Origin: a virus
IMG/VR virus record: IMGVR_UViG_3300010389_000003
Location: 1 to 64,000 of that record
Strand: one strand, 5' to 3'
DNA length: 64,000 bases
Both the position numbers and the translations under genes were made by a program. This document shows positions 1 through 64,000 of this stretch, in pieces (within the stretch, counting starts at the first letter, position 1; the number at the start of each line of letters is the position of its first letter). The notes below the pieces were generated by a model. The model saw only the letters and a list, made by a program, of their open reading frames with translations. It was not told where the DNA came from and made no database searches.

Positions 1-1
1 T

Positions 2-1561
2 CTCCGTGCGGCTGGCGGCGGCGGGGGGACCACCCACACAGGCGCGGCGTCGCTCTCGGGCGCGGCGACACTCGCCGCTACGGGCCGCAAGGTTGCGAGG
101 GGTGCGGCGTCTCTGACCGGCACGGCGTCTCTGAGCGTCTCTGGCACAAAGTCGGTCACCGGCTTATTCGTCCCTGAAGCTACTGTCACAGCTGAGGCAG
201 AGGTTCCTACGATTGCCGCTACAAGACTAGTTTCGATTGCTGGAGCTGAAGGCACAGCCACGATTGAAGGCGAAGCTCCTATCGTTACGACGACCAGGCT
301 TGTTAATATAAGCGCAACTGAGGGTATCGTAACGACCGAAGGAGAAGCACCTTCTGTTGCAGCCATAAGAAATACATCCGTTACCATCCCAGAGGCAACG
401 GCTATAGCCGAAGCAGAAACACCTTCGATTGTCTCCGGTGATGTTGTTTCTGTTTCCGCTGTTGAAGGTTCGGTTACGATTGAGGGTGAACCACCGGTTA
501 TTAGTACCACTATGGTGGCATCTATAAATGCACCCGAAGGGGTCGCTACAGTTGAGGGCGCAGTGCCCACTATTGCGGCTACAGGAAATGTCTCTATATC
601 TACCCCTGAAGCTACTGTCACAGCTGAGGCAGAGGTTCCTACGATTGCCGCTACAAGACTAGTTTCGATTGCTGGAGCTGAAGGCACAGCCACGATTGAA
701 GGCGAAGCTCCTTCGATTTCGGCTCTTAGCCCCCATAGTCTTAATTCTCCTCCAGAGGCTACAGCTACAATTGAGGGTGAGGCCCCTACGGTAACTTCAG
801 TTAGGGCAGCTTCTATATCTGCAGTTGAGGGCACGGCAGTTGCAGGAACCGACGTACCTGTGGTATCTGCTGTTACATCAACGAATATCAATGCGGTTGA
901 AGCTATTGTTACAGTTGAAGGTGAAATTCCTACAATTACAACATCTAGGAATGTGTTGGTTAGTGCACCAGAAGCTACCGCCATTGCTAGTAGCGACCCC
1001 TCTACGGTTGGGGGCGTTAGTGTAGTCTCTATTTCTGTCCCTGAAGCCACAGCTATATCTGAAGCTGAAGCACCTATAGTATCTGTCGTTGAAACAGCAT
1101 CTATAAACGCAGTAGAGTCTACGGTTATGGCGGTAGGTGAACCTCCTACTATAACTACTGTTAGGATAGCTTCTATATCTGCAGTTGAGGGTGAAGTTAC
1201 CGCTGAGGGCGAAGTTCCATTAGTCGGTGCAGCGGAGACAACCAGTGTCGTTGCCCCTGAAGGTACGGGGACGATTGAAGGTGCAGTTCCGACAGTCATC
1301 GCAATCAGGTCTGTAGCTATCGCTGCACCAGCAAGCATCGCTACCGCTTCTGGTTCAGCTGTGATTGTAGATTCGGGAATTTCCCCAGCTCTTATGACCC
1401 TTAATGCTCTTGCCCCGTTGGTCATAGCAAACAGCGCTCCAGATATATCGGTACAAACAATAATAACTCAAATATTCAATACATCTAGCGCTTCTTCTAG
1501 CGTAACCCATTTAGCAGAGGACCATCATGCAACAGTAAATATTATGGTCCCCAAGCCTTAG
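2..1561 (+). CDS. Repeat-rich virion fibre-like protein (5' end outside window)
   Basis: The frame is open from base 2, so the 519 residues seen are only the C-terminal part. From about residue 57 to 430 the protein is a tandem array of roughly 17 degenerate units of 24 residues. The unit core is close to ATIEGEAPTI, followed by a small residue or Arg and then VSI. Such short alternating-hydrophobic repeats would suit a beta-solenoid or a stack of small beta domains, which is inference. The last ~80 residues leave the repeat pattern. The first ~57 codons are extremely GC-rich and use another Ala/Gly/Ser/Thr-rich repeat. Its place just upstream of neck genes suggests a head- or neck-attached fibre or decoration, but an adhesin is equally possible. 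I recognise no named family. Confidence 0.7.
   Translation, partial: LRAAGGGGGTTHTGAASLSGAATLAATGRKVARGAASLTGTASLSVSGTKSVTGLFVPEATVTAEAEVPTIAATRLVSIAGAEGTATIEGEAPIVTTTRLVNISATEGIVTTEGEAPSVAAIRNTSVTIPEATAIAEAETPSIVSGDVVSVSAVEGSVTIEGEPPVISTTMVASINAPEGVATVEGAVPTIAATGNVSISTPEATVTAEAEVPTIAATRLVSIAGAEGTATIEGEAPSISALSPHSLNSPPEATATIEGEAPTVTSVRAASISAVEGTAVAGTDVPVVSAVTSTNINAVEAIVTVEGEIPTITTSRNVLVSAPEATAIASSDPSTVGGVSVVSISVPEATAISEAEAPIVSVVETASINAVESTVMAVGEPPTITTVRIASISAVEGEVTAEGEVPLVGAAETTSVVAPEGTGTIEGAVPTVIAIRSVAIAAPASIATASGSAVIVDSGISPALMTLNALAPLVIANSAPDISVQTIITQIFNTSSASSSVTHLAEDHHATVNIMVPKP
172..280 (+). repeat. 109-bp exact direct repeat, copy 1
   Basis: Bases 172-280 are identical to 604-712. The offset of 432 bp is exactly six 72-bp (24-codon) protein repeat periods. 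Neighbouring units are degenerate, so an exact copy suggests recent duplication or gene conversion. The left edge coincides with the end of the GC-rich segment. Confidence 0.9.
604..712 (+). repeat. 109-bp exact direct repeat, copy 2
   Basis: Second copy of the 172-280 sequence, in the same reading frame of the repeat protein. Identity breaks at 603 and at 713. Confidence 0.9.
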
Positions 1562-1680
1562 GTGCCATTTCGGAAGGGTCTTTTGCTGAGGTGGGAGAAG
1601 ATAGTCATACCGTTGGTTCCAGCATTAGCTCGTCGTCTGGTTCTGCTATTGTGGTTGAATCAAGAATACAGCCACTGTAA
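1561..1680 (+). pseudogene. Out-of-frame continuation of the repeat protein (frameshifted 3' remnant)
   Basis: Directly after the stop codon at 1559-1561, another frame stays open for 39 codons to a TAA at 1678-1680. It encodes Ser/Gly/Glu-rich residues including AISEGSFAEV and SSSGSAIVVES. The latter resembles ASGSAVIVDS in the annotated frame of the upstream protein (near bases 1345-1375). No Shine-Dalgarno or start codon fits this segment. It looks like the remains of the original C-terminus after a frameshift, or an extension reached by rare slippage near the C-rich run at 1546-1550. No canonical slippery heptamer is obvious, so decay is more likely than programmed shifting. Confidence 0.45.
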
Positions 1681-1704
1681 TTAAAGGAATCATAGATAAA
1701 TGAT

Positions 1705-1713
1705 TTACTATAT
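1705..1713 (+). promoter_or_regulatory. TTACTAT-type -10-like element
   Basis: TTACTATAT lies 24 bases upstream of the chosen start of the connector gene at 1737. The same 7-mer recurs in other structural-gene gaps at 2648, 6270 and 53968. TACTAT keeps the most conserved positions of a sigma-70 -10 box, but no good -35 is visible here. Confidence 0.35.
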
Positions 1714-1736
1714 TGAGATATGGTCTAGGAGATAAG

Positions 1737-2624
1737 ATGTCTGTAATTACCCAAAACCGCACTTACAGAATAACAAATCTGTACACAAACTGGAACGACA
1801 CCCTCAACGAGACAGAGGTTGCTGATCCTGATAGTGTAGAGGTGAGAATTTATACGACTTCTGTTGAAGTAGCCAATTTGGTAACCACAACCGTACCGAT
1901 AAAGGTAACGGATGGTGAATACTATTATGATCTTAATTATTCTGGTACAGGTAAGATCATAGTTGTTTTTGAAGCCACATTTGGAGGATCTAACCTTCAA
2001 GATACCGAATACGAATTGGAGGTTATTGCAGAAGGGGGGTCAAGTAGCGGTACCGTATTTAAAACGCTCATTGAAGATCAAACACTTTTGTTCTCTTCGG
2101 GTATGACACCTCTTTACTTTAATCCAGAAGAAATATTATATCTGTTCCCAGATTCTAATGAGCTAGAAGTAGCAGAGTATATTCATTACGCTTCTTTAGA
2201 GGTTCTAGATATCTTGTGTGCAGATGCGAGCACTACGACGTACGCAGATCTTCCTTATATAGCTATTGAGTATATTCAAGCTTCTGTTGCGTGCAGTCTT
2301 AGTAGAATTTATGAAGATGGATTTGGCGTAGATGCGTCTATCCGTCTTGGTGATATGTCCGTAACAAACCCCAACGCAGGGGGAACAGGCAGATATATCA
2401 ATAGGGCAAACGCTAGTACATGGTGTCAATTAGCGTCTGCACTGAGAAAAGAACTCCTTCAGGAATCAACCAAATTTGGATCAAATAGGGGCCTTAAGGC
2501 ATTCACTAAGGGCTCTAGATATCCTAATCCAATACCAGACAGAACCATCCTACATGTAGGCGAGGCACGCGTTGATCGCTATGAATTGCGAGATAATCGT
2601 GCCTTAAAGTCTCTAGAAGACTGA
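1737..2624 (+). CDS. Putative head-tail connector (adaptor) protein
   Basis: 295 residues from ATG 1737, chosen because AGGAG at 1727-1731 sits five bases upstream; an in-frame ATG at 1713 lacks such a site. The N-terminal ~105 residues look like a beta-sandwich. They begin with a YRITNLYTNW segment and include DPDSVEVRIY, a pattern seen in small Ig-like domains of phage proteins. After a Gly/Ser linker near 110, the remainder is alpha-helical (around 130-205) and ends in a basic tail, resembling gp6-type head-tail adaptors that bind the portal. Its place before stopper- and terminator-like genes fits a neck role. No catalytic motif is seen, and the assignment rests on fold impression and gene order. 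Confidence 0.45.
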   Translation: MSVITQNRTYRITNLYTNWNDTLNETEVADPDSVEVRIYTTSVEVANLVTTTVPIKVTDGEYYYDLNYSGTGKIIVVFEATFGGSNLQDTEYELEVIAEGGSSSGTVFKTLIEDQTLLFSSGMTPLYFNPEEILYLFPDSNELEVAEYIHYASLEVLDILCADASTTTYADLPYIAIEYIQASVACSLSRIYEDGFGVDASIRLGDMSVTNPNAGGTGRYINRANASTWCQLASALRKELLQESTKFGSNRGLKAFTKGSRYPNPIPDRTILHVGEARVDRYELRDNRALKSLED

Positions 2625-2647
2625 CTTTTGGTTCATTAAATAATTGA

Positions 2648-2656
2648 TTACTATAC
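2648..2656 (+). promoter_or_regulatory. TTACTAT-type -10-like element
   Basis: TTACTATAC lies in the gap before the 2710 gene. The downstream stem-loop begins within its last bases. No convincing -35 at the usual spacing. Confidence 0.35.
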
Positions 2657-2682
2657 AAACCAGATCGCAATAATAGGTTTGT
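2655..2682 (+). promoter_or_regulatory. Stem-loop in leader of the 2710 gene
   Basis: ACAAACC at 2655-2661 pairs perfectly with GGTTTGT at 2676-2682 (7-bp stem, 14-base loop). CTTTATTC and then the AAGGAG ribosome site follow. It could end upstream transcription weakly or structure the leader of the downstream mRNA. Confidence 0.4.
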
Positions 2683-2709
2683 CTTTATTCTAAGGAGTAT
2701 TTTACTAAA

Positions 2710-3147
2710 ATGGCAACAGCAACTATTTATGGTAAATACGTCATGAACGCCCTATCAGGGCTTGTTGACATTGGCAGTGGTTCACCAGACACGCTAACAC
2801 TAACGCTGCACACATCTTCATATACACCATCTCAGCTACATGAGCACTATGATGATTTGACCAATGAGATAACACCAGCAGATGATTACAGTGCAGGCGG
2901 AAAAGCATTAACAAATCTTAGCTTATCTTTTGATAATGTAGATACAATTACGTTTGATGCAGATGATGTTACATGGACTACATCAACTTTGACCGCAAGA
3001 TATGCGGTTCTATCTCAAGACACAGCTACACCAGCTACTGACGTGCTAATCATGTATTTAGATTTTGGTTCGGATCAATCATCCTCCGCTGCTGATTTTA
3101 CGGTACAGTGGAATACTGGTGGCATTTTTACTGTCACTCTTTCATAA
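2710..3147 (+). CDS. Small beta-rich virion protein, hypothetical
   Basis: 145 residues starting ATG 2710 behind an AAGGAG site (2692-2697). Composition is Thr/Ser/Asp-rich with alternating hydrophobic strands throughout. The start resembles many small phage structural proteins: Met-Ala, then a hydrophobic strand, then a TLTLTLHTSSY strand pair. The end (FTVQWNTGGIFTVTLS) is a typical last beta-strand hairpin. No signal peptide, membrane segment or catalytic motif. It is flanked by its own -10-like element and stem-loops on both sides, suggesting individually controlled expression, as for a decoration or major fibre component. Function unknown; capsid decoration or a neck-whisker subunit are guesses. 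Confidence 0.6.
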   Translation: MATATIYGKYVMNALSGLVDIGSGSPDTLTLTLHTSSYTPSQLHEHYDDLTNEITPADDYSAGGKALTNLSLSFDNVDTITFDADDVTWTTSTLTARYAVLSQDTATPATDVLIMYLDFGSDQSSSAADFTVQWNTGGIFTVTLS

Positions 3148-3190
3148 AATTAGTTTTTAGCTACTATCAATGTTATAGAATCTTAGGTGG

Positions 3191-3224
3191 CCAGGATGCG
3201 AAAGTGTCCTGGTCGCTATTTTAT
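3191..3224 (+). terminator. Terminator-like hairpin after the 2710 gene
   Basis: CCAGGA at 3191-3196 pairs with TCCTGG at 3207-3212, closing a loop with GCGAAAG. A T-rich stretch CGCTATTTTATT follows. A CTACTAT sequence (3161-3167), one mismatch from the recurring TTACTAT element, lies upstream. Confidence 0.45.
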
Positions 3225-3256
3225 TGGTACTAATTGTTTTAGAAAGTAGGAGTATC

Positions 3257-3649
3257 ATGGCTGATTTAAGAAAAAAATTTCAAACAATCCTTAGAAAATA
3301 CGGACATGATGTTTATCTTCAGAGAAGGATATCGCCGTACGAGAGCGAAAACGTAGAATATGCAGATTCTTTAGAGAAGCATACAACAAGACATATGTAC
3401 GCTTCAAATAAAGGCCTACCCGCTACGGCACAAGAAAACATTGAAGGTATTACTCATGACTCTGAATTAATTTACTATTTTAAGCATGACGCAATCCCTA
3501 GAGAGGGGGACCGCATTTACGAGAATCTTTCGGGTTATCCGGATAATCTCGTAACATGGTTGATTGATTTCGTTGTACCAATGAGGTTTAAGACAGGCAG
3601 AATTGAATATTGGGCCGTAGGAGCATCAAGAGAAGAGCCTTCATCTTGA
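3257..3649 (+). CDS. Putative head-closure (stopper-like) neck protein
   Basis: 130 residues from ATG 3257, preceded by AGGAG at 3248-3252. The open frame extends 11 codons upstream, but those starts lack a ribosome site. The N-terminus is a basic helix (ADLRKKFQTILRKYG) followed by strand VYLQRR. The centre carries IYYFKHDAIPREGDRIYE, matching the SH3-like barrel pattern of phage head-completion/stopper proteins, where a 'PREGD' turn leads into a strand. Size is right for that family. It sits between the connector-like gene and the sheath genes. The C-terminal strand (IEYWAVGASRE) would close the barrel. The assignment comes from size, pattern and order. Confidence 0.5.
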   Translation: MADLRKKFQTILRKYGHDVYLQRRISPYESENVEYADSLEKHTTRHMYASNKGLPATAQENIEGITHDSELIYYFKHDAIPREGDRIYENLSGYPDNLVTWLIDFVVPMRFKTGRIEYWAVGASREEPSS

Positions 3650-3696
3650 TTGATGACTGAGCAGGTGTCCTGTAGTGAACTGTAAGGAGGGCTCAT

Positions 3697-3999
3697 ATGG
3701 CAGTAGTTATAGAATTAATAGACATTTCTAATCTTGATGACAATGTAGCACATTCGGGAGAGGAAGTAACTATAACGGTTAGCGCTATTAATGATGGCAA
3801 CCTTTATGATCCGTCTGATATTTCTTTAATTTTCTATAGGCGTGGTGCTGGCGGGAATCTCAGTTCGAGACTTTCTTATTCTAATGGAGAAATTTCAAGA
3901 ATTAGTAAAGGCATATATTCATATACGATTCCATCGTCAATGACAAATAATTTAATTAAAGGAAAATATATTGTACAATGGACTATAGACACTAATTAG
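3697..3999 (+). CDS. Small Ig-like domain protein
   Basis: 100 residues from ATG 3697 with a strong GGAGG site (3684-3690 region). The whole protein looks like one immunoglobulin-like beta-sandwich: VTITVSAINDGN, then DPSDISLIFYRR, and a final KGKYIVQWTID strand. The DPSDISLIFYRR segment parallels DPDSVEVRIY in the 1737 protein, so the two may carry related domains. A weak CAGG/CCTG hairpin lies in the gap at 3662-3672. It is probably a neck or sheath-associated accessory protein; function not established. Confidence 0.55.
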   Translation: MAVVIELIDISNLDDNVAHSGEEVTITVSAINDGNLYDPSDISLIFYRRGAGGNLSSRLSYSNGEISRISKGIYSYTIPSSMTNNLIKGKYIVQWTIDTN

Positions 4000-4006
4000 G
4001 TGAAAT

Positions 4007-5266
4007 ATGACTGAAATTACATCCGTATCTTCTTTTGTAATAGAATCAAGGCCCCGCCTTGTTAAGGGCGATATTAGAGACACGCCCCAAAGAGCTGGTA
4101 CGATAAAAGAAACACCAAGTTCGGGCGATCTAGGTCTAGGATTGACTGACAGACTATACTTAATCGGGCATGCAGACGGACTTGAGATAAATGATCCATA
4201 TCAAGTGGCCAATGTTCAGGACCTTATTAATATTTTGGGTGCTGACACAGACTCCCCCCTACTGAGGGGGTTCTTTGATGTTTACAATGAGGGGGCACGA
4301 GATATCTGGCTGGTTGCTGCAGCCCCAATGGATGAATATATCGCAGACCAATCCGATCGTAACGTAGCTTATGATCATCTTGGTGATCAGACCTTTTACG
4401 AAACATATTACGACAGGTTGACTACCACCTACTCTATATTGCGAGACTTTACTGAACCAGAGATCATAGTTCCTCTAGAGGCTCCGATGTATTACACCGC
4501 CGGTGTAGATTTCCTGACTCAGCTATCAGACCACTGCCAAGACGCAATAGCGTGGACCGGCACGGTCAGACTGGGGTTTATCGGTACTCGAATCACGGAT
4601 CAGTCATCATCAGACATAACGGCAATAGCTGCAGACAGCAGACTTGATACGATAGCTGCAACAGCTGGCGGCAAGTTTGTTTTGGTGTTGGGCGGCGAAG
4701 TCTCAGTGAGTCACCCACAGGTAGACGTTGCTTGGTCCTCAAGTGCGGCAACAATAGCTGCTGGAGCACTATCCGCTGCCCGGATTGACAGAGCACTCAT
4801 GCACCTCAAGTTCCGTAGTGTCATGTCCCCATCAGCGGCAAGTTTGACGAATGATCAGCTGAGTACCCTTGCTCTCAAGAAAGTCAATTGGATTGGTCGA
4901 TCTACAATTGGGGAGCGAGGTGTGCCATATCAGACACATGCCAAAACTGATAATACATTGACATCGAGAAATGATGCTCTGTGGGCTGTTTCTCATATGC
5001 GGATATTATCAAAGGTGATCAATAATATACACGCAATCGGTAGCGGCTTCATCGGCAGCATTGGATACCCGAAGCTTCAGCAAGATGTTGAGCTTTATTT
5101 AAGATATCTGGTGACAGATGATATACTGAAGGACTACAACCTAACAATATACAGAAAAGAGGAAGACCCTAACACAGCAGTGGTAGATGTGAATCTTATC
5201 ATATATGGCACTCTGCGTGAACTTTTCTTGAGTGTTTCGGTTGGCAATAAGACCATGGTTTCCTAG
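4007..5266 (+). CDS. Sheath-like protein 1 (contractile tail sheath paralogue)
   Basis: 419 residues from ATG 4007 (AGGTGA upstream). Sheath features by eye: an N-terminal region followed by a strand-rich domain with DRLYLIGHADG. A helix then ends RGFFDVYNEGARDIWLVAA, the sheath-typical 'helix-GAR-strand' element also found in the 6360 protein as YIEAIAGGASRVTLIA. The C-terminal domain ends with alternating strands (VVDVNLIIYGTLRELFLSVSV), as sheath C-termini do. It is more divergent from typical sheaths than the 6360 product and lies upstream of the terminator-like gene. It may be a sheath-terminating collar or a second sheath subunit. The polypeptide is complete, with no frameshift. Confidence 0.55.
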   Translation: MTEITSVSSFVIESRPRLVKGDIRDTPQRAGTIKETPSSGDLGLGLTDRLYLIGHADGLEINDPYQVANVQDLINILGADTDSPLLRGFFDVYNEGARDIWLVAAAPMDEYIADQSDRNVAYDHLGDQTFYETYYDRLTTTYSILRDFTEPEIIVPLEAPMYYTAGVDFLTQLSDHCQDAIAWTGTVRLGFIGTRITDQSSSDITAIAADSRLDTIAATAGGKFVLVLGGEVSVSHPQVDVAWSSSAATIAAGALSAARIDRALMHLKFRSVMSPSAASLTNDQLSTLALKKVNWIGRSTIGERGVPYQTHAKTDNTLTSRNDALWAVSHMRILSKVINNIHAIGSGFIGSIGYPKLQQDVELYLRYLVTDDILKDYNLTIYRKEEDPNTAVVDVNLIIYGTLRELFLSVSVGNKTMVS

Positions 5267-5274
5267 GAGTAATG

Positions 5275-6237
5275 ATGGAACAGAGAAGGGACGTATATAC
5301 GAGATACTCATCGGTTCAGGCGGCGGGATCTCCACTTTACTCAGATAAGCCGATGCTACGAGCAGATGGTCACATGACATTTAGGGAATTCATTGCCGTT
5401 GTTGAAAAACTTTGGGAAAACATTCATCCAGATATCCCGATCCGACCAACGCAATCTGAAGAATTTGCTAAATATCCAGTGATAGTTTATTCATTGGAAC
5501 TTAGAAAATCCCATCCGTCAGAACCCAAAGCCAAGTACAGGGAAGAGATCGTGGACGATGATGGGACAATATATTCCATATATGGTCATCGTCTCGATAA
5601 TCTAATAGCCTTCTCTGCAGTGACACGTAACAATCCGAAGTTGGCAGAAGCTATCATAGAGCAATTCGAACTCTTCATGGACGAATATGTGGGCACCCTC
5701 AAGCAATTAGGTGCATCAGAGATAGTCTTCTCCAGAAGAATGTCCGATCGGGACGAAAATAGAACCAATGAAGATGTCGATGTAAGGACAGCGGTATATA
5801 AAGTTACCCTAGAAAGAGTCAACTACGTTGCTGAAGCGAAACTTGAAAGCATCAGGACTGAAGTTCGAACCTTCCTCGAGTATCAGCGCGTTCCTTCGTT
5901 TGAGGTTACTGAAGCACAGGTTGGGACTAACGAAATCACACTGATTCAGAAAAATGTGATCGTTAAGGTGGGGGATCTTATCGTATTGAAATCCATCGAC
6001 AATAGATTCTTTAGATATCCATATGGAACCGTAGATGGTAACACCTACCTGGTAAGCGCAGTAACCACAGACACAAGTACAAGTCCGGCAACTTTGACAC
6101 TAAACCTGACAACCCCAGCGGGTGTCGATGTCGAGTTTGCATCATCAGGCAAGGGCGTGTGGCTACATACGGTCAGAGATAATTTGCCAGTCGCCATTAT
6201 AGACCAACAAGCTGAAGGAGCTACTCCATCCTACTGA
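5275..6237 (+). CDS. Putative tail terminator / tail completion protein with extra C-terminal domain
   Basis: 320 residues. ATG 5275 is preferred over ATG 5272 because AGGAG at 5265-5269 is then five bases away. Residues ~25-195 fit the tail-terminator fold: a helix (FREFIAVVEKLW), a strand with YPVIVYSLEL, then YGHRLDNLIAFSAVTRN. A long helix follows, then an ASEIVFSRRMSDRDENR loop and the strand VRTAVYKVTLERV. This 'R-x-DNLI-F-V' and later '-R--D-' pattern is common in phage terminator proteins. The last ~110 residues form an extra beta-rich domain. Location between two sheath-like genes supports a tube/sheath end-capping role. Confidence 0.45.
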   Translation: MEQRRDVYTRYSSVQAAGSPLYSDKPMLRADGHMTFREFIAVVEKLWENIHPDIPIRPTQSEEFAKYPVIVYSLELRKSHPSEPKAKYREEIVDDDGTIYSIYGHRLDNLIAFSAVTRNNPKLAEAIIEQFELFMDEYVGTLKQLGASEIVFSRRMSDRDENRTNEDVDVRTAVYKVTLERVNYVAEAKLESIRTEVRTFLEYQRVPSFEVTEAQVGTNEITLIQKNVIVKVGDLIVLKSIDNRFFRYPYGTVDGNTYLVSAVTTDTSTSPATLTLNLTTPAGVDVEFASSGKGVWLHTVRDNLPVAIIDQQAEGATPSY

Positions 6238-6269
6238 TCAAATGTAATATTCGTTTGCATTTATATATG

Positions 6270-6278
6270 TTACTATAT
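6270..6278 (+). promoter_or_regulatory. TTACTAT-type -10-like element before the sheath gene
   Basis: TTACTATAT is preceded by TG one base upstream of TACTAT, giving an extended -10 form (TGTTACTAT). A related TTACTAAAT occurs at 6310-6318. Between and around them, TGCATA (6299-6304) can pair with TATGCA (6323-6328). The leader would be about 80 bases. Confidence 0.4.
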
Positions 6279-6359
6279 GTCTAGAAAGAGTATTAACATG
6301 CATAGGGCATTACTAAATACATTATGCAGAGTCTAGCATAGGATTTTTGGAGGTTTATT

Positions 6360-7673
6360 GTGGCTCTTCCTGGAGTGTCTACAGTAATTAAAGACCGGTT
6401 TTATAGTCTGTCAAGGACGAATATCCCCACCGGTCCGCGCGTTGCTATTATTGGTCGTCGTACTATTAGTGAATCTTCGGATGTAAACACTGATGGGACC
6501 GAAACCTATATCAATAATGCCACCGCGGTTACTGATGTTGATCCGTATAACGCAGCCGATGAGCAGAGCGTTATCCAGATCTTTGGGTACGGCTCAGACG
6601 TACATCGGGGATATATTGAAGCGATTGCAGGTGGAGCCTCAAGGGTAACACTCATTGCCCTGCCATCTGATACTACTTTTAATCACACGGATGGTACGAT
6701 CGAATCTGCCACCTACACCGCATTGATAGGAAGCAACACGCTTTTTGACGATGTATTTTCTGCTGCAGAGTCTGCACGGGCAGATATCATTGTCCCGTGG
6801 GGCCGTGGTTCTGGCACTACCGAGTTCCAAAGCCCAGCCACACCGGGTGATGACACTGAGCTAGGCTTCCATGCTGATAACTCAACGGTGTTTGTTAACA
6901 GCTGGCTAGCCAAGGTTGCCAGGAAGTGCAAAACCATTACGGCTAATTCGCACCCATGCTTTGCTGTTATGGGTATTGCACCCTATATCGGTGCAGCTAC
7001 GGCGAATGGTGGTATGACACCGGCAGCTGTACAGGGTCACATTGGTTCCGCTGGAATGGCCTCTCTCATTGAGCGAGATAACAGTAACCTAGATAATGAT
7101 GGCGTTTATGTTTCTGTTGTTGCAGCAGAAATTCGCCCGGTTGGATACAACGCCGCGAGCAATCTCGGCTACTCAAACGGTGCAGCCATGTATGCTGGTG
7201 CTATCGCAGCGCTAGATTCGTGGTCTGCTCCCACCGGCAAGGTTGTGTACAACGTGGAATCACTGCGTTACAACCCAACCAGAACACAGCAAAATGCGAT
7301 GATCGCAAAGGGTGTTGTCCCTATAGCGCTTGACGCAAACCGTATAGCACGCTGGGTTGATGCTTTGACATTCAGCAAGCCGCTATCAGACTACACTCGT
7401 CTAACAACCCTAAGAATCGTTTTCGATTCTGTCCTTATGGTTCGTTCTGTCTCACAGAAGTTCATTGGCGAGGCTTCAAACCTACAGGCACGCAACTCTC
7501 TCGAAACAGCAATCACCACAGGCTTGCGCACGATGCAGCAAGAAGGGTCTTTGATTTCGAGTGACTTTACAGTAAGATATGTATCAGCGGACAACGAAGC
7601 ACTGATTGACCTAGTGCTTCGCCCTGCATTCGAGCTTCGTAACATCGAAGTGTCAGTAAGCGTCCAACTGTAA
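6360..7673 (+). CDS. Major contractile tail sheath protein
   Basis: 437 residues, starting at GTG 6360 with GGAGG at 6349-6353 six bases upstream. The N-terminus ALPGVSTVIKDRF is characteristic of myophage sheath proteins, followed by RVAIIGRRT and the helix-to-strand segment YIEAIAGGASRVTLIALPS. The C-terminal third follows the conserved sheath order. A long helix with LTTLRIVFDSVLM comes first, then the ARNSLETAITTGLRTMQQEG helix region. The final domain is FTVRYVSADNEALIDLVLRP followed by LRNIEVSVSVQL. Length is typical of compact sheaths. It polymerises around the tube and contracts on infection. The long leader with a promoter-like element and hairpins fits high expression. Confidence 0.85.
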   Translation: MALPGVSTVIKDRFYSLSRTNIPTGPRVAIIGRRTISESSDVNTDGTETYINNATAVTDVDPYNAADEQSVIQIFGYGSDVHRGYIEAIAGGASRVTLIALPSDTTFNHTDGTIESATYTALIGSNTLFDDVFSAAESARADIIVPWGRGSGTTEFQSPATPGDDTELGFHADNSTVFVNSWLAKVARKCKTITANSHPCFAVMGIAPYIGAATANGGMTPAAVQGHIGSAGMASLIERDNSNLDNDGVYVSVVAAEIRPVGYNAASNLGYSNGAAMYAGAIAALDSWSAPTGKVVYNVESLRYNPTRTQQNAMIAKGVVPIALDANRIARWVDALTFSKPLSDYTRLTTLRIVFDSVLMVRSVSQKFIGEASNLQARNSLETAITTGLRTMQQEGSLISSDFTVRYVSADNEALIDLVLRPAFELRNIEVSVSVQL

Positions 7674-7797
7674 TTACTAAATAAGTGTACCCCCCTAGTG
7701 AGCCTCTCCCGAGAAAGACGGTGAAGCGCCTAGGGGGAGAACACACCCTTAATAACTGAGGCTAGTGAGAACCACTAGCGACTAAGGAGATAATACT
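7674..7797 (+). promoter_or_regulatory. Structured leader of the tail tube gene (two stem-loops)
   Basis: A TTACTAAAT element (7674-7682) directly follows the sheath stop. CCCCCTAG at 7691-7698 pairs perfectly with CTAGGGGG at 7730-7737 (8 bp, 31-base loop). GCTAGTG at 7761-7767 pairs with CACTAGC at 7773-7779 (7 bp, 5-base loop), ending a few bases before the AAGGAG site. Neither stem is followed by a T-run, so they look like RNA-stabilising, processing or translational elements rather than terminators. Confidence 0.6.
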
Positions 7798-8466
7798 ATG
7801 GCAGGCTTTCAGAGTGGTCCAACACAGGTTGGGCAATACACCAATACATACACGACCTTCTCGGGTTCAGACATCGTTGCCTCATTCGGTGGCGTAACAG
7901 TCGGTAACCTAATGGGTATCACCTGGTCAGTCACCAGGGAGAAGGCTCCGATTTACACCATGGGTAGCCCCAACCCCCGCTCCTTCTCAAGAGGTAAGCG
8001 CGGTATTGCTGGCTCACTTATCTTCATGGTGTTTGATCGTCCTTCACTTTACACTATGCTTCTCAAGAACGCAGATAATGATGACATCAAGTACTACACC
8101 CGCTCCAATAACATAGTTCCAGGAATGGCTACGAACGGATCGGTATCCTATCGCGGTATCACCCCAGTTGGTGATGGTAACGATGGAGCGCTAGACGTAA
8201 TTGCTGCATTCCCCCACTACTCAGATCAGATTCCTCCGTTTGACGTAACCGTTACATTTGCTAACGAATATGGTCAAGCAGCCGTTCGCAACATTTACGG
8301 CGTTGAGCTTCTGAACGAAGGTTCCGGTGCGTCCATGGATGACATCGTGATCGAAGAAACAATGACCTATGTGGCTCGCGAAGTAGGACCCATGGTCGCC
8401 CTTAAGGGTCCACGCGATGCAAACTTTAGCGAGAATGCTCTCGAGTCTGATATTGTCACACCGTAA
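7798..8466 (+). CDS. Major tail tube protein (tube paralogue 1)
   Basis: 222 residues from ATG 7798 (AAGGAG upstream). Tube-like features: FSGSDIVASFGGVTVGNLMGITWSV at the start of the beta-barrel, then REKAPIYTMGSPNPRSFSRG, GSLIFMVFDR, and a QIPPFDVTVTFANEYG strand-turn. A VIEETMTYVARE segment leads to the end. The same elements occur in order in the next gene. Regular codon choices and an elaborate leader suggest strong expression, as expected for the tube built inside the sheath. It is followed by stem-loops that would favour its mRNA over downstream genes. Some contractile systems use several tube-like proteins, so the exact share of this one is inferred. Confidence 0.75.
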   Translation: MAGFQSGPTQVGQYTNTYTTFSGSDIVASFGGVTVGNLMGITWSVTREKAPIYTMGSPNPRSFSRGKRGIAGSLIFMVFDRPSLYTMLLKNADNDDIKYYTRSNNIVPGMATNGSVSYRGITPVGDGNDGALDVIAAFPHYSDQIPPFDVTVTFANEYGQAAVRNIYGVELLNEGSGASMDDIVIEETMTYVAREVGPMVALKGPRDANFSENALESDIVTP

Positions 8467-8473
8467 TTAGAAA

Positions 8474-8492
8474 CACGTAACTCTATTACGTG
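8474..8492 (+). promoter_or_regulatory. Stem-loop after tail tube gene
   Basis: CACGTAA (8474-8480) and TTACGTG (8486-8492) form a perfect 7-bp stem with a 5-base loop, just upstream of the terminator hairpin. It may protect the 3' end of the tube mRNA. Confidence 0.5.
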
Positions 8493-8498
8493 AATGAA

Positions 8499-8532
8499 GG
8501 GGCGATCTACCAAGTTGTAGGCGCCCCTTTTC
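8499..8532 (+). terminator. Intrinsic terminator between tube paralogues 1 and 2
   Basis: GGGGCG (8499-8504) pairs with CGCCCC (8522-8527). The stem extends inward as CTAC/GTAG (8507-8510 with 8517-8520) and outward as AA/TT, followed by TTTT. It is probably a partial terminator that lowers expression of the downstream paralogue, since no new promoter is evident. Confidence 0.7.
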
Positions 8533-8548
8533 ATTTTAGGAGATTAAA

Positions 8549-9208
8549 TTGTCTGAATCCCCGATAGACTTTAGCAGTGATCTGGTAGCACCAGATGGGA
8601 ACCCAGCACCACGCGGTGCTTTCGATTCACCAAACACTATTGTGTTCGACAAGCTTTCTGAGTCCAACCCCTATGTGACATATTCGGGTGCGGACATTGT
8701 CGCAACCATGAACCTCCCGGGTGGAGAGACCATTGTCCTTGGGGAACTTCAGACCCTTTCATATTCCATACACAGAGAGAATACCCCGGTTCGACTTCTC
8801 GGCCATGCTGCACCTGTAAGCTTTGTAAAGGGCACGAGGACAATAGCCGGGTCACTTATTTTCACCGTATTCAATAGTTATGCTTTCTATAGAATAGCAT
8901 GCATGAGAAATCATGTTAGCAAGGGATTTTATCATTTGGCTGATCAGCTTCCCCCATTTGATATTACCTTGACGTTTGTAAATGAATACGGATCATTTTC
9001 AACCATGAGGATATTAGGCTTATCGATTATTGACGAAGGTGGTACAATGTCCATTGATGACCTAATCACCGAGCAGACATTCACCTATGTTGCAAGAGCC
9101 ATACAGCCAATGACATCGTTCGTTCCCGAAACCATCAGAGAACAAGCTGGCGATCGTTCAGTTGCTAGTAACAGGATAACCAATCAAACAATTATTGAGG
9201 TTCTATAA
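8549..9208 (+). CDS. Tail tube-like protein (paralogue 2)
   Basis: 219 residues, beginning at a rare TTG start (8549) with AGGAG at 8538-8542 six bases upstream. It parallels the 7798 protein element by element: YSGADIVATM against FSGSDIVASF, GSLIFTVF against GSLIFMVF, and QLPPFDITLTFVNEYG against QIPPFDVTVTFANEYG. ITEQTFTYVARAI then matches IEETMTYVAREV. It has ~30 extra residues at the N-terminus and lacks the mid-protein loop. Expression is probably much lower, because of the terminator just upstream and the TTG start. It may cap or initiate the tube or be a minor tube ring; no direct evidence for which. Confidence 0.65.
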   Translation: MSESPIDFSSDLVAPDGNPAPRGAFDSPNTIVFDKLSESNPYVTYSGADIVATMNLPGGETIVLGELQTLSYSIHRENTPVRLLGHAAPVSFVKGTRTIAGSLIFTVFNSYAFYRIACMRNHVSKGFYHLADQLPPFDITLTFVNEYGSFSTMRILGLSIIDEGGTMSIDDLITEQTFTYVARAIQPMTSFVPETIREQAGDRSVASNRITNQTIIEVL

Positions 9209-10137
9209 TGACCATAGACGACTACAATAGTAGAGCCGAAAGAACACGCAGCTCCAGCAGTCCCGGTCCTCTGCCCGTTATCAGTAGGTCGGGCGACGGT
9301 CGACTTCCTGTTGAAGAATGGGACAACACATGGTCCGGCATCACGCCATCTGACAGAGGCGTCTTTGAGTACTATGATTACTTCTTTACGGGGGAAGATG
9401 TTAAAGTATTCGTAGAGGGCGTTGAACCCCCGGATTCCGATGCTAACATCCCAATCATAGAGTTTGCATTCAAGATCACTCAACAGAAATCACCATTGTA
9501 TGGCTTTTGGAGCTACACCTATGACGCAATGCTGAGGGGAACTCGTATTGTTAACGGTGTCATGCGCATTGCAACTCAAAATACTGGATATATGACACGT
9601 CTGTTGACAAAAGCAGCTGAAGCGCGGTCTTCGGGTAAATGGGATTACGTGATTCGAGGTCTAGATTCAGATGAAGAGAATATCAAAAGATACTGGGATA
9701 ACAACATCGAGCCCGATAAAGTTCAAAACCAAAACATATTCTCTGTTCACCCTCCCTTCAATTTTGTGGTAATATATGGTATAGATTCATTAAGCGCATG
9801 TTTAGCACCCAGCCCAAAGATCAATCAGTATGTCGTAGACAAGTATGCTTCGGGGTTTGGTACAACAACTAGTGATATGAATCATAAAATCATAGAAATG
9901 GATCAAGAACACAATACGATGAGGCGAGTAATCGAAGGGGTAGAAATCACAGACATGCAGGTGGAGTATTCACCAAACGGTCAGGTTTGCGCAGAACTAT
10001 ATTCGTTCTTGGCAAAGGATACCTACTCACCTAAGGCGCGTAAGACCAACAAGGTCAATTACGGAAACGTAGATATCCCAAGTGCTGGTGGTTATCAAAT
10101 CGGAACCGCTGCAGTAGAATCCAATCCAGAAGGTTAG
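9208..10137 (+). CDS. Tail tube-like protein (divergent paralogue 3)
   Basis: 309 residues; the start overlaps the previous stop as TAATG (9208), implying translational coupling. A charged N-terminal ~45 residues precede a region resembling the tube paralogues: YYDYFFTGEDVKVFVEG for the first strand, FAFKITQQKSPLYGFWS for the 'REKAP' turn, and a HPPFNFVVIYG strand for 'PPFD'. The end is expanded with an extra segment around residues 200-255 and then VEYSPNGQVCAELYSFLAKD. It is probably a tube-baseplate adaptor or a minor tube protein. Paralogy is weaker here than between the first two. Confidence 0.5.
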   Translation: MTIDDYNSRAERTRSSSSPGPLPVISRSGDGRLPVEEWDNTWSGITPSDRGVFEYYDYFFTGEDVKVFVEGVEPPDSDANIPIIEFAFKITQQKSPLYGFWSYTYDAMLRGTRIVNGVMRIATQNTGYMTRLLTKAAEARSSGKWDYVIRGLDSDEENIKRYWDNNIEPDKVQNQNIFSVHPPFNFVVIYGIDSLSACLAPSPKINQYVVDKYASGFGTTTSDMNHKIIEMDQEHNTMRRVIEGVEITDMQVEYSPNGQVCAELYSFLAKDTYSPKARKTNKVNYGNVDIPSAGGYQIGTAAVESNPEG

Positions 10138-10147
10138 GAGTTAGAAT

Positions 10148-10651
10148 ATGAAGGTAAGTATGGCAGAAGATATGATAGATGATGATGACATCATTGACGA
10201 TGAAGAAATTCAAGATGAACTAGGAGAATTGGAAGATGAAGAATCACTTGAGCAATTTGAAGACGAAGGTACTCCAGTCGAAGATTTGGAGCCTACTGAC
10301 GAGATTTGGCCAGGCGGTCCGACAGCTGCGCAGATTATAGCCTGGAAAGAACAGTTTGGTGACGTGTTCGTTTCCTCGTTCACGCCGGAGCATCATGTTG
10401 TTTGGCGTACGATGAATCGACTAGAATACCGTACACATGTTTCCAACATGGAGCAGATGACGAACTCGGGAACAGTATCTCCAGCAGAGGCTGGTTTGAT
10501 CAACGAGGAAGCCATGTGTGAGATCTGCATCCTTTATCCACCGTTCAACAGTGCCTCACTTCCGGCGGAGCTTGCTGGTATGCCCTCAGCGCTCTCACAA
10601 GACATTGTGGAGGCATCCGGGTTCGTGGCCCTAGAGGTGCGCAAGTTGTAA
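10148..10651 (+). CDS. Putative tail assembly chaperone A
   Basis: 167 residues from ATG 10148 (AGGAG 10136-10140). The first ~50 residues are almost entirely Asp/Glu. The rest carries IIAWKEQFGDVFVSSF, a TMNRLEYRTHV segment, then CEICILYPPFNSASLPAELAG. The 10651 gene repeats this layout, so the two are paralogues. Position between tube and giant tail genes is that of the tail assembly chaperones that coat the tape measure protein. The 'W/LKxxxGxVF...F.....WR.MNRLEYR' start is common in such proteins of contractile-tailed phages. The acidic arm is unusual and could mediate transient binding to basic partners. It is likely absent from the mature virion. Confidence 0.55.
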   Translation: MKVSMAEDMIDDDDIIDDEEIQDELGELEDEESLEQFEDEGTPVEDLEPTDEIWPGGPTAAQIIAWKEQFGDVFVSSFTPEHHVVWRTMNRLEYRTHVSNMEQMTNSGTVSPAEAGLINEEAMCEICILYPPFNSASLPAELAGMPSALSQDIVEASGFVALEVRKL

Positions 10652-11256
10652 TGAAGGAACTCACACCAGAGCTTATAATCGAACTGAAGAAAGAGCATGG
10701 TGAGATTTTTCAAATAGACTTTAAAGATCAGCCGATCATTTTTAGAGCACTGACATTTAAAGAGTTCGAAGATCTGGCTATCGAAGAGGGCTATACGAAC
10801 TCAACCGAAAGTGAAGACAGTATAGTCAGGACTGCCCTCCTTTATCCTTCATTGGATGATTTGGACAAACTCGGCGCAGGTCTGATATCTGTATTGGCCG
10901 AAGAAGTGTTGGATGAATCAGCATTTCTTGATACCGAGAAAGCGCGCTCCCTCCTACAGGGGCATAGGGAGATGATGACGGAGGCTAAAGCTTTGGCTGC
11001 GATCTTCATCATTTCCGCAATGCCTGCGTATAAGATAGAAGATCTGGACAATAAGACTTTCAGTGAATTACTATACATGGTGGCAGTAGCTGAAGAAATA
11101 CTAGGTATGCGTTTCCAGTCCGAAAGGGCCGTCTTCATGGAAGAAGGCGGCTCTCCCCTTATGATCCTGGGTATAGAAGAAGACGAAGAGGAGGGAAAAC
11201 AAGGGGGGCAATCAATGGATCCAATAGCGCAGAAGCTTCATCAATCTTTTCAGTAG
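10651..11256 (+). CDS. Putative tail assembly chaperone B (paralogue of A)
   Basis: 201 residues; ATG at 10651 shares a base with the stop of chaperone A (TAATG). IIELKKEHGEIFQIDF, then FRALTFKEFEDLA, LLYPSLDDLDKLGAGL and VLDESAF align in order with chaperone A. A C-terminal acidic/Gln-rich tail has been added. Classical tail chaperones are made as one protein plus a frameshifted extension. Here there are two separate genes with stop/start overlap, and I see no slippery heptamer near the junction. The mechanism may therefore be coupled translation. Function is inferred from order and paralogy. Confidence 0.55.
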   Translation: MKELTPELIIELKKEHGEIFQIDFKDQPIIFRALTFKEFEDLAIEEGYTNSTESEDSIVRTALLYPSLDDLDKLGAGLISVLAEEVLDESAFLDTEKARSLLQGHREMMTEAKALAAIFIISAMPAYKIEDLDNKTFSELLYMVAVAEEILGMRFQSERAVFMEEGGSPLMILGIEEDEEEGKQGGQSMDPIAQKLHQSFQ

Positions 11257-11263
11257 GTAAATA

Positions 11264-14200
11264 ATGGTAGTCAGAAGTGAGGGCCCCCTATATAATATAG
11301 GTTTCGGCCATTATCAAAGACCTCAGACTGATAGGTTCCAAGAAGAAAGCGTCATTGGCCCCAATCAAGAGTCAGGCTTAGTAGCCAAGGCAATGCATGG
11401 CAATCCGGTCATGAGTTTCTTGGCCGCTTCTGCAGCGACTCTCGTCGGCATGGGCGTTGCCGGTAAACTGGTCAAGCAGGGCGGCATAAAGATCGGCATT
11501 GCCGCATCTAATTCCAGCAAGCCTAGAGTGAGAGAGCTGGTCAAGACATTCAGGGATATCCAAGGTACCCTTGACGATATGGAAGGCGTCAGCAGGATTT
11601 TTGCCGACCCTGACGACCCCATGAAGCTTTTTGCCCGAGAGGCCGATGGTTCATACAGGGGCGATACAACTAAGATAGTCAGGGGCTTCCATATCACCCA
11701 GGGCGAACGTGAAGCAGCTCGTGCTGCTGGTGAGAATAAACTCCCTATAGAATGGGGCATAAAAGACGAGATCCAACAGAGGCTAGTGTCACAGGCCAGG
11801 CGCCTGCCTTATGAACTCCCCGCTGCGTACCTTACTCAGCGTGCTGTTGTAGATCCACTTTTTGGCGGCGAAAAAGAGAATGATGTCAATTGGGCTAACC
11901 CAGTAGATGTCATTACAGACTTTGTAGACCAGAGCGTTAAGAACTTGATGTTTATGATCGGCCCATTCGAGGCTGGTCAAGGCGCTGCGGCACATTCATT
12001 CCGTCGTCTTATGACGTACGGCGATGGCATGACAGCCTTCGACCCAAGAACAATGCGCAATGCCAAGACAGCGGTAACGCTGCAGGCATCGATGCAACAG
12101 GTAGGTCATGACGCGTCCAAGTTGATGGACAAAGCGCTCAAGTTCTCTTCACAATTAACCGGCGCATTCGCAACCGGCGTTGAAGAGGCTGCCCGAAAGC
12201 GGGTTGGAGTTGTAGACTTACTGCACCAGATGCGTAATGGTGACTACAAAGCTGCCTTGCGTCAACAAGAGGGTTTGGCTAAGAAGGCTCTTTTTGTTGG
12301 CGACAACATACCCGGAACCCTTGGCGGTATGGTCACCGGTGCGCGTAGAGGCCGAGAGAGGTTCAACGAAATAGGCCAGGGGCACGAAGCCTTCAAGAAG
12401 ATGATGAGGCTGGGTCGAAGGAAATTCGAGGCCACAGCCAGTGAAGCCGAAGTTCGCTCTATCGGCCACACAATGGGTGGGTCCTTTTCTCCCGTAACCT
12501 CATTGGCAGAAGACATCAGGAATATGGGCAGAGGATCCCCAGGTGTCACAGGGAAGGGGTTCACTGGTGATTGGAGTAAGTCAGGCTTCTATAATGATCG
12601 TATTCAGGATGAATATAACAAAAGACTGAAGGATAATCTTCAGAGAAGACTTGAAAATACGATGGAAGACAAGGCGAAGGCCAAGAAATTGGTTGATGAC
12701 TTCGCCGATAGGCACTCTGTCGATATGGCAAGAGCCGAAGATACAAACATCGGCAGACGTCTGCGTATCGGCTTGCAAAGCCCTCCGATAAGTGCCGACT
12801 CCCGAGAGGGTTACGTTTCGCAGTTTGTTGCTAAAACAGGCTTATTCAATAAGGGACAACAAGAGCAGTTATCTAGACACCTTCTTGGTGCGATTGATGA
12901 AACCGATAATATCTTCAGGCCAAAAATCAACAATAAGCAGAACCCCCTCAGGGATAATATAGATAGAGACATCCAGAGACAGTGGCTGCAAGCTTATAAA
13001 AATGACATTCCTGAAATGTCTGCGCATATGTTCGGTAAACGTATGCCCGGATATAACTCGTTTGACATGCGAGTCGGTGGGGCAGACCATGCTTATCTCG
13101 TTGACAAGGCAGCTAAGGTCGCCGGACTTGATGTCAAAGCGGGGGCATCTAAGGAAACCCAGGAAGCCTTCCTCAGGAAGATGGGGCTCAACGCAGATAG
13201 TCCTGAGGTTTTGCGAGGGTTCCTTGTTGGTGAGAAGCAGATTGCCAAGCCTTGGCAGAAAGATGGTTACAACGCATTCGGACTTCGTCAGATCACCAGC
13301 CAGCAGTTCCTTGAGCGTGGTTTGCACGGTGAAGATGATGAGTTAGGGAGGATTATCGGTCACCTCTCAAAGAGTGGCGACGAAAGAATCCAAACAACCA
13401 TGCCTGGTATATACGAAACCAGGGGTGGACACATCCTCAATATCAACAAGGCCAGAAGGTCAGGTAGACGTGCGCTTGACGTACTTGCCAACGAATATAA
13501 GATCCCGATCGTAAACTTCAACCCTCTAGGGCTAGCAAACTACGGTCGTAACCAGGCGATGACTGAAACTTCAGTCCTTTCTTACATCTCTGGCAGCAGT
13601 CGTCAGCCATTTGTTGGTGACTCTGAAGGTGTGGATTTCTACATGATGCTAAGGCGTCATGGTAGAAAGAGCAAGGGCGAAGTAAGGGCATTCTCTAAAA
13701 TGGATCCCGGCAAACCACTTGGCGTATTCCAGCCCACTGCGGCTGGTTCTGTTGGCCTTGCTGGTAGGCAGGCCAGAATCGCTAGCGGAGACCTTGGCAC
13801 CGCTCCACTTAGTGAGGCCCCGTTAGAGGGGACACCCGCACAAAAGGGTAGGCTCAAATCTTTCTTCCTCAGAAACAACGCTGATTACCAGCAGGGCTCT
13901 ATAAAGAGTGTTGGCAATCGTTTCATGGGACGCAATCGTGATGTTAGAAATCCAGTCACGATGGGACGCCTGCTCAGGGGCGAAAAGGTTTCTGATGCCA
14001 GGGGGACCTATCGTCTTGTAGATGGAGAACTGATCAACCTAGATAATGGTAAAGCCGTCGCGTCAAAAGAAGAAGTCACTGATGCCCTGGATGTATTCCA
14101 TAGGTTTGTCAACAAGAACGTTTTCCCCAAATCTCTACATGAGAAAGCGTCAGCAATACCTAGCGCACAAGAAGCGCTAACGAAAGTACGCAATGCGCTT

Positions 14201-17200
14201 TCTTATAGCCCAAAGAGGTCCGGGCAGAAAATCGCCAATAAAAAAGCAGCAATGCTCGCTGGTGAAGACGGCGTCATATCCGTTGGTGACCTAAAGACCG
14301 TAGAGGAGAAAGTATCCTTTGGCAGGGTATTACAAGAGGAGGGTACCGATGAGGTCCAGACACTCTTCAAACAAGGTAGAGCAGAAGAAGCCCGTCGCCT
14401 AAGGCAAGCTCGAGAAACCTTAATTGATAGGCACCTTAAAGATTCATCTGGTCCCGGCTATTGGGATAAGCCGGTTGGAGACAGTAAACAAGGCGCAGGG
14501 TTATCTCGTAGGATCGATGAGTTTACCTCAGACATGCAACAGTACATCCTTATGCGGCAGGGTATATCTGGGCAGAATCAGTTTGCCTCGGTTGTTGCAG
14601 ATCTGGGAACACAGCTGGATGAACTTAGTAGGTCAGGAGTTCTGACCTCAAGCGAGACGGCAGAAGCTTACGCTGCCCTTTTGAGCACGCAGATTCACTA
14701 CGCCAAACTTAAGACCTTCAAGGGATCGAACGATGTCGTAGAGACCGCCGTAAAGGTAATCTCTGGAATACAGGGCGATACTGCAAGGCCTATGCAAAGG
14801 GCCCTTGAGGACGTTGCATCCGGATTGACCGGGGCCACTGGTAGAAACAGCCAAATACTAAACCGTGGCCATCAGATGGCTAGAAGGTATTTAAGCCTCG
14901 CTGACGATTCCTATGAGGGCTTCTCCTATAGTCCATTCGGTAATACAGATATCGTATTGACTCCTAGCCTTGGTCAAGCCTTTAAGCAGGCGGGCGCCAA
15001 GCGAGCCACCAAGAGCGCCCTGGGCGTATCAACATACAGGGATCCTGAAGCCTTCAGTCCCGTTTCCGCATTCAGTTCCCACTTGGTTGACAGGCTAAAC
15101 CGTTACGCCAACGTTTTCGGTGCAGGCCTTGATCCTACCAAGTTCACTGGTCCGATTGACATGTTTGCCAGGGGCATGGTCGGACAAAGGGCCATGCCGC
15201 TTTATGCTGCGGGCGTTACAGGTTTGGCTGCGGATTCCACTCTCGGGGGCCTACTTAACGACAGGGACGAGCAGGGTGATAGAGTCTATGCGCCTTATGT
15301 CCTTGGAAAGGTTGCCACGCCATTTGCCTATGCCCAGGCTGGCATAGCGGGGTTGGTGCCAGGTGGCCAGAATTATGAGCAGGCACGAGCAGACATCTTT
15401 GAAGGTGAAGTGCCAGTTCGGCGCAACCGCTATTGGCCGTTAAATAGAACTCCGTTCAGGGGAGATAGCGTAGAGTACTATCGTCCCAGCTGGTATCGCA
15501 GAATGCAAGCGGGATCAGCATATACCGAATCCGGTTGGGATAACCCAGTAGAAAGAATGCTGTTTGGGCACGACTTCTCTCCATTGCGCCCCTTCGATCC
15601 CTATAGGTTCGAAAAGAAACATGAGCAGGATAGGCCTTATCCTTTGACTGGTGATTATTTCACCGGACCATATGGCCCCGTTACCTCGATCTTGAATGCT
15701 ACTGTTGGCAAGGTTTTGAAGCCGCAAAAAGAAATGCATGAAACCGATACAACAATAGCGCTGAGCATGGGGTATGCACCCGTTGGCGAATCTGGCGCTT
15801 ACTCAACCATTCCTTACGGTATGGCCGGTGGCAGCCTTGGTGCTCAAGGGTCATATAGCGTGCTCAATAGCTTGGGTGGCACCACTGGTGGTGACCTGGC
15901 TGGCGCTAGTATGTCAAGGTACAATAACAATGTACAGACGCCACAGTGGACAGCTCAAGGAATCGTCAGGGACTCTTTGAACACTGCTAACTTCATGTTG
16001 GTCGCTGCCGCAATGGACGGCAATACAATGGGTCCAAATAGCGCAGCTGGAGCATATGGAATACCCAACATGCCCGGTATTATGCCGCCGACAGTCATCC
16101 CCAACTTGACCCCCGTAATGGAGGGTGGATTCCAGATGCACACGCGGGGTGCAGCTTACAGGACTCAGGAGGCCTTGGGTATTTATGGCTTCGGCTTCGG
16201 TGCGGCCAGGACTGCGCTTGGTTTCGGTGATCAGGACTTCACATCCACGGCTCCAGTACTCCAGAATGCAAGTGGAGCTTATAGTCCGACAAGAGCATTC
16301 TGGGACCTTAACATCGGTGGTATCGGTGATGCCCCCTCAGAAACACTGAACCTTAACGTCTCAGAGGTCGTTCGTCGTTTCGTGCCCAAAACGCCATCCG
16401 GCACCAACTTCATTAACCCCATTTCTAATACCATGGGCGTAGAGAACCCATGGCTGCCCGGTGCCAATTACTTCACCGACTTCACCAGAGGCGATCCTTT
16501 CACTAAGATAAAAGAGGGCGAAATAAGACTGCCTGGTCAAGCCTATGAGAGGCTCAATAGGCTCAGCTCCGATGCCTCAGGTAAGTATGGGTTGGTTGAT
16601 CAGCATAAGATACTTGCAAACGTTGCCCCATATTCTCAAGAATTCAAATCACTTGATGCGATGATAGACAGCACCGACCTGTCTCCTTCAGACATGCTCA
16701 AGCTTGAAACAACTCGGATGCAAGTGAAAAGAACAACCCGTAAGAACGAGTTCCACGAATACAGCTACGATCCAAATCAAACAATGAGTGAGAGTCTCAT
16801 AGAGCGCGCCCTGCATATGGATAACATGGTGACGCGCAAGCTTGGTAGACACTCTTCGGCGGTGGAGGATTGGGAAAGGGACAACGTATACGGACCTACG
16901 TTCCAGCAATGGCAGACCCCGGTGGAGAGTTTCCTCAAGCCAATGATTCATGATGCCACCCAAGACAATCCGATCCACGCGGCTGGTCGTGTAGGATTCG
17001 CCATGAGCTTCTTTGGTAGGACACCCACTGCCCGACTTACCGCTTCTGCCGTTGGTGGTCTCAGCGGTGGTCTAGCGGGCTTGTATGGAAATGCTTACGA
17101 AAAGATTACCGGAGACCGTTTCCTGCCGAAAGCAAGAAAAGAGCAAGCAGCACTTGAAGAATACACAGATGTTCTAACCTATATAAAGAATAAGAATTTA

Positions 17201-17788
17201 GAGTCCCAAGCAGCGGCAGCAGGCGACGCTCAAATGGCTAGCGCCGCTGCCCGAGCATCTAAGAGAACAATGTACGGTGTAGATTTGGCAAATGCCAGAT
17301 TGCAAGACATAATGGCTGCAATTCCAAAGCGTAAGCGTGAACATTTCGAATCATTCTTGAGCGCGCCAGAACAAGAAAGGGAGCGGATACTTTCAACTGC
17401 GCCACGACTCGAAAGGCGCATACTTCAGGCAGCCTGGGGGATGAAGGTAGAGAACCTGCCTTCGTTAGAAAACATATTTGCCAATAGGGAGTTGCCAGGC
17501 CCAAACTGGGAGGGCTGGGATGCCAACACCAACATGGAACAGGTGAAAATTAAAATGGGTAACCATATGGGGCTGGATATGTCCCAAATGGGTTACTATC
17601 CACAGCAGGTGCAGCAAGCAAACCTGGTAAACCCATCGTTCCCCATGTTTGGGTTCCAGGACGATCCACGCAATGTCCGCACCAAGTTGGAAGCCCTCAT
17701 GGATGATATGGGAATCCAAGGGTCAGTAATAGAATCTCCAAATCCATTCTCAGGGTTTAGCCTTAATCTCAGTCAGGTGTTGTTCTAA
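11264..17788 (+). CDS. Giant tail protein, tape-measure position (2174 aa)
   Basis: 2174 residues from ATG 11264. A hydrophobic stretch lies near residues 45-70 (VMSFLAASAATLVGMGVAGK), with another Gly/Ala-rich one near 1920-1945. The middle is basic and helix-rich. Around 1385-1410 is RYWPLNRTPFRGDSVEYYRP, followed by WYRRMQ and DPYRFEKKHEQDRPYPLTGD. I associate such Tyr/Pro/Arg-rich blocks with large virion proteins of big contractile-tailed phages. Near 2005-2060, a conserved-looking AIPKRKREHFESF segment is followed by APRLERRILQAAWG. The place right after the chaperones is that of the tape measure protein, but long uninterrupted coiled coil is not evident. It could be the tape measure, or one of two proteins sharing that role with the 17788 gene. 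Confidence 0.5.
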   Translation: MVVRSEGPLYNIGFGHYQRPQTDRFQEESVIGPNQESGLVAKAMHGNPVMSFLAASAATLVGMGVAGKLVKQGGIKIGIAASNSSKPRVRELVKTFRDIQGTLDDMEGVSRIFADPDDPMKLFAREADGSYRGDTTKIVRGFHITQGEREAARAAGENKLPIEWGIKDEIQQRLVSQARRLPYELPAAYLTQRAVVDPLFGGEKENDVNWANPVDVITDFVDQSVKNLMFMIGPFEAGQGAAAHSFRRLMTYGDGMTAFDPRTMRNAKTAVTLQASMQQVGHDASKLMDKALKFSSQLTGAFATGVEEAARKRVGVVDLLHQMRNGDYKAALRQQEGLAKKALFVGDNIPGTLGGMVTGARRGRERFNEIGQGHEAFKKMMRLGRRKFEATASEAEVRSIGHTMGGSFSPVTSLAEDIRNMGRGSPGVTGKGFTGDWSKSGFYNDRIQDEYNKRLKDNLQRRLENTMEDKAKAKKLVDDFADRHSVDMARAEDTNIGRRLRIGLQSPPISADSREGYVSQFVAKTGLFNKGQQEQLSRHLLGAIDETDNIFRPKINNKQNPLRDNIDRDIQRQWLQAYKNDIPEMSAHMFGKRMPGYNSFDMRVGGADHAYLVDKAAKVAGLDVKAGASKETQEAFLRKMGLNADSPEVLRGFLVGEKQIAKPWQKDGYNAFGLRQITSQQFLERGLHGEDDELGRIIGHLSKSGDERIQTTMPGIYETRGGHILNINKARRSGRRALDVLANEYKIPIVNFNPLGLANYGRNQAMTETSVLSYISGSSRQPFVGDSEGVDFYMMLRRHGRKSKGEVRAFSKMDPGKPLGVFQPTAAGSVGLAGRQARIASGDLGTAPLSEAPLEGTPAQKGRLKSFFLRNNADYQQGSIKSVGNRFMGRNRDVRNPVTMGRLLRGEKVSDARGTYRLVDGELINLDNGKAVASKEEVTDALDVFHRFVNKNVFPKSLHEKASAIPSAQEALTKVRNALSYSPKRSGQKIANKKAAMLAGEDGVISVGDLKTVEEKVSFGRVLQEEGTDEVQTLFKQGRAEEARRLRQARETLIDRHLKDSSGPGYWDKPVGDSKQGAGLSRRIDEFTSDMQQYILMRQGISGQNQFASVVADLGTQLDELSRSGVLTSSETAEAYAALLSTQIHYAKLKTFKGSNDVVETAVKVISGIQGDTARPMQRALEDVASGLTGATGRNSQILNRGHQMARRYLSLADDSYEGFSYSPFGNTDIVLTPSLGQAFKQAGAKRATKSALGVSTYRDPEAFSPVSAFSSHLVDRLNRYANVFGAGLDPTKFTGPIDMFARGMVGQRAMPLYAAGVTGLAADSTLGGLLNDRDEQGDRVYAPYVLGKVATPFAYAQAGIAGLVPGGQNYEQARADIFEGEVPVRRNRYWPLNRTPFRGDSVEYYRPSWYRRMQAGSAYTESGWDNPVERMLFGHDFSPLRPFDPYRFEKKHEQDRPYPLTGDYFTGPYGPVTSILNATVGKVLKPQKEMHETDTTIALSMGYAPVGESGAYSTIPYGMAGGSLGAQGSYSVLNSLGGTTGGDLAGASMSRYNNNVQTPQWTAQGIVRDSLNTANFMLVAAAMDGNTMGPNSAAGAYGIPNMPGIMPPTVIPNLTPVMEGGFQMHTRGAAYRTQEALGIYGFGFGAARTALGFGDQDFTSTAPVLQNASGAYSPTRAFWDLNIGGIGDAPSETLNLNVSEVVRRFVPKTPSGTNFINPISNTMGVENPWLPGANYFTDFTRGDPFTKIKEGEIRLPGQAYERLNRLSSDASGKYGLVDQHKILANVAPYSQEFKSLDAMIDSTDLSPSDMLKLETTRMQVKRTTRKNEFHEYSYDPNQTMSESLIERALHMDNMVTRKLGRHSSAVEDWERDNVYGPTFQQWQTPVESFLKPMIHDATQDNPIHAAGRVGFAMSFFGRTPTARLTASAVGGLSGGLAGLYGNAYEKITGDRFLPKARKEQAALEEYTDVLTYIKNKNLESQAAAAGDAQMASAAARASKRTMYGVDLANARLQDIMAAIPKRKREHFESFLSAPEQERERILSTAPRLERRILQAAWGMKVENLPSLENIFANRELPGPNWEGWDANTNMEQVKIKMGNHMGLDMSQMGYYPQQVQQANLVNPSFPMFGFQDDPRNVRTKLEALMDDMGIQGSVIESPNPFSGFSLNLSQVLF

Positions 17789-20700
17789 TGGGTATTCATG
17801 AAGAAAATATCAACTTCCTAAAAAGCCACCATTCTCTCTCGGTCATGCGAGATATCGGCTTTCTCAAAATGGACATCGAAGGTGATGAGGTTGTTTTTAC
17901 TTCGGCATTTGATGCGCCGGTAAGAGTCAGTCTGGATGATACAGCTGAGATTCGTAATACTTTGGCTTCCCTGCAAGCAAGAAGAGCTGGGCTTGGTTTC
18001 AACACCGGTTTCAACTTGGATCCAAGGAAGACTCCAAAAGTAAAGCTGGATAGAAACCTGCAATGGGTACAGGAAGCGCTTGGGCTTAAGGTTGGGGATA
18101 AGGTCTCACCCATGCCAGAAGAATATCTTAGGATACATGGAATCAGCCGAAATCAAAAACTTATGAATCTATATCGAGATGGATATCGCGTTCAGCAGCA
18201 GATTTTCTCACCAGATGATCATCATGTGGATGAAGTGATCGATCACCTGAAGAGCAAGTTGATTGATGAGAAAACTGGTATCATGCACGGCAATTTGTGG
18301 AAGACCCAAAGCGGAATAGCAGTGCAACAGGTATACGACCCGTCCGGCAAAGCTCTTTCAATTAATGAAATCTATGGTTTGTTTGGGACCGAATTCGGGG
18401 CCGGAAAACAAATGAGTTTTACAGAACTACTGGGAAAGGGTTCAAAGAGAGCTAGGGCATTGTTCCAGCAGAAGGCACTATCAGCTACGGCAAAAAGCGC
18501 AGACATCAATGTTGCTGTTTTCGATCCCACAGAGATGTTCGGTGACCTCGTAGAAAAGCTTACCAAAGAATACACAGCCTCAGGAACGTACGGAGACGAG
18601 GCAGCTGCGGCAGCTAAAAAGACAGTAAGCGGAATGTTTGATGGTTTCAATATAGTGACAGACATCAAGCTATTGACTGACACATTTCAGAAATCACAGA
18701 ATATTGAAATTGGATTACGAGTGAAAGACTCGCCCACATATAGAATCCAACAGTTGCAGGATCAAGCGAACAAAGCGCTTAGAGCACTGAAGCAAAGATC
18801 TGGTCGCGGCAACTTTAGGTTGACTGGCGGCAACATATTAGAGGTAAGCGGAGGCCTATCCAAGTCGAGCCAATGGTATCGTGAGAAAGTGGATAAAGGT
18901 GTGGTCAATGATTTCACACGTCTGGGTCAGATCAAGGGAGATATCAACCTAACTAAGACCCTTGATGAGCTTGATGAATTGATCGATGAGCATCCAGAGT
19001 TCGCTCGATTGATTGACTTCGTGAAGAACGCCAGAGAAAAGGGTGCCATGATGATCGTCCCAACCACTAACATTGGTACGGAAGCTGGAGCCCTTAACAC
19101 CGGAGAGGCCATCCTGTCCCTCAATCCATACGGGGATAGCGGAGTGGTAAGAACCAACCCCATCGCACTTGCTGCTCATCCCGAGTTTTTTGACATGGAT
19201 CAGATAACAAAGGAATCAAAAGAGAGGCTTTCTCGTACCTACGAAAAACTTGCAGCTGGCGAAATTACAGATGAATTAAGGGCTCATATAGAAAAAACGG
19301 CCGGTATGGTCATGGAAGATATAGATGAAACGTTGAGCACCCCGGCCGCAGTCAGAATGCAGAATGCAATCACTGAAGCTCGCTCCATTATGGTCGGGCT
19401 AGATCTGGGTATGGATATTCGTGCTGACCCAGGAATGATGTCTATGGTTAGGAGTGCAGCCCTCAACTATGAGGTGAGGCCTTCGGGCAAGCCGTCACTA
19501 GTTGTGCCCAATGCTCATCGCGCTCACTTTACATCCGAAGTTACGCTGACCTTTGATTCTGATTACAACCAACATAGGCGTCGGGGTGGGTCAATGTATC
19601 AGGACGTATGGGTTAAAAATGAGGAAACGGGCAAGGCAGGCAAAAACCGCATGCTGAAGAAGAACTATGTCACCTACAACAGGAGAACACACTCTTTCGT
19701 TCTTCCCGACATTGCCGACCCCGAAGACCTAAGCAGGGTGTTGGAGCTTTTCGGTGGCGCTGACTTCGACGATGCTATGGCCGGTATACTAAGGTACGAT
19801 AAGGAAAACAAAGTCATGCGCCTCCTCAGCTATCGTGACCCTACTGCTCGTGGTGAGAATGAAATTTTCAAGATGGGCATAGAAGATGCTCTCGTCAGGG
19901 ATCAGATCACCGCCGCTGCAGCGAAGGGCGCGGATCCCGAATTAACACGAATAGTGGAAGAAAGGCGTCAAGCCTTAGCTGCCATATCACGGCAACAAAA
20001 GGAAATAAAAAAGTTAAAGCAGCAAGAACAAATCATATGGGAAGATAAGCCGTGGCATCACAGATATCAAAGTCTCGTTGATTATCAAGGTGATGGCCAT
20101 GAAGAACTAAGAGCTGAAATGCAGGCAGCATACGATAGAATGGACGCCCTGAAAACAGAGTACAAAACTATTCAACAAGAGTTTACAGATCGCCTCCCCG
20201 AATTTGCAGAAAAGATATTTAGAGCATATGACCCCACAGAACGTCCCGCACAATACGTTGGCAAGGGGTCGGGGGCCCATAGATTAAAAATGGTGATGGG
20301 CGAACATGCGCCTGATGTTGTTGACTTGAAGCAGTTAGCGGACGATGTTCCCACAAGGCAGATCACAGACGCTGCGGAATATATTGAGACTGCGGTCAGA
20401 AGTCAAGCGGATAAAAGAATATTGGGTCAAGGCATTAACTACATGACAATGCTCGACTCGCTGTTCAACACCAAGTTTGATGACGAACTCATCGGCGGTG
20501 CTGGTATCAAGCCAGAGAGTATAGTGTCTTTCCTTCGAGAGTCACTCATTGACACGGTGCAGCAGGAGGGTGCTGGGGCCACTCAATTCATTGAAGAAAA
20601 TATGAAAGAGGGTGGCAGAAAGATTGCTCAACGTCTGGTTGAACTTGGGCCGGATACTGATGTGAAGCTGCCCTATTATCTAGTCTCAGACCAGGCAGAC

Positions 20701-21858
20701 GCTCTGAACAAGATACCTGGGTTCGTAAAAGATGCGATGAACGAAGTACTTCATGATGCGGGTATGTCTTTAGCGGATGTAACATCAACCAGAGAGGGAG
20801 ACACGAGCATCATAGGTGAAGCTATGAGGGCGTCTAAGGAGATCGAAGATTTCAATTCAGAGCTTGAAAGAACACTCAGAAACACTGTGGATTCTGTCTC
20901 CCCAAACTCTTTCCCCATGAATCCACAACTCACAGGCACCGTTGATGAACTAATGTCACGTTTGGCGGAACATAAAGAACACTTTGAATTGGATCTACTT
21001 GAAGACCTCAAAGATGAGATAGACCCATCAGAGAAAATAGCAAGGCGCGCTCAGGTTAACGATGCTCTCGTTCAGGATATATTTGCAGCAGCCAGAGATC
21101 AAGCTAAGGCAAATAAGACAGGTGTGCGTGAAACGCTCCAAGACATACTTTTGATGATGCGATCCCAGGCTGGGGATGATTTGGGCAGCTTGCTTTCATT
21201 GTCGACCAGAGAAGGCCACCATTCAACCAGCCTGAAGACTATGCTGCAGAATGCCTACAACACCCATTTGATAGCTCAGCAGGAACGCCGTGCAATCATC
21301 CATCCTGGTATGGCTTCCGATGTAGACCTTGAGCGTGCTCGCGAATTGGTACAGTCACTTGAGGTTCCTGACGAGATCCTTGGAGTAAGTGATGGCAGAT
21401 TCAGACGAGCAGCACGTGAGACCGCGGACAATGTATCTTCGATAATATCAGGAATCCGTGCGCCAGAGGGAATCAGCCTTGGCGAGGGCCTGCGTAAGCT
21501 ATGGGACATGGGAAGCGTACGTAACGCGACCTTAGCAACAGCTGCTGTTGCGGCTGCCTCAGTTATATATCAGGGCAGTAAAGAAAGGACAGCGGACGAT
21601 ATGGCTGGTCCAGCGTTCCTTCCTGGCGGGTCAGCTTATGAGTCTGGGATGTCAGGCAGTGGCGGATCTGGCATATCAAGCTATAACTTTGCGCCAGGAG
21701 GCGGTACTACATATAGTATAAACGCCAGAGGGAACCATGACCCTTATGAGTTCGCTTCCAGAGCGGGGGCCTTGGCAGGAACGTCTGCGTTTGGTACAAT
21801 AAGTACAGCGCAATCATCATTTTCGGATTATGATAGAGCCATAAGCAACAATTACTAG
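17788..21858 (+). CDS. Large tail protein (1356 aa), possible second tape-measure/lumen component
   Basis: 1356 residues; start ATG 17788 overlaps the preceding stop (TAATG), so it is co-translated with the giant gene. Composition is charged and mainly helical. A likely coiled coil lies around 715-755 (IVEERRQALAAISRQQKEIK). A membrane-like helix occurs near 1245-1265 (ATLATAAVAAASVIYQ). A Gly/Ser-rich tail with a YSINARGNHDPYEF segment and ending DYDRAISNNY follows. The hydrophobic helix near the C-terminus recalls tape measure proteins that contact the cell membrane during ejection. No enzymatic motif recognised. It and the preceding protein may together fill the tail tube; this is inference from size and order. 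Confidence 0.45.
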   Translation: MGIHEENINFLKSHHSLSVMRDIGFLKMDIEGDEVVFTSAFDAPVRVSLDDTAEIRNTLASLQARRAGLGFNTGFNLDPRKTPKVKLDRNLQWVQEALGLKVGDKVSPMPEEYLRIHGISRNQKLMNLYRDGYRVQQQIFSPDDHHVDEVIDHLKSKLIDEKTGIMHGNLWKTQSGIAVQQVYDPSGKALSINEIYGLFGTEFGAGKQMSFTELLGKGSKRARALFQQKALSATAKSADINVAVFDPTEMFGDLVEKLTKEYTASGTYGDEAAAAAKKTVSGMFDGFNIVTDIKLLTDTFQKSQNIEIGLRVKDSPTYRIQQLQDQANKALRALKQRSGRGNFRLTGGNILEVSGGLSKSSQWYREKVDKGVVNDFTRLGQIKGDINLTKTLDELDELIDEHPEFARLIDFVKNAREKGAMMIVPTTNIGTEAGALNTGEAILSLNPYGDSGVVRTNPIALAAHPEFFDMDQITKESKERLSRTYEKLAAGEITDELRAHIEKTAGMVMEDIDETLSTPAAVRMQNAITEARSIMVGLDLGMDIRADPGMMSMVRSAALNYEVRPSGKPSLVVPNAHRAHFTSEVTLTFDSDYNQHRRRGGSMYQDVWVKNEETGKAGKNRMLKKNYVTYNRRTHSFVLPDIADPEDLSRVLELFGGADFDDAMAGILRYDKENKVMRLLSYRDPTARGENEIFKMGIEDALVRDQITAAAAKGADPELTRIVEERRQALAAISRQQKEIKKLKQQEQIIWEDKPWHHRYQSLVDYQGDGHEELRAEMQAAYDRMDALKTEYKTIQQEFTDRLPEFAEKIFRAYDPTERPAQYVGKGSGAHRLKMVMGEHAPDVVDLKQLADDVPTRQITDAAEYIETAVRSQADKRILGQGINYMTMLDSLFNTKFDDELIGGAGIKPESIVSFLRESLIDTVQQEGAGATQFIEENMKEGGRKIAQRLVELGPDTDVKLPYYLVSDQADALNKIPGFVKDAMNEVLHDAGMSLADVTSTREGDTSIIGEAMRASKEIEDFNSELERTLRNTVDSVSPNSFPMNPQLTGTVDELMSRLAEHKEHFELDLLEDLKDEIDPSEKIARRAQVNDALVQDIFAAARDQAKANKTGVRETLQDILLMMRSQAGDDLGSLLSLSTREGHHSTSLKTMLQNAYNTHLIAQQERRAIIHPGMASDVDLERARELVQSLEVPDEILGVSDGRFRRAARETADNVSSIISGIRAPEGISLGEGLRKLWDMGSVRNATLATAAVAAASVIYQGSKERTADDMAGPAFLPGGSAYESGMSGSGGSGISSYNFAPGGGTTYSINARGNHDPYEFASRAGALAGTSAFGTISTAQSSFSDYDRAISNNY

Positions 21859-21863
21859 GTGAT

Positions 21864-22226
21864 ATGCAAGCTAAAACTAACCGTCGCAGAAATCAAGGCA
21901 GCAAGACCACGCCGTCGCAAGACAGGGCTGCTGCCGTTGTGTCCACGGGCTCAAAGAGGACTGTCGCAGTTAAGGGGAGGCGGGGCTCAAGTGCCGGGTA
22001 TGAAAACACGCCTAGAGCGTATCTCGCTACCAAGGGTGGAGGCTATTTGGCCAAGAGTGCCCAAAGTGCCAGGACGGCGAACAAGCGCACAGATGTCAGG
22101 GGCGGCGATTCACCTGCGTTTATTCCCATCAAGAAAAGCAATCCGCATGCGATGTCCACAATCGGCTTCAGGCCAACGGGTGCTTCACTCCTACTGAAGA
22201 AGCGTATGGAGCTGAACAACATATGA
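21864..22226 (+). CDS. Small basic protein, hypothetical
   Basis: 120 residues from ATG 21864, with AGGTGAT immediately upstream. A competing open frame begins five bases earlier, but its composition is Arg/Pro-biased in the manner of a shadow frame. This protein is strongly basic and low-complexity at the start (QAKTNRRRNQGSKTTPSQDR). The remainder is Gly/Ser/Lys-rich, with a more ordered C-terminal HAMSTIGFRPTGASLLLKKR. It lies between the giant tail genes and the hub gene, a place often held by small baseplate or hub-adaptor proteins. Function unknown. High positive charge would let it bind nucleic acid or an acidic partner such as the chaperone arm. Confidence 0.5.
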   Translation: MQAKTNRRRNQGSKTTPSQDRAAAVVSTGSKRTVAVKGRRGSSAGYENTPRAYLATKGGGYLAKSAQSARTANKRTDVRGGDSPAFIPIKKSNPHAMSTIGFRPTGASLLLKKRMELNNI

Positions 22227-22246
22227 TGAAAGAGGGAGAATAGGAC

Positions 22247-25200
22247 ATGACAGAATCGGAAATGTCAGCTGACGACCTTCGAGACATTGTCATCAATAGG
22301 TTGCCACCCGATATAGTCGGAGGCACTGTTGAATGGCAATTCACCCCCAATTGGGATCTGCTGAACGTCTCCGAAGAGGACCTGGGCTACGTGGGGATAG
22401 GCACAGGCCGGATAAGCGAAACAAGGGTCGACGAACTCCGTGCTGAGTTAGAATTAAAGTTTGGCTATCTTGTCAATAACTGGGAACTCATTGTATTCGG
22501 TTTAGATAATTTTAACTATGATAATCTTCCTGCAGATGTAGCCGCAGCGATTCAGCTTTTGGGTGTGGTGAGGGTCCAGGAGCCAGCATTATATCAATTA
22601 GCCAGCATGGTATGGCCTGGATTGGCTGCACTGGTGGCCAAATATGATACGTGGCGTAGTGAACAACTGCCCCTTGTTGAACAGGCCCTTGCTTCGGGCA
22701 ACGCCAGCATGGAGGAACAGTTGGCCCGAGCATTCAACAGGGAAGGCGAAACTGCGTTTACGGTTAAGATCGGTGAGGACGTTAGTCAGAACCTGATAAA
22801 CGAAGCCCTTGAGGGTACCGAACGCGAGAATGTGGAGCCTGCGACTTCTCTTCCTTGGGAGCTTGCTTTGGGGGCGTCGCGTTTTGCCATTCCTCCACTA
22901 AATATATCTGTTAACTCCAGATTCAAAGTTACCAACGTGTCCGGTGGGGCAATACGTCAAAGGAATACCCCAAAGTTCAATACCGGTCATTCGGAAACCG
23001 TTGTCAACGTCACTCTCTATTTTCCTAATCACGAATCGATATGGGGTTTCGAGGGCGAGGGAGAACTTGATATAGATTTCGATAACGACTCAGAAGAGAA
23101 GGTGGACAGGTTCCTCTCTTCATTGAGGGGACTTGTAGCTGCATTCAAATATTCGCCATTCCTTCCGCTCAAGAATCAATATCTCAATAGCACATTCAAT
23201 ATGACTGGCGCAACCCTTCAGTCAATGTCGATCCAGACCCTTGAGGGCTTCCCCTTCGTCTTAGCTGTGAACCTCACGCTTTTGAAGTTCAATCACAAAG
23301 CATACCTGCCAATGATAAGGGACTTCAATGAGGCAATACATTGGGGCCGATATCGTCAATATATGGGCAGAGCTGCTGAGCACATCTCTACAACTGTTGG
23401 CAGGGGCTTCTTGGATGCTAGTTACAAAAAGTACTTGAACCCCATGGAAGTTGGCGCAGCCAAGTCCTTTGGAACAGAAGTGTTCACCGATGATGGTGGC
23501 AGCTATGTTCTTGATCTTGGTAAATCGGAAGAGTTCAAATACAAGAACACCTATAGCAAGCTTCAAGAATTTAATGACGGACGACATTTTCAATTGTACT
23601 TCCCTCGGAATACGATTTCAGACGTTTTCGCTCCAGACATCGCAGACTTCAGGACCCCAACAGAAGATAATTATACAGACCTGAACCAAAAAGATATGTG
23701 GGAAGAGTTGATGACCGGCCTGGGATTCGATGTCATCGATCCGCTTAATACGGACTTTGAATACGAAGGTGTCGCCAACTACGCTAGGTACATTCGCGAA
23801 TCCAGCCCCATGACAGACCTTCAGAAGATGATTGAGTGGCTAGATCGGGTACAGTCCGCAACAGCCGATCAGGCCAGCAAAGCCCTTTTTGACCAGTATG
23901 TGGAAGAGTACATCGAAATAGAAAGAAGGAAGAAGGGCTCAATTGAACAGAATTATGAAGACGAGCTAAGAGAGCGACTGCAACGAGAGTGGTATGCTCT
24001 TGTTTTCTTTGGGTTTAGGGATACTCCGTATATCCAATCACTCCTAAACGGAGCCGAGGTAACTAGCACCGGTGACATCATCAAAGAATGGCAAGTGCCG
24101 ATGGAACAGATGCAGGTTGATTGGAGCAAGGTTATCGTTAACGGCGTGTCTGTTACGATGTCAAATAACATTGCTCGACTACAGCTTCAAATGCAGGACG
24201 AACCAGTACATCAGCACATCGGTGGTAAGGATACGGTGGTCAATGTATCCATGACAATCATCGGTGAAGAAGAGCTTGTCTCATTTCGGCGTGTCTTTGA
24301 TCACATCAACGGTCTAGCGAGGCTGGAACACGCCCACGGTGTGCTGGGATTTCTTGGAATCAAGAACGTCGTTACAGCGCTATGTGGCGTTAAATACGTG
24401 CTACCTTTGAACTTTGAAGTCGATACCATACCGGGCTATCCTCACGTTTATAGCGTGAGTATGTCTCTTGTTGATTTTGATATATTTCAACAAAAAAGGG
24501 AGCAACTAGATAGCTCTCAGCAGCAACGGCTCATTGATGCATTCGGAAAGCGCAATCCGTTCTTGAGGATCAAGCAGATGTGGGGCGTGTTCAACGCCTA
24601 CCCCGACTTTCCCCTTTCGGTGAAAGATAGCAATGGAGAGACTGTTGGTCATCTGGATCCAGATTTCTATTTCCGCTCCTTTCAAACAATTGATGACGAT
24701 CTGACACACTGGAAGAAGTCTGAATCAAACCGTGTTGATGATGGTGAGCCTGCAGCCAGCGGTACGGTGCCCACCTCACAGTTGGCAGGCGGGTACGGAG
24801 AGCATGGTGAACCTCCGACGACTGCGGTTGATGAGGATTCTTCTGGTGAACGAGCATTCAGTGAGGACTCACCATACTGGAGCCTTCGGGTCGACCATTC
24901 TCTGGGTGACTTTATGGACGAAGAGAACCTCCAGCCCATGATTGGGGTGACCGGAGATAGCCTCGAACTAATGGTTGTAGATACCGAAACTGGAGACATC
25001 AGAGACCATGCACCAGGTGGAATTCTTGAGGAGGACCTTGGAGAAAGGACTCTAACCCAATCGGGCAACCCACTTCTCACACCGTACGCCAACTACAGCG
25101 GCGCCTATTACGATTCAGATACTCTCAACACCCTTGGATTGGATAGCAAGGCGGGATTCAATCCAAGCTCCCAGTTTGAAAAGATGATGTTCGATGCCCA

Positions 25201-28200
25201 ATATCGCGACATATCCGGACGTATGATCAGAGCTTTCCCAACATATATGCTGTGGCTTATTGATGAGGGCGGAAACTTTGCTGGCGTAAAGCTCTTTGAC
25301 AATTTCTATGGTCTACAATCTGTCATTGATTTCTCATTGGTTCGATCCGAAGACATTCTTGCGGACACCCTTATTCTGAATCTTTCCAATATGTTCAGCA
25401 AGTTAACAACCGATGAGCAGGATTTCCTATTCTACGACCCGGATCAGACAGCGCCAGATGGGAGCAATTCCACAACGAATGCAATTGATAATATACGCAA
25501 TCAATACACCAACGCTCTGCGCCATACCGCCGAGCAGCCTCCAGCCTATGTGCAGGAATTAGAACATATCAGACTCCGTCCGGGCGTGAGACTGCATCTC
25601 CGTGCTGGCTATGGTGCGAATCCAAATTCTCTAGAAACAGTTTTCAATGGTGTCATTACCGAAGTTCAACAGGGTGATATCGTAACCGTGGTTGCCCAGT
25701 CTGACGCGGTGGAGCTGAGCCCTTACGTAAACACGGCAGACAAAGATGGGCACAGCGGCAAGATTGATGGTTCACTCAATACAGGTTTTTGGTTGTCGGA
25801 ACCACGAGATCTCATTGTGAGACTTCTGACTATGGGTACATCGGTGGGGAAGGAAGCAATCAGCAGGGGTACCAGGGGTACCATTTTCTCTGAGAGTAAA
25901 TTCGGTATCAAGCACTTTGGTATGATACTCTATGAACCGATGACCGAGATGGAAGAAAAAGCCAGACAGGCAAGAGTTGAATCAGCTTCTTCTGCTTTTG
26001 CACCGGGTACGAACATTTCCGCAATGCAAGAATTTCTAGGACAGGGTCAGGTTGCTGATATCACTAATGGGGTAAACTCCTTGGCCGGTGGGCATCAGGC
26101 ACCCGGAATCGTTGACGCGTTGGCCGTTACCGCTGGCAATACGTTCACCCCAGGGCTTGGTACCTTCTTCCAGCGTAATGGTGTCCTCGATTTGATGACC
26201 AGTCTGTGGGTGAATAGCTTCAAAGAACGAGATTTTGAAATATTCAAACGTAATATTTACCCAGGAAATGGCACAGGGGTAATGCAATTCGCGGGTGTTG
26301 ATACCCTCGACGCGGATATCTATTGGCAAAACTATGCCCCCGCTGGTCTTTCGACAGAGATCAACGCTGAAGCATTTAGTAGGCAACAGGTGAACCAGTA
26401 TCTCAACAACGCACTGAACGAGTCTATCAGAGATGGAGATAGGCTTTTGGAGGGCGAGTTTACGGAAGATGAGTTGGTAGAGTTGCTTGGCTCAACGCAG
26501 GCAGCCAGGCTTGAGGATCTTTTGGCCGCTAGGGGTGGTAAAGCGTTCCAGATACCAACAACTGATGTTGAAACCAATTCTGGGAATCCAGCTGCAGTAA
26601 TAGGTACAGGGATGGTCTTGGCTGGCCTAGTGAACCCAGCGCTAGGTCTAGGGGTAGGGGCACTCGGTCTAGTGGCACATGGCATCAGTTCTCGTAGTCA
26701 AAATCCTATTTACCAGTTCTTGGGCATTAGCCAGACTGTTCAGGATGATGATCTGGCAGGGTTTGATGAGGTGTCATTCCGGGCCCAGACTTTCATGAGA
26801 ACCGTATGGGACATGTTCCAGATTTGTGCTGACATGCTTCCCAATTACATTGTTTCTGTCAGACCATTTGAAGATAGATCAACGGTGTTTTATGGTAAAC
26901 CCCATTGGCTCTATACTTCTGGTGTAGTCCCATTGACCTCCGGTGTTCCGGTTGACAATGCCCTTAAGTTCGACGAGCCCAATGAGGAACAGCGCAAAAT
27001 ACTAGAGCTATTTTCTCAGGTGGCCAATAGACGATCAGACGCATCTGCAACTGACGAGTTCCTTGCCGGTTTGGGTAACTACTCTGATCCGTATAGCACT
27101 TCAATACCAACTGCTTGGGCCGGTGGAGATATTAAATCACTACCATTAGAGAACTCTGCTGGCGGCAAGATACCGCTTGGCAAGCGTAAGGTGATAGCCG
27201 GAATTGAGATGCACCTGCCGACACATGATGGTGAGCCCTCCCTTGCCGACAACCATTTGCGTCATACTTATTTTCAACAGATAGGTTCGATCGGTGGTAT
27301 TCCAGAACTGCCGACGTATTATAGGTATCCGTTTTACATGGATAGAAAGGATGGCCCAAGGGGAGGTTATGCCGGGATATACCAAAGTAGAGAGGATGCA
27401 GAAACCGCTGCCGAAGCCGAAGGAAAGAACTTCTTCTTTGATTACTCCGTACTCAAGGGGGAGGTTGGACAAACGCCGGGTGAACCAGGAGCCTTTGGTA
27501 TCTTGGATCCCGAAGAGGAAGTCTACTATTGCAATATGAGGTGGCCATACTCATCCGATAGTGGAGGCATAAAGGTTGAAGGGCAGACCCAAGATATGTT
27601 CAGACACAAAAGATTGATGGTCTTCAATGAAGACAATGGCAGGATGTGTATTTGTGTTCCCGGCGAATATGGTCCGAATGTAACAACAGGTAAGGATATG
27701 GGTCTATCACCCGAAGCCATGTTTTACCTGGGTGGCGAACTTGTAAATAATAATTTCAGAATGAGACATGAAAAATTGTCTAATCTATATATTGGTTGGG
27801 TAGACGACAATACCAAGCCGGGGCCGGTGGGTGGTTATGCAACGGCTACCACTGTCACGAACGGATACGTCGGAAATCGAAGTATTAGCGATTTGTCACC
27901 GGAACAGATTGCCGCCAGCGATACGTTAATTATAGAAATAGATTATTCTCATTCGGAAGCTTATGAAGCTATAAGTGAACTGTTCGAAAAAAACTCAGAA
28001 CGTATAGCATTCTTGAATGAATCGGGTGCGCTTTATGATCAAAGAGGCGGGCGTAAGGTGCTCATCCAGGATCTAGAGCAATTCGCTTATGATAACTTTC
28101 CTGATGATATGGGCACATTCATCAACCTCTACGGTTGGGCTTTTGAAGATATACATCCAGCGCTCGATGAAGATCGTATTTTTGGCACACGCGCTATCGA

Positions 28201-31039
28201 GCACTGGGATGATTCTACTGGCAACATGTTGTCATATCGTACCCAAGCATTGATGTACGAAAGTTGGGATCGTGAAGTTGATTCAATTGGTGGGGCCACG
28301 ATTTATAGCGATCGCGCAATTTCAATATGGAATCAGCTCAGAACAAGATTCTCCACGAATGGTCAAATACGACAGGCATATCTGCTTCACGAAGAAAACG
28401 AAGCAGCTTTTGTTGTATGGAACGCAACAAGAGACTCAGATCTTGAAGACTTTCCGGCCTTCCAAAAGGCGGTTGCACAATTCCTGCAATTTATGTGGGC
28501 TGACCCCTTTAGGCGTGCGTGGGTCACTGTGGTTGTTGATAGGAATAATAACTGGTATGACGCAGGTTCAGACTTCTTCACTGACCGAATAGACTACGAT
28601 CTTGATGATGGGTTCTGGGGTACGCTTGCGGGCCCACTCGATGAAATTGCGCTTGGGGTTGTAGATGGCACTAAGGCCACTGGTCGTTGGATTGAATCTG
28701 GATGGGACTACGTAACTGGTAGTGAACCGGACGAAGAGTTCTCAATAGGAAACCTTTTGCCGGTTTGGATACATTTCGTTGCACCGGAGAATGAAGGGGA
28801 TCGAGACACCTACATTTCAGGCTTGGCAGACAGACAGGAAGACTCTGAACCGAAAACAATCATGGATGAGTTAATAAACCAAAATCGGAGCCCAGGAAGT
28901 GATTCCACAGACGCTTGGGATGACACCGTTAGCGACATACGCAACTGGTGGGATAGGAATGTCGGAAGCGTCATAGCTGCAGTTGGAGATCTGTTTTCCG
29001 CTGTAATCACAACCTATAGGCAACAGATGGCCATGATGGGGATGAACCTCACAAATGTTGCACAGATGCAAATGCAGGCGAATGTTCTAAATCGCACCTA
29101 TAATGATAGTATCTATTACAGTGATCGATACGGTGACTCGATACTGAAAATGGCTGATAACCCATTCACACGGGAATACAACGAACCTGTTGTGGAAATT
29201 CGGGAGCCATTTCAAAGGCTTCATTATCTCAGTTCTTTCCAGCATATCCTATCTAACAACATATCTGAGAACCTGAATGACGTTAATACGGTCATGACTG
29301 CAACATCTGACGGTAAGTATCCTGTGACGGTATACTTCGATAAGGGAGCGCCTCCCGAGCGCCAAAAAGAGGGCGTTACTGAGACGGGCCTTTTCTGGGA
29401 TAACGCCAGAGGTTCTGGTATATTCAGCTTCCTTCACCCAATACTCCACCCCATGCAGACATTAAGGGGTACCGTAAAGAATTCTACTGGCGCTAGTGAT
29501 GAGACCGTCTCCAAGAGAATCGCTCTCTCGAGGCTACGTGAAGGCCTTAAGGATATTTATCAAGGAGAGATCCTCATCATCGGTGATCCAGATATCCGTC
29601 CACATGACCTGATTTACATAGGAGACGTATATTCGCGGATTTATGGCATGTGTGAAGTCGAACAAATCGTGCATCACTTTACGCCGGATCAGGGATTCGT
29701 CAGCTCGATTACGCCTAACGCTCTGGTGACCGTCAATGACCCCGCACGGTGGTCTATGCTGTCATACATTGGCGGGCTTTTTGGAATGAAAGATATCAGA
29801 GACACTCTCAGGGCTAAGTACAACATAGTCGCCGATTCATCTTCACCCATTAAGGTGGGGGACGTCACGGTGGATGCACTGCATAGATCGGTTCTGGAAC
29901 AGGCTCATGGTTCGCGACAGTACACGAACGGCAATGCTGCTCTTTTGAGGGATCTGAATAATCACAAGAATATGGGATTGATGACATGGCCCGTTTCATC
30001 AAATGGTCCAACAGAAGAGAAAGTAAACTATGGCCAAAACGATCTCAGAGAGGCCCTCGGAGATCCAACCTCCTTTACTGATTTGGTCACGAACCTCATT
30101 CCTGGAGTGGGGATGGTTCAAAAGGCATTAGATTGGGTGGCAGAGAACCTGAATGACCAGCACGGATGTTATATTCAGTATCTAAATAAAGATGGTCAAC
30201 CAATGGATGCCGGTCTATCCTACAACCAAGGTGTTGCTGTAGGCCAATGGTATAGTCGGGACGTGTTGCCAGGGATCTTAAACATACCTCATAGAATTAT
30301 TGTTGATGAACATGTCAGGATAACTTCTGATGACCTTTTGGGCGCACTAGGCTGGAATGAGGTTGACACGCATCGCACGATTAGGGATGTATCCTGGTGG
30401 GTCAATCAGACCAACAGAAATGTTCTAAAGCTGTCTGGATTCGGTCCAGATCCCATCACTGTCGGTAAGCCCAGTGTTATGATGATAAGGGTCAGAGAAG
30501 TGATCGATGGTGATACCATTGCGTTTGATTATGTACATGAAGATTTCGATTTCACTCGAGAACTTTCCAGTGATATCCAGAGCCTAAGCACCGAAGACCA
30601 CCTTAGATTACGGTTTAGTGGTATCGATACCCAGGAAATCAAGTACAAGTTCAACGATGATGATTATAAGTTTAACGAAATATCACTCGGTACAGCAGCC
30701 GCAGAATATGTTAATCTCAAATTGGTGACAGAACCACAGGAATTGGGGGTTGATCCAATTTTCGCAGTTCGAATAGACGCTTCATCCACACGTGATACAT
30801 ATGAACGTGTTCTTGGTACTATATTCCATACCGTTCCCATAGGAACTAACATTGAAGATAGACCAAGGGTACTATATGATCTGGCGAGAGAGTGGCCAAT
30901 TAACCCGTGGGACTCCTATCATCCCGATGGCAGGCCATATACCTTGAACTGGGATCTTGTTACCAAGGGGCTCGCTAACGTTTACCTTAAGGGAATTGGC
31001 ATCGGTATCAAAAACTACGAAGACGAGTTCGAGGGCTAA
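22247..31039 (+). CDS. Giant baseplate hub-like protein with C-terminal staphylococcal-nuclease domain (2930 aa)
   Basis: 2930 residues from ATG 22247. Two related beta-rich blocks occur near residues 170-380 and 615-755. Each carries a strand pair of the type HSETVVNVTLYF or GKDTVVNVSMTI, then a helix and a 'F--FE----GYPH/FVLAV-L--' segment. Around 1100-1165, RPGVRLHLRAGYGANPN followed by VFNGVITEVQQGDIVTVVAQ matches the strand pattern of phage hub proteins (gp27/gpD type). The last ~186 residues form a thermonuclease (SNase) domain: VIDGDTI with D2754 and D2756, R2789-x4-D2794-x2-E2797 in RFSGIDTQE, and R2854 in TYERVLG. These correspond to the Ca-binding and catalytic residues of staphylococcal nuclease. 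A wall peptidase gene follows directly. The hub role is inferred; the nuclease motif is seen directly. Confidence 0.7.
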   Translation: MTESEMSADDLRDIVINRLPPDIVGGTVEWQFTPNWDLLNVSEEDLGYVGIGTGRISETRVDELRAELELKFGYLVNNWELIVFGLDNFNYDNLPADVAAAIQLLGVVRVQEPALYQLASMVWPGLAALVAKYDTWRSEQLPLVEQALASGNASMEEQLARAFNREGETAFTVKIGEDVSQNLINEALEGTERENVEPATSLPWELALGASRFAIPPLNISVNSRFKVTNVSGGAIRQRNTPKFNTGHSETVVNVTLYFPNHESIWGFEGEGELDIDFDNDSEEKVDRFLSSLRGLVAAFKYSPFLPLKNQYLNSTFNMTGATLQSMSIQTLEGFPFVLAVNLTLLKFNHKAYLPMIRDFNEAIHWGRYRQYMGRAAEHISTTVGRGFLDASYKKYLNPMEVGAAKSFGTEVFTDDGGSYVLDLGKSEEFKYKNTYSKLQEFNDGRHFQLYFPRNTISDVFAPDIADFRTPTEDNYTDLNQKDMWEELMTGLGFDVIDPLNTDFEYEGVANYARYIRESSPMTDLQKMIEWLDRVQSATADQASKALFDQYVEEYIEIERRKKGSIEQNYEDELRERLQREWYALVFFGFRDTPYIQSLLNGAEVTSTGDIIKEWQVPMEQMQVDWSKVIVNGVSVTMSNNIARLQLQMQDEPVHQHIGGKDTVVNVSMTIIGEEELVSFRRVFDHINGLARLEHAHGVLGFLGIKNVVTALCGVKYVLPLNFEVDTIPGYPHVYSVSMSLVDFDIFQQKREQLDSSQQQRLIDAFGKRNPFLRIKQMWGVFNAYPDFPLSVKDSNGETVGHLDPDFYFRSFQTIDDDLTHWKKSESNRVDDGEPAASGTVPTSQLAGGYGEHGEPPTTAVDEDSSGERAFSEDSPYWSLRVDHSLGDFMDEENLQPMIGVTGDSLELMVVDTETGDIRDHAPGGILEEDLGERTLTQSGNPLLTPYANYSGAYYDSDTLNTLGLDSKAGFNPSSQFEKMMFDAQYRDISGRMIRAFPTYMLWLIDEGGNFAGVKLFDNFYGLQSVIDFSLVRSEDILADTLILNLSNMFSKLTTDEQDFLFYDPDQTAPDGSNSTTNAIDNIRNQYTNALRHTAEQPPAYVQELEHIRLRPGVRLHLRAGYGANPNSLETVFNGVITEVQQGDIVTVVAQSDAVELSPYVNTADKDGHSGKIDGSLNTGFWLSEPRDLIVRLLTMGTSVGKEAISRGTRGTIFSESKFGIKHFGMILYEPMTEMEEKARQARVESASSAFAPGTNISAMQEFLGQGQVADITNGVNSLAGGHQAPGIVDALAVTAGNTFTPGLGTFFQRNGVLDLMTSLWVNSFKERDFEIFKRNIYPGNGTGVMQFAGVDTLDADIYWQNYAPAGLSTEINAEAFSRQQVNQYLNNALNESIRDGDRLLEGEFTEDELVELLGSTQAARLEDLLAARGGKAFQIPTTDVETNSGNPAAVIGTGMVLAGLVNPALGLGVGALGLVAHGISSRSQNPIYQFLGISQTVQDDDLAGFDEVSFRAQTFMRTVWDMFQICADMLPNYIVSVRPFEDRSTVFYGKPHWLYTSGVVPLTSGVPVDNALKFDEPNEEQRKILELFSQVANRRSDASATDEFLAGLGNYSDPYSTSIPTAWAGGDIKSLPLENSAGGKIPLGKRKVIAGIEMHLPTHDGEPSLADNHLRHTYFQQIGSIGGIPELPTYYRYPFYMDRKDGPRGGYAGIYQSREDAETAAEAEGKNFFFDYSVLKGEVGQTPGEPGAFGILDPEEEVYYCNMRWPYSSDSGGIKVEGQTQDMFRHKRLMVFNEDNGRMCICVPGEYGPNVTTGKDMGLSPEAMFYLGGELVNNNFRMRHEKLSNLYIGWVDDNTKPGPVGGYATATTVTNGYVGNRSISDLSPEQIAASDTLIIEIDYSHSEAYEAISELFEKNSERIAFLNESGALYDQRGGRKVLIQDLEQFAYDNFPDDMGTFINLYGWAFEDIHPALDEDRIFGTRAIEHWDDSTGNMLSYRTQALMYESWDREVDSIGGATIYSDRAISIWNQLRTRFSTNGQIRQAYLLHEENEAAFVVWNATRDSDLEDFPAFQKAVAQFLQFMWADPFRRAWVTVVVDRNNNWYDAGSDFFTDRIDYDLDDGFWGTLAGPLDEIALGVVDGTKATGRWIESGWDYVTGSEPDEEFSIGNLLPVWIHFVAPENEGDRDTYISGLADRQEDSEPKTIMDELINQNRSPGSDSTDAWDDTVSDIRNWWDRNVGSVIAAVGDLFSAVITTYRQQMAMMGMNLTNVAQMQMQANVLNRTYNDSIYYSDRYGDSILKMADNPFTREYNEPVVEIREPFQRLHYLSSFQHILSNNISENLNDVNTVMTATSDGKYPVTVYFDKGAPPERQKEGVTETGLFWDNARGSGIFSFLHPILHPMQTLRGTVKNSTGASDETVSKRIALSRLREGLKDIYQGEILIIGDPDIRPHDLIYIGDVYSRIYGMCEVEQIVHHFTPDQGFVSSITPNALVTVNDPARWSMLSYIGGLFGMKDIRDTLRAKYNIVADSSSPIKVGDVTVDALHRSVLEQAHGSRQYTNGNAALLRDLNNHKNMGLMTWPVSSNGPTEEKVNYGQNDLREALGDPTSFTDLVTNLIPGVGMVQKALDWVAENLNDQHGCYIQYLNKDGQPMDAGLSYNQGVAVGQWYSRDVLPGILNIPHRIIVDEHVRITSDDLLGALGWNEVDTHRTIRDVSWWVNQTNRNVLKLSGFGPDPITVGKPSVMMIRVREVIDGDTIAFDYVHEDFDFTRELSSDIQSLSTEDHLRLRFSGIDTQEIKYKFNDDDYKFNEISLGTAAAEYVNLKLVTEPQELGVDPIFAVRIDASSTRDTYERVLGTIFHTVPIGTNIEDRPRVLYDLAREWPINPWDSYHPDGRPYTLNWDLVTKGLANVYLKGIGIGIKNYEDEFEG

Positions 31040-31042
31040 GCT

Positions 31043-31948
31043 ATGTCACATTTTGTTTTTAACGATCAAGATCTGCTCACCCGTAATAATCGAGCCCGTG
31101 CTGCAGGCAACAATATACGAAACAACATTTCTGAAGGGCGCCTGAAGACCACCAGAGCAGAAAGTGATGGAACTCAATTCCTTACTGTTTATACGCTTTC
31201 TGATATTATGCAGGGTGCCGCCCTATATAAGCCCGCAGAGTTTGCATTCGATGCACAAGATAAGGCTTTAACAGACTCTTTTGGGCGCTTTATTGACAAA
31301 GAGGGTGGCGGAGATATATTGAACGTTGTGAGTGGAGGAAGGCAGTCACTCCTACCGGGTAACGTTTCCGCGAGAGGTGCCAATATGACGGCAGCTTTGG
31401 AGTCTGCTGTGAACTTGACTTTTTCAACAATCGCTCCGACAGATGTTGAGTTCTACGAGGACATTTCCGGTGATGGTTTTGCGCCTCCGGGGTTTTTAGA
31501 GTTTGGAAATGGAAGAATACCAATATCGATTCTAGTTGGATTGGAAGGTCAGGCGGGACACTTCTTGCTTTGGAGTCAAGCTGCAGGGGCTTTTAACGCT
31601 ATGCGGCAGGACTCTATGAGAACCGGTTTCGTGGATCCGATTGTCTCTTCGGCATATCGAAGCTATGAAAGACAAGTGACAATGAAAGCTGAGAAAACAC
31701 AAGCAGGCCACCCTGAGCAGGCAGCCACTCCGGGTTTTTCCAAGCATGGGTGGGGCATAGCGATAGATCTGGCTAGAGGCTGGAGAAGGAATCAGAGAAA
31801 TGACAAGGGACAGACAGGTCTAGACTGGATGAAAGAAAATGCCTACAAATACGGTTTCGTTCATCCAGGTTGGGCCAAGCCACGCTCAGAGGGTGGCACT
31901 GTGCCTGAAGAATGGCATTGGGAATATCGTGGTCATTTGGTTAGATAA
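31043..31948 (+). CDS. Tail-associated M15-type (VanY-like) cell-wall peptidase
   Basis: 301 residues from ATG 31043, four bases after the hub stop. The C-terminal ~110 residues carry the M15 metallopeptidase signature. SSAYRSYERQ comes first, then SKHGWGIAIDLA with zinc ligands H235 and D242, and finally EEWHWEY with H292. All three expected zinc ligands are present. Enzymes of this family are D,D-carboxypeptidases or L-Ala-D-Glu endopeptidases acting on peptidoglycan stem peptides. The N-terminal ~190 residues are unrelated and probably dock the enzyme to the hub. Position between hub and spike genes indicates local wall opening during DNA entry rather than end-of-cycle lysis. The exact bond cut cannot be told. 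Confidence 0.8.
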   Translation: MSHFVFNDQDLLTRNNRARAAGNNIRNNISEGRLKTTRAESDGTQFLTVYTLSDIMQGAALYKPAEFAFDAQDKALTDSFGRFIDKEGGGDILNVVSGGRQSLLPGNVSARGANMTAALESAVNLTFSTIAPTDVEFYEDISGDGFAPPGFLEFGNGRIPISILVGLEGQAGHFLLWSQAAGAFNAMRQDSMRTGFVDPIVSSAYRSYERQVTMKAEKTQAGHPEQAATPGFSKHGWGIAIDLARGWRRNQRNDKGQTGLDWMKENAYKYGFVHPGWAKPRSEGGTVPEEWHWEYRGHLVR

Positions 31949-31950
31949 AA

Positions 31951-32319
31951 ATGAGACAACATAACGAGAGATTTGATAAAAATATACAAGAAAAGATCAC
32001 AAGATCGGAACAGAAGAAGGTCAACGATAGGCATGGGATGATCCTGTCATATGACCCCTTTGCCAACACTGCAACTGTGGCCCTTTCTGGTCAGGACTCA
32101 GATAACATTACGGACATACTGAAAAAGGTACCATGTCCGACCTATAATGGCATACAGCTTGTGGCACCTGAGGTTGGTCGAGGCTGCTATGTGGTTTTCA
32201 AGGGTGGACGAGAGTCGCAGCCGATGATAACCCACTTCTATAACCATGACTATAAGAAGTATGACCAGCACCGAATGAATGTAGCTGTCAGCGATCTACC
32301 AAAATACTTAACGATGTGA
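31951..32319 (+). CDS. Baseplate spike/OB-fold protein (gp5/gpV-like)
   Basis: 122 residues from ATG 31951, two bases after the peptidase stop. After a charged N-terminal helix come RHGMILSYDPFANTATVAL, then PCPTYNGIQLVAPEVGRGCY, then VVFKGGRESQPMITHFY. This is the order seen in the OB-fold of baseplate spike and gpV-type proteins (strand with 'G-I--Y-----TA-V', later 'P--G--V-V-F--G---P-I'). It would sit on the hub trimer and thread the spike. Small size means it lacks a lysozyme domain; wall hydrolysis is supplied by the neighbouring M15 protein. Confidence 0.6.
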   Translation: MRQHNERFDKNIQEKITRSEQKKVNDRHGMILSYDPFANTATVALSGQDSDNITDILKKVPCPTYNGIQLVAPEVGRGCYVVFKGGRESQPMITHFYNHDYKKYDQHRMNVAVSDLPKYLTM

Positions 32320-32323
32320 TTTG

Positions 32324-32695
32324 ATGTCAAAAGAATCAGACTTTAGAAGATCAGAGCTGGCGTCCAAGATATCTCAACAAGACAGATATGGGATGAGCGA
32401 TACGGGTGTCACAAATCCACACACCGACGCCTACATAAAACTATCTGTCAATGGGGAGGTCGAAATCTATGCTGGAAACGGAACTGGTATAATTCTCAAC
32501 CCGGACTCAAGAAGCATTACCCTTATGGGGGACTCAATCAAGTTTATTACTAATGATGAAGATGGTATGAGATGGAATGGAATGTCATTCAACAGCCAAG
32601 CCACCGAATACTCGGAGCCAGCATTACTACCATTTGAGCAGGGGACTAGACCAAATGTTTTCAGGGATTTGAACGACTATTTCGAGGATGACTGA
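32324..32695 (+). CDS. Probable tail spike tip / beta-helix protein
   Basis: 123 residues from ATG 32324; a TTG three bases earlier is an alternative. The N-terminal half is polar. Residues ~45-80 read as short alternating strands (AYIKLSVNGEVEIYAGNG, then GIILNPDSRSITLMGDSIKF), the pattern of intertwined beta-helix spikes such as gp5 C-terminal domains or gpV tips. Its place between the OB-fold and gp25-like genes fits the membrane-piercing spike. I see no His-x-His iron-binding motif as in some spike tips, so tip identity is uncertain. Confidence 0.5.
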   Translation: MSKESDFRRSELASKISQQDRYGMSDTGVTNPHTDAYIKLSVNGEVEIYAGNGTGIILNPDSRSITLMGDSIKFITNDEDGMRWNGMSFNSQATEYSEPALLPFEQGTRPNVFRDLNDYFEDD

Positions 32696-33078
32696 TGGCT
32701 GATTTATATTTTTCTGAAGATGGCGATATCAAGATATCCGTTAACGGAGACATTGCCATAACACAGACCGCTTCCAGAGATGTAGCTCAGCAGATTTATA
32801 TGCGTGTTATGACAGAATTGGGAGATTTTGTAATCTACCCAAACCTGGGTGCACAGCTTGACCAGCTGATCGGGTTACCGCAGACAGCAAAAACTGGTCA
32901 GTTTGGTGAGCAGATCATACTTGAAGCACTGAGAAGAGACGGCAGACTCAGGGGTAGGCCTATGTCGATAAAGGCAGTACCTGTCGGAAGTCAAACTATT
33001 AGATTCGACATTTATACTATGATAGAGAACAAGAATTCTCTTATTCTTTCTGTAGAACAAGATCTTGGAGTAAGCTAA
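32695..33078 (+). CDS. Baseplate wedge protein, gp25-like
   Basis: 127 residues; ATG 32695 overlaps the previous stop (TGATG). The pattern is that of the gp25/gpW-like wedge family: a strand-rich start (DIKISVNGDIAITQTASRDV), then helix AQQIYMRVMTELGDFVIYP and the NLGAQLDQLIG motif. An EQIILEALRRDGRL helix follows, then strands ending LILSVEQDLGV. Length is typical. In contractile systems gp25 forms the inner baseplate core with gp6 and nucleates sheath assembly. The next gene is the gp6/J partner, the usual pairing. Confidence 0.8.
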   Translation: MADLYFSEDGDIKISVNGDIAITQTASRDVAQQIYMRVMTELGDFVIYPNLGAQLDQLIGLPQTAKTGQFGEQIILEALRRDGRLRGRPMSIKAVPVGSQTIRFDIYTMIENKNSLILSVEQDLGVS

Positions 33079-33080
33079 TA

Positions 33081-34229
33081 ATGGCACTTTATTTGAAAAA
33101 GCAACGTTCAGAAATCCTAAGGGAAGCATTGGAAAAGGTTTCCAAAAACTCGAACCTCACAGCAACTGGGCCCGGCTCAATTATGCGAGCCCTCATAGAG
33201 AGTGTGACAACCGAGATCGGTGATCTCTTCGATGCTATGGATTTCAACATTGCCCAGAGCGTACTTACTACCGCGAATGGTAGAGCCTTAGATAAAATAG
33301 GTGCCCTGTATAATGTCAGGCGTAGAGAACTGTCGAATGTCACGGCCATCACCGCTACGGTCGGATCTTTCTACTTCTATATAGACTCACCATATATATC
33401 AGATATTGTTATACCACAAGGAACGATCGTCTATACCGCCACAGATGATTTTATTGGTCGGCAGTTCACATACCAGACAACCGAAGCTACGACAATTCCA
33501 GCAGGTCAGACGTATGCGTATGTGGGGATCAGGCCCAAATTCACAGACTCGGTCTTTACAGCTGGCGCTGGAACTCTAACTGTCCACAATTTTGTGGCAC
33601 CAGCTGGGGTCTCACTTCTTTGCAACAACGCAAAAGCAATCCCTTCGCAGATCGGATATGAATTGGATGATGACTATAGGCTTCGAATCACAAAGGGTAT
33701 CAGGGTCACTTCTGCGGGAACTCCTGAGGCTATTCGCTTCAAGGCCCTGTCTTACGAGGGGGTTCGTGATGCAAGGGTCATTCAGAACCCTTATGGTTTA
33801 GGGTCCTTCAAACTTCTAATAGTGCCAGAAAACATAAGCAATGGCAGTATACTCGTGCGTAGAATCATGAACGAGGTAAAGGCCGTTGCACCCGCAGGAT
33901 CAACAATGTTCTTGGCGCTACCCGAATCACTGCCGTTCGATGTCTCCGTAAACCTCACCATTTCGGGAAACACTACCCAGCCGACAAGAGAAAGAATACG
34001 ATCAAGAGTAAAAAGTATTATCCAAAGATATTTGAATAATCTGCTCCCAGGTGATACAGTAGTCTATAACCGAATGACATCTCTAATATTCGCAGCATCG
34101 ACGGAGATTCTGGATGTGCAAGTTACAACTTATGCCGCAAACGGGACAGAACTAGTGCGTAAAAATTATACCCCTGACATAGATCAACAAATAGTTCCTG
34201 CTGGAATTACTGTAACGACATCCAACTAA
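33081..34229 (+). CDS. Baseplate wedge protein, J/gp6-like
   Basis: 382 residues from ATG 33081. It follows the baseplate J family order. The N-terminal helix (EILREALEKVSKN) is followed by GSIMRALIESVTTEIGDLFD, then TANGRALDKIGALYNVRR. A beta domain with IPQGTIVYTATDDF follows, then LDDDYRLRITKGIRVTSAGTP and an ALSYEGVRDARVIQNPYG segment. This protein pairs with the gp25-like product to form the wedge ring that changes shape on contraction. The family assignment is among the firmest in the window. Confidence 0.85.
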   Translation: MALYLKKQRSEILREALEKVSKNSNLTATGPGSIMRALIESVTTEIGDLFDAMDFNIAQSVLTTANGRALDKIGALYNVRRRELSNVTAITATVGSFYFYIDSPYISDIVIPQGTIVYTATDDFIGRQFTYQTTEATTIPAGQTYAYVGIRPKFTDSVFTAGAGTLTVHNFVAPAGVSLLCNNAKAIPSQIGYELDDDYRLRITKGIRVTSAGTPEAIRFKALSYEGVRDARVIQNPYGLGSFKLLIVPENISNGSILVRRIMNEVKAVAPAGSTMFLALPESLPFDVSVNLTISGNTTQPTRERIRSRVKSIIQRYLNNLLPGDTVVYNRMTSLIFAASTEILDVQVTTYAANGTELVRKNYTPDIDQQIVPAGITVTTSN

Positions 34230-34240
34230 AGGTTAAATAC

Positions 34241-35506
34241 GTGCAGAACATAAACGACTTCATTACCGCAAACTATCAGGACATGACAGATAGTGAGATG
34301 GCAGCAGCAACAGGCATCTCTACTAAAGCAGTAAAGAATAGACGTCATCGCATGGAGCTCTTCAAAGACAAGGCATTTCCTTCTACGCTTCATGATGGCC
34401 CAGTCACAGAGAGCGTAGAGAGCCTTGAGAAGCTCCTGAAGGACGTAGGAGAGGTTGGGAGAGTATCTCTCACCAAGTACGTCAGCGTTAAGGACAAGGG
34501 CCCTGACGAGCCTCCTGAGACGACTACGAACTACACCACTAGGGTTGCGGTTCAACCAGCGGTAGAGCCACAGTGGGACCATATAAGACAGGCACCTCCA
34601 GTAGAGATTCATCCTGTCCAAATCAAGAAGAGCAAGCGAGATACCAAAATTGCAGTAATCTTGCCCGATCCCCAGATCGGTTATAGGTTCGATCCAGAGA
34701 CCAAAGAATTCGATTCTTTCCACGACGAACACGCCATGAATGTGGCGTTGCAGGTGATACAAGAGCTTCAGCCCGATCAGGTAGTAAACCTGGGTGATTA
34801 TCTTGATCTCCCACAGTATGGGCGTTTTGCTCAGGAGCCATTCTTTGCTCACACGACGCAGCCCGCAATAGATCGAGGTTCGTCATTTCTTGCTGAACAA
34901 CGAGCATCGGCTCCTAAATCTGAGATTGTGGTGATTCAAGGCAATCATGACAAGCGATTAACGGAATATCTCAAGATCAATGCTATGGCTGCCTGGGGTA
35001 TAAAGCGGGCCAACTCCGAGATGCATGAGCCACCGGTGATGTCTATCCCCTTCCTGCTTCGATTTGAGGATATGGACATTAAATACGTTGAAGGTTACCC
35101 AGCTGGCGAGTACTATATAAACGATCACCTGAAATGTATTCATGGTAAAAGAACTGGTCGTAAAACCCGTATAGCACCTACCGTTGTGGAAGACGAAAAA
35201 GTATCAACGATCACTGGTCACAATCACCACATCGAGGTGGCCTACCGCACAATACATAAACGGAAAGGTCTATTCATGCCGTTTGCTGCTATTCTCGGAT
35301 GCTTGTCCAGAATAGATGGTGCGGTACCATCGGTACATTCCTCGTTGGGTGTCACTGGTAGACCCATAAGAAACTATGAGGACTGGCAACAGGCTATCGG
35401 CGTCGTGTACTATAACGATGAAGACCCAAATCCTCAGCTGGACATAATCAGAATCTTTGAAGGTCGTGCAATCTTCCAGGGTAGAGAGTACGTATCTAAC
35501 ATCTAG
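34241..35506 (+). CDS. Calcineurin-like metallophosphoesterase with N-terminal HTH-like segment
   Basis: 421 residues, GTG start at 34241. Residues ~1-45 contain MTDSEMAAATGISTKAVKNR, a helix-turn-helix-like stretch. The C-terminal ~290 residues carry the metallophosphoesterase motifs: D143-P-Q145 (usual D-x-H with Gln instead of His), G185-D-Y-L-D189, G234-N-H-D237, H301 in CIHGKR, and G326-H-N-H-H. These ligate two metal ions and hydrolyse phosphoesters. Family members act on nucleic acids, nucleotides or phosphoproteins; the substrate here is unknown. It lies between baseplate genes and the adhesin, an odd place for an enzyme. It may be a late-expressed nuclease or phosphatase rather than a virion part. 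Confidence 0.75.
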   Translation: MQNINDFITANYQDMTDSEMAAATGISTKAVKNRRHRMELFKDKAFPSTLHDGPVTESVESLEKLLKDVGEVGRVSLTKYVSVKDKGPDEPPETTTNYTTRVAVQPAVEPQWDHIRQAPPVEIHPVQIKKSKRDTKIAVILPDPQIGYRFDPETKEFDSFHDEHAMNVALQVIQELQPDQVVNLGDYLDLPQYGRFAQEPFFAHTTQPAIDRGSSFLAEQRASAPKSEIVVIQGNHDKRLTEYLKINAMAAWGIKRANSEMHEPPVMSIPFLLRFEDMDIKYVEGYPAGEYYINDHLKCIHGKRTGRKTRIAPTVVEDEKVSTITGHNHHIEVAYRTIHKRKGLFMPFAAILGCLSRIDGAVPSVHSSLGVTGRPIRNYEDWQQAIGVVYYNDEDPNPQLDIIRIFEGRAIFQGREYVSNI

Positions 35507-35514
35507 AGGGTAAA

Positions 35515-38500
35515 GTGAAACGTTATTATCTTAGACTAACTGAATCCGATTTTGTTCAAGATGGTGACGTCTGGGTTAGCCCTGTGTATGACCTGTACGA
35601 GAACGCTTCGTATACTAACTACTCAACACTTAAGTCGGCATATGGTCCTGATGTTTTAGGTAATAGGACATGGGTTGGTCTGAATTACAATTACAGCACC
35701 AACGAATCGGAGACTGGCAGGGTTTCCAATGGCAGGTATATAGATAAGTCTGGTCGAATTGATATTCGGTCATATGAGCTAGAGAACATAGTCGTTGCCG
35801 GTATGGAGTCCAATATTGATTATGGATTCTCTGTGTACACAGCTACTGAAGCCGATGCCGCAACCCCTTATCAGTGGACAGAAAATCTTAATCTATCCAG
35901 GAACATAGGCGTATACGATTCTAATCAGTACGCTTATTTCAAGTTAGAATTCACTGATGATAGCGATAAGTCCGACATGACTTTCGATCTTCTGATTCGT
36001 GTTGACATTGCACGTCCCAATATTGCACCTCTTTATGAGAGGTCCAGGAAGATACTGGAAAAGTTCCCTTCTTGGACAGAGCTATATACGGATTCGGCCC
36101 TTCTAGCTACACCTAACTCTGCCACACCGAGCACTTTGGGTGGGCTATTCATCAATTCCATGGCCGGTGAATGGCTAGAGGAAATGGATGAAGATGTTGA
36201 TGATCTGAGGGTGGATCAGTTCATTACGACAGCAGATACCGGGATGGTCTCCCTGGTATACGTCGTTCAGATGCCAGGTATCGATAAGGTATGGAGTGTC
36301 GTTGGTGATGGTGTCACATTATCTAACTGTTATGATCTTGATGATTTCTACGAACTCGATGATACTGAAGACGGCTATTTCTGGACACCAACAGAACAGG
36401 CCCTCTATCTGCGCAAAAATTACACCACTATAGAAATCAATGGATCCAGTGTTTATGACACGACCGCTGCAACACCATCGGTGTTCACGCCTGCCACTAG
36501 ACAAATCTGGAACTGGTTCGATGAATTCGGTCTGAGGGTTGACCTTTACAGGCTTCCCGAAGAAAGTAATGAGTCTTTCAAATCAAGAATACTCGATGTT
36601 TACATCAACAAGCCCGGTGCGGGCAGAGAGGCATTCAAGCTAGCGCTAAGGCGAGAACTAGATACCTGGCAGTCTTTCGGGGCATCCCCAGACTCCAATT
36701 ATCTTGGCGCTACTCCAGAGATATATGATCTCGAGGAGCTACGCAATCTCGTAGATGGTGCATCACCCTATATGGGTTTCGATAACATTCCAACCGAGAA
36801 GCTAAGGTCACTTGTCCAGTGGATGTCAGACGAATATCCCACTACGTGGGGTCACTTCAAGTGGGGTCAGGCGCTATGGGATGTTGGTGGAGAAGAAGCT
36901 GAGGGTTACTCTAACCTGCCATACGGCTTCGATGCAGCTTCTGCAGAAAGTCTTGGTCTGGAACACGCAGGCGTTGGCGATGGCGATGATCTTTATGTCT
37001 ACCGTCCAGACGAATATACCGGCCCGCAAGAGTTTAGTCTCAACTTTAAAGCACGTGGTCATCAGAAGTCCACGGTAACTGGTTATCCTGGAGTAGACGT
37101 AGAACTTGCTATTTATGGCACAGGAACCTACGACGAATACACCAACCCAACACAGACAGAGAACTTCTGTTTGCGAGTGACTACAGCATCCGAAACGTAT
37201 CACACCAATTTCCAGGTAAGTGTTGCCAGTAACTCTTCGAAGTTCTCCCTCACTGATACAAGCTTTGTAACTCGTAGCTTCTTTGAAGATGATGGCCTTT
37301 CAAGGGAAGAGCTGACTTGGTATGATCTTGCCGGTAATGAATACTCGGGTAGCGAGGCAACCCCATTCCAGTTGGCCTTCGAAGATCTAACCAATATAGA
37401 ACTGGTACCCGGTGAATTCTCTGCCGGAAGCACACCTGCGTTTATCAATGCTCCGACAGGCAATACAGTAAGGGCTTGGTTCTCTGAAGACTCTGGACCC
37501 AATAGTGTACCGGTGGGGGCGTCTTCCCTGGTGACTGACGGCACCATGAGAATGGGCGTCACTGGGCATGATGGTGCGATAACATCCGGCAATGCTTACC
37601 ATGCATGGGTAGCATTCACATATGATACTGCCACCACCTTGTCAGAAGATTCGGTACTAATAGGTAATACAACTTATAATGGTGGTGCCCCACTGTGGGA
37701 TGATGGATGGGTGCTCGGGATCAATGCATCGGATGGGCTTTTCGCATTTGCGAGGGATGGCGGTTCCAACGCTACGAACACACATGCTGATGCCATCACG
37801 GATGGCGAGGTTCATGTGGCGTTCATTATTGTCGATGACAGCAGCGCCGATCTGACGGTATCTCTGGATGGCGTTGTGGAAACTGATAGCGGCGTAGGGT
37901 TCACTACGGTTCCAGCTTCGCATACCAGCATCGTTGTGGGTGCAGCTGTAACGGGATCGGAAATCGATGGGGTCACGATACATGGTTTCGGCGGCGGAGA
38001 CACAATACCCACTACCGATGAGATTCGAGGTGTAGGAGCCTACTTCGGAGCGAACGAAGGCGTGCTAGAGTATGCCTACGACCTTTTCACTGCAGAGGCA
38101 TTTTTGAGCCTGAATGTTCCTGAAGCACCGTATTCAGACGAGAAGTCGGTTGACATCACCGACGATCTAGCGGCGATTGACTCGGGCGATATAGTTCTCG
38201 ATACAAACGTATACAATAGAGCATCAATGTGGCAATATGGAGATACGGTTCTTGCCGCTAACGGAATTGGTTCGGCAACCCCGATCATATCCGACTTGGT
38301 ATTCCAGTCCATAGTGTCAACACCTACGTCGAGCACAACCTGGACATCAGATCAGTTTGTAGAAAATCTTACCATAAACGGCGATCATCCCCTTACATCG
38401 ACCAAAGATGTAACCATTTTTCCGCCTGTCGATTCGATATTCAATGCAACAGTGTCAGCAATTATATCTTCACCTGAAATAGTATTTGATTTAATAGGGG

Positions 38501-40644
38501 ACGTCGGATCCTCTGTTGATGCAGCTGGCGCTGCTGCGTCGGTCCCGGCCGCATCAATCTCAATTGACGGCAACGATTTTGGCACCTCTGATCCAATAAC
38601 GCTTAGCTCTGCTGCAAGTTATACAGCATCGAGCACATACCAAACTGATGTTACAGTATTGACAGACTTTGAAGCCACATACTCCAATGCCGTATCCGGC
38701 ACAGTGGATATAAATGGTCCATGGAGAAATGGTAATCCTCCCGCATTGGGCAATGTCAACCAGGTTTTGGAAAACATCTCTTTGACTCGATCTAATTTCG
38801 GTATCGCGAACAGTGCAGATTATATAGTCAGATGGATTGGCGTCGAGGTTGCTAACAATTCCAGGGTAAGCGCATGGGTTGATGCAAACACCGTTCTGCC
38901 CGCTGTAGACGAAGGACTTGTAGGCGAAGCATCTTCCTATCCGTCTAACGCTATACTTGAGCAGGAGTCTGGGGGAACGTATTCTTATGCGGCTTTCCCG
39001 GTTAAGGTCAGAATCAAGTCTGGACCAGACAAAGAATGGAATCCGTCCGTCCACGCTGGCTATTACTATGAGGATGATAGGGAAGTATATCTATACGCAA
39101 ATGAGGGCAATGAAACTGCTACTCCGGATTCTGATGATCACATACTTGGTACTGTGGCCAGGCAAGGAGCGCCCATCATTGTCAAATCTGACGATGGAAC
39201 CGAACTGCGCCACGTATCATTCTGGAACGCTAGCACTCCGGGAATATCTTTGGTTCACACGGAGACCGTGTATGGATCTGGCACCAACAAGCTATACCTG
39301 GGCTACGAAAATCTTTATGATGTGACCGTACAGGATATCACGACTGGTCGCACTGTGGTCGCGGATACTACCACTGCAACGCAAATTTTGACCACGTCCC
39401 AAGTGACAGAACGCGATCATCAATATGAGGTAACCTATAAGCTGGTCAACTCATTTATAGCGGATAACACTTACATCTATACTGATGGAACTCAGAGGAC
39501 TAAGCTGACATTCGATAAGACTCCCACCTCAGCTGGCTTTGGAAATTATGAGATCTGGTACGAAAAGAACAAGTACAACCCCGCAACTCCAATCTCACTG
39601 CCTCTGCATCCATTCTATACTGTTATAGATGAGGGGTTCATATTCCTATCTGATAACGAGTATGACCTTTCTGATAGCGTTGAAGTAAGGTTCTCTCCGT
39701 CATCCATCGTTGCCGACGGAAATGACTACATCATGATGAGCCTCAGAACCTATGACATATATGGTAACCCAAAGCCCAACCAAGACTTCACCTTGAGCAC
39801 CGATTTTGGTAGTTTCGACTACAGTGGAGCGACCCCTTCCAGTGTTGATATCACCACTGATCGAGATGGCTTCTTCAGCATACCCGTCCTGTCTGCCTCC
39901 AGTACGTCAGGTACCACCGGTACTGTGACCATCACAAATGGTCTGACCGGAGACTTCACATTCACCATTGTTCCATCAAAGACTCCTACGCCAACGCTGG
40001 TAGCAGCAGTCACATCCGATAGGATACCCGCAGATGGGCTATCTCAAGTCTATGTGTACGGAAGGTATACAGATACTGACCGGTCTCCATTGGCGGGCGA
40101 AACGATCAATTGGCGCAAGGGTCGCCATATATACGACATGTTTGGCCTCGCCAGGAGTTCAGACCCTGCGACTCCTACAAGTACTTCTTTCGCTGGAGAG
40201 GTTACTACTGATAGTGACGGCAAGTTCGTGATAGGTCCATTCACCGCCGAAGAGCCCGCTTATCCCGGATATTGGTTCGTTGGGGTAGAGGGCACCTATA
40301 ACGGTGGCATGGATTACCAGGGGGATGTTGTTTTCTGGCAGGAGTATCCAGATGTGATCTATGGTGTGGAGATTTACTCTGGTTTACCACAGTCATCGGT
40401 GCAGGATCTGGAGTGGTGGGATATACCAGATTACGCAACGCCATTGAGTTTCCCGGTAAGCTATGACGAGGCAACTCCGACCTATGGAAGCACTCCATCG
40501 AGTAACCTGATATGGGAGCCACCCAAGTGGTACGCCATTGATAAGTACACCCAGTATCAGCTCAATCTGCTTGGCTCAGATTACTATGAGTATGATTACA
40601 CAACAGCCCAAGCCAATGAACACCCAGATTACAAGGAATTGTAA
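35515..40644 (+). CDS. Large tail adhesin/fibre with lectin-like and Ig-like domains (1709 aa)
   Basis: 1709 residues, GTG start at 35515. Residues ~1-460 look like a baseplate-attachment region. It contains YERSRKILEKFPSWTELYTD and LINSMAGEWLEEMDEDVDDL-type helices, recalling peripheral wedge/tail-protein-I proteins. Residues ~675-840 resemble a concanavalin/LamG-like sandwich (AYHAWVAFTYDTATT, then DGWVLGINASDGLFAFARD). Two Ig-like (Big_1/invasin type) modules follow at ~1394-1487 and ~1498-1595, with SSIVADGNDYIMMSLRTYD and DRIPADGLSQVYVYGRYTD. The tripeptide Ala-Thr-Pro occurs 13 times with varied codons. It is probably the main receptor-binding or fibre-stem protein. Confidence 0.65.
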   Translation: MKRYYLRLTESDFVQDGDVWVSPVYDLYENASYTNYSTLKSAYGPDVLGNRTWVGLNYNYSTNESETGRVSNGRYIDKSGRIDIRSYELENIVVAGMESNIDYGFSVYTATEADAATPYQWTENLNLSRNIGVYDSNQYAYFKLEFTDDSDKSDMTFDLLIRVDIARPNIAPLYERSRKILEKFPSWTELYTDSALLATPNSATPSTLGGLFINSMAGEWLEEMDEDVDDLRVDQFITTADTGMVSLVYVVQMPGIDKVWSVVGDGVTLSNCYDLDDFYELDDTEDGYFWTPTEQALYLRKNYTTIEINGSSVYDTTAATPSVFTPATRQIWNWFDEFGLRVDLYRLPEESNESFKSRILDVYINKPGAGREAFKLALRRELDTWQSFGASPDSNYLGATPEIYDLEELRNLVDGASPYMGFDNIPTEKLRSLVQWMSDEYPTTWGHFKWGQALWDVGGEEAEGYSNLPYGFDAASAESLGLEHAGVGDGDDLYVYRPDEYTGPQEFSLNFKARGHQKSTVTGYPGVDVELAIYGTGTYDEYTNPTQTENFCLRVTTASETYHTNFQVSVASNSSKFSLTDTSFVTRSFFEDDGLSREELTWYDLAGNEYSGSEATPFQLAFEDLTNIELVPGEFSAGSTPAFINAPTGNTVRAWFSEDSGPNSVPVGASSLVTDGTMRMGVTGHDGAITSGNAYHAWVAFTYDTATTLSEDSVLIGNTTYNGGAPLWDDGWVLGINASDGLFAFARDGGSNATNTHADAITDGEVHVAFIIVDDSSADLTVSLDGVVETDSGVGFTTVPASHTSIVVGAAVTGSEIDGVTIHGFGGGDTIPTTDEIRGVGAYFGANEGVLEYAYDLFTAEAFLSLNVPEAPYSDEKSVDITDDLAAIDSGDIVLDTNVYNRASMWQYGDTVLAANGIGSATPIISDLVFQSIVSTPTSSTTWTSDQFVENLTINGDHPLTSTKDVTIFPPVDSIFNATVSAIISSPEIVFDLIGDVGSSVDAAGAAASVPAASISIDGNDFGTSDPITLSSAASYTASSTYQTDVTVLTDFEATYSNAVSGTVDINGPWRNGNPPALGNVNQVLENISLTRSNFGIANSADYIVRWIGVEVANNSRVSAWVDANTVLPAVDEGLVGEASSYPSNAILEQESGGTYSYAAFPVKVRIKSGPDKEWNPSVHAGYYYEDDREVYLYANEGNETATPDSDDHILGTVARQGAPIIVKSDDGTELRHVSFWNASTPGISLVHTETVYGSGTNKLYLGYENLYDVTVQDITTGRTVVADTTTATQILTTSQVTERDHQYEVTYKLVNSFIADNTYIYTDGTQRTKLTFDKTPTSAGFGNYEIWYEKNKYNPATPISLPLHPFYTVIDEGFIFLSDNEYDLSDSVEVRFSPSSIVADGNDYIMMSLRTYDIYGNPKPNQDFTLSTDFGSFDYSGATPSSVDITTDRDGFFSIPVLSASSTSGTTGTVTITNGLTGDFTFTIVPSKTPTPTLVAAVTSDRIPADGLSQVYVYGRYTDTDRSPLAGETINWRKGRHIYDMFGLARSSDPATPTSTSFAGEVTTDSDGKFVIGPFTAEEPAYPGYWFVGVEGTYNGGMDYQGDVVFWQEYPDVIYGVEIYSGLPQSSVQDLEWWDIPDYATPLSFPVSYDEATPTYGSTPSSNLIWEPPKWYAIDKYTQYQLNLLGSDYYEYDYTTAQANEHPDYKEL

Positions 40645-43600
40645 ATGGAGAATTTCGTAGACAGAACTACAGCAGGCAATGAGCGAGCCTTCCGAAGGGG
40701 AAAGCGAGTTCCCGATGGGGACGTTAACCTTGCATGGGTCAAATCGCCTGAGCTTACGCCAGACAATAACATAGTCATTCTGGATACGTCCCGCACCACA
40801 GAAGAAAACAGGGTCGATGCCCCAAAAAAGACTCAGCTCATGTATGCCAATTCACTGGGCATACTGGAGGATGAGTTCGGTAATCAAGTGATAGATGACG
40901 AATATCCCTGCGTGGCTGATGTCTTTACCCAAGACGAAGACTTTCTGCTGGTTGAAGGTAGTGAGTACGAAGATGATGACACACTCCCGTTTGTCCACAT
41001 CAGCAGGTATCTCCATGCCGATTTTGTTGGGATTACTTTGGGCACAGAACTCCATACTTATTCATCGGAGTCCTTGCAAGTAGTTGATCAACAGGGTAGA
41101 AACTATGTTGACGACGCAGGTGAACCGAAATATAAGATCAAGATATCACCGGCCTACAACTCAGTCGTGGACACAGTCATAGATCAGTCCACCGGTATCT
41201 ATAGGGTTTGGGCATTCGTAGACAGCAACGCCAATGAAAGTTTGTACCTCAAGTACAACAAGGTAGAGCTTGACACTTCTGGTGAGATCCGTAATCAAAA
41301 TGTCGATTACACAGAGATACTGAACCCACAACCGTACTTTACGTATGTTCCAGAAGAGAGCGACGTTGTGGATCCAGCGAATCATCGCAAGAAGATCTAT
41401 ACAACTAAGCCGATCAACAAGAAGAACAAGGCTGTCGGCCAGTCCCAGAAAGATGTTGAGGGTTATAGGGTCTACGTGCCTAAGAAGGCAGTGCCTGATC
41501 CAAGGCTTTATCAACTCTTCAGGTGGAGAGTTACCTGCGATTTTGTGCAGGACTATAAAGTGCGAGCCGACAAGATTGATGAGGATACCCTAGAGCAGGT
41601 CAATGTCGGTGTCATTGTCACGAATCAGAATGATAGCAGCTATGCCGCTTATGCTCTGCACAATCTCGAGAACAGTAATTATAACAAGTCGAACGTTAGA
41701 TTTGTCAACCCCTTTGCCAGCACCACCGAGAAGCAGACTGCTGCGTACTGGGAAGTCAACTTAAGCACCATTAATACCGCAGATCTATCAACATACGACA
41801 TGCTGATACTGTCACCTGTCAATACAACATTTGATGTCTCACCGATACTTGGGAAGATAGATCATTTCGTGAACGTTGTCGGTGGCACTCTGCTCATAGA
41901 TACGAACAATCAATCAATCCTCAATAACTTTGGTTTTACCTTCTCCAACACCTTCTATCCGGTTAATGGTGGTACCAAGACTACTGGCTCATCTTCATAC
42001 CCATTAAGGGGAACGACAATCTCCATCGAGGACTCGACACATGAGATCATAGATGGACTCACGAGCCTTGGTGGCTGGCCTATTACTGATGGTTCCAGCG
42101 ATAATTTTGAATCAGTTTCTTTGTATTCAAACGGAGTTTTGGGTGAATACATTCAGTCTATAGAATCCTACCCAAGCGACTATGATGAAATTTTGACGGG
42201 AACAACCACTAATGGAGCTACCAAGCCTGTTCTGGTTGGGAAAACAGCCATAGCAGATTCTGGTAGCAGAAAGGGGAAGGTTTATGTATGCACCTCAGGG
42301 TTGACATACTCCGTCAATGCCTTTGTGGATCCGGATACTGGCAAATTGAAGTACGCCAACTATGGCAGAGACAATGTTATCAATACGGCTGATTACGATT
42401 CATATATTAACTCTGTTTATTCGGCCACTGCTGCGAAGATGCTATACAACATGGCTTTGTTCTCCACTAAAGGCAAATACATTAATGTAGATCTTACCGG
42501 AGATTACAGTTCGGTATGGACCGTGAATTCCAATTGGGCTTCAAGTTGGGTTATCGACGGATCAGTGCTGACTGACTACGAAAAAGGAACCAACGATTTT
42601 GTCTTCCTTCCAAAGAACCCTGTTGGGGATACCGATACGGTATGGCAGAGGCGCTTGGGCACGAAAAATCTAAAACAAATGATTGATGAGCAGCTTGTCG
42701 ATTCACAACTTACTCGACTTGATAATGCAACTCGTGTTTACAGGATAGAAACAACTAATGCAGCTGTTAACACGCCTGTAACCCTTTCAGATAATACGAT
42801 ACCTCATGCCTGGACCGAGTCTTACAGTCCAGTATTCAATGTTCCCATTGAACTCGGCGCCCATATTGTGAGATCCGAATTGATCCAAGGCGATTTCGAT
42901 GCGGGCACCTATGTGCACAAGTCTTACCCGAGCAGAAATTACGATCTTCAAACTCAGATAACTCACACTTATGAATCCGATGCTTTCGTAAATCAGACAA
43001 CTACATGGACCGCTACTGGTACGGCCACAAAGACAACAACATACAAAGGTACGACAAAGGTATCAGAGCCTGTTACCACGACGAGTACCAGAACAATAAC
43101 GCGAGATGAAGAGATAACCTGGGCTGATTCAGGCTATGGCACCTATAGTGCAATGCCATCTTCCATCCCGTGGGGAACGGCTCAAAGGCCCAACGGTATT
43201 ACTACTTGGCAGGAGCAGAATTATTTCACAACAGCGTGGGGTTCCGGCCTCAATAGCTGGCCCTACTGGGGCATGACGTCTAGATACAGCACGGGTGAAA
43301 ATGCAAGGGGAGAGGTTGTTCAGTTTATCCAAGCTGCACTAAATCAGTTTATCTTCTGGGGGATTGTCAATGTACCGTTCCTGCCCGAGGATGGCTCGTT
43401 CGGCTCTAGAACTGCGGCGGCAGTGAGAGCATTACAAGTAGCTAGAAATGCCAAGTACGTGGACGGCATCGTGGGGGCCGAGACATGGGGCATGATTGGT
43501 TTTCAGATTATTAGAATTGGTCAGTTGATTGGCGCGAACAAACTAAAAGGTCAAGCGGGCTATAAGAGATTCTTCGGTTGGCCGTTTGATCGTTCAGACA

Positions 43601-45885
43601 TGTTCAATATTTCCAATGGAGACCCATCCAAATCCTTTGTAAAGAAATCGTGGGTCAGAAATGGACCGTCAACAATATGGGATATGTTTACAGTTGTATT
43701 CCCCCTTGCGTATGACATCCATGCGGTGACGGTGATACCTTATGTGGAAGGGGCATCAAATAGTTGCATGGTTAGATCCCTGCACACATCTCCTAATATC
43801 ATCGACCTTACAAATTGGGATTCTAGAAACAGTCGTTATACATACCTTCCTTTCAGGCCTAAAGACGGTCAGGAATTGACTATACCAATCAGCGCACAGA
43901 GTGGACGTCAGATCATAGTCGGTATGGGACAGGATCAGTCTTCTGGTTTCGGTGCCGCTAGGATCTTTGGAGTCAGAGATATAAGGGCTCATGTCAAGAC
44001 AAAGAAGACCATCACAGACACAAAGACCATACCGGGTGGAACCACATTCACTCCAGGTAAGCGAGAGGTCGAGAATATCACCTTTATTCAGACCGGAACT
44101 GTGACCGTTAATGCTAACGGGTCCAAGACGGTAACAATCAATGCGCTTGATTCAAATGTCTTGCAGCCTAGTGGCTCCATACAGAGTGCGAACGTGGACC
44201 ATATCCACTTCAATAATGTGCGATTCACGGGTATAACATCCTCGAACCCAAATGTGACCGCCGAGTTTGATATCACTGGCGCCAATGCCAAGATGGTCTT
44301 TTCTACGAACTACGAAAAGAATAGTTCATCCACAAACATCCAATATGGACAGCGACTACCTGCACCTAATGGTGGATTCACATACTATTCAAGAACAGCT
44401 TCAGGATTTGTGAATTCAGCTCCGGAGTCGGGATGGGTTTCGAAAGAGGACGGAGTCAAGCTTCTTTGCGATTCGGCGGGTAAGCCCCTTGGATTTCCGG
44501 CATTACCCACAGGAATCAATACCGCTCAAGGTGAAACAAGCGCCTTCATAACAATGATCAGCAGGGGCACCGATCCCAGCGTTGTATATGGCTTCTATGA
44601 CGCTTCGTCTAAGGAATTCATAACGTCGGGAAGTGGCGGCCAACAGGTCTTGTCCTACGAAGATTATGCTAACCGTGGATTCGGCAATGTTTTCATTGCG
44701 GTAGTTACTTCATATGAGGTCGAAGAGAATAAGGATCTGCCGGACTCATCCGACGCACCATTGATCCCCAGGTTGTGGGCAATGCCAGTCTACGGCATAT
44801 GCTATCGATCCAATTCCAGAATCGGTATAGACCCACTACCTGTTGGTCTTGGGCCCATGGACTTGTGGTCCATACCAATCAGGGTTGGATCTTTTGACAA
44901 GAACATATTCATACAGGATAGATTCTCCGTCAGCTCAACACACTGGTCGCAATCCTATGAAGGCACTACACTTAGAGCTTTTTATGGAGTACCCGAGGCG
45001 GCTAATGGAGCATGGTCATCACTCTATGGTCGTCCGAATGTGGATATCCAAGACGAAATACCGGATGTCTTGTCGGACAGGGTGATTCAAGTTCGTCAGG
45101 CACCCATCCTCATGGTCAGGGAACCAACTGAACAAAATACCTGGGCCGATCCACTGAGACCCATCTTTACGGTTTCCACCAGAGCTACAGTGAACAGCCC
45201 CTGGGTTACTTTGGGTAGAGAAGAAATCCTCGACTACAATGTATCAAATGGTACCATATACCTTAAGGATTCATTAGCATCTGAAGACGCAAATCTTGTG
45301 AAGGTCAGCTACACATCTTCTAGGATGGTCTATGATTTCAAGCAGTATGCTGGGAACAAGATAAACCTCAATCCCTATATATTGCGAGATGAATCGCTGA
45401 TTGGTAAGCCGATCTATATCTACGTTGTGCCAGAGTACGTACACACAGAATCTGGCAGCCTTATCGCTGAGTCGGTCGAAACTGCTACCATACGTTGGAC
45501 GACGGATCCGGGTGTTTTCTCGGTATTGGACTCTGCCATGTACAATCCTTTAGCTATAAGACTAGGGGTTGTGTACATAAGCAGTGCAGCGGACATAGAG
45601 AATCTTACAATGCTGGACACTCGCCATCGCGGCGGAGGTGCTTCAGAGAATGTTTCTGATGGAGAACTTATCGGTAAGCATGTCATACCTAGAAATTACT
45701 GGGATGTGAACTATGCCGCTGGCGAAGCATATCAATCTGGTGGGTTTGTTCTCATCAGGCTCCCGGCCGAGTTGAAATCACGATTCAATGACGATGACAG
45801 GTTTATAATGGAAGTCATTGATCGTAACATACCAGCTGGTGTAGGATATAAGATAGAGGATCTCAACGGAAACTCTTGGAGATAG
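40645..45885 (+). CDS. Large baseplate/tail protein with peptidoglycan-binding domain (1746 aa)
   Basis: 1746 residues from ATG 40645, abutting the adhesin stop. Residues ~883-952 form a PG_binding_1-type module. They include EVVQFIQAALNQF, then DGSFGSRTAAAVRALQ and YVDGIVGAETWGMIG, matching the family's 'V--LQ--L', 'DG-FG--T--AV--FQ' and 'VDGIVG--TW--L' blocks. Residues ~320-560 resemble a Rossmann-like (glutamine-amidotransferase-like/DUF4350-like) fold: VTNQNDSSYAAYALHNLENS and then LSTYDMLILSPVN. A Thr/Lys-rich segment near 785-830 precedes it. No catalytic wall-hydrolase residues are seen, so it probably anchors the tail to the wall. Whether it is baseplate periphery or fibre is unclear. 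Confidence 0.6.
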   Translation: MENFVDRTTAGNERAFRRGKRVPDGDVNLAWVKSPELTPDNNIVILDTSRTTEENRVDAPKKTQLMYANSLGILEDEFGNQVIDDEYPCVADVFTQDEDFLLVEGSEYEDDDTLPFVHISRYLHADFVGITLGTELHTYSSESLQVVDQQGRNYVDDAGEPKYKIKISPAYNSVVDTVIDQSTGIYRVWAFVDSNANESLYLKYNKVELDTSGEIRNQNVDYTEILNPQPYFTYVPEESDVVDPANHRKKIYTTKPINKKNKAVGQSQKDVEGYRVYVPKKAVPDPRLYQLFRWRVTCDFVQDYKVRADKIDEDTLEQVNVGVIVTNQNDSSYAAYALHNLENSNYNKSNVRFVNPFASTTEKQTAAYWEVNLSTINTADLSTYDMLILSPVNTTFDVSPILGKIDHFVNVVGGTLLIDTNNQSILNNFGFTFSNTFYPVNGGTKTTGSSSYPLRGTTISIEDSTHEIIDGLTSLGGWPITDGSSDNFESVSLYSNGVLGEYIQSIESYPSDYDEILTGTTTNGATKPVLVGKTAIADSGSRKGKVYVCTSGLTYSVNAFVDPDTGKLKYANYGRDNVINTADYDSYINSVYSATAAKMLYNMALFSTKGKYINVDLTGDYSSVWTVNSNWASSWVIDGSVLTDYEKGTNDFVFLPKNPVGDTDTVWQRRLGTKNLKQMIDEQLVDSQLTRLDNATRVYRIETTNAAVNTPVTLSDNTIPHAWTESYSPVFNVPIELGAHIVRSELIQGDFDAGTYVHKSYPSRNYDLQTQITHTYESDAFVNQTTTWTATGTATKTTTYKGTTKVSEPVTTTSTRTITRDEEITWADSGYGTYSAMPSSIPWGTAQRPNGITTWQEQNYFTTAWGSGLNSWPYWGMTSRYSTGENARGEVVQFIQAALNQFIFWGIVNVPFLPEDGSFGSRTAAAVRALQVARNAKYVDGIVGAETWGMIGFQIIRIGQLIGANKLKGQAGYKRFFGWPFDRSDMFNISNGDPSKSFVKKSWVRNGPSTIWDMFTVVFPLAYDIHAVTVIPYVEGASNSCMVRSLHTSPNIIDLTNWDSRNSRYTYLPFRPKDGQELTIPISAQSGRQIIVGMGQDQSSGFGAARIFGVRDIRAHVKTKKTITDTKTIPGGTTFTPGKREVENITFIQTGTVTVNANGSKTVTINALDSNVLQPSGSIQSANVDHIHFNNVRFTGITSSNPNVTAEFDITGANAKMVFSTNYEKNSSSTNIQYGQRLPAPNGGFTYYSRTASGFVNSAPESGWVSKEDGVKLLCDSAGKPLGFPALPTGINTAQGETSAFITMISRGTDPSVVYGFYDASSKEFITSGSGGQQVLSYEDYANRGFGNVFIAVVTSYEVEENKDLPDSSDAPLIPRLWAMPVYGICYRSNSRIGIDPLPVGLGPMDLWSIPIRVGSFDKNIFIQDRFSVSSTHWSQSYEGTTLRAFYGVPEAANGAWSSLYGRPNVDIQDEIPDVLSDRVIQVRQAPILMVREPTEQNTWADPLRPIFTVSTRATVNSPWVTLGREEILDYNVSNGTIYLKDSLASEDANLVKVSYTSSRMVYDFKQYAGNKINLNPYILRDESLIGKPIYIYVVPEYVHTESGSLIAESVETATIRWTTDPGVFSVLDSAMYNPLAIRLGVVYISSAADIENLTMLDTRHRGGGASENVSDGELIGKHVIPRNYWDVNYAAGEAYQSGGFVLIRLPAELKSRFNDDDRFIMEVIDRNIPAGVGYKIEDLNGNSWR

Positions 45886-45886
45886 T

Positions 45887-48394
45887 ATGAGAGACTTTTT
45901 GAACGATTTTATAGACACACTGCCCGACCGAACCAGGGTTAAAGCGTCCGTGATGATGAGGCGTGCTGCACTGGAACGTAAAGAGGTGGGTGCCCTAATA
46001 AAAAAGGTGACGACAGACCTATCCTTGGGTGATGTTAGATTTCCGGAAGTCTCACTGTTGGGCAGGATTGACGCATCCGAACTGCTCTTAAGCTATAGGG
46101 AACTACTGCTTAGGACAGATATGTTTTACAGGCTTTCCAGAGACATAACTGACATTCTTGATTCAGAAACAATCACGATGATGTCAGAGATCAAAGAGCT
46201 GGAACAAGAGCTGGAATCAATAGAGAAGTCCATTGCGAACTATTCTTTCTTGCTATCCGATGGCAATTCATACGACTATGCCTACATGGAACCGTTTTCA
46301 GATGAGATAAACAGGGCAGTCGATCTTGACTTTCTGATACCCGATCGCGCCGGTCTTACCTTCTCGCCCGACCAGCAAGCTGCAGTGAACCGTTCACAAG
46401 GCAGATTAGTGCTTGCTTCGCACACCCAAAACACCACGCCATTTATAGCAGAAGTAGGTGAAAACAATTACGCTGGCTTCGTTACATCAGATACGGGAGT
46501 GTCCAATATTGCTCAGAGTGAGGTTGGCACAGGGTGGAAGGTGTCCATCTCTTCTCCGGCACCCTTGACTGGTACCATACCCAGTTTTGTCGGCCTACAC
46601 GGGGTCTCAACTTACTCCGGTGCTCAAGCGGTAGTCAACCTGCAAATGGCTGCACCCGCCCCTTGTGACTTTATCACAGTGGCCCCACTTTCCGATTCAT
46701 CTGTGGATATCGCGCAAATTACCACATACTCTGATGATCAGGGTTCCGATCCGATTGACCTGCTTCAGGCAGCACTGTCGATTGAAAAACCTGTGGGGAT
46801 TTTCTTTGAACCGAGATCAATTTCTGCGGTGAAGATACTCATCAGGCAGAGAACATACCGCAGAGATAATAGAGAACCGCAAGATTCAGAAACGATTTAT
46901 AAACGAGTATTCAAGAATCACAGATCCAGAGTTTCTTTCGGTGGTCGCAGGCAGAAGAATAAGATTCGCAGTATTAGTGGACTATCTCAAATTTTTGTCA
47001 AGAACTACACAAGAAGAGCAAGGGGGCTGGAACCATTGTCGGTCCGAGTGTCCAACAAGAGGCTGGGCCTACACCGCTGGGGTCCTCTTGATGCTAGGAT
47101 GAACATATCAAGGAATTCAGAAAACATAACGGCTAGGCCAGATTGGTTTGCCGGCAATGAATCTGAAGTGATAGTGAAGGCCGCGTATGATACAAAGCAG
47201 ATGGGGGATCAGCTGAAAAAGGGAATCTTCACCAAGCGCAATGATGATACCCGCAGAGTCAACCCAGCCTACGAATACCTCTCTGAGGGAACCTTCGGAG
47301 ATCGCATGAGTTCCAGGAGCACCTACGGGGACGGGCGCCCGAACCTGGAGACTGGTCGAATTCGGTCTATATCTTCAGTTGAAAATAAGATTGCAACTTC
47401 ATATAAGTATAATCTTGGCCTAAATTATATAACCCTTGGAATTCAATCTCAAATCGAAAAGGGCGTCTTTGTATCTAAGAGCATCCCGTCAAGTGGCGAC
47501 GTGATCCAAGTAAAGATAAAGGAATCACACACTGACGCAATCATCAATAATGATGCAACCCTGGATACGAAGTTGGCATCTTCTGTAGAATATTCGGTGA
47601 GCAACGTTGCGAGACCAGCTTCAGAGAGTGATTGGGTACCCATTCAGCCGGTTAACTCTTCTGTTGTTCGTGGAGAACTACTTATGCTGGACGATAAGGG
47701 TAAGGCATTCCTCCGTTTCCCAGCGAAGAAAAATGAAGGTATAACCGTTTATAAGAACAACTTCATCTTCCCTTTTGATGGTTCCGATATAGTTCATTCA
47801 CAGGGCGATACAACCATAGTCGGGGTCATATTCGATACAGCAATGTTTACACCGACAGACATGTTCACGGTAGACTATGTGCCATCTGGAGATCCCAGTC
47901 TGGTTGATTTCTCTAAGCGTGGCTATGTTGAAACCCCGCTCGTCTCATCGTTCGATGAAGATGGTGCAGGCGAAGGGTTTGACAGTACTGATGGTCAGCT
48001 CAGCATCCAGCTTAGCAATCACCCGTTTATAGACTATGCACAGGTTACCACTTCTACATACAATTCCACTACTGGTATGACACCATATCAGCCTTTGACG
48101 CCGGTTTTCGATGATGGAACGGTGGCGATCAACCTAACGAATTACAAGAGTGGTGCCGAAGCATCGCTCAATGCTGCATCCGCATCCTATCAATTTATTC
48201 ATAGGGGAAAGACCTTACTATTTAACAAGGAAATAGCCAGCCCTTTCAGGGTGTACTATAATCACCTTCCAAACAATATCAGGGTCAGAACCGTTCTCAG
48301 ATCCAATATCCAAGGTGGACTGGTCTCTCCTTCTGTGGACTATGTTCAGCTAAAGGCTAAGACAAGAGCGGCAAACGCCAAGGAAATATCGTGA
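45887..48394 (+). CDS. Tail periphery protein, coiled coil plus beta-sandwich (family member 1, 835 aa)
   Basis: 835 residues from ATG 45887. Residues ~1-125 are helical and likely coiled coil (TMMSEIKELEQELESIEKSI). An aromatic linker with YSFLLSDGNSYDYAYMEPFS comes next. A beta-sandwich around 190-320 contains GIFFEPRSISAVKILIRQRT. A basic segment at ~335-380 (GGRRQKNKIRS) leads into further beta domains ending YVQLKAKTRA. The coiled-coil, F/Y-D linker, 'KILIRQRTY' layout recurs in the next genes, so these are probably paralogous. They follow the adhesin and precede a switch to small genes, and probably build the baseplate rim or side fibres. No enzyme motif. Confidence 0.5.
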   Translation: MRDFLNDFIDTLPDRTRVKASVMMRRAALERKEVGALIKKVTTDLSLGDVRFPEVSLLGRIDASELLLSYRELLLRTDMFYRLSRDITDILDSETITMMSEIKELEQELESIEKSIANYSFLLSDGNSYDYAYMEPFSDEINRAVDLDFLIPDRAGLTFSPDQQAAVNRSQGRLVLASHTQNTTPFIAEVGENNYAGFVTSDTGVSNIAQSEVGTGWKVSISSPAPLTGTIPSFVGLHGVSTYSGAQAVVNLQMAAPAPCDFITVAPLSDSSVDIAQITTYSDDQGSDPIDLLQAALSIEKPVGIFFEPRSISAVKILIRQRTYRRDNREPQDSETIYKRVFKNHRSRVSFGGRRQKNKIRSISGLSQIFVKNYTRRARGLEPLSVRVSNKRLGLHRWGPLDARMNISRNSENITARPDWFAGNESEVIVKAAYDTKQMGDQLKKGIFTKRNDDTRRVNPAYEYLSEGTFGDRMSSRSTYGDGRPNLETGRIRSISSVENKIATSYKYNLGLNYITLGIQSQIEKGVFVSKSIPSSGDVIQVKIKESHTDAIINNDATLDTKLASSVEYSVSNVARPASESDWVPIQPVNSSVVRGELLMLDDKGKAFLRFPAKKNEGITVYKNNFIFPFDGSDIVHSQGDTTIVGVIFDTAMFTPTDMFTVDYVPSGDPSLVDFSKRGYVETPLVSSFDEDGAGEGFDSTDGQLSIQLSNHPFIDYAQVTTSTYNSTTGMTPYQPLTPVFDDGTVAINLTNYKSGAEASLNAASASYQFIHRGKTLLFNKEIASPFRVYYNHLPNNIRVRTVLRSNIQGGLVSPSVDYVQLKAKTRAANAKEIS

Positions 48395-50175
48395 CACAGC
48401 TCTCTCCGAACACTTCAATATACTCAAAGGCCCTATCAAGATTAAGAGATGTGAATAGGAACTATTCATTGGGCAATCTGAAGACACCCGAAGATTACAT
48501 CGCAGCCATCAATGATATAGCACATCAGCTTCTTTCAGAGGGTGAGAAGCCGCACCTGTTCTACGACTTCATTGAACATGGTGAGCCTCCGCTATCCAGG
48601 GAATATAATAGGTTCTGGGAGTCGATGAGTTCCGATGTCACAATTGCTTATGATCAGATTAATTACCTGAAGGCGCATGTCATTAATGGGTATAATCTTT
48701 CAACCGCAGAAATAAAGAAGGCGCGCAACGAGAACGCAAGAGTAAAGGGGAAGCTGAAGACACTCCAACTGTATTCAACTTCTGTTGACAATGGGATACG
48801 CATCTTTGGTGACTTCTTTACTAATTTCGATTTCATTGACTTGGAAAAAACCCCAAATAGCGAAAGGGCGGAACTTGCGAATTATGGCTTGATCACCTTG
48901 GGTAAAACGAACGAAGTAGAAAACCTGTTAAATAACGCTGTTGTGACCGTTGACGATGAGTCAAATGGGTTCCTTGGCAGAAACCAAGAGATCTCCAATC
49001 CAGAGTCAGCTCCAATAGATCCGGTTACGAATACGGCGTACTATACGTTCACCGCAGAGAATGCTTCATACAACGATATGAATGCGATACTTGACGATAA
49101 TCCAGATACGTGGCTTGAGTATGAACACAATTGGGTTGACAATGCAACTCGAGAATCTGTTGGCAATATCGATTTCAGATACAGAGATGACAGGGACAAC
49201 GCCGAAGAGCCCTACCTCGACTGGGCTTCTGGTCCGGAGGACGGGGTGCTGAAACTGGTCTTAAACTTCGATCTTCAATCAGTCAAAAAGGCAAGCAGAA
49301 TCGTATTCATTCCACACAAGGTTTCACCGTACGGTTTACATCCCATCAGGATCAAGAATGTTACAGTTTCACCTAATGGAGCAGATTGGACAAGGGTGTC
49401 CAACAAGACCGTATGGGTGGGGACCGATATCAACATATCTGGTATTTCGGCAAACGAAGAGATAGTGATCGGAAGTGCAGTGTGGGAGTTCGATGAGCAA
49501 ACAATAAGATATGCTAAGATGGAGATCGAACAGATTTGGCCCATACAGTCAAACATTGGGCATATGTATTTCCAGGATCAATCAGCAGTCACCCTAGAGC
49601 GTGATGAAAACGGAGAGTCCATATATCTCTACACCGCTTCAGACAGGATCGAAGGCCCAGTCCCACCGGTATCTGACATAGGCAAATACTATGATCCAAC
49701 CTATGCGTCCAGCAAAAATCTCATTCAGTTCCGAGAATACTTTGAGGGGCAAAGGTGGGTGATAGGGATCAAAGATATCTCCATCGAAAGTGTACGTTAT
49801 AACGAGACCAGTACTATCATCAGCAAGCCATTCAGAATTGACGGTGAGGTTGATCGGATAACCATAGACGCAGACTATGATATCCCCCCATCCTTTGCCA
49901 GCGATCAGAAGTGGGTCAAGTTTTATGTTTCCACAAACAATGGCCTTGACTGGTATCAAATATCTGACATTCGCGATTCTTCGTTGGATATCCCCGAGAT
50001 AATTGCGTTCAATGATCCGCTTCCAGCTGAATTCAGGGAGCAGGGTGTCGCCTACTATAACACCGGCGATCGGGTGGATTCTCTGCTTGTGCGTATCGAC
50101 CTATCGAGACCCAGTGACGCTAGTCATTCCACCCCAGTAGTCAGAAACTATCAACTGAAGGTACTCAAACGATGA
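48391..50175 (+). CDS. Tail periphery protein with discoidin-like domain (family member 2, 594 aa)
   Basis: 594 residues, GTG start at 48391 overlapping the previous stop (GTGA). A helical N-terminal half ends in an IRIFGDFFTNFDFIDLE linker. A discoidin/F5-8C-like sandwich at ~215-395 contains NAILDDNPDTWLEYEHN, LKLVLNFDLQSVKKASRIVF, then PIRIKNVTVSPNGADWTRVS. In that family, 'DG---T-W' precedes strands that bear sugar- or membrane-binding loops. A second beta domain follows (ISKPFRIDGEVDRITIDADY and VKFYVSTNNGLDWYQIS). It probably has a carbohydrate-binding or structural role at the tail tip. Paralogy to neighbours is by layout rather than strong identity. Confidence 0.55.
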   Translation: MTQLSPNTSIYSKALSRLRDVNRNYSLGNLKTPEDYIAAINDIAHQLLSEGEKPHLFYDFIEHGEPPLSREYNRFWESMSSDVTIAYDQINYLKAHVINGYNLSTAEIKKARNENARVKGKLKTLQLYSTSVDNGIRIFGDFFTNFDFIDLEKTPNSERAELANYGLITLGKTNEVENLLNNAVVTVDDESNGFLGRNQEISNPESAPIDPVTNTAYYTFTAENASYNDMNAILDDNPDTWLEYEHNWVDNATRESVGNIDFRYRDDRDNAEEPYLDWASGPEDGVLKLVLNFDLQSVKKASRIVFIPHKVSPYGLHPIRIKNVTVSPNGADWTRVSNKTVWVGTDINISGISANEEIVIGSAVWEFDEQTIRYAKMEIEQIWPIQSNIGHMYFQDQSAVTLERDENGESIYLYTASDRIEGPVPPVSDIGKYYDPTYASSKNLIQFREYFEGQRWVIGIKDISIESVRYNETSTIISKPFRIDGEVDRITIDADYDIPPSFASDQKWVKFYVSTNNGLDWYQISDIRDSSLDIPEIIAFNDPLPAEFREQGVAYYNTGDRVDSLLVRIDLSRPSDASHSTPVVRNYQLKVLKR

Positions 50176-52343
50176 GCATATCCCGGATCCAAAAAGAGAT
50201 GGTCTTAGATGAAGTGGCAAGGTTCTATTTTTCGAATGGAGAAAAACCAACCTCATCAGCCATTCTTCGAGACATGTCGATGTTCTTTGCCGACAATCCA
50301 ATTGGGCGTCCCTTTAATATTGAGCCCAATAACATGCGAGAGGGACTTGTCTCTAATGTAGATGAAGTTAATGACAACATGATTAGAGCCGTGTTGAACA
50401 TATCGATATTATATGAATCCATGCTGCAGGATACAGAAAGGTCGATGTCCCTGTATAGCATAGTCCAAACAAAACTCGAGAACCTAAGAGGCAGGCGGGC
50501 CAGAATAGAATCGGATATTGATGATTTCCTGTTGGCCCTGAATGATTCATCTGGCTATTTTTATAGCTTCTCTGATTACTTTTCGACCCTCGACTATACC
50601 GATTTGGGCATGTCATCTGCGTTTGTCGACATAGTTTCCGGTCAAGTATCTATACCACCTGTCGCTGAGTTCAGTCGACCACTGCCCGCAGGTGCTTATG
50701 CGGTGAACTCTGCTACCATGACGGTTGATGGAGCATCAGTGTCGTACCAAACAGAGAGCCCATTCGATGGTGCAATAGATGGGCTCTCCAACACAAATTG
50801 GGCCGTTTCTGTTTCAACAAATGAAGTGGCAGAAGTGATTATGGAAGTTCGTATAGACTTGTCTGATTTTCTCCCTCCTGTTATATCGAAGGTTGAGATA
50901 GATCCATTCACCATGGTGCCAATGCAGGTATTCGTGGAGACAGAAAATACGCTATCCAATTCTGGTGTATTGCGTCAGCGTGATTCATTTGGTCAGAACG
51001 TCAAATATGGTTCGTACAAGATGACATTTGTGGACACCGCCACCAAAGCGAATATCGTATATATCACAATGCGTAAAACAGAACCTGACTATCAGATACA
51101 GGATAATAGTACAAATAAACATGTCTATGTTTTTGGTGCCTCTCATCTTGAGATCTCAAGGCAGTCTTACGACACAAGTGCCAAATTCGTGTCCGCCTCA
51201 ATTGCCCTGCCTGAAGAGATAGCCACTGATCATGTCATAGATTCCGTATCCCTTTCGGTGGATGAGTACCTCCCAAACAACACATCCGCTGATTATTTCA
51301 TAGCGGCAGATAGCGGTAACGGTTCTTCATTAGACGACTTCAATTGGCAACAGATATTCCCGGTTGAATCCTCATCTTCAGCCACTGGCGCTGCCCTGAA
51401 ATTGGACGGTGCTGCACTCCACTCCAGGAAGGTAAAACCTGCCGCCGAGGCTCTTTTCAATGACCTGGAGCTGATTCCCATAGACGTAAGTGACAGTGAC
51501 CTTTCCAAACGGAACCCCACAACAACCATCGTCGGTGGAGTTGACATCTATCGAATAGCAGAATTTAAGGAAGAGTTCATTCCTCAGACTATGGCTATGA
51601 GCGAAGGTGTCAATAGTACGAGAATACTGTCAACGGCTTTAGATCCCACAGTTACCAGTGACCTGACATATTGGGCCAGCTACATTGATGGCACCCTCAC
51701 GGCTAATGAGTTCTATGGTCGGATAGATACTGGTAATGAATTCTTTTATGGGGGCGATATAGGCGCAAACAGTAAGAGTGTTTATATAGAGACGTATGTT
51801 GATTCTCCCATCGACAGAGAAACTATTCTGAAAGAATTCCGAAAGTCAGATGACAACTCCCAACAGTGGGACGTTTACGTTTACCTGAATGGCAGGACCA
51901 TAGCTTCACTTCCAGCTGGAACAGACACTGCATTGATACCTTGGAAGTTTAACAATGGGCTAAATCATGTGGCGATGACAATTGATATACCAGCTGCCAC
52001 CACTGATCATCCTACGCCATATCTGGGCACAATAGATCTTATGGTGGGCGAAGACCTTAGCGCATTTGGCAAGGTGCGGCTCGGTGAGTGGGTTTATGTT
52101 GACCCATTCAAAATGGAATACAATGAGATTGATGAGCCCATGACCTTTACTATATATAATGGGGAAGTCATTTCTCGGCGTCGCCCTACCACTAACTTTG
52201 AACTCAGGTACGCAAAGCCCACCGGAAGAGGCACTAGTGCTATTAGATTCAGGGCAGACCTGCAGAGATCAAATGATGATGACAGTGTTACGCCGATTTT
52301 GGATAAATATTCGATCAGATTTTCATACGGAGATAGTGAATAA
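50172..52343 (+). CDS. Tail periphery protein with discoidin-like domain (family member 3, 723 aa)
   Basis: 723 residues, ATG 50172 overlapping the previous stop (ATGA). A coiled-coil N-terminus (SIVQTKLENLRGRRARIESD) leads to a GYFYSFSDYFSTLDYTDL linker. A sandwich follows with FDGAIDGLSNTNWAVSVST and VRIDLSDFLPPVISKVEIDP. KHVYVFGASHLEISRQSYDT parallels YAYGVSHMDLRYDSFADT of member 4. The C-terminus has more strands (AFGKVRLGEWVYVDPFKMEY). Same layout as its neighbours, so probably part of one multi-subunit baseplate rim or fibre complex encoded by successive duplications. No catalytic motif. Confidence 0.55.
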   Translation: MSISRIQKEMVLDEVARFYFSNGEKPTSSAILRDMSMFFADNPIGRPFNIEPNNMREGLVSNVDEVNDNMIRAVLNISILYESMLQDTERSMSLYSIVQTKLENLRGRRARIESDIDDFLLALNDSSGYFYSFSDYFSTLDYTDLGMSSAFVDIVSGQVSIPPVAEFSRPLPAGAYAVNSATMTVDGASVSYQTESPFDGAIDGLSNTNWAVSVSTNEVAEVIMEVRIDLSDFLPPVISKVEIDPFTMVPMQVFVETENTLSNSGVLRQRDSFGQNVKYGSYKMTFVDTATKANIVYITMRKTEPDYQIQDNSTNKHVYVFGASHLEISRQSYDTSAKFVSASIALPEEIATDHVIDSVSLSVDEYLPNNTSADYFIAADSGNGSSLDDFNWQQIFPVESSSSATGAALKLDGAALHSRKVKPAAEALFNDLELIPIDVSDSDLSKRNPTTTIVGGVDIYRIAEFKEEFIPQTMAMSEGVNSTRILSTALDPTVTSDLTYWASYIDGTLTANEFYGRIDTGNEFFYGGDIGANSKSVYIETYVDSPIDRETILKEFRKSDDNSQQWDVYVYLNGRTIASLPAGTDTALIPWKFNNGLNHVAMTIDIPAATTDHPTPYLGTIDLMVGEDLSAFGKVRLGEWVYVDPFKMEYNEIDEPMTFTIYNGEVISRRRPTTNFELRYAKPTGRGTSAIRFRADLQRSNDDDSVTPILDKYSIRFSYGDSE

Positions 52344-52717
52344 TGGCAGCGGGAGATAGCCCCACTTTTGAGGGCGTATTCTATTCTAGGTTAGACAAGA
52401 AAGGTTGGCTTCACCAGCCCTCTTTTGTTCGGAGGCGCCACAGGTATCGCGGGCACCGCGAGAGCTTGAAGATCAACCAGGAAATAGACAGCCTCTATGC
52501 CGACATGTCTTATCTTGATATGGAATTGACTGAAGCTGAAAACAATCTTGATACGTATGTCAGCAATATCCTTAATGGAGTGACCCATACGGGCATTACC
52601 TACACAGACGAAGATGCTACTCCGGTAGATTTTGAAGTTACAATACTGTCTATAGACACCCTTGCCGCCAATATGGCAGCATTGGAACAGAGAATTGAGA
52701 GGTTGGAGAATGGTTGA
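52343..52717 (+). CDS. Small coiled-coil tail protein
   Basis: 124 residues, ATG 52343 overlapping the preceding stop (TAATG). A basic Arg/His-rich segment (FVRRRHRYRGHRESLKINQE) leads to a helix MSYLDMELTEAENNLDTYVS. A short strand region (TPVDFEVTIL) and a C-terminal leucine-rich helix (LAANMAALEQRIERLENG) follow. Its C-terminal coiled coil and that at the start of the next protein suggest direct pairing. It is probably a trimerisation or connector piece among the rim proteins. Function not known. Confidence 0.5.
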   Translation: MAAGDSPTFEGVFYSRLDKKGWLHQPSFVRRRHRYRGHRESLKINQEIDSLYADMSYLDMELTEAENNLDTYVSNILNGVTHTGITYTDEDATPVDFEVTILSIDTLAANMAALEQRIERLENG

Positions 52718-53960
52718 TTCGCTATATACCAAGAAACGCAACGCGCAATCGAGAGGTCCTACGACTAGCGAGGACTATAATGATCGTATAGAAGAGAATT
52801 ATAGAGACCTTGTTGTGCTATACAACAGAACCGGATCTCTTAAGGAAGATATGCGTGCGTTCTATGGGCGTTTGGCTCAAGACTTCCTGTCTCTACAGAA
52901 GAGATATGACGAGCTGGTATCTAGAGTAAGCGTTTTAGAGGATGCCACCAATACGCTAACCTTTTATTCCGCGACCCAAATCGACAACGACCGATTCGAT
53001 TCGAGCGAGTATGCTGTCCCCGCAGCATCAAGGTGCTATCATGACGAGAATCACGGACTTGTTGTCCTGCCAAGATCTTCTTCGGTATCCAAACTAAGGC
53101 TTACCAACGCCGATGGAACCCAGTTCATACCCTCGTCTTTTGAGGCCCTTGCATCAAACGTGCCTGGTGCCCTGGATGGGGATTCGGGATCAGAAGTAAT
53201 AGAGTCTGACATTTACTACTCAATAGTGAATGAGGTGGGCAAAGTGTGGGAAAGGCACGTTGTAGCTTCTGCCGCTGATGCGGAGGGTGCTGCCGTGGAT
53301 CTTTATATCAGGGTGCCCACAGAATTCTTAACCACCGCTAAGGCGAACGTTTTTGTAATCCACCCCTACCCTATATTTGGTTGCGATGTAGAAAGCATCT
53401 CGTATTCGACCGCGCAGGATGTCAATCTCAACAGTACAGATGGTTATACGCCACTGAATTCAGGGTTATTTAGTAATGGTAACGATGATGCTGTTGGATG
53501 GGTGGCTCCAGGTGCGTGGACAGACGACAAGATTGTCAAGTGTGGATCCAAGGCTTTCTACTTCGACCCCAAAACCGTAACCGGTTTGAAGATCAGATTG
53601 CGTCAAAAATCCTATCTCAACGAGGGTGGTAAAGCTCTCTACGCTTATGGTGTGTCCCATATGGACCTTCGTTACGACAGCTTTGCCGATACTGGTAGAA
53701 CCATCATAAGATTTGATGCGCCAACTGGTAGCACTATTTCATCGGTATCCGATGTTGAGCTAGATATGTTCAATGTGGCAGTAGGTGAGAAGCCATTCTT
53801 ATTCGATTATCGGGTCATATGGGAAACTAGTCACGAATCTGGAACATATACAACCGAACCCGTCCCTCTTTCACAGAGGGTTTGGGTAGAAATCACGCTA
53901 AATAAAGCGAATACGGGAACAACTCCAGCTTTGTCGGGTATGACAATTGCATATAGCTAA
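52710..53960 (+). CDS. Tail periphery protein, coiled coil plus beta-sandwich (family member 4, 416 aa)
   Basis: 416 residues from ATG 52710, which overlaps the end of the previous gene; an earlier in-frame start at 52662 would lie inside that gene. An N-terminal coiled coil (RIEENYRDLVVLYNRTGSLK, then LQKRYDELVSRVSVLED) gives way to LTFYSATQIDNDRFDSSEY. A sandwich follows, with GLKIRLRQKSYLNEGGKALY and YGVSHMDLRYDSFADT matching members 1 and 3. It ends VEITLNKANTGTTPALSGM. This is the last gene of the tail block; a promoter-like element and a stem-loop follow. Confidence 0.55.
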   Translation: MVDSLYTKKRNAQSRGPTTSEDYNDRIEENYRDLVVLYNRTGSLKEDMRAFYGRLAQDFLSLQKRYDELVSRVSVLEDATNTLTFYSATQIDNDRFDSSEYAVPAASRCYHDENHGLVVLPRSSSVSKLRLTNADGTQFIPSSFEALASNVPGALDGDSGSEVIESDIYYSIVNEVGKVWERHVVASAADAEGAAVDLYIRVPTEFLTTAKANVFVIHPYPIFGCDVESISYSTAQDVNLNSTDGYTPLNSGLFSNGNDDAVGWVAPGAWTDDKIVKCGSKAFYFDPKTVTGLKIRLRQKSYLNEGGKALYAYGVSHMDLRYDSFADTGRTIIRFDAPTGSTISSVSDVELDMFNVAVGEKPFLFDYRVIWETSHESGTYTTEPVPLSQRVWVEITLNKANTGTTPALSGMTIAYS

Positions 53961-53967
53961 TCATTAG

Positions 53968-53976
53968 TTACTATTA
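53968..53976 (+). promoter_or_regulatory. TTACTAT-type promoter-like element
   Basis: TTACTATTA lies just after the tail block. A TTGCAT at 53947-53952 sits 16 bases upstream of TACTAT, a passable -35/-10 pair. A leader stem-loop starts 7 bases downstream. Confidence 0.45.
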
Positions 53977-53982
53977 GTGCCA

Positions 53983-54045
53983 GAGGGTATGGGTGCTTGT
54001 TAAACCAGGCGTGCAGTAACCTTGACCGTTATGACCTATACCCTC
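53983..54045 (+). promoter_or_regulatory. Long-range stem-loop in leader of the 54072 gene
   Basis: GAGGGTAT (53983-53990) pairs perfectly with ATACCCTC (54038-54045) around a ~47-base interior. ATACTTTTATA and the TAGGAG ribosome site follow. It could act as a weak terminator for the tail operon or as a stabilising leader for the strongly codon-biased gene downstream. Confidence 0.45.
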
Positions 54046-54071
54046 ATACTTTTATATAGGAGACAAGAAAT

Positions 54072-54683
54072 ATGGCTAAATTTTACACAGGATACAGACC
54101 AGTTCTAAAGGGTCGTAACCGCAGTAACATGGTTCACCCCTGGAGGGGCGCTGGCGTCTACTCTAATTGGAGCTTGTATAGCACAGACCATGTTCTCGAT
54201 GGCGCTCCTGACACCCATGTAGAGCCCGGTGAGGGCGCTTTCCCGCACGGACTCCAGCTATCCCGTTGGTACCGTGGCCTCCGCGATAAGTGGCCCCTCG
54301 AGAATGCAGGTGAAGGTGCTCGTCAGCTAGGTGCTCGTTGGAATCCCCTAGAGTACAAGGGTCTCGACGGTGCTGCGGCATTCCAATCCACGTTCGGACA
54401 TGTTCGTGATCGGAACGTAAGCTATGCCTACTACGACAACTATACCTTTGATGGTGTTACCTCCGCTGAGGTATTTGCTACTCTCGGCCACGCACAGCGC
54501 AAGGAAGGCCTTGGGGGTATGGGGGCATTTGACCCATATGAGCACAACGGCCCTGCTTCGACAGTGGTCTTTGCTAGCTCGTTCGGACAGGCCATACCAA
54601 CCGGTTCACAAAATGCGTATGGACATAACAGAGTTAAAGAACACAGAGGCGTCACTTCCTCTAACGCACTCAATATCACTTGA
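54072..54683 (+). CDS. Probable abundant virion or late protein with internal repeats, hypothetical
   Basis: 203 residues from ATG 54072 (AGGAG at 54058-54062). Codon choice is noticeably more GC-rich and regular than in neighbours (many GCT, CGT, GGC, CTC), suggesting high expression. The N-terminus is basic. From residue ~95 a motif recurs: GLDGAAAFQSTFGHV, then GVTSAEVFATLGHAQ, then GPASTVVFASSFGQA, with a truncated GVTSSNALNIT at the C-terminus. Each is preceded by an aromatic/polar run such as YAYYDNYTFD or FDPYEHN. I know no named family. It has its own promoter-like element and leader stem-loop, and could be a decoration or fibre subunit. Confidence 0.6.
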   Translation: MAKFYTGYRPVLKGRNRSNMVHPWRGAGVYSNWSLYSTDHVLDGAPDTHVEPGEGAFPHGLQLSRWYRGLRDKWPLENAGEGARQLGARWNPLEYKGLDGAAAFQSTFGHVRDRNVSYAYYDNYTFDGVTSAEVFATLGHAQRKEGLGGMGAFDPYEHNGPASTVVFASSFGQAIPTGSQNAYGHNRVKEHRGVTSSNALNIT

Positions 54684-54700
54684 GCCAAGGGAGACATTAC

Positions 54701-54940
54701 ATGTTTGAAAGAGTACGGGATTTTTTCCTAAACCGTGAATGGGCGATGTTCGTTGGTATTATTACGACACTCGTTCTTTCCGGTGAGGAATTTCTAGAAT
54801 GGATTTCTGTTCTAGCAAACGAGAACAATGACTGGAGCGTTGTGGGTATCCTGCCCCTCGTTGCAGCTGCAATCACTCGCTTTAGAGTTACATCTAACAG
54901 AACTGTTGAGGAGATCAAGGATCAGCTTGATAAGGGCTAG
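54701..54940 (+). CDS. Small membrane protein, holin-like
   Basis: 79 residues from ATG 54701 (AAGGGAGA upstream; an upstream TTG in frame lacks support). Two hydrophobic segments: WAMFVGIITTLVLSGEEFLEW around 14-34 and VVGILPLVAAAITRF around 46-60. They are joined by a short polar loop and followed by a charged tail (VEEIKDQLDKG). Size and topology fit small phage holins, but the first segment contains two Glu residues and no lysis enzyme gene is adjacent. It could equally be an accessory membrane protein. It is the last gene of the structural region, ending in a hairpin and terminator. Confidence 0.5.
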   Translation: MFERVRDFFLNREWAMFVGIITTLVLSGEEFLEWISVLANENNDWSVVGILPLVAAAITRFRVTSNRTVEEIKDQLDKG

Positions 54941-54955
54941 TATAGGCGCTATACT
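54939..54955 (+). promoter_or_regulatory. Palindrome overlapping the stop of the holin-like gene
   Basis: AGTATAG (54939-54945), GCG, then CTATACT (54949-54955) form a perfect 7-bp stem with a 3-base loop starting in the TAG stop codon. It may be a protein-binding dyad or an RNA 3'-end stem. Confidence 0.5.
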
Positions 54956-54987
54956 CTAGTTACAACAACTTAGGAATTTCTAGGATC

Positions 54988-55030
54988 TGCGGATCCCTGC
55001 CTTCGGGTTGGGTCCGCATTTCTTTCTCTA
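54988..55030 (+). terminator. Strong intrinsic terminator at the structural/metabolic boundary
   Basis: TGCGGA (54988-54993) pairs with TCCGCA (55013-55018), and CCC with GGG continues the stem past a bulge. The tip contains CCTTCGGG, a stable UUCG tetraloop context. TTTCTTTCT follows. It ends the late operon before the RNR region. Confidence 0.8.
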
Positions 55031-55068
55031 AGCACAAGTTTTATACAGGTTTTGGTAGGGATTAACCA

Positions 55069-55719
55069 GTGGCAAATACAAAATCAGAAGACTTTGTAAT
55101 CAAGAAGGAAGATGCTATCAAGTATCTAGTTCTCTATGTTGCACCAGGAGAAGACCAATGGATTGATGCGTTGGCCTCCTTGTCTAAGAGAATCGGAGAT
55201 AAGGATCTACTGCGAAAAATAATCGCGGCCACCATTTTGCTTCCTGCTATGGATAAATCTGTGATCCCTGATATTCCCTACAATCTCATCCACTGGATTA
55301 AGAAGTACGATCAATTCGGTAAACATGACTGGACAAAGAAATTGGAAACAGTCATGAAGCAAGATGAAGTAATAGCATCGTCAAGAGATCAGCTTTTGGT
55401 GTTGGGGTGCATAGACCCAATAGAGTATGCACCGTACCCTCGCCAATCATTCAGATGGCTGGTTCAGAGAAGTAAGAAAGCGGAAGAATTCTCCAAAAAA
55501 GCAGAGGGGAAGTTTCGTTCAATGGTTCACGTTTATGGTGGGGTATCCATAAACAATGTTTTCAAGGTGCATGAATCAAAGGTTAACAGAATACCCAACT
55601 GGAGAAGTCACTACTTCTTCGAAAGACTTATGCACAAGGTGTATAACATCGATCAGCTCGTAGAAATGAAGCGAGCGGAAATAGAACAAACAAACCCGAC
55701 ACTTGTCAAGAAACTATAG
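55069..55719 (+). CDS. Hypothetical helical protein upstream of RNR
   Basis: 216 residues, GTG start at 55069 after a TAGGG site. It appears all-alpha and charged (pI probably basic), with segments such as AIKYLVLYVAPGEDQWIDAL, DLLRKIIAATILLP, FRWLVQRSKKAEEFSKKA and a C-terminal MKRAEIEQTNPTLVKKL. No catalytic motif, Cys cluster, signal peptide or membrane helix. It opens the gene block after the strong terminator and lies 15 bases before the ribonucleotide reductase, so it may be co-transcribed with it. I do not recognise its family and assign no function. Confidence 0.55.
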   Translation: MANTKSEDFVIKKEDAIKYLVLYVAPGEDQWIDALASLSKRIGDKDLLRKIIAATILLPAMDKSVIPDIPYNLIHWIKKYDQFGKHDWTKKLETVMKQDEVIASSRDQLLVLGCIDPIEYAPYPRQSFRWLVQRSKKAEEFSKKAEGKFRSMVHVYGGVSINNVFKVHESKVNRIPNWRSHYFFERLMHKVYNIDQLVEMKRAEIEQTNPTLVKKL

Positions 55720-55734
55720 CCTCAAGGAGCCGCA

Positions 55735-57774
55735 GTGAATAACAGCCATCTCTCATTTACGTTGCCAGAAGATTTCATCAAAACCTACTCAAAGAAGCAG
55801 CCCAATTGGGGCTTTCCTGTTGGTGGTGGTAATAGCCTTGGTGAGATTACTTTCCTTACTAAATACTCAAGAAAGAAAGAGGACGGATCAAAGGAACGCT
55901 GGTTCGAGGTCTGTAGAAGATGCGTAGAGGGTTACTACTCAATCCTCAAAGACCACTGTAAACAGAACCGGACGCCATGGAACGAGAATAAGGCGCAGGC
56001 TGCTGCGCAAGATGCGTATGATAGAATGTTTGCTTTTAAGTGGCTTCCGCCCGGTCGTGGACTGTGGGCCATGGGTACTCCTATGGTTCATGAGGATCGT
56101 GACTCAGCGCCCCTGTACAATTGCGCCTTCATTTCAACCGAGTTTATTTCAGCGCGATCGAAATACGATGCCACGTATCCATTCGTGAGACTGATGGAAA
56201 TGTCAATGAACGGAATCGGTGTTGGCTTCGATGTGGCTGGTGCTGGTAAGATTGAGCTTCATCAGCCACTTGAAGACACATGGACCTTTACCGTGCCCGA
56301 CACTAGAGAGGGCTGGGCAGAAGCGCTGGGTCATCTGTTGGAGTCTTTCTTCTTCAAGAACCGTAAGACTGTGTTGTTTGATTATTCCCTGGTACGGCCA
56401 GCCGGTGCTCCTATCAAGAGATTCGGAGGTACTGCATCTGGTCCAGAACCACTTGCTTTCACCCTAGAAAAGGTGCGCTCACTTCTCAGCAATCGTGAGG
56501 GCGGTAGAATCACTTCTCGTGATATTGTGGACATCAATAACCTCTCTGGCAAAGCTGTTGTTTCCGGCAACACGAGAAGATCAGCAGAGATAGCTTTGGG
56601 CTTTATTGATGATGATGATTTCATTAATATAAAGAACTGGGAAAGAGAAGAGAATTCTGAACGCATGAAGTACGATGGTACCGGTTGGGGTGGCCTTAGC
56701 AATAACACGGTTATCATTCGTGATGAGGAATCACCTGCTACGCTGGTCGACAGTATTGCCATCAACGGTGAGCCAGGGATCTTCAACATCGATCTAGCCA
56801 GAAAGTATGGCCGAATGGTTGATCCTGTAGATCCGAGTTTGGATTCGAAGGTAAGAGGTCTTAACCCCTGCGCTGAAATAACCCTTGAACATAACGAGCT
56901 ATGCAACCTGGCAGAATCCTTCCCACAGCATCACGATTCCATGGAGGACTATCTCCGGACAGAGAAGCATGCATACTTATACAGCAAGGCGGTAACCCTT
57001 CTGCCCACTCCTTGGCCCGAAACAAACGAGGTCATTGCAAGAAACAGAAGAATAGGTAGTTCGATGTCTGGTATTGCACAGTTCATCGAAAGCAATGACT
57101 GGGCAGTTCTGAGAACCTGGTCCGACACTGCCTACCATGAGATTCAGCGTAGAGATGAGCAATACTCTGAATGGTTGGGTATCCGTAAATCAATCAAGAC
57201 AACAACCATCAAGCCTTCCGGAACGGTGTCCATTCTTTGTGGAGCGACACCGGGAGTTCATTGGCCGGTTAAGAGTGGCGGCTACATTCGCCGTCAGCGT
57301 TTCTCAGCGGAAGATCCAATCGTCCCCATTTTCATTGAGGCTGGATATTATGTTGAGCCATCAGTCTCTGATGAGGGTACCGTTGTTGTTGATTTCTACA
57401 CTACCGGACCGGAGATGAGAGACGAGCGACAGGTTTCCGTGTGGGAAAAGGTTTCTGTTGCCGTTCTCATGCAGCGTTACTGGGCGGACAATGCCGTGTC
57501 AGCAACGTTCACATTTACGCCAGAAGAGGCAGATCAAATACCTCATGTCATCTCAGCCTATGGTGATCAGTTGAAGACACTCAGCTTTCTCCCGCTTGGT
57601 GAAGCCTCTTCTCCTGGTATGTATCCCCAGATGCCCTATGAAGCAGTGGAGGACAAGAAGTTTGAGGAAAAGGTTAATAAAGTCAAACGTCTTGACTTCG
57701 ACATGCTGTATCATGGTAACCTAGGAGATGTCGATGCAGAAAAGTTCTGCACGAATGATACATGTGAGATCTGA
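55735..57774 (+). CDS. nrdJ: Class II (B12-dependent) ribonucleoside-triphosphate reductase
   Basis: 679 residues, GTG 55735 with AAGGAG (55724-55729) five bases upstream. Residues match the monomeric adenosylcobalamin-dependent enzyme. C130 in YNCAFIST and C390 in ELCNLAE form the redox pair. C379 in GLNPCAEITLE is the thiyl-radical cysteine, with the 11-residue spacing to C390 seen in the Lactobacillus enzyme. NTRRSAEIALG is the radical-enzyme signature, and the C-terminal C672-x4-C677 pair shuttles electrons. It makes deoxynucleotides from ribonucleoside triphosphates for phage DNA synthesis without oxygen or a small subunit. Slightly shorter than the ~740-residue prototype. It works with the downstream ThyX and dCMP deaminase. 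Confidence 0.92.
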   Translation: MNNSHLSFTLPEDFIKTYSKKQPNWGFPVGGGNSLGEITFLTKYSRKKEDGSKERWFEVCRRCVEGYYSILKDHCKQNRTPWNENKAQAAAQDAYDRMFAFKWLPPGRGLWAMGTPMVHEDRDSAPLYNCAFISTEFISARSKYDATYPFVRLMEMSMNGIGVGFDVAGAGKIELHQPLEDTWTFTVPDTREGWAEALGHLLESFFFKNRKTVLFDYSLVRPAGAPIKRFGGTASGPEPLAFTLEKVRSLLSNREGGRITSRDIVDINNLSGKAVVSGNTRRSAEIALGFIDDDDFINIKNWEREENSERMKYDGTGWGGLSNNTVIIRDEESPATLVDSIAINGEPGIFNIDLARKYGRMVDPVDPSLDSKVRGLNPCAEITLEHNELCNLAESFPQHHDSMEDYLRTEKHAYLYSKAVTLLPTPWPETNEVIARNRRIGSSMSGIAQFIESNDWAVLRTWSDTAYHEIQRRDEQYSEWLGIRKSIKTTTIKPSGTVSILCGATPGVHWPVKSGGYIRRQRFSAEDPIVPIFIEAGYYVEPSVSDEGTVVVDFYTTGPEMRDERQVSVWEKVSVAVLMQRYWADNAVSATFTFTPEEADQIPHVISAYGDQLKTLSFLPLGEASSPGMYPQMPYEAVEDKKFEEKVNKVKRLDFDMLYHGNLGDVDAEKFCTNDTCEI

Positions 57775-57933
57775 ATGATATCAGAAATTGTTTCCACGAT
57801 CATGATCGTACTGTTGACAGCCGTTCCATTGAGCATGCTTGCTTATTGGTGCTCTTCCATTATGGACAATATCAATCATGAACCCCTGCCAGAAAATTGG
57901 CAAACAATCGAAGAGGATATTGAGGGACAATAA
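57775..57933 (+). CDS. Small membrane protein (52 aa), hypothetical
   Basis: ATG 57775 follows the RNR stop directly; translation runs 52 codons to TAA 57931-57933, three bases before thyX. Residues ~5-28 are hydrophobic (IVSTIMIVLLTAVPLSML), a single likely membrane helix. An acidic tail follows (NWQTIEEDIEGQ). The tight fit between two genes supports a real gene. Function unknown. Confidence 0.6.
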   Translation: MISEIVSTIMIVLLTAVPLSMLAYWCSSIMDNINHEPLPENWQTIEEDIEGQ

Positions 57934-57936
57934 AAA

Positions 57937-58641
57937 ATGAGAGAACAAGTAGACTTCCTGGACAAGGGCTATGTAAGATTAGTCGATGTCATGGGCTCGG
58001 ACTTGAGTGTCGCCAATGCTGCACGCGCTTCTTATCAGAAAGAGTCAGATGAGTTTTCTGACGCAGATGCAAGATTGATTGATTTTCTCGTCAAAGAGAA
58101 TCACACATCTCCATTGCGCCATGCATTCGTCACCATTGAGTGTCATGCTCCTTTGATGATTGCTCGTCAATGGTTTAAGTATGTGGTTGGTTCCGATCAC
58201 ACAATGGATTCGTGGAACGAGGCTAGTCGTCGGTATGTGACATCTGAACCAGAGTTCTATTTGGTCAAACCAGATGAATGGCGTGGTGCCCCCGAGAATT
58301 CAAAGCAAGGTTCGGGTGGTCCAGTATCGGACGATGTCGGCATGACATTAACTGCCGAACTTGGTAGCCATATCTCTCGTTCGGTAGAATTGTATGAGCA
58401 AGCAATGAAATGGGGTGTTTGTGCAGAGCAGGCAAGACTTTTCTTGCCAGCCTATGGACTCTATGTCTACTGGAGATGGTCAGCTAGCCTTCAGGCTGTT
58501 TGTCATTTCCTGGCACAGCGCCTTGCTCACGACGCTCAGCATGAGATCACTAGGGCCGCAGAGGCCGTTGCAGAGCTTGTGCAACCAAGATTCCCAGTAA
58601 CTATAGGAAAGTGGTTAGAGGTTCATGGAACTCATAAGTAA
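57937..58641 (+). CDS. thyX: Flavin-dependent thymidylate synthase (ThyX) with altered motif
   Basis: 234 residues from ATG 57937. ThyX converts dUMP to dTMP using FAD and methylene-tetrahydrofolate. Features: a KENHTSPLRHAFVTIE block (the conserved H-S-P-E/L-H region), R77-Q-W79-F, NEASRRYV, and C-terminal LFLPAYGLYVYWRW then FLAQRLAHDAQHEI with the R/D-A-Q-E helix. The usual RHRx7S signature is altered. RHR is replaced by K81-Y82-V83, and about six extra residues (the S-D-H-T-M-D-S-W stretch) lie before N94-E95-A-S97-R-R-Y. Flavin-binding Arg residues may be supplied differently. Function is likely retained because the flanking blocks are intact. Confidence 0.88.
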   Translation: MREQVDFLDKGYVRLVDVMGSDLSVANAARASYQKESDEFSDADARLIDFLVKENHTSPLRHAFVTIECHAPLMIARQWFKYVVGSDHTMDSWNEASRRYVTSEPEFYLVKPDEWRGAPENSKQGSGGPVSDDVGMTLTAELGSHISRSVELYEQAMKWGVCAEQARLFLPAYGLYVYWRWSASLQAVCHFLAQRLAHDAQHEITRAAEAVAELVQPRFPVTIGKWLEVHGTHK

Positions 58642-58780
58642 TATAATCGCAAGTATATTATTGTTCTTGTCGGTTGGTTTTACGATCAGCGCAGTCAATG
58701 ATCTTGAGGCGGGCAAGCGGTCCGCGATCTTGTATCTAGTTTCATTGGCCTGTATTGTGGGAGCCGTGTTTCTGCTGTGA
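58625..58780 (+). CDS. Small two-helix membrane protein (51 aa), hypothetical
   Basis: Starts at ATG 58625 inside the 3' end of thyX in another frame and ends TGA 58778-58780. Two hydrophobic segments are separated by a short polar loop: NIIASILLFLSVGFTISAV (about 6-24) and SAILYLVSLACIVGAVFLL (about 33-51), joined by NDLEAGKR. It overlaps the dCMP deaminase start by one base (TGATG), filling what would otherwise be a gap in a gapless cluster. Topology suggests a membrane hairpin; function unknown. Confidence 0.6.
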   Translation: MELISNIIASILLFLSVGFTISAVNDLEAGKRSAILYLVSLACIVGAVFLL

Positions 58781-59244
58781 TGAAGATCACCCGTAAAGAT
58801 GAGCAGATGATGGCGCTGTGTCTTGCACAAGCTAAGATTTTCAGAACGTGTTCAAGAAGAGCGGCCGCTGCAATTATTGTTGATGAGAGATATCATGTCA
58901 TTGGCACGGGCTACAATGGGGTTCCATCTGGAATGACCCACTGTATAGATGGCGGCTGCCCTCGGGGTCAGTCTGATGTCAAGCCCGGTAGCGAGTACGG
59001 AAATTGTTTCGCTATCCACGCAGAAGCCAATGCTCTACTGCATAGCGACTATACGGCAAACGGAAAGTACATGTACGTCAGCAGCGAACCATGCTTTGAT
59101 TGTGCTAAACTGATAGCGAACAGTACCATAATAGGAATTTACTACCTGCACGATCCCAACTTTGATGCAGAGAAGTCTATGATGATACTGCATAAAGCAG
59201 GAGTTGAAACGTGCGTGATGGGAGAGGTTGAAAGTGCCAGCTAA
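58780..59244 (+). CDS. dCMP deaminase (deoxycytidylate deaminase)
   Basis: 154 residues from ATG 58780 (a GTG three bases earlier is possible). Zinc-dependent deaminase motifs: H80-A-E82 in IHAEANALLHS, and P-C105-F-D-C108 in SSEPCFDCAKLIAN. This supplies the His/Cys/Cys zinc ligands and catalytic Glu. The upstream CSRRAAAAIIVDERYHVIG and GTGYNGVPSG segments, and HCIDGGCPRG, are characteristic of the dCMP deaminase family. The enzyme turns dCMP into dUMP, the substrate of the neighbouring ThyX, so the two act in sequence after the RNR. Length is typical. Confidence 0.9.
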   Translation: MKITRKDEQMMALCLAQAKIFRTCSRRAAAAIIVDERYHVIGTGYNGVPSGMTHCIDGGCPRGQSDVKPGSEYGNCFAIHAEANALLHSDYTANGKYMYVSSEPCFDCAKLIANSTIIGIYYLHDPNFDAEKSMMILHKAGVETCVMGEVESAS

Positions 59245-59482
59245 CAAGATGAACTATTTAGTTATATACGAGGGCCATAGTCAAGTATATGGTGCTGGTA
59301 GTGAAAAGATAGCCCTTGCATCACCACCCCCTGAGGGGTATGATCTTGAAGACAAGCACGTCTTGTTCGTGACTTACGAGCCAGACAACGAAGAGGTTGC
59401 GGTCTTTGAGGTACCCAAGGATGAAGTGATGGAAGCAGAGATTGTATATCCGAAAACCATGACAAAGAGAGCAAAGAAATGA
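59234..59482 (+). CDS. Small hypothetical protein (82 aa)
   Basis: GTG 59234 is chosen because GGAGAGG (59221-59227) lies six bases upstream. TTG 59228 and ATG 59249 are alternatives. It overlaps the deaminase end. Mixed alpha/beta look: MNYLVIYEGHSQVYG, then HVLFVTYEPDNEEVAVFEV and a basic end (TMTKRAKK). No motif recognised. It overlaps the next gene by ATGA, showing it is in the same transcription unit. Confidence 0.5.
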   Translation: MPANKMNYLVIYEGHSQVYGAGSEKIALASPPPEGYDLEDKHVLFVTYEPDNEEVAVFEVPKDEVMEAEIVYPKTMTKRAKK

Positions 59483-59670
59483 GATTAGATGTTGGCCCCG
59501 GACAGGCGGGGCTGGTCCTGGACAAGAGCTTGCTGGAACACATATGCCTTACCTATACCGTTTTAGGTGATGAACAAAAGGATTATGATCTACGCAAGCA
59601 ATGGCATTCAGTTGCTTCCGAGATAAAATCTTGGCTAGAATGGAATGAGCAGGCCGATGAAGAAGACTGA
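59479..59670 (+). CDS. Small hypothetical protein (63 aa)
   Basis: ATG 59479 overlaps the previous stop (ATGA). After a short strand (RLDVGPGQAGLVLDKSLLEH) the protein is helical and acidic (QWHSVASEIKSWLEWNEQAD). No recognisable domain. Kept because of the coupled start and continuous packing. Confidence 0.5.
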   Translation: MRLDVGPGQAGLVLDKSLLEHICLTYTVLGDEQKDYDLRKQWHSVASEIKSWLEWNEQADEED

Positions 59671-59890
59671 GCATCTCGCAATTGTTGGCTTGTTGGCTCT
59701 GATGATCCTCTCCAGAAAGGCAACCGAGAGAAAGCACATCAAGGAAGTTCAGATGATGACGAGATTAGGTGAATTTTTTGATAAACAGGATCTCACCTAT
59801 GCGAAAAAAGATTATCTAAACCTGCGCAGCCACTACAGTCCGGAGCAATCATTCAACATGGTGGTCATCAAGGGCGGCGGTGAAATATGA
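59657..59890 (+). CDS. Small membrane-anchored hypothetical protein (77 aa)
   Basis: ATG 59657 is preferred over 59645 because the N-terminus then reads as a short Lys-rich start, MKKTE, before a hydrophobic helix HLAIVGLLALMILS. This is inner-membrane-anchor or signal-anchor like. A charged helix and QSFNMVVIKGGGEI end it. It overlaps the first glycosyltransferase start (ATGA at 59887). Function unknown. Confidence 0.45.
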   Translation: MKKTEHLAIVGLLALMILSRKATERKHIKEVQMMTRLGEFFDKQDLTYAKKDYLNLRSHYSPEQSFNMVVIKGGGEI

Positions 59891-60660
59891 TCGACCTCTG
59901 TGTGGTCAACTACAAGACCCCAAAGCACCTGAATCGCCTACTCGAAACACTCTGCCGCAGAGAGGGCAATTGGAAACTCTATATAGCCGATAACGGTGGA
60001 GACGAAGAGTCCGCTAGGGTGATTAACAAACATGCCGAGTTTATAGAGCATGCGGTATTCAATGAGAACATAGGATACTCCGCTGCCTGCAATCAATTGG
60101 CTTCTATGGGCGACAGCAAGTATCTCTCTCTGCTCAATGCAGATGTTTGGATGAGACCCGAGCATGTCGAAGCCATCGAGGAGGTGCTTGAGTCTGATGA
60201 ATCCATAGCCATATTGGGTCCCAAGCAGATGAACGAAAGAAACGAAATAGTCCATGCTGGAATCATTGGAACCAATACCCATCCAGCACATAGGGGTTGG
60301 CGCGTGGTGGATCACCAAGACACCATGTTCAAGGATCGGATAGACTGTGTAACCGTATCCGGTTCTGCATATTTCGTTCGTAGAGATGTGTGGGAAAAGC
60401 TGGGAGCTGACCCTGAATATAGAGATTTGTTCCCTGATGCCCTTGGCCCCTTTTTGCTTACACCTCATTACTACGAGGAAACCTTTTGTTCCTATTTTGC
60501 AAGACATAGGGGTTATCGCGTTGTCTATGACGGCACCGTCACCATTGGGCATTCATGGCATGCCAGCTCTGATGTTGGTGGTAGTGCAGATAGAATGTTC
60601 ACGGTATCCAGAGACATATTCCGCAAGACATGTGAACACCTCAACATAGCAACCGATTGA
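59887..60660 (+). CDS. Glycosyltransferase family 2 (GT-A), rhamnosyltransferase-like
   Basis: 257 residues, ATG 59887 overlapping the previous stop. GT-A features: LCVVNYKTPKHLNRLLETL at the start, IADNGGDEES for the first Asp region, FNENIGYSAACNQL, and LLNADVWMRP carrying the DxD-type metal/sugar-nucleotide site. SGSAYFVRRDVWEKLG follows, then YEETFCSYFARHRGYRVVYD (the catalytic E/D region) and a HSWHAS end. It transfers a sugar from a nucleotide-sugar to an unknown acceptor. First of a run of such genes; followed by a gap with a promoter-like sequence rather than by direct overlap. Confidence 0.8.
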   Translation: MIDLCVVNYKTPKHLNRLLETLCRREGNWKLYIADNGGDEESARVINKHAEFIEHAVFNENIGYSAACNQLASMGDSKYLSLLNADVWMRPEHVEAIEEVLESDESIAILGPKQMNERNEIVHAGIIGTNTHPAHRGWRVVDHQDTMFKDRIDCVTVSGSAYFVRRDVWEKLGADPEYRDLFPDALGPFLLTPHYYEETFCSYFARHRGYRVVYDGTVTIGHSWHASSDVGGSADRMFTVSRDIFRKTCEHLNIATD

Positions 60661-60679
60661 ATTTTTCTGTAAAAAGGCG

Positions 60680-60708
60680 TTGCAATAGATTGAAGTACCT
60701 GATAGATT
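60680..60708 (+). promoter_or_regulatory. Sigma-70-like promoter candidate for the 60745 gene
   Basis: TTGCAA (60680-60685) and TAGATT (60703-60708) are separated by exactly 17 bases. This is one of few gaps in this half, and it is followed by a leader with an AAAAAGGAAG ribosome site. Confidence 0.4.
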
Positions 60709-60744
60709 AATCCACAGCTTACAACCAACAAAAAAGGAAGCATA

Positions 60745-60927
60745 GTGAGCAACAACAAGAACAAGACATGGACAGTTACCTTGACCGCAGTAGTCAAGGC
60801 CAACACAAAGCGTGAGGCTGAGCTAGCCGTTAGCCGCGCCCGTGTTCCAGAGACAACGGTTGTCAGCCGAGACGTTACCGTTGAGCAGATTCCAGCTCGT
60901 GAAGCCAATAGGTATATGGCCTCCTGA
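60745..60927 (+). CDS. Small basic protein in its own transcription cassette (60 aa)
   Basis: GTG 60745 behind AAAAAGGAAG. After NNKNKTW, the protein has strand VTLTAVVKAN, helix TKREAELAVSRARV and strands TTVVSRDVTVEQIPA, a beta-alpha-beta layout. The 'TV-LTA-VKA-TK-EAE--' start resembles short phage proteins of unknown role seen beside metabolic genes. Codons are regular (AAC, AAG, GTT, GCC), suggesting strong expression. It is bracketed by a promoter-like sequence and the strongest terminator in the window, so it is probably expressed alone. Function unknown. Confidence 0.55.
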   Translation: MSNNKNKTWTVTLTAVVKANTKREAELAVSRARVPETTVVSRDVTVEQIPAREANRYMAS

Positions 60928-60950
60928 CCCAAGGTACACTAATAGAGTTC

Positions 60951-60980
60951 AAGGGGAGGGCTTGTCCCTCCCCTTTTTCT
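60951..60980 (+). terminator. Strong intrinsic terminator after the 60-aa gene
   Basis: AAGGGGAGGG (60951-60960) pairs perfectly with CCCTCCCCTT (60966-60975) around a 5-base loop. TTTCTTT follows. It separates the small cassette from the second set of glycosyltransferases. Confidence 0.92.
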
Positions 60981-61016
60981 TTGATAAAATAGTGTTGACT
61001 CTAGGAGAGAACGGTT

Positions 61017-61718
61017 ATGAAAATAGTCGCCAACATGATTGGTTACAACGAGGCAGATAGATATCTACCCGAAGTGTTAGAACATTTACGGCCCCTGGTT
61101 GATGACATTGTTTTTACTGATGACGCCTCAACTGATAACACGCTGGAAGTGGCAGAGGGCTTCGGTGCACACGTGTATGCAAGCCTCTGGAAAGAGCCCA
61201 TGTTCAAGATGAACGAAGCTCGCCTTCGTCAGTTCTCTTGGTGGAACTTGGAGAACCACGCATCTGTTGGTGACTGGGTCTTGGCAATTGATTGTGACGA
61301 GAAACTATACGAGACGTTTGACGACATTAAGATGCGTGATCTTATCCAGGAAGAGGACTTCGATGTCATCAACATCAAGTTCGTACATATGTGGAGTCGT
61401 ACACACTTTAGGGTAGACAAGCTGTGGGCTCCCACCGACTCTCAAAGACTGTTTAGGTTCAGAGAAAACGCACAATATCGAAACAAGAGATTAGCTTGCG
61501 GCGCAGAGCCAGCATATGTTATTGAGGCATTGAGACAAAATAGATTCCTCGTGAACAGTGGTCTAGTGATGCAGCATCTGGGGTATGCCGCCGAAGGAGA
61601 TAAGGACGTTAAGTACCAAAGATATATGGAGCTTGATAAGGGCCAATATCACAATATCGATCATCTAAATTCCATCATTGACGAAGAAGTAGAACTAGTG
61701 GAGTGGAAGCTTTCCTAA
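61017..61718 (+). CDS. Glycosyltransferase family 2 (GT-A)
   Basis: 233 residues from ATG 61017 with AGGAG upstream (61003-61007 region). MIGYNEADRYLPEVLEHL, then DDIVFTDDASTDNTLEVAEG and DWVLAIDCDEKLYETF place the two acidic sites of GT2 enzymes, with D-C-D-E as the DxD motif. The LWAPTDSQRLFRFR segment and the C-terminal Tyr/Asp/His-rich region fit the acceptor half of beta-1,4-glucosyltransferase-like GT2 proteins. Acceptor unknown. It starts the uninterrupted run of overlapping transferase genes. Confidence 0.8.
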   Translation: MKIVANMIGYNEADRYLPEVLEHLRPLVDDIVFTDDASTDNTLEVAEGFGAHVYASLWKEPMFKMNEARLRQFSWWNLENHASVGDWVLAIDCDEKLYETFDDIKMRDLIQEEDFDVINIKFVHMWSRTHFRVDKLWAPTDSQRLFRFRENAQYRNKRLACGAEPAYVIEALRQNRFLVNSGLVMQHLGYAAEGDKDVKYQRYMELDKGQYHNIDHLNSIIDEEVELVEWKLS

Positions 61719-62401
61719 TGCCAAGAGTAAGTATTATCTTAACCTCATACAACAGACCATATTTCCTAATGCAGTCGATCTGCTCTGCAATCAATCAGAC
61801 CAGCAGAGACTTTGAGTTGATTGTGTGTGACGACAATTCGCCAGACCCCTTAGTAGAAGAGATTCTTTCTACTTTTGAAGAACATGATGATCACGTAAAG
61901 GTTTATCGCAGTGGGGTAGCGGAAGAGGACAGATATAAGACTGCGCGATACGCGACCATGATCAATCACGCAGTAAGAAACATTGCAGAAGGTGACCTCA
62001 TTACATATCTTACCGATGATGATATCTTCTATCCAGATAGAATCGAGAGAGGCATTGCAGCTTTTGATAACAACCCGTCTTATCAGGTTGTTTATTTTAA
62101 TCAGAATGTTTTAGATCTAGATCTTAGGATATGCGGCCAGCGTGAATTTGGAGACAAGCCCGTCTACAAAGCAGGGGATGCCGTTGATCATAATTCTGTC
62201 ATGCATACAAAAGAGTTGTTCGATAGGGTTGATGGTTGGCCTGATATGGAACACCTGTGGGGTGGAGCAGACGCTGGGTTCTTCAAGGGAATCAATGACA
62301 AAGGCATAGCTTTCATGCCAGTCGGCGGCGCACCGGGAGATGGTCATCGGTATCACGAAGAGTCCGTACAATGGAAGCTAGCCAACGGAGTCTTTGGGTA
62401 A
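61718..62401 (+). CDS. Glycosyltransferase family 2 (GT-A)
   Basis: 227 residues; ATG 61718 overlaps the previous stop (TAATG), preferred over an upstream in-frame GTG. Classic GT2 start VSIILTSYNRPYFLMQSICS, then FELIVCDDNSPDPLVEEI (first Asp site) and LITYLTDDDIFYPDRI (DxD site). HNSVMHTKELFDRVDGWPD follows, then a glycine-rich HLWGGADAGFFKG with the later acidic site. It is compact and complete with no membrane helix, so probably cytoplasmic and acting on a soluble or nascent acceptor. Confidence 0.82.
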   Translation: MPRVSIILTSYNRPYFLMQSICSAINQTSRDFELIVCDDNSPDPLVEEILSTFEEHDDHVKVYRSGVAEEDRYKTARYATMINHAVRNIAEGDLITYLTDDDIFYPDRIERGIAAFDNNPSYQVVYFNQNVLDLDLRICGQREFGDKPVYKAGDAVDHNSVMHTKELFDRVDGWPDMEHLWGGADAGFFKGINDKGIAFMPVGGAPGDGHRYHEESVQWKLANGVFG

Positions 62402-62931
62402 TGGACATTACAGTTGTAACACCGACGCTGCCACAGAGAAGCCCACTATTGGCAGAAGCTGTGGCTTCGGTTTCCAAACAGACCCATCAGGTATCTGGGC
62501 ATTTGATTGGAGCAGACTATCGGCGTGATGGTCCTGTTGATATGAGAAATCGGCTCATCAATATAGTGGACACAGAATGGACTGCGTTTCTTGATGATGA
62601 TGACATACTCTTCCCTAAACACTTTGAGGTTATGCTACCCTACGCAGATAAAGCCGACTTGATCTGGACCTGGTGTGTTTCAGAGGGTAGGGGCAGCTTT
62701 AACCCGAACAGCAGCTTCAATGAGCGTAGACTTAGAGAGGATGGCAATTATATACCCATAACGGTAGCGGTCAGAACAAGCTTCTTACGTGAAGTTGGTG
62801 GGTTCAGAGAACATCCACAGGAAGATTGGGACCTATGGGTACGCCTTCTTGATGCAGGTGCTCGATTTCTTAATGTGCCTGTGATAACATGGAACTATAG
62901 ATTCCTTGGAGAGAATAGGACATTTGGATGA
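62401..62931 (+). CDS. Glycosyltransferase family 2 (GT-A), short
   Basis: 176 residues from ATG 62401, sharing a base with the previous stop (TAATG). An upstream in-frame start at 62371 lies inside the preceding gene. TVVTPTLPQRSPLLAEAVAS, then WTAFLDDDDILFPKHFEVML with the D-D-D-D sugar-nucleotide/metal site, and GGFREHPQEDWDLWVRLLDA with the ED catalytic-base region are all present. It is short for the family but has all core blocks. ADYRRDGPVDMRNRLI replaces the usual first Asp-Asp site, a departure worth noting. Confidence 0.78.
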   Translation: MDITVVTPTLPQRSPLLAEAVASVSKQTHQVSGHLIGADYRRDGPVDMRNRLINIVDTEWTAFLDDDDILFPKHFEVMLPYADKADLIWTWCVSEGRGSFNPNSSFNERRLREDGNYIPITVAVRTSFLREVGGFREHPQEDWDLWVRLLDAGARFLNVPVITWNYRFLGENRTFG

Positions 62932-63629
62932 AAGATTTGACGATTGTTATTCCATTTAGGGCTGCCAGTGAACGTCGCATGCAGATAATGGATTGGATTT
63001 GTAACAGATATAGAATATTGTTTCCCGAATCAAACATTGTTGTCTCGGATTCCGATAAAGATAAGCCCTTTAGTAGGGCTCAGTCTAGGAACCATGGGGT
63101 AGACATGGTTGATACGGAATATCTTTTGTTAGCTGATGCAGACACGATACCGTTTCGTCCCTTCATTGAACTTGGTGTCAAGGCACTTCAGGAAGGTGCA
63201 AACTGGGTAGTGCCTTATGGTACTAGAGGTTTCTATGTCTTGAAGAAACCATTTTCAGATAAGTTGCTATCTGGTCCGCCCGATGCATTTGTTACGCCGG
63301 ATACATTTGAATGGCTACATCAAACCGAATCATGGGGAGGACTTATCTTGATGAGAACAGAATCCTTCTACGAGGTCAATGGTTATGATGAAAGATTCCA
63401 GGGTTGGGGATACGAAGATAACGCTTTCCAGCGTGCGATGGATACGATCATCGGTGAGTTTACTCGCATCGAATCAGGATGGAGCGCTCACCTGTGGCAT
63501 GAAGCACCCATGGAAGAGACCTGGGAGCACCCACAAATAAAAGTCAATATTGACAGATTGAGTCATTATGTAGAGGCAGTAGGCAATCGTGAACAAATGC
63601 TTTCTGTAGTAAGCGGAAATAGGATTTGA
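62928..63629 (+). CDS. Galactosyltransferase-like glycosyltransferase (GT-A)
   Basis: 233 residues, ATG 62928 overlapping the previous stop (ATGA). Elements: LTIVIPFRAASERRMQIMDW, then PFSRAQSRNHGVDM, LLLADADTIPFRP (DxD), and WGGLILMRTESFYEVNGYDE. FQGWGYEDNAFQRAM follows. The 'G-----F---NG-DE-F-GWG-ED-' segment is the signature of galactosyltransferase C-terminal (GT7/GT27-type) domains. It transfers a hexose or N-acetylhexosamine to an unknown acceptor. Same transcription unit as the two preceding genes. Confidence 0.8.
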   Translation: MKDLTIVIPFRAASERRMQIMDWICNRYRILFPESNIVVSDSDKDKPFSRAQSRNHGVDMVDTEYLLLADADTIPFRPFIELGVKALQEGANWVVPYGTRGFYVLKKPFSDKLLSGPPDAFVTPDTFEWLHQTESWGGLILMRTESFYEVNGYDERFQGWGYEDNAFQRAMDTIIGEFTRIESGWSAHLWHEAPMEETWEHPQIKVNIDRLSHYVEAVGNREQMLSVVSGNRI

Positions 63630-63632
63630 TTG

Positions 63633-64000
63633 ATGGACAAGCTTAAGTTGAACATCATAGGTGACACATTCACCTATAGACATAGTGGCAATAAGGGCTT
63701 CTCTGTTCACCAGAAAGAAGCAAAGCACCTGGAGTGGACTCAAGATGGCTCCGGGGTTGGCTCTGTTTATGTCGATGTAGCAGTCCATAGGGGTCAGAAT
63801 TTCAATTTCGGTGGCCCCAGATATGCCTGGTTGTATGAATCGAAATTTATAGTTCCGGGTCCAACGGCAGATGTCTTGTCTCACACTGATTGGTATTTAG
63901 ATAACTTTGACTTGATCTTCACACACGATCAAGAGATATTAGCTTTGAGCGACAAATGCAAGTTCGTTCCAGCTAATGGGATCTGGATCGAAGAGCCCAA
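63633..64000 (+). CDS. Possible glycosyltransferase (3' end outside window)
   Basis: ATG 63633 lies four bases after the previous stop; 122 codons are visible and the frame is open to the window end. The sequence has strand-rich LKLNIIGDTFTYRHSGNKGF, then PRYAWLYESKFIVPG and FDLIFTHDQEILALSDKCKF. The last resembles the region of GT10-like and related GT-B phage proteins that asks for a 'F---TH------' strand before the nucleotide-binding half. Context supports a sugar transferase, but the diagnostic C-terminal part is not in view. Confidence 0.45.
   Translation, partial: MDKLKLNIIGDTFTYRHSGNKGFSVHQKEAKHLEWTQDGSGVGSVYVDVAVHRGQNFNFGGPRYAWLYESKFIVPGPTADVLSHTDWYLDNFDLIFTHDQEILALSDKCKFVPANGIWIEEP

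Follow-up and report, generated by a model that had tools for sequence, protein, structure and literature searches.

The window (the whole stretch of 64,000 nucleotides of viral DNA analysed here) encodes a baseplate hub protein of 2930 residues that ends in a staphylococcal nuclease (SNase) domain with a complete catalytic set. We consider the two identities, hub and SNase, secure, and catalysis by the domain, predicted from its sequence, likely. A single hub with an SNase domain, placed at the N-terminus, was known before; the C-terminal architecture is new and, judging from the sequences of its relatives, is widespread and selected.

Hub and nuclease domain in one protein

The product of the large open reading frame of the window is a hub of the T4 gp27, Mu gp44 and VgrG type, central to a contractile phage tail. 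Its ATG is preceded, 8 bases upstream, by the Shine-Dalgarno-like ribosome-binding sequence GAGGGAG, and the hub, its parts and the genes downstream are laid out as follows:

22247..31039, + strand: baseplate hub with C-terminal SNase domain, 2930 aa (open reading frame and translation, ATG start)
25160..25924, + strand: first conserved block of the hub core, gp27 domain-1 type, residues ~972-1226 (BLAST, 31% identity over 255 aa to the KLEB27-3 hub)
29192..29899, + strand: second conserved block of the hub core, gp27 domain-3 type, residues ~2316-2551 (BLAST, 28.5% over 249 aa to the KLEB27-3 hub)
30464..31027, + strand: SNase domain, residues ~2740-2927 (AlphaFold2 model, Foldseek probability 1.00, PHROG 452)
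31043..31948, + strand: VanY (M15) D-Ala-D-Ala carboxypeptidase, a separate wall hydrolase gene (PF02557, E=1.2e-19)
31951..32319, + strand: small protein at the spike (gpV/gp5-like) gene position (placement in several relatives)
32695..33078, + strand: sheath initiator, gp25-like (PF10934, E=6.6e-4, under the Pfam cut-off)
33081..34229, + strand: Baseplate J-like wedge protein (PF04865, E=1.5e-16; PHROG 6, E=2.2e-43)

The first-pass annotation had described the upstream part of the protein as hub-type and the next gene as a wall peptidase, and both descriptions are borne out, the latter by the VanY match and the former by profile matches, BLAST homology, a core model and gene position. The protein matches PHROG 20474 (E=2.4e-123) and PHROG 8809 (E=4.8e-16), and has homologues in the cultured Bacillus phage KLEB27-3, Moorella phage MTATph1 and Acinetobacter phage ME3, the last of which carries an annotation of homology to the 0305phi8-36 hub. 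The second core block holds invariant columns in two alignments (A1 and A4). The fold of the core was modelled on a homologue with an uninterrupted core (L100, 24 sequences); this model, of moderate confidence (mean pLDDT 64, pTM 0.67), has the two-barrel hub core and matches the Mu gp44, T4 gp27, VgrG and eCIS hubs (best E=4.1e-13), and the window core is joined to the same family by BLAST homology. The gene also lies where a hub gene is expected, with long tail and sheath genes upstream and the spike-position, gp25-like and Baseplate_J genes downstream; MTATph1 and KLEB27-3 recur as the cultured relatives of the window sheath and J proteins. The product of the spike-position gene had no Pfam or PHROG match, and an open reading frame of ~122 aa with gpV/gp5-like sequence, as read by eye, occupies the equivalent place in several relatives.

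The SNase domain is diverged, as direct Pfam and PDB sequence searches with the whole hub protein missed it. With PF00565, the window hub gave no match over the Pfam cut-off, which is a detection threshold and not a defining trait; the ME3 hub scored 53.2 bits against the cut-off of 21 (E=4.7e-14). PHROG 452, labelled 'endonuclease', matched the C-terminal 211 aa of the hub (E=9.8e-7), and a profile built from relatives recovered the window domain. Polynucleotide phosphorylase, the sole PDB sequence match, scored at chance level and was rejected. An AlphaFold2 model of residues 2720-2930, built from an alignment with 47 relatives, reached a mean pLDDT of 78.5 and a pTM of 0.76, with pLDDT of at least 90 in 103 of the 211 modelled residues, largely the SNase strands and helices, and above 85 in many core blocks. 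The model has the SNase OB-fold with its helices, which settles in the affirmative the comparison with SNase that the first-pass annotation had proposed as a check: the top 50 Foldseek matches in the PDB are all SNase structures (probability 1.00, E down to 6.6e-6), with TM-scores by target of 0.60-0.71 at 16-20% identity, and the window domain further differs from them by a conserved insert ahead of the last helix. Among predicted viral structures, the best match (E=3.2e-10) is a piece of an uncultured-phage 'Baseplate hub protein'.

Conservation of the active site

Three motifs of the domain correspond to the active site of Staphylococcus aureus nuclease, and a further block is specific to the clade of the window:

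30506..30517, + strand: DGDT, residues 2754-2757, equivalent to SNase D19, G20, D21 and T22 (D19, D21 and T22 equivalents in 48/48 relatives)
30611..30637, + strand: RFSGIDTQE, residues 2789-2797, with the equivalents of SNase R35, D40, T41 and E43 (R35 and E43 equivalents in 48/48)
30797..30817, + strand: TYERVLG, residues 2851-2857, with the equivalents of SNase Y85 and R87 (R87 equivalent in 48/48)
30890..30961, + strand: conserved block EWPINPWDSYHPDGRPYTLNWDLV, specific to the clade, ahead of the last SNase helix (P2884, W2888, D2889 and N2901 invariant in 48 relatives)

The residues singled out in the first-pass annotation were all found as described, namely D2754, D2756 and T2757 in VIDGDTI, R2789, D2794 and E2797 in RFSGIDTQE, and R2854 in TYERVLG, and their spacing is that of D19/D21/T22, R35/D40/T41/E43 and Y85/R87 in the S. 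aureus enzyme. The catalytic residues R35, E43 and R87 and the metal ligand D21 correspond, at native spacing, to R2789, E2797, R2854 and D2756, and the further Ca ligands D40 and T41 to D2794 and T2795. A chance occurrence of the motif was rejected, the full spaced motif appearing in none of 3000 shuffles of the hub protein. Across an alignment (A2) of 48 non-redundant relatives with a median pairwise identity of 35%, the equivalents of D19, D21, T22, R35, E43 and R87 are invariant; the claim of a complete active site holds for D21, T22, R35, E43 and R87, and the absence of a catalytic residue from close relatives, which had been named as telling against it, is not seen. All four catalytic residues tested stand in invariant columns, of which there are 14 among 211 (hypergeometric, 1.2e-5), and on the evidence of the alignment the complete catalytic set is under strong, purifying conservation.

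Other positions vary. The D40 equivalent is N in 36 relatives, D in 10, Q in one and T in one; the T41 equivalent is T in 30, A in 13, V in three and S in two; and the Y85 equivalent is Y in 18, K in 10, F in eight, T in six, S in two, N in two, E in one and R in one. That a Ca ligand of S. aureus nuclease is mostly replaced by N at D40, and by Q in KLEB27-3, is a counterpoint to activity; since D40N is likewise found in 4 of 6 stand-alone SNases of related phages, it is by itself no argument for lost function. The window domain shares its fold and catalytic residues with staphylococcal nuclease and the PF00565 thermonucleases, but these are secreted or stand-alone proteins, whereas the window domain is fused to a hub.

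The SNase domain alone, used as a query, found no relatives in viral contigs or phages, and relatives were gathered with hub-wide and hub-core queries instead. In the hub-wide search, two hubs (L001 and L002) were homologous to the window hub through residue 2917, and the hub-core profile A1 gave matches at 166 places in IMG/VR; we retained 80 of these. The motif is present in 57 of the 61 non-redundant hubs of the window's clade; one other (L010) keeps it save for an A at D40, and was hence missed by the motif search, and three (L009, L033 and L080) seem truncated or frameshifted ahead of the SNase domain. No host emerged when bacterial genomes were searched with the hub core of the window's clade. 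Many environmental phages probably carry this predicted nuclease at the point where they contact the bacterium.

Position, loss and exchange of the domain

A search for hub-SNase fusions in related phages, also proposed earlier, revealed them to be recurrent, with the domain N-terminal, internal or C-terminal. The wider hub family was drawn from IMG/VR contigs, isolated phages and Bacillaceae phage-plasmids, a second profile (A3) adding 6 bacterial-genome and 38 viral loci. An SNase domain that has the catalytic set lies at the C-terminus in the clade of the window and in L131; at the N-terminus in KLEB27-3, MTATph1, Cytobacillus and B. velezensis plasmids, and L097-L106; at the N-terminus in a long-insert form in L112, L115, L116, L121, L122 and L124; and at an internal position in the ME3 hub. 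The KLEB27-3, MTATph1, ME3 and Bacillaceae phage-plasmid hubs share with the window both the hub core and an SNase with the D21, R35, E43 and R87 equivalents, and differ from it in the N-terminal or, for ME3, internal position of the domain. Related phage and phage-plasmid hubs bear no annotation beyond baseplate protein, endolysin, hub or nuclease, the NCBI label of two phage-plasmid hubs being simply 'nuclease'. Because such far-diverged hubs hold the domain in three positions, each with the catalytic set, it resembles a portable enzymatic payload more than a fixed structural part.

The earlier case is the BtI1 hub RBTH_07687, for which an SNase-related domain was reported at the N-terminus, with the remark that it was "not obvious why" the hub should carry one (Hardies, Thomas & Serwer 2007, PMC2147016). 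In the parts of that report considered here, RBTH_07687 resembles the window protein in belonging to a family of enlarged T4 gp27 homologues, in bearing an SNase-related domain on the hub and in having wall hydrolases encoded just downstream; it is one prophage-like example, with its SNase N-terminal rather than C-terminal, and 0305phi8-36 gp147 differs from the window hub in having wall-degrading domains in place of the SNase (PMC2147016). The same parts do not examine the catalytic residues, whose conservation is traced here through 48 relatives. Since its SNase lies at residues 2740-2927, at the C-terminus, the window hub represents a distinct architecture within the BtI1 hub family. The open-licence literature on SNase or thermonuclease with baseplate or tail yielded no case beyond BtI1, and a hub SNase goes unmentioned in a jumbo-phage survey.

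All six SNase-free hubs scanned (L088, L090, L094, L107, L114 and L117) have a Lysozyme_like or Glucosaminidase domain near the C-terminus, and most SNase hubs are followed by a wall hydrolase in the next gene or genes (VanY, CHAP, SLT_3, M23, Amidase_2, NlpC/P60, C40 or glucosaminidase), suggesting that the SNase occupies the place of an entry enzyme. This exchange is not strict, as the MTATph1 hub holds, in addition to its SNase, a VanY domain below cut-off, and the ME3 hub an M23 domain; and it is a pattern rather than a statistical result, since few hubs were scanned for lysins and the lineages are related. Four related hubs (L119, L120, L123 and L126) have an SNase-like domain in their N-terminal part that has lost D21, R35 and/or E43, so that the fold can outlast catalysis. 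Positional variety, absences and dead copies together lead us to regard the SNase as an exchangeable payload that is usually, not always, kept catalytic.

These four hubs provide a natural dead version for comparison. The record of one of them (L123) also contains a 2196-aa frame near the hub gene (L141) with a weak PF00565 match (E=3.2e-4) and without DGDT. Four other hubs (L006, L012, L044 and L083) are followed downstream by wall-hydrolase genes, one to three in a row, which belong to different enzyme classes and begin with similar sequence, as if a shared attachment module were combined with exchangeable lysins.

Small stand-alone SNase genes of 121-149 residues occur in 6 of 25 related phage or plasmid records (L135-L140). 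In a tree of SNases with long branches and a mis-chosen R87 segment in three rows (L007, L097 and L112), these genes form their own clade (97/97) apart from the hub SNases; recent copying from them therefore does not seem to be the origin of the hub SNase, and we rejected it. The C-terminal hub group has a support of 70/95 in this tree. The N-terminal hub SNases do not form one clade there; they may have a single origin.

Candidate roles at the tail tip

Our favoured reading, to which we give an even chance, is that of a tail-tip enzyme that cleaves nucleic acid on the cell surface or within the envelope. The SNase domain would be an active phosphodiesterase, borne in the virion and displayed at the tail tip, whose work is done outside the cytoplasm while the phage adsorbs and penetrates the wall, beside the wall hydrolase from the neighbouring gene; its targets would be extracellular DNA, DNA from neighbouring cells that have lysed, or nucleic acid that clogs the tip. 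The classical SNases are extracellular enzymes that depend on Ca, which, together with the place of the domain where other hubs have entry lysins, favours a nuclease outside the cytoplasm. Should the domain share with classical SNase a requirement for millimolar Ca2+, it would work outside the cell and hardly at all in the cytoplasm, where calcium is low; the DNA of the phage itself, which passes through the lumen of the hub, would then escape cleavage. The dead SNase-like domains of the four related hubs and the laxity of the slot exchange are counterpoints to this reading.

The foremost alternative, in our estimate rather unlikely, is an attack inside the cell boundary, on host DNA or RNA or on the DNA of a competing or superinfecting phage in the periplasm or wall zone, by analogy with the VgrG-fused nuclease toxins of type VI secretion. 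The parent protein is structurally a VgrG/gp27 hub with an intact active site, and VgrG is known to deliver enzymes as C-terminal extensions; evolved VgrG, a gp27-like hub with a C-terminal enzyme, is however the weapon of a cell with immunity genes, whereas the window protein is a virion part encoded in a phage tail operon. The domain is also covalently within a tail component of ~3000 aa in which no processing site was identified, and a Ca2+-dependent enzyme would be nearly inactive in the cytoplasm. Less probable again is a mainly structural or binding OB-fold with vestigial catalysis, a view in keeping with the persistence of dead copies and with N at D40 in most relatives, but at odds with the presence of the four tested catalytic residues among so few invariant columns, and with a domain that changes place within the hub and is missing from whole sub-lineages.

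A shade below this we rank hydrolysis of another envelope phosphodiester, in teichoic acid, capsule or LPS, which would make the domain a true entry enzyme. Its occupation of the wall-lysin slot would fit, as would the fact that, among the active-site positions checked, only those of phosphate chemistry are invariant while the nucleotide-contacting Y85 equivalent varies widely; against it, we know of no SNase that acts on such polymers, and no single polymer would be common to the family, as it includes ME3, with a Gram-negative host, and phages with Gram-positive hosts. Least likely, and a slim prospect, is a role in processing the genome of the phage itself, or in removing DNA debris and lowering lysate viscosity round progeny virions: the conserved active site counts in its favour, and an extracellular nuclease carried on each tip would release virions from the DNA of the lysate, but genome ends are normally processed by terminase at the head, the opposite end of the particle.

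Returning to a nuclease that acts at the cell surface or envelope, T4 gp27-gp5 and the hubs with in-hub lysozyme or glucosaminidase likewise attach an enzyme to the tail tip; theirs cut peptidoglycan, whereas the window domain is predicted to cut nucleic acid. The virion enzymes of tailed phages are known to attack peptidoglycan, capsules and LPS, and the open-licence literature searched gave no description of surface nucleic-acid cleavage as a virion-enzyme role. We tentatively propose, somewhat short of an even chance, that widespread large contractile phages carry an active tail-tip nuclease, and that the enzyme slot of the hub is exchangeable, open to a nuclease instead of a wall lysin. 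If true, phage entry or competition between phages would include, as one of its steps, the cleavage of nucleic acid at the surface or envelope of the cell; the conservation of the active site across a large family, with a shifting position in the hub, would mean that cutting nucleic acid at this boundary is worth keeping, and would mark extracellular DNA, or the DNA of rivals, as a barrier or target in infection. The question raised in 2007 of why a hub carries an SNase is partly answered, in that the case is recurrent and, by the conservation seen here, under selection, and isolated phages together with the natural comparison of intact, absent and dead domains make it testable.

Scans of the window for tRNA and Rfam RNA found none. 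Two of its genes match tail-sheath families (4007-5266 and 6360-7673), with a virion structural gene between them. Directly after the baseplate J gene, positions 34241-35503 encode a possible further virion enzyme, a calcineurin-like metallophosphoesterase (PF00149, E=3.6e-4); three relatives (L001, L030 and L054) have a phosphoesterase-like open reading frame of ~400 aa at the equivalent place, to which phmmer gives no alignment from that of the window. The 1709-aa protein encoded at 35515-40644 has a bacterial Ig-like (Big_1 / invasin D3) domain near residues 1390-1479 and is probably a tail fibre or adhesin.
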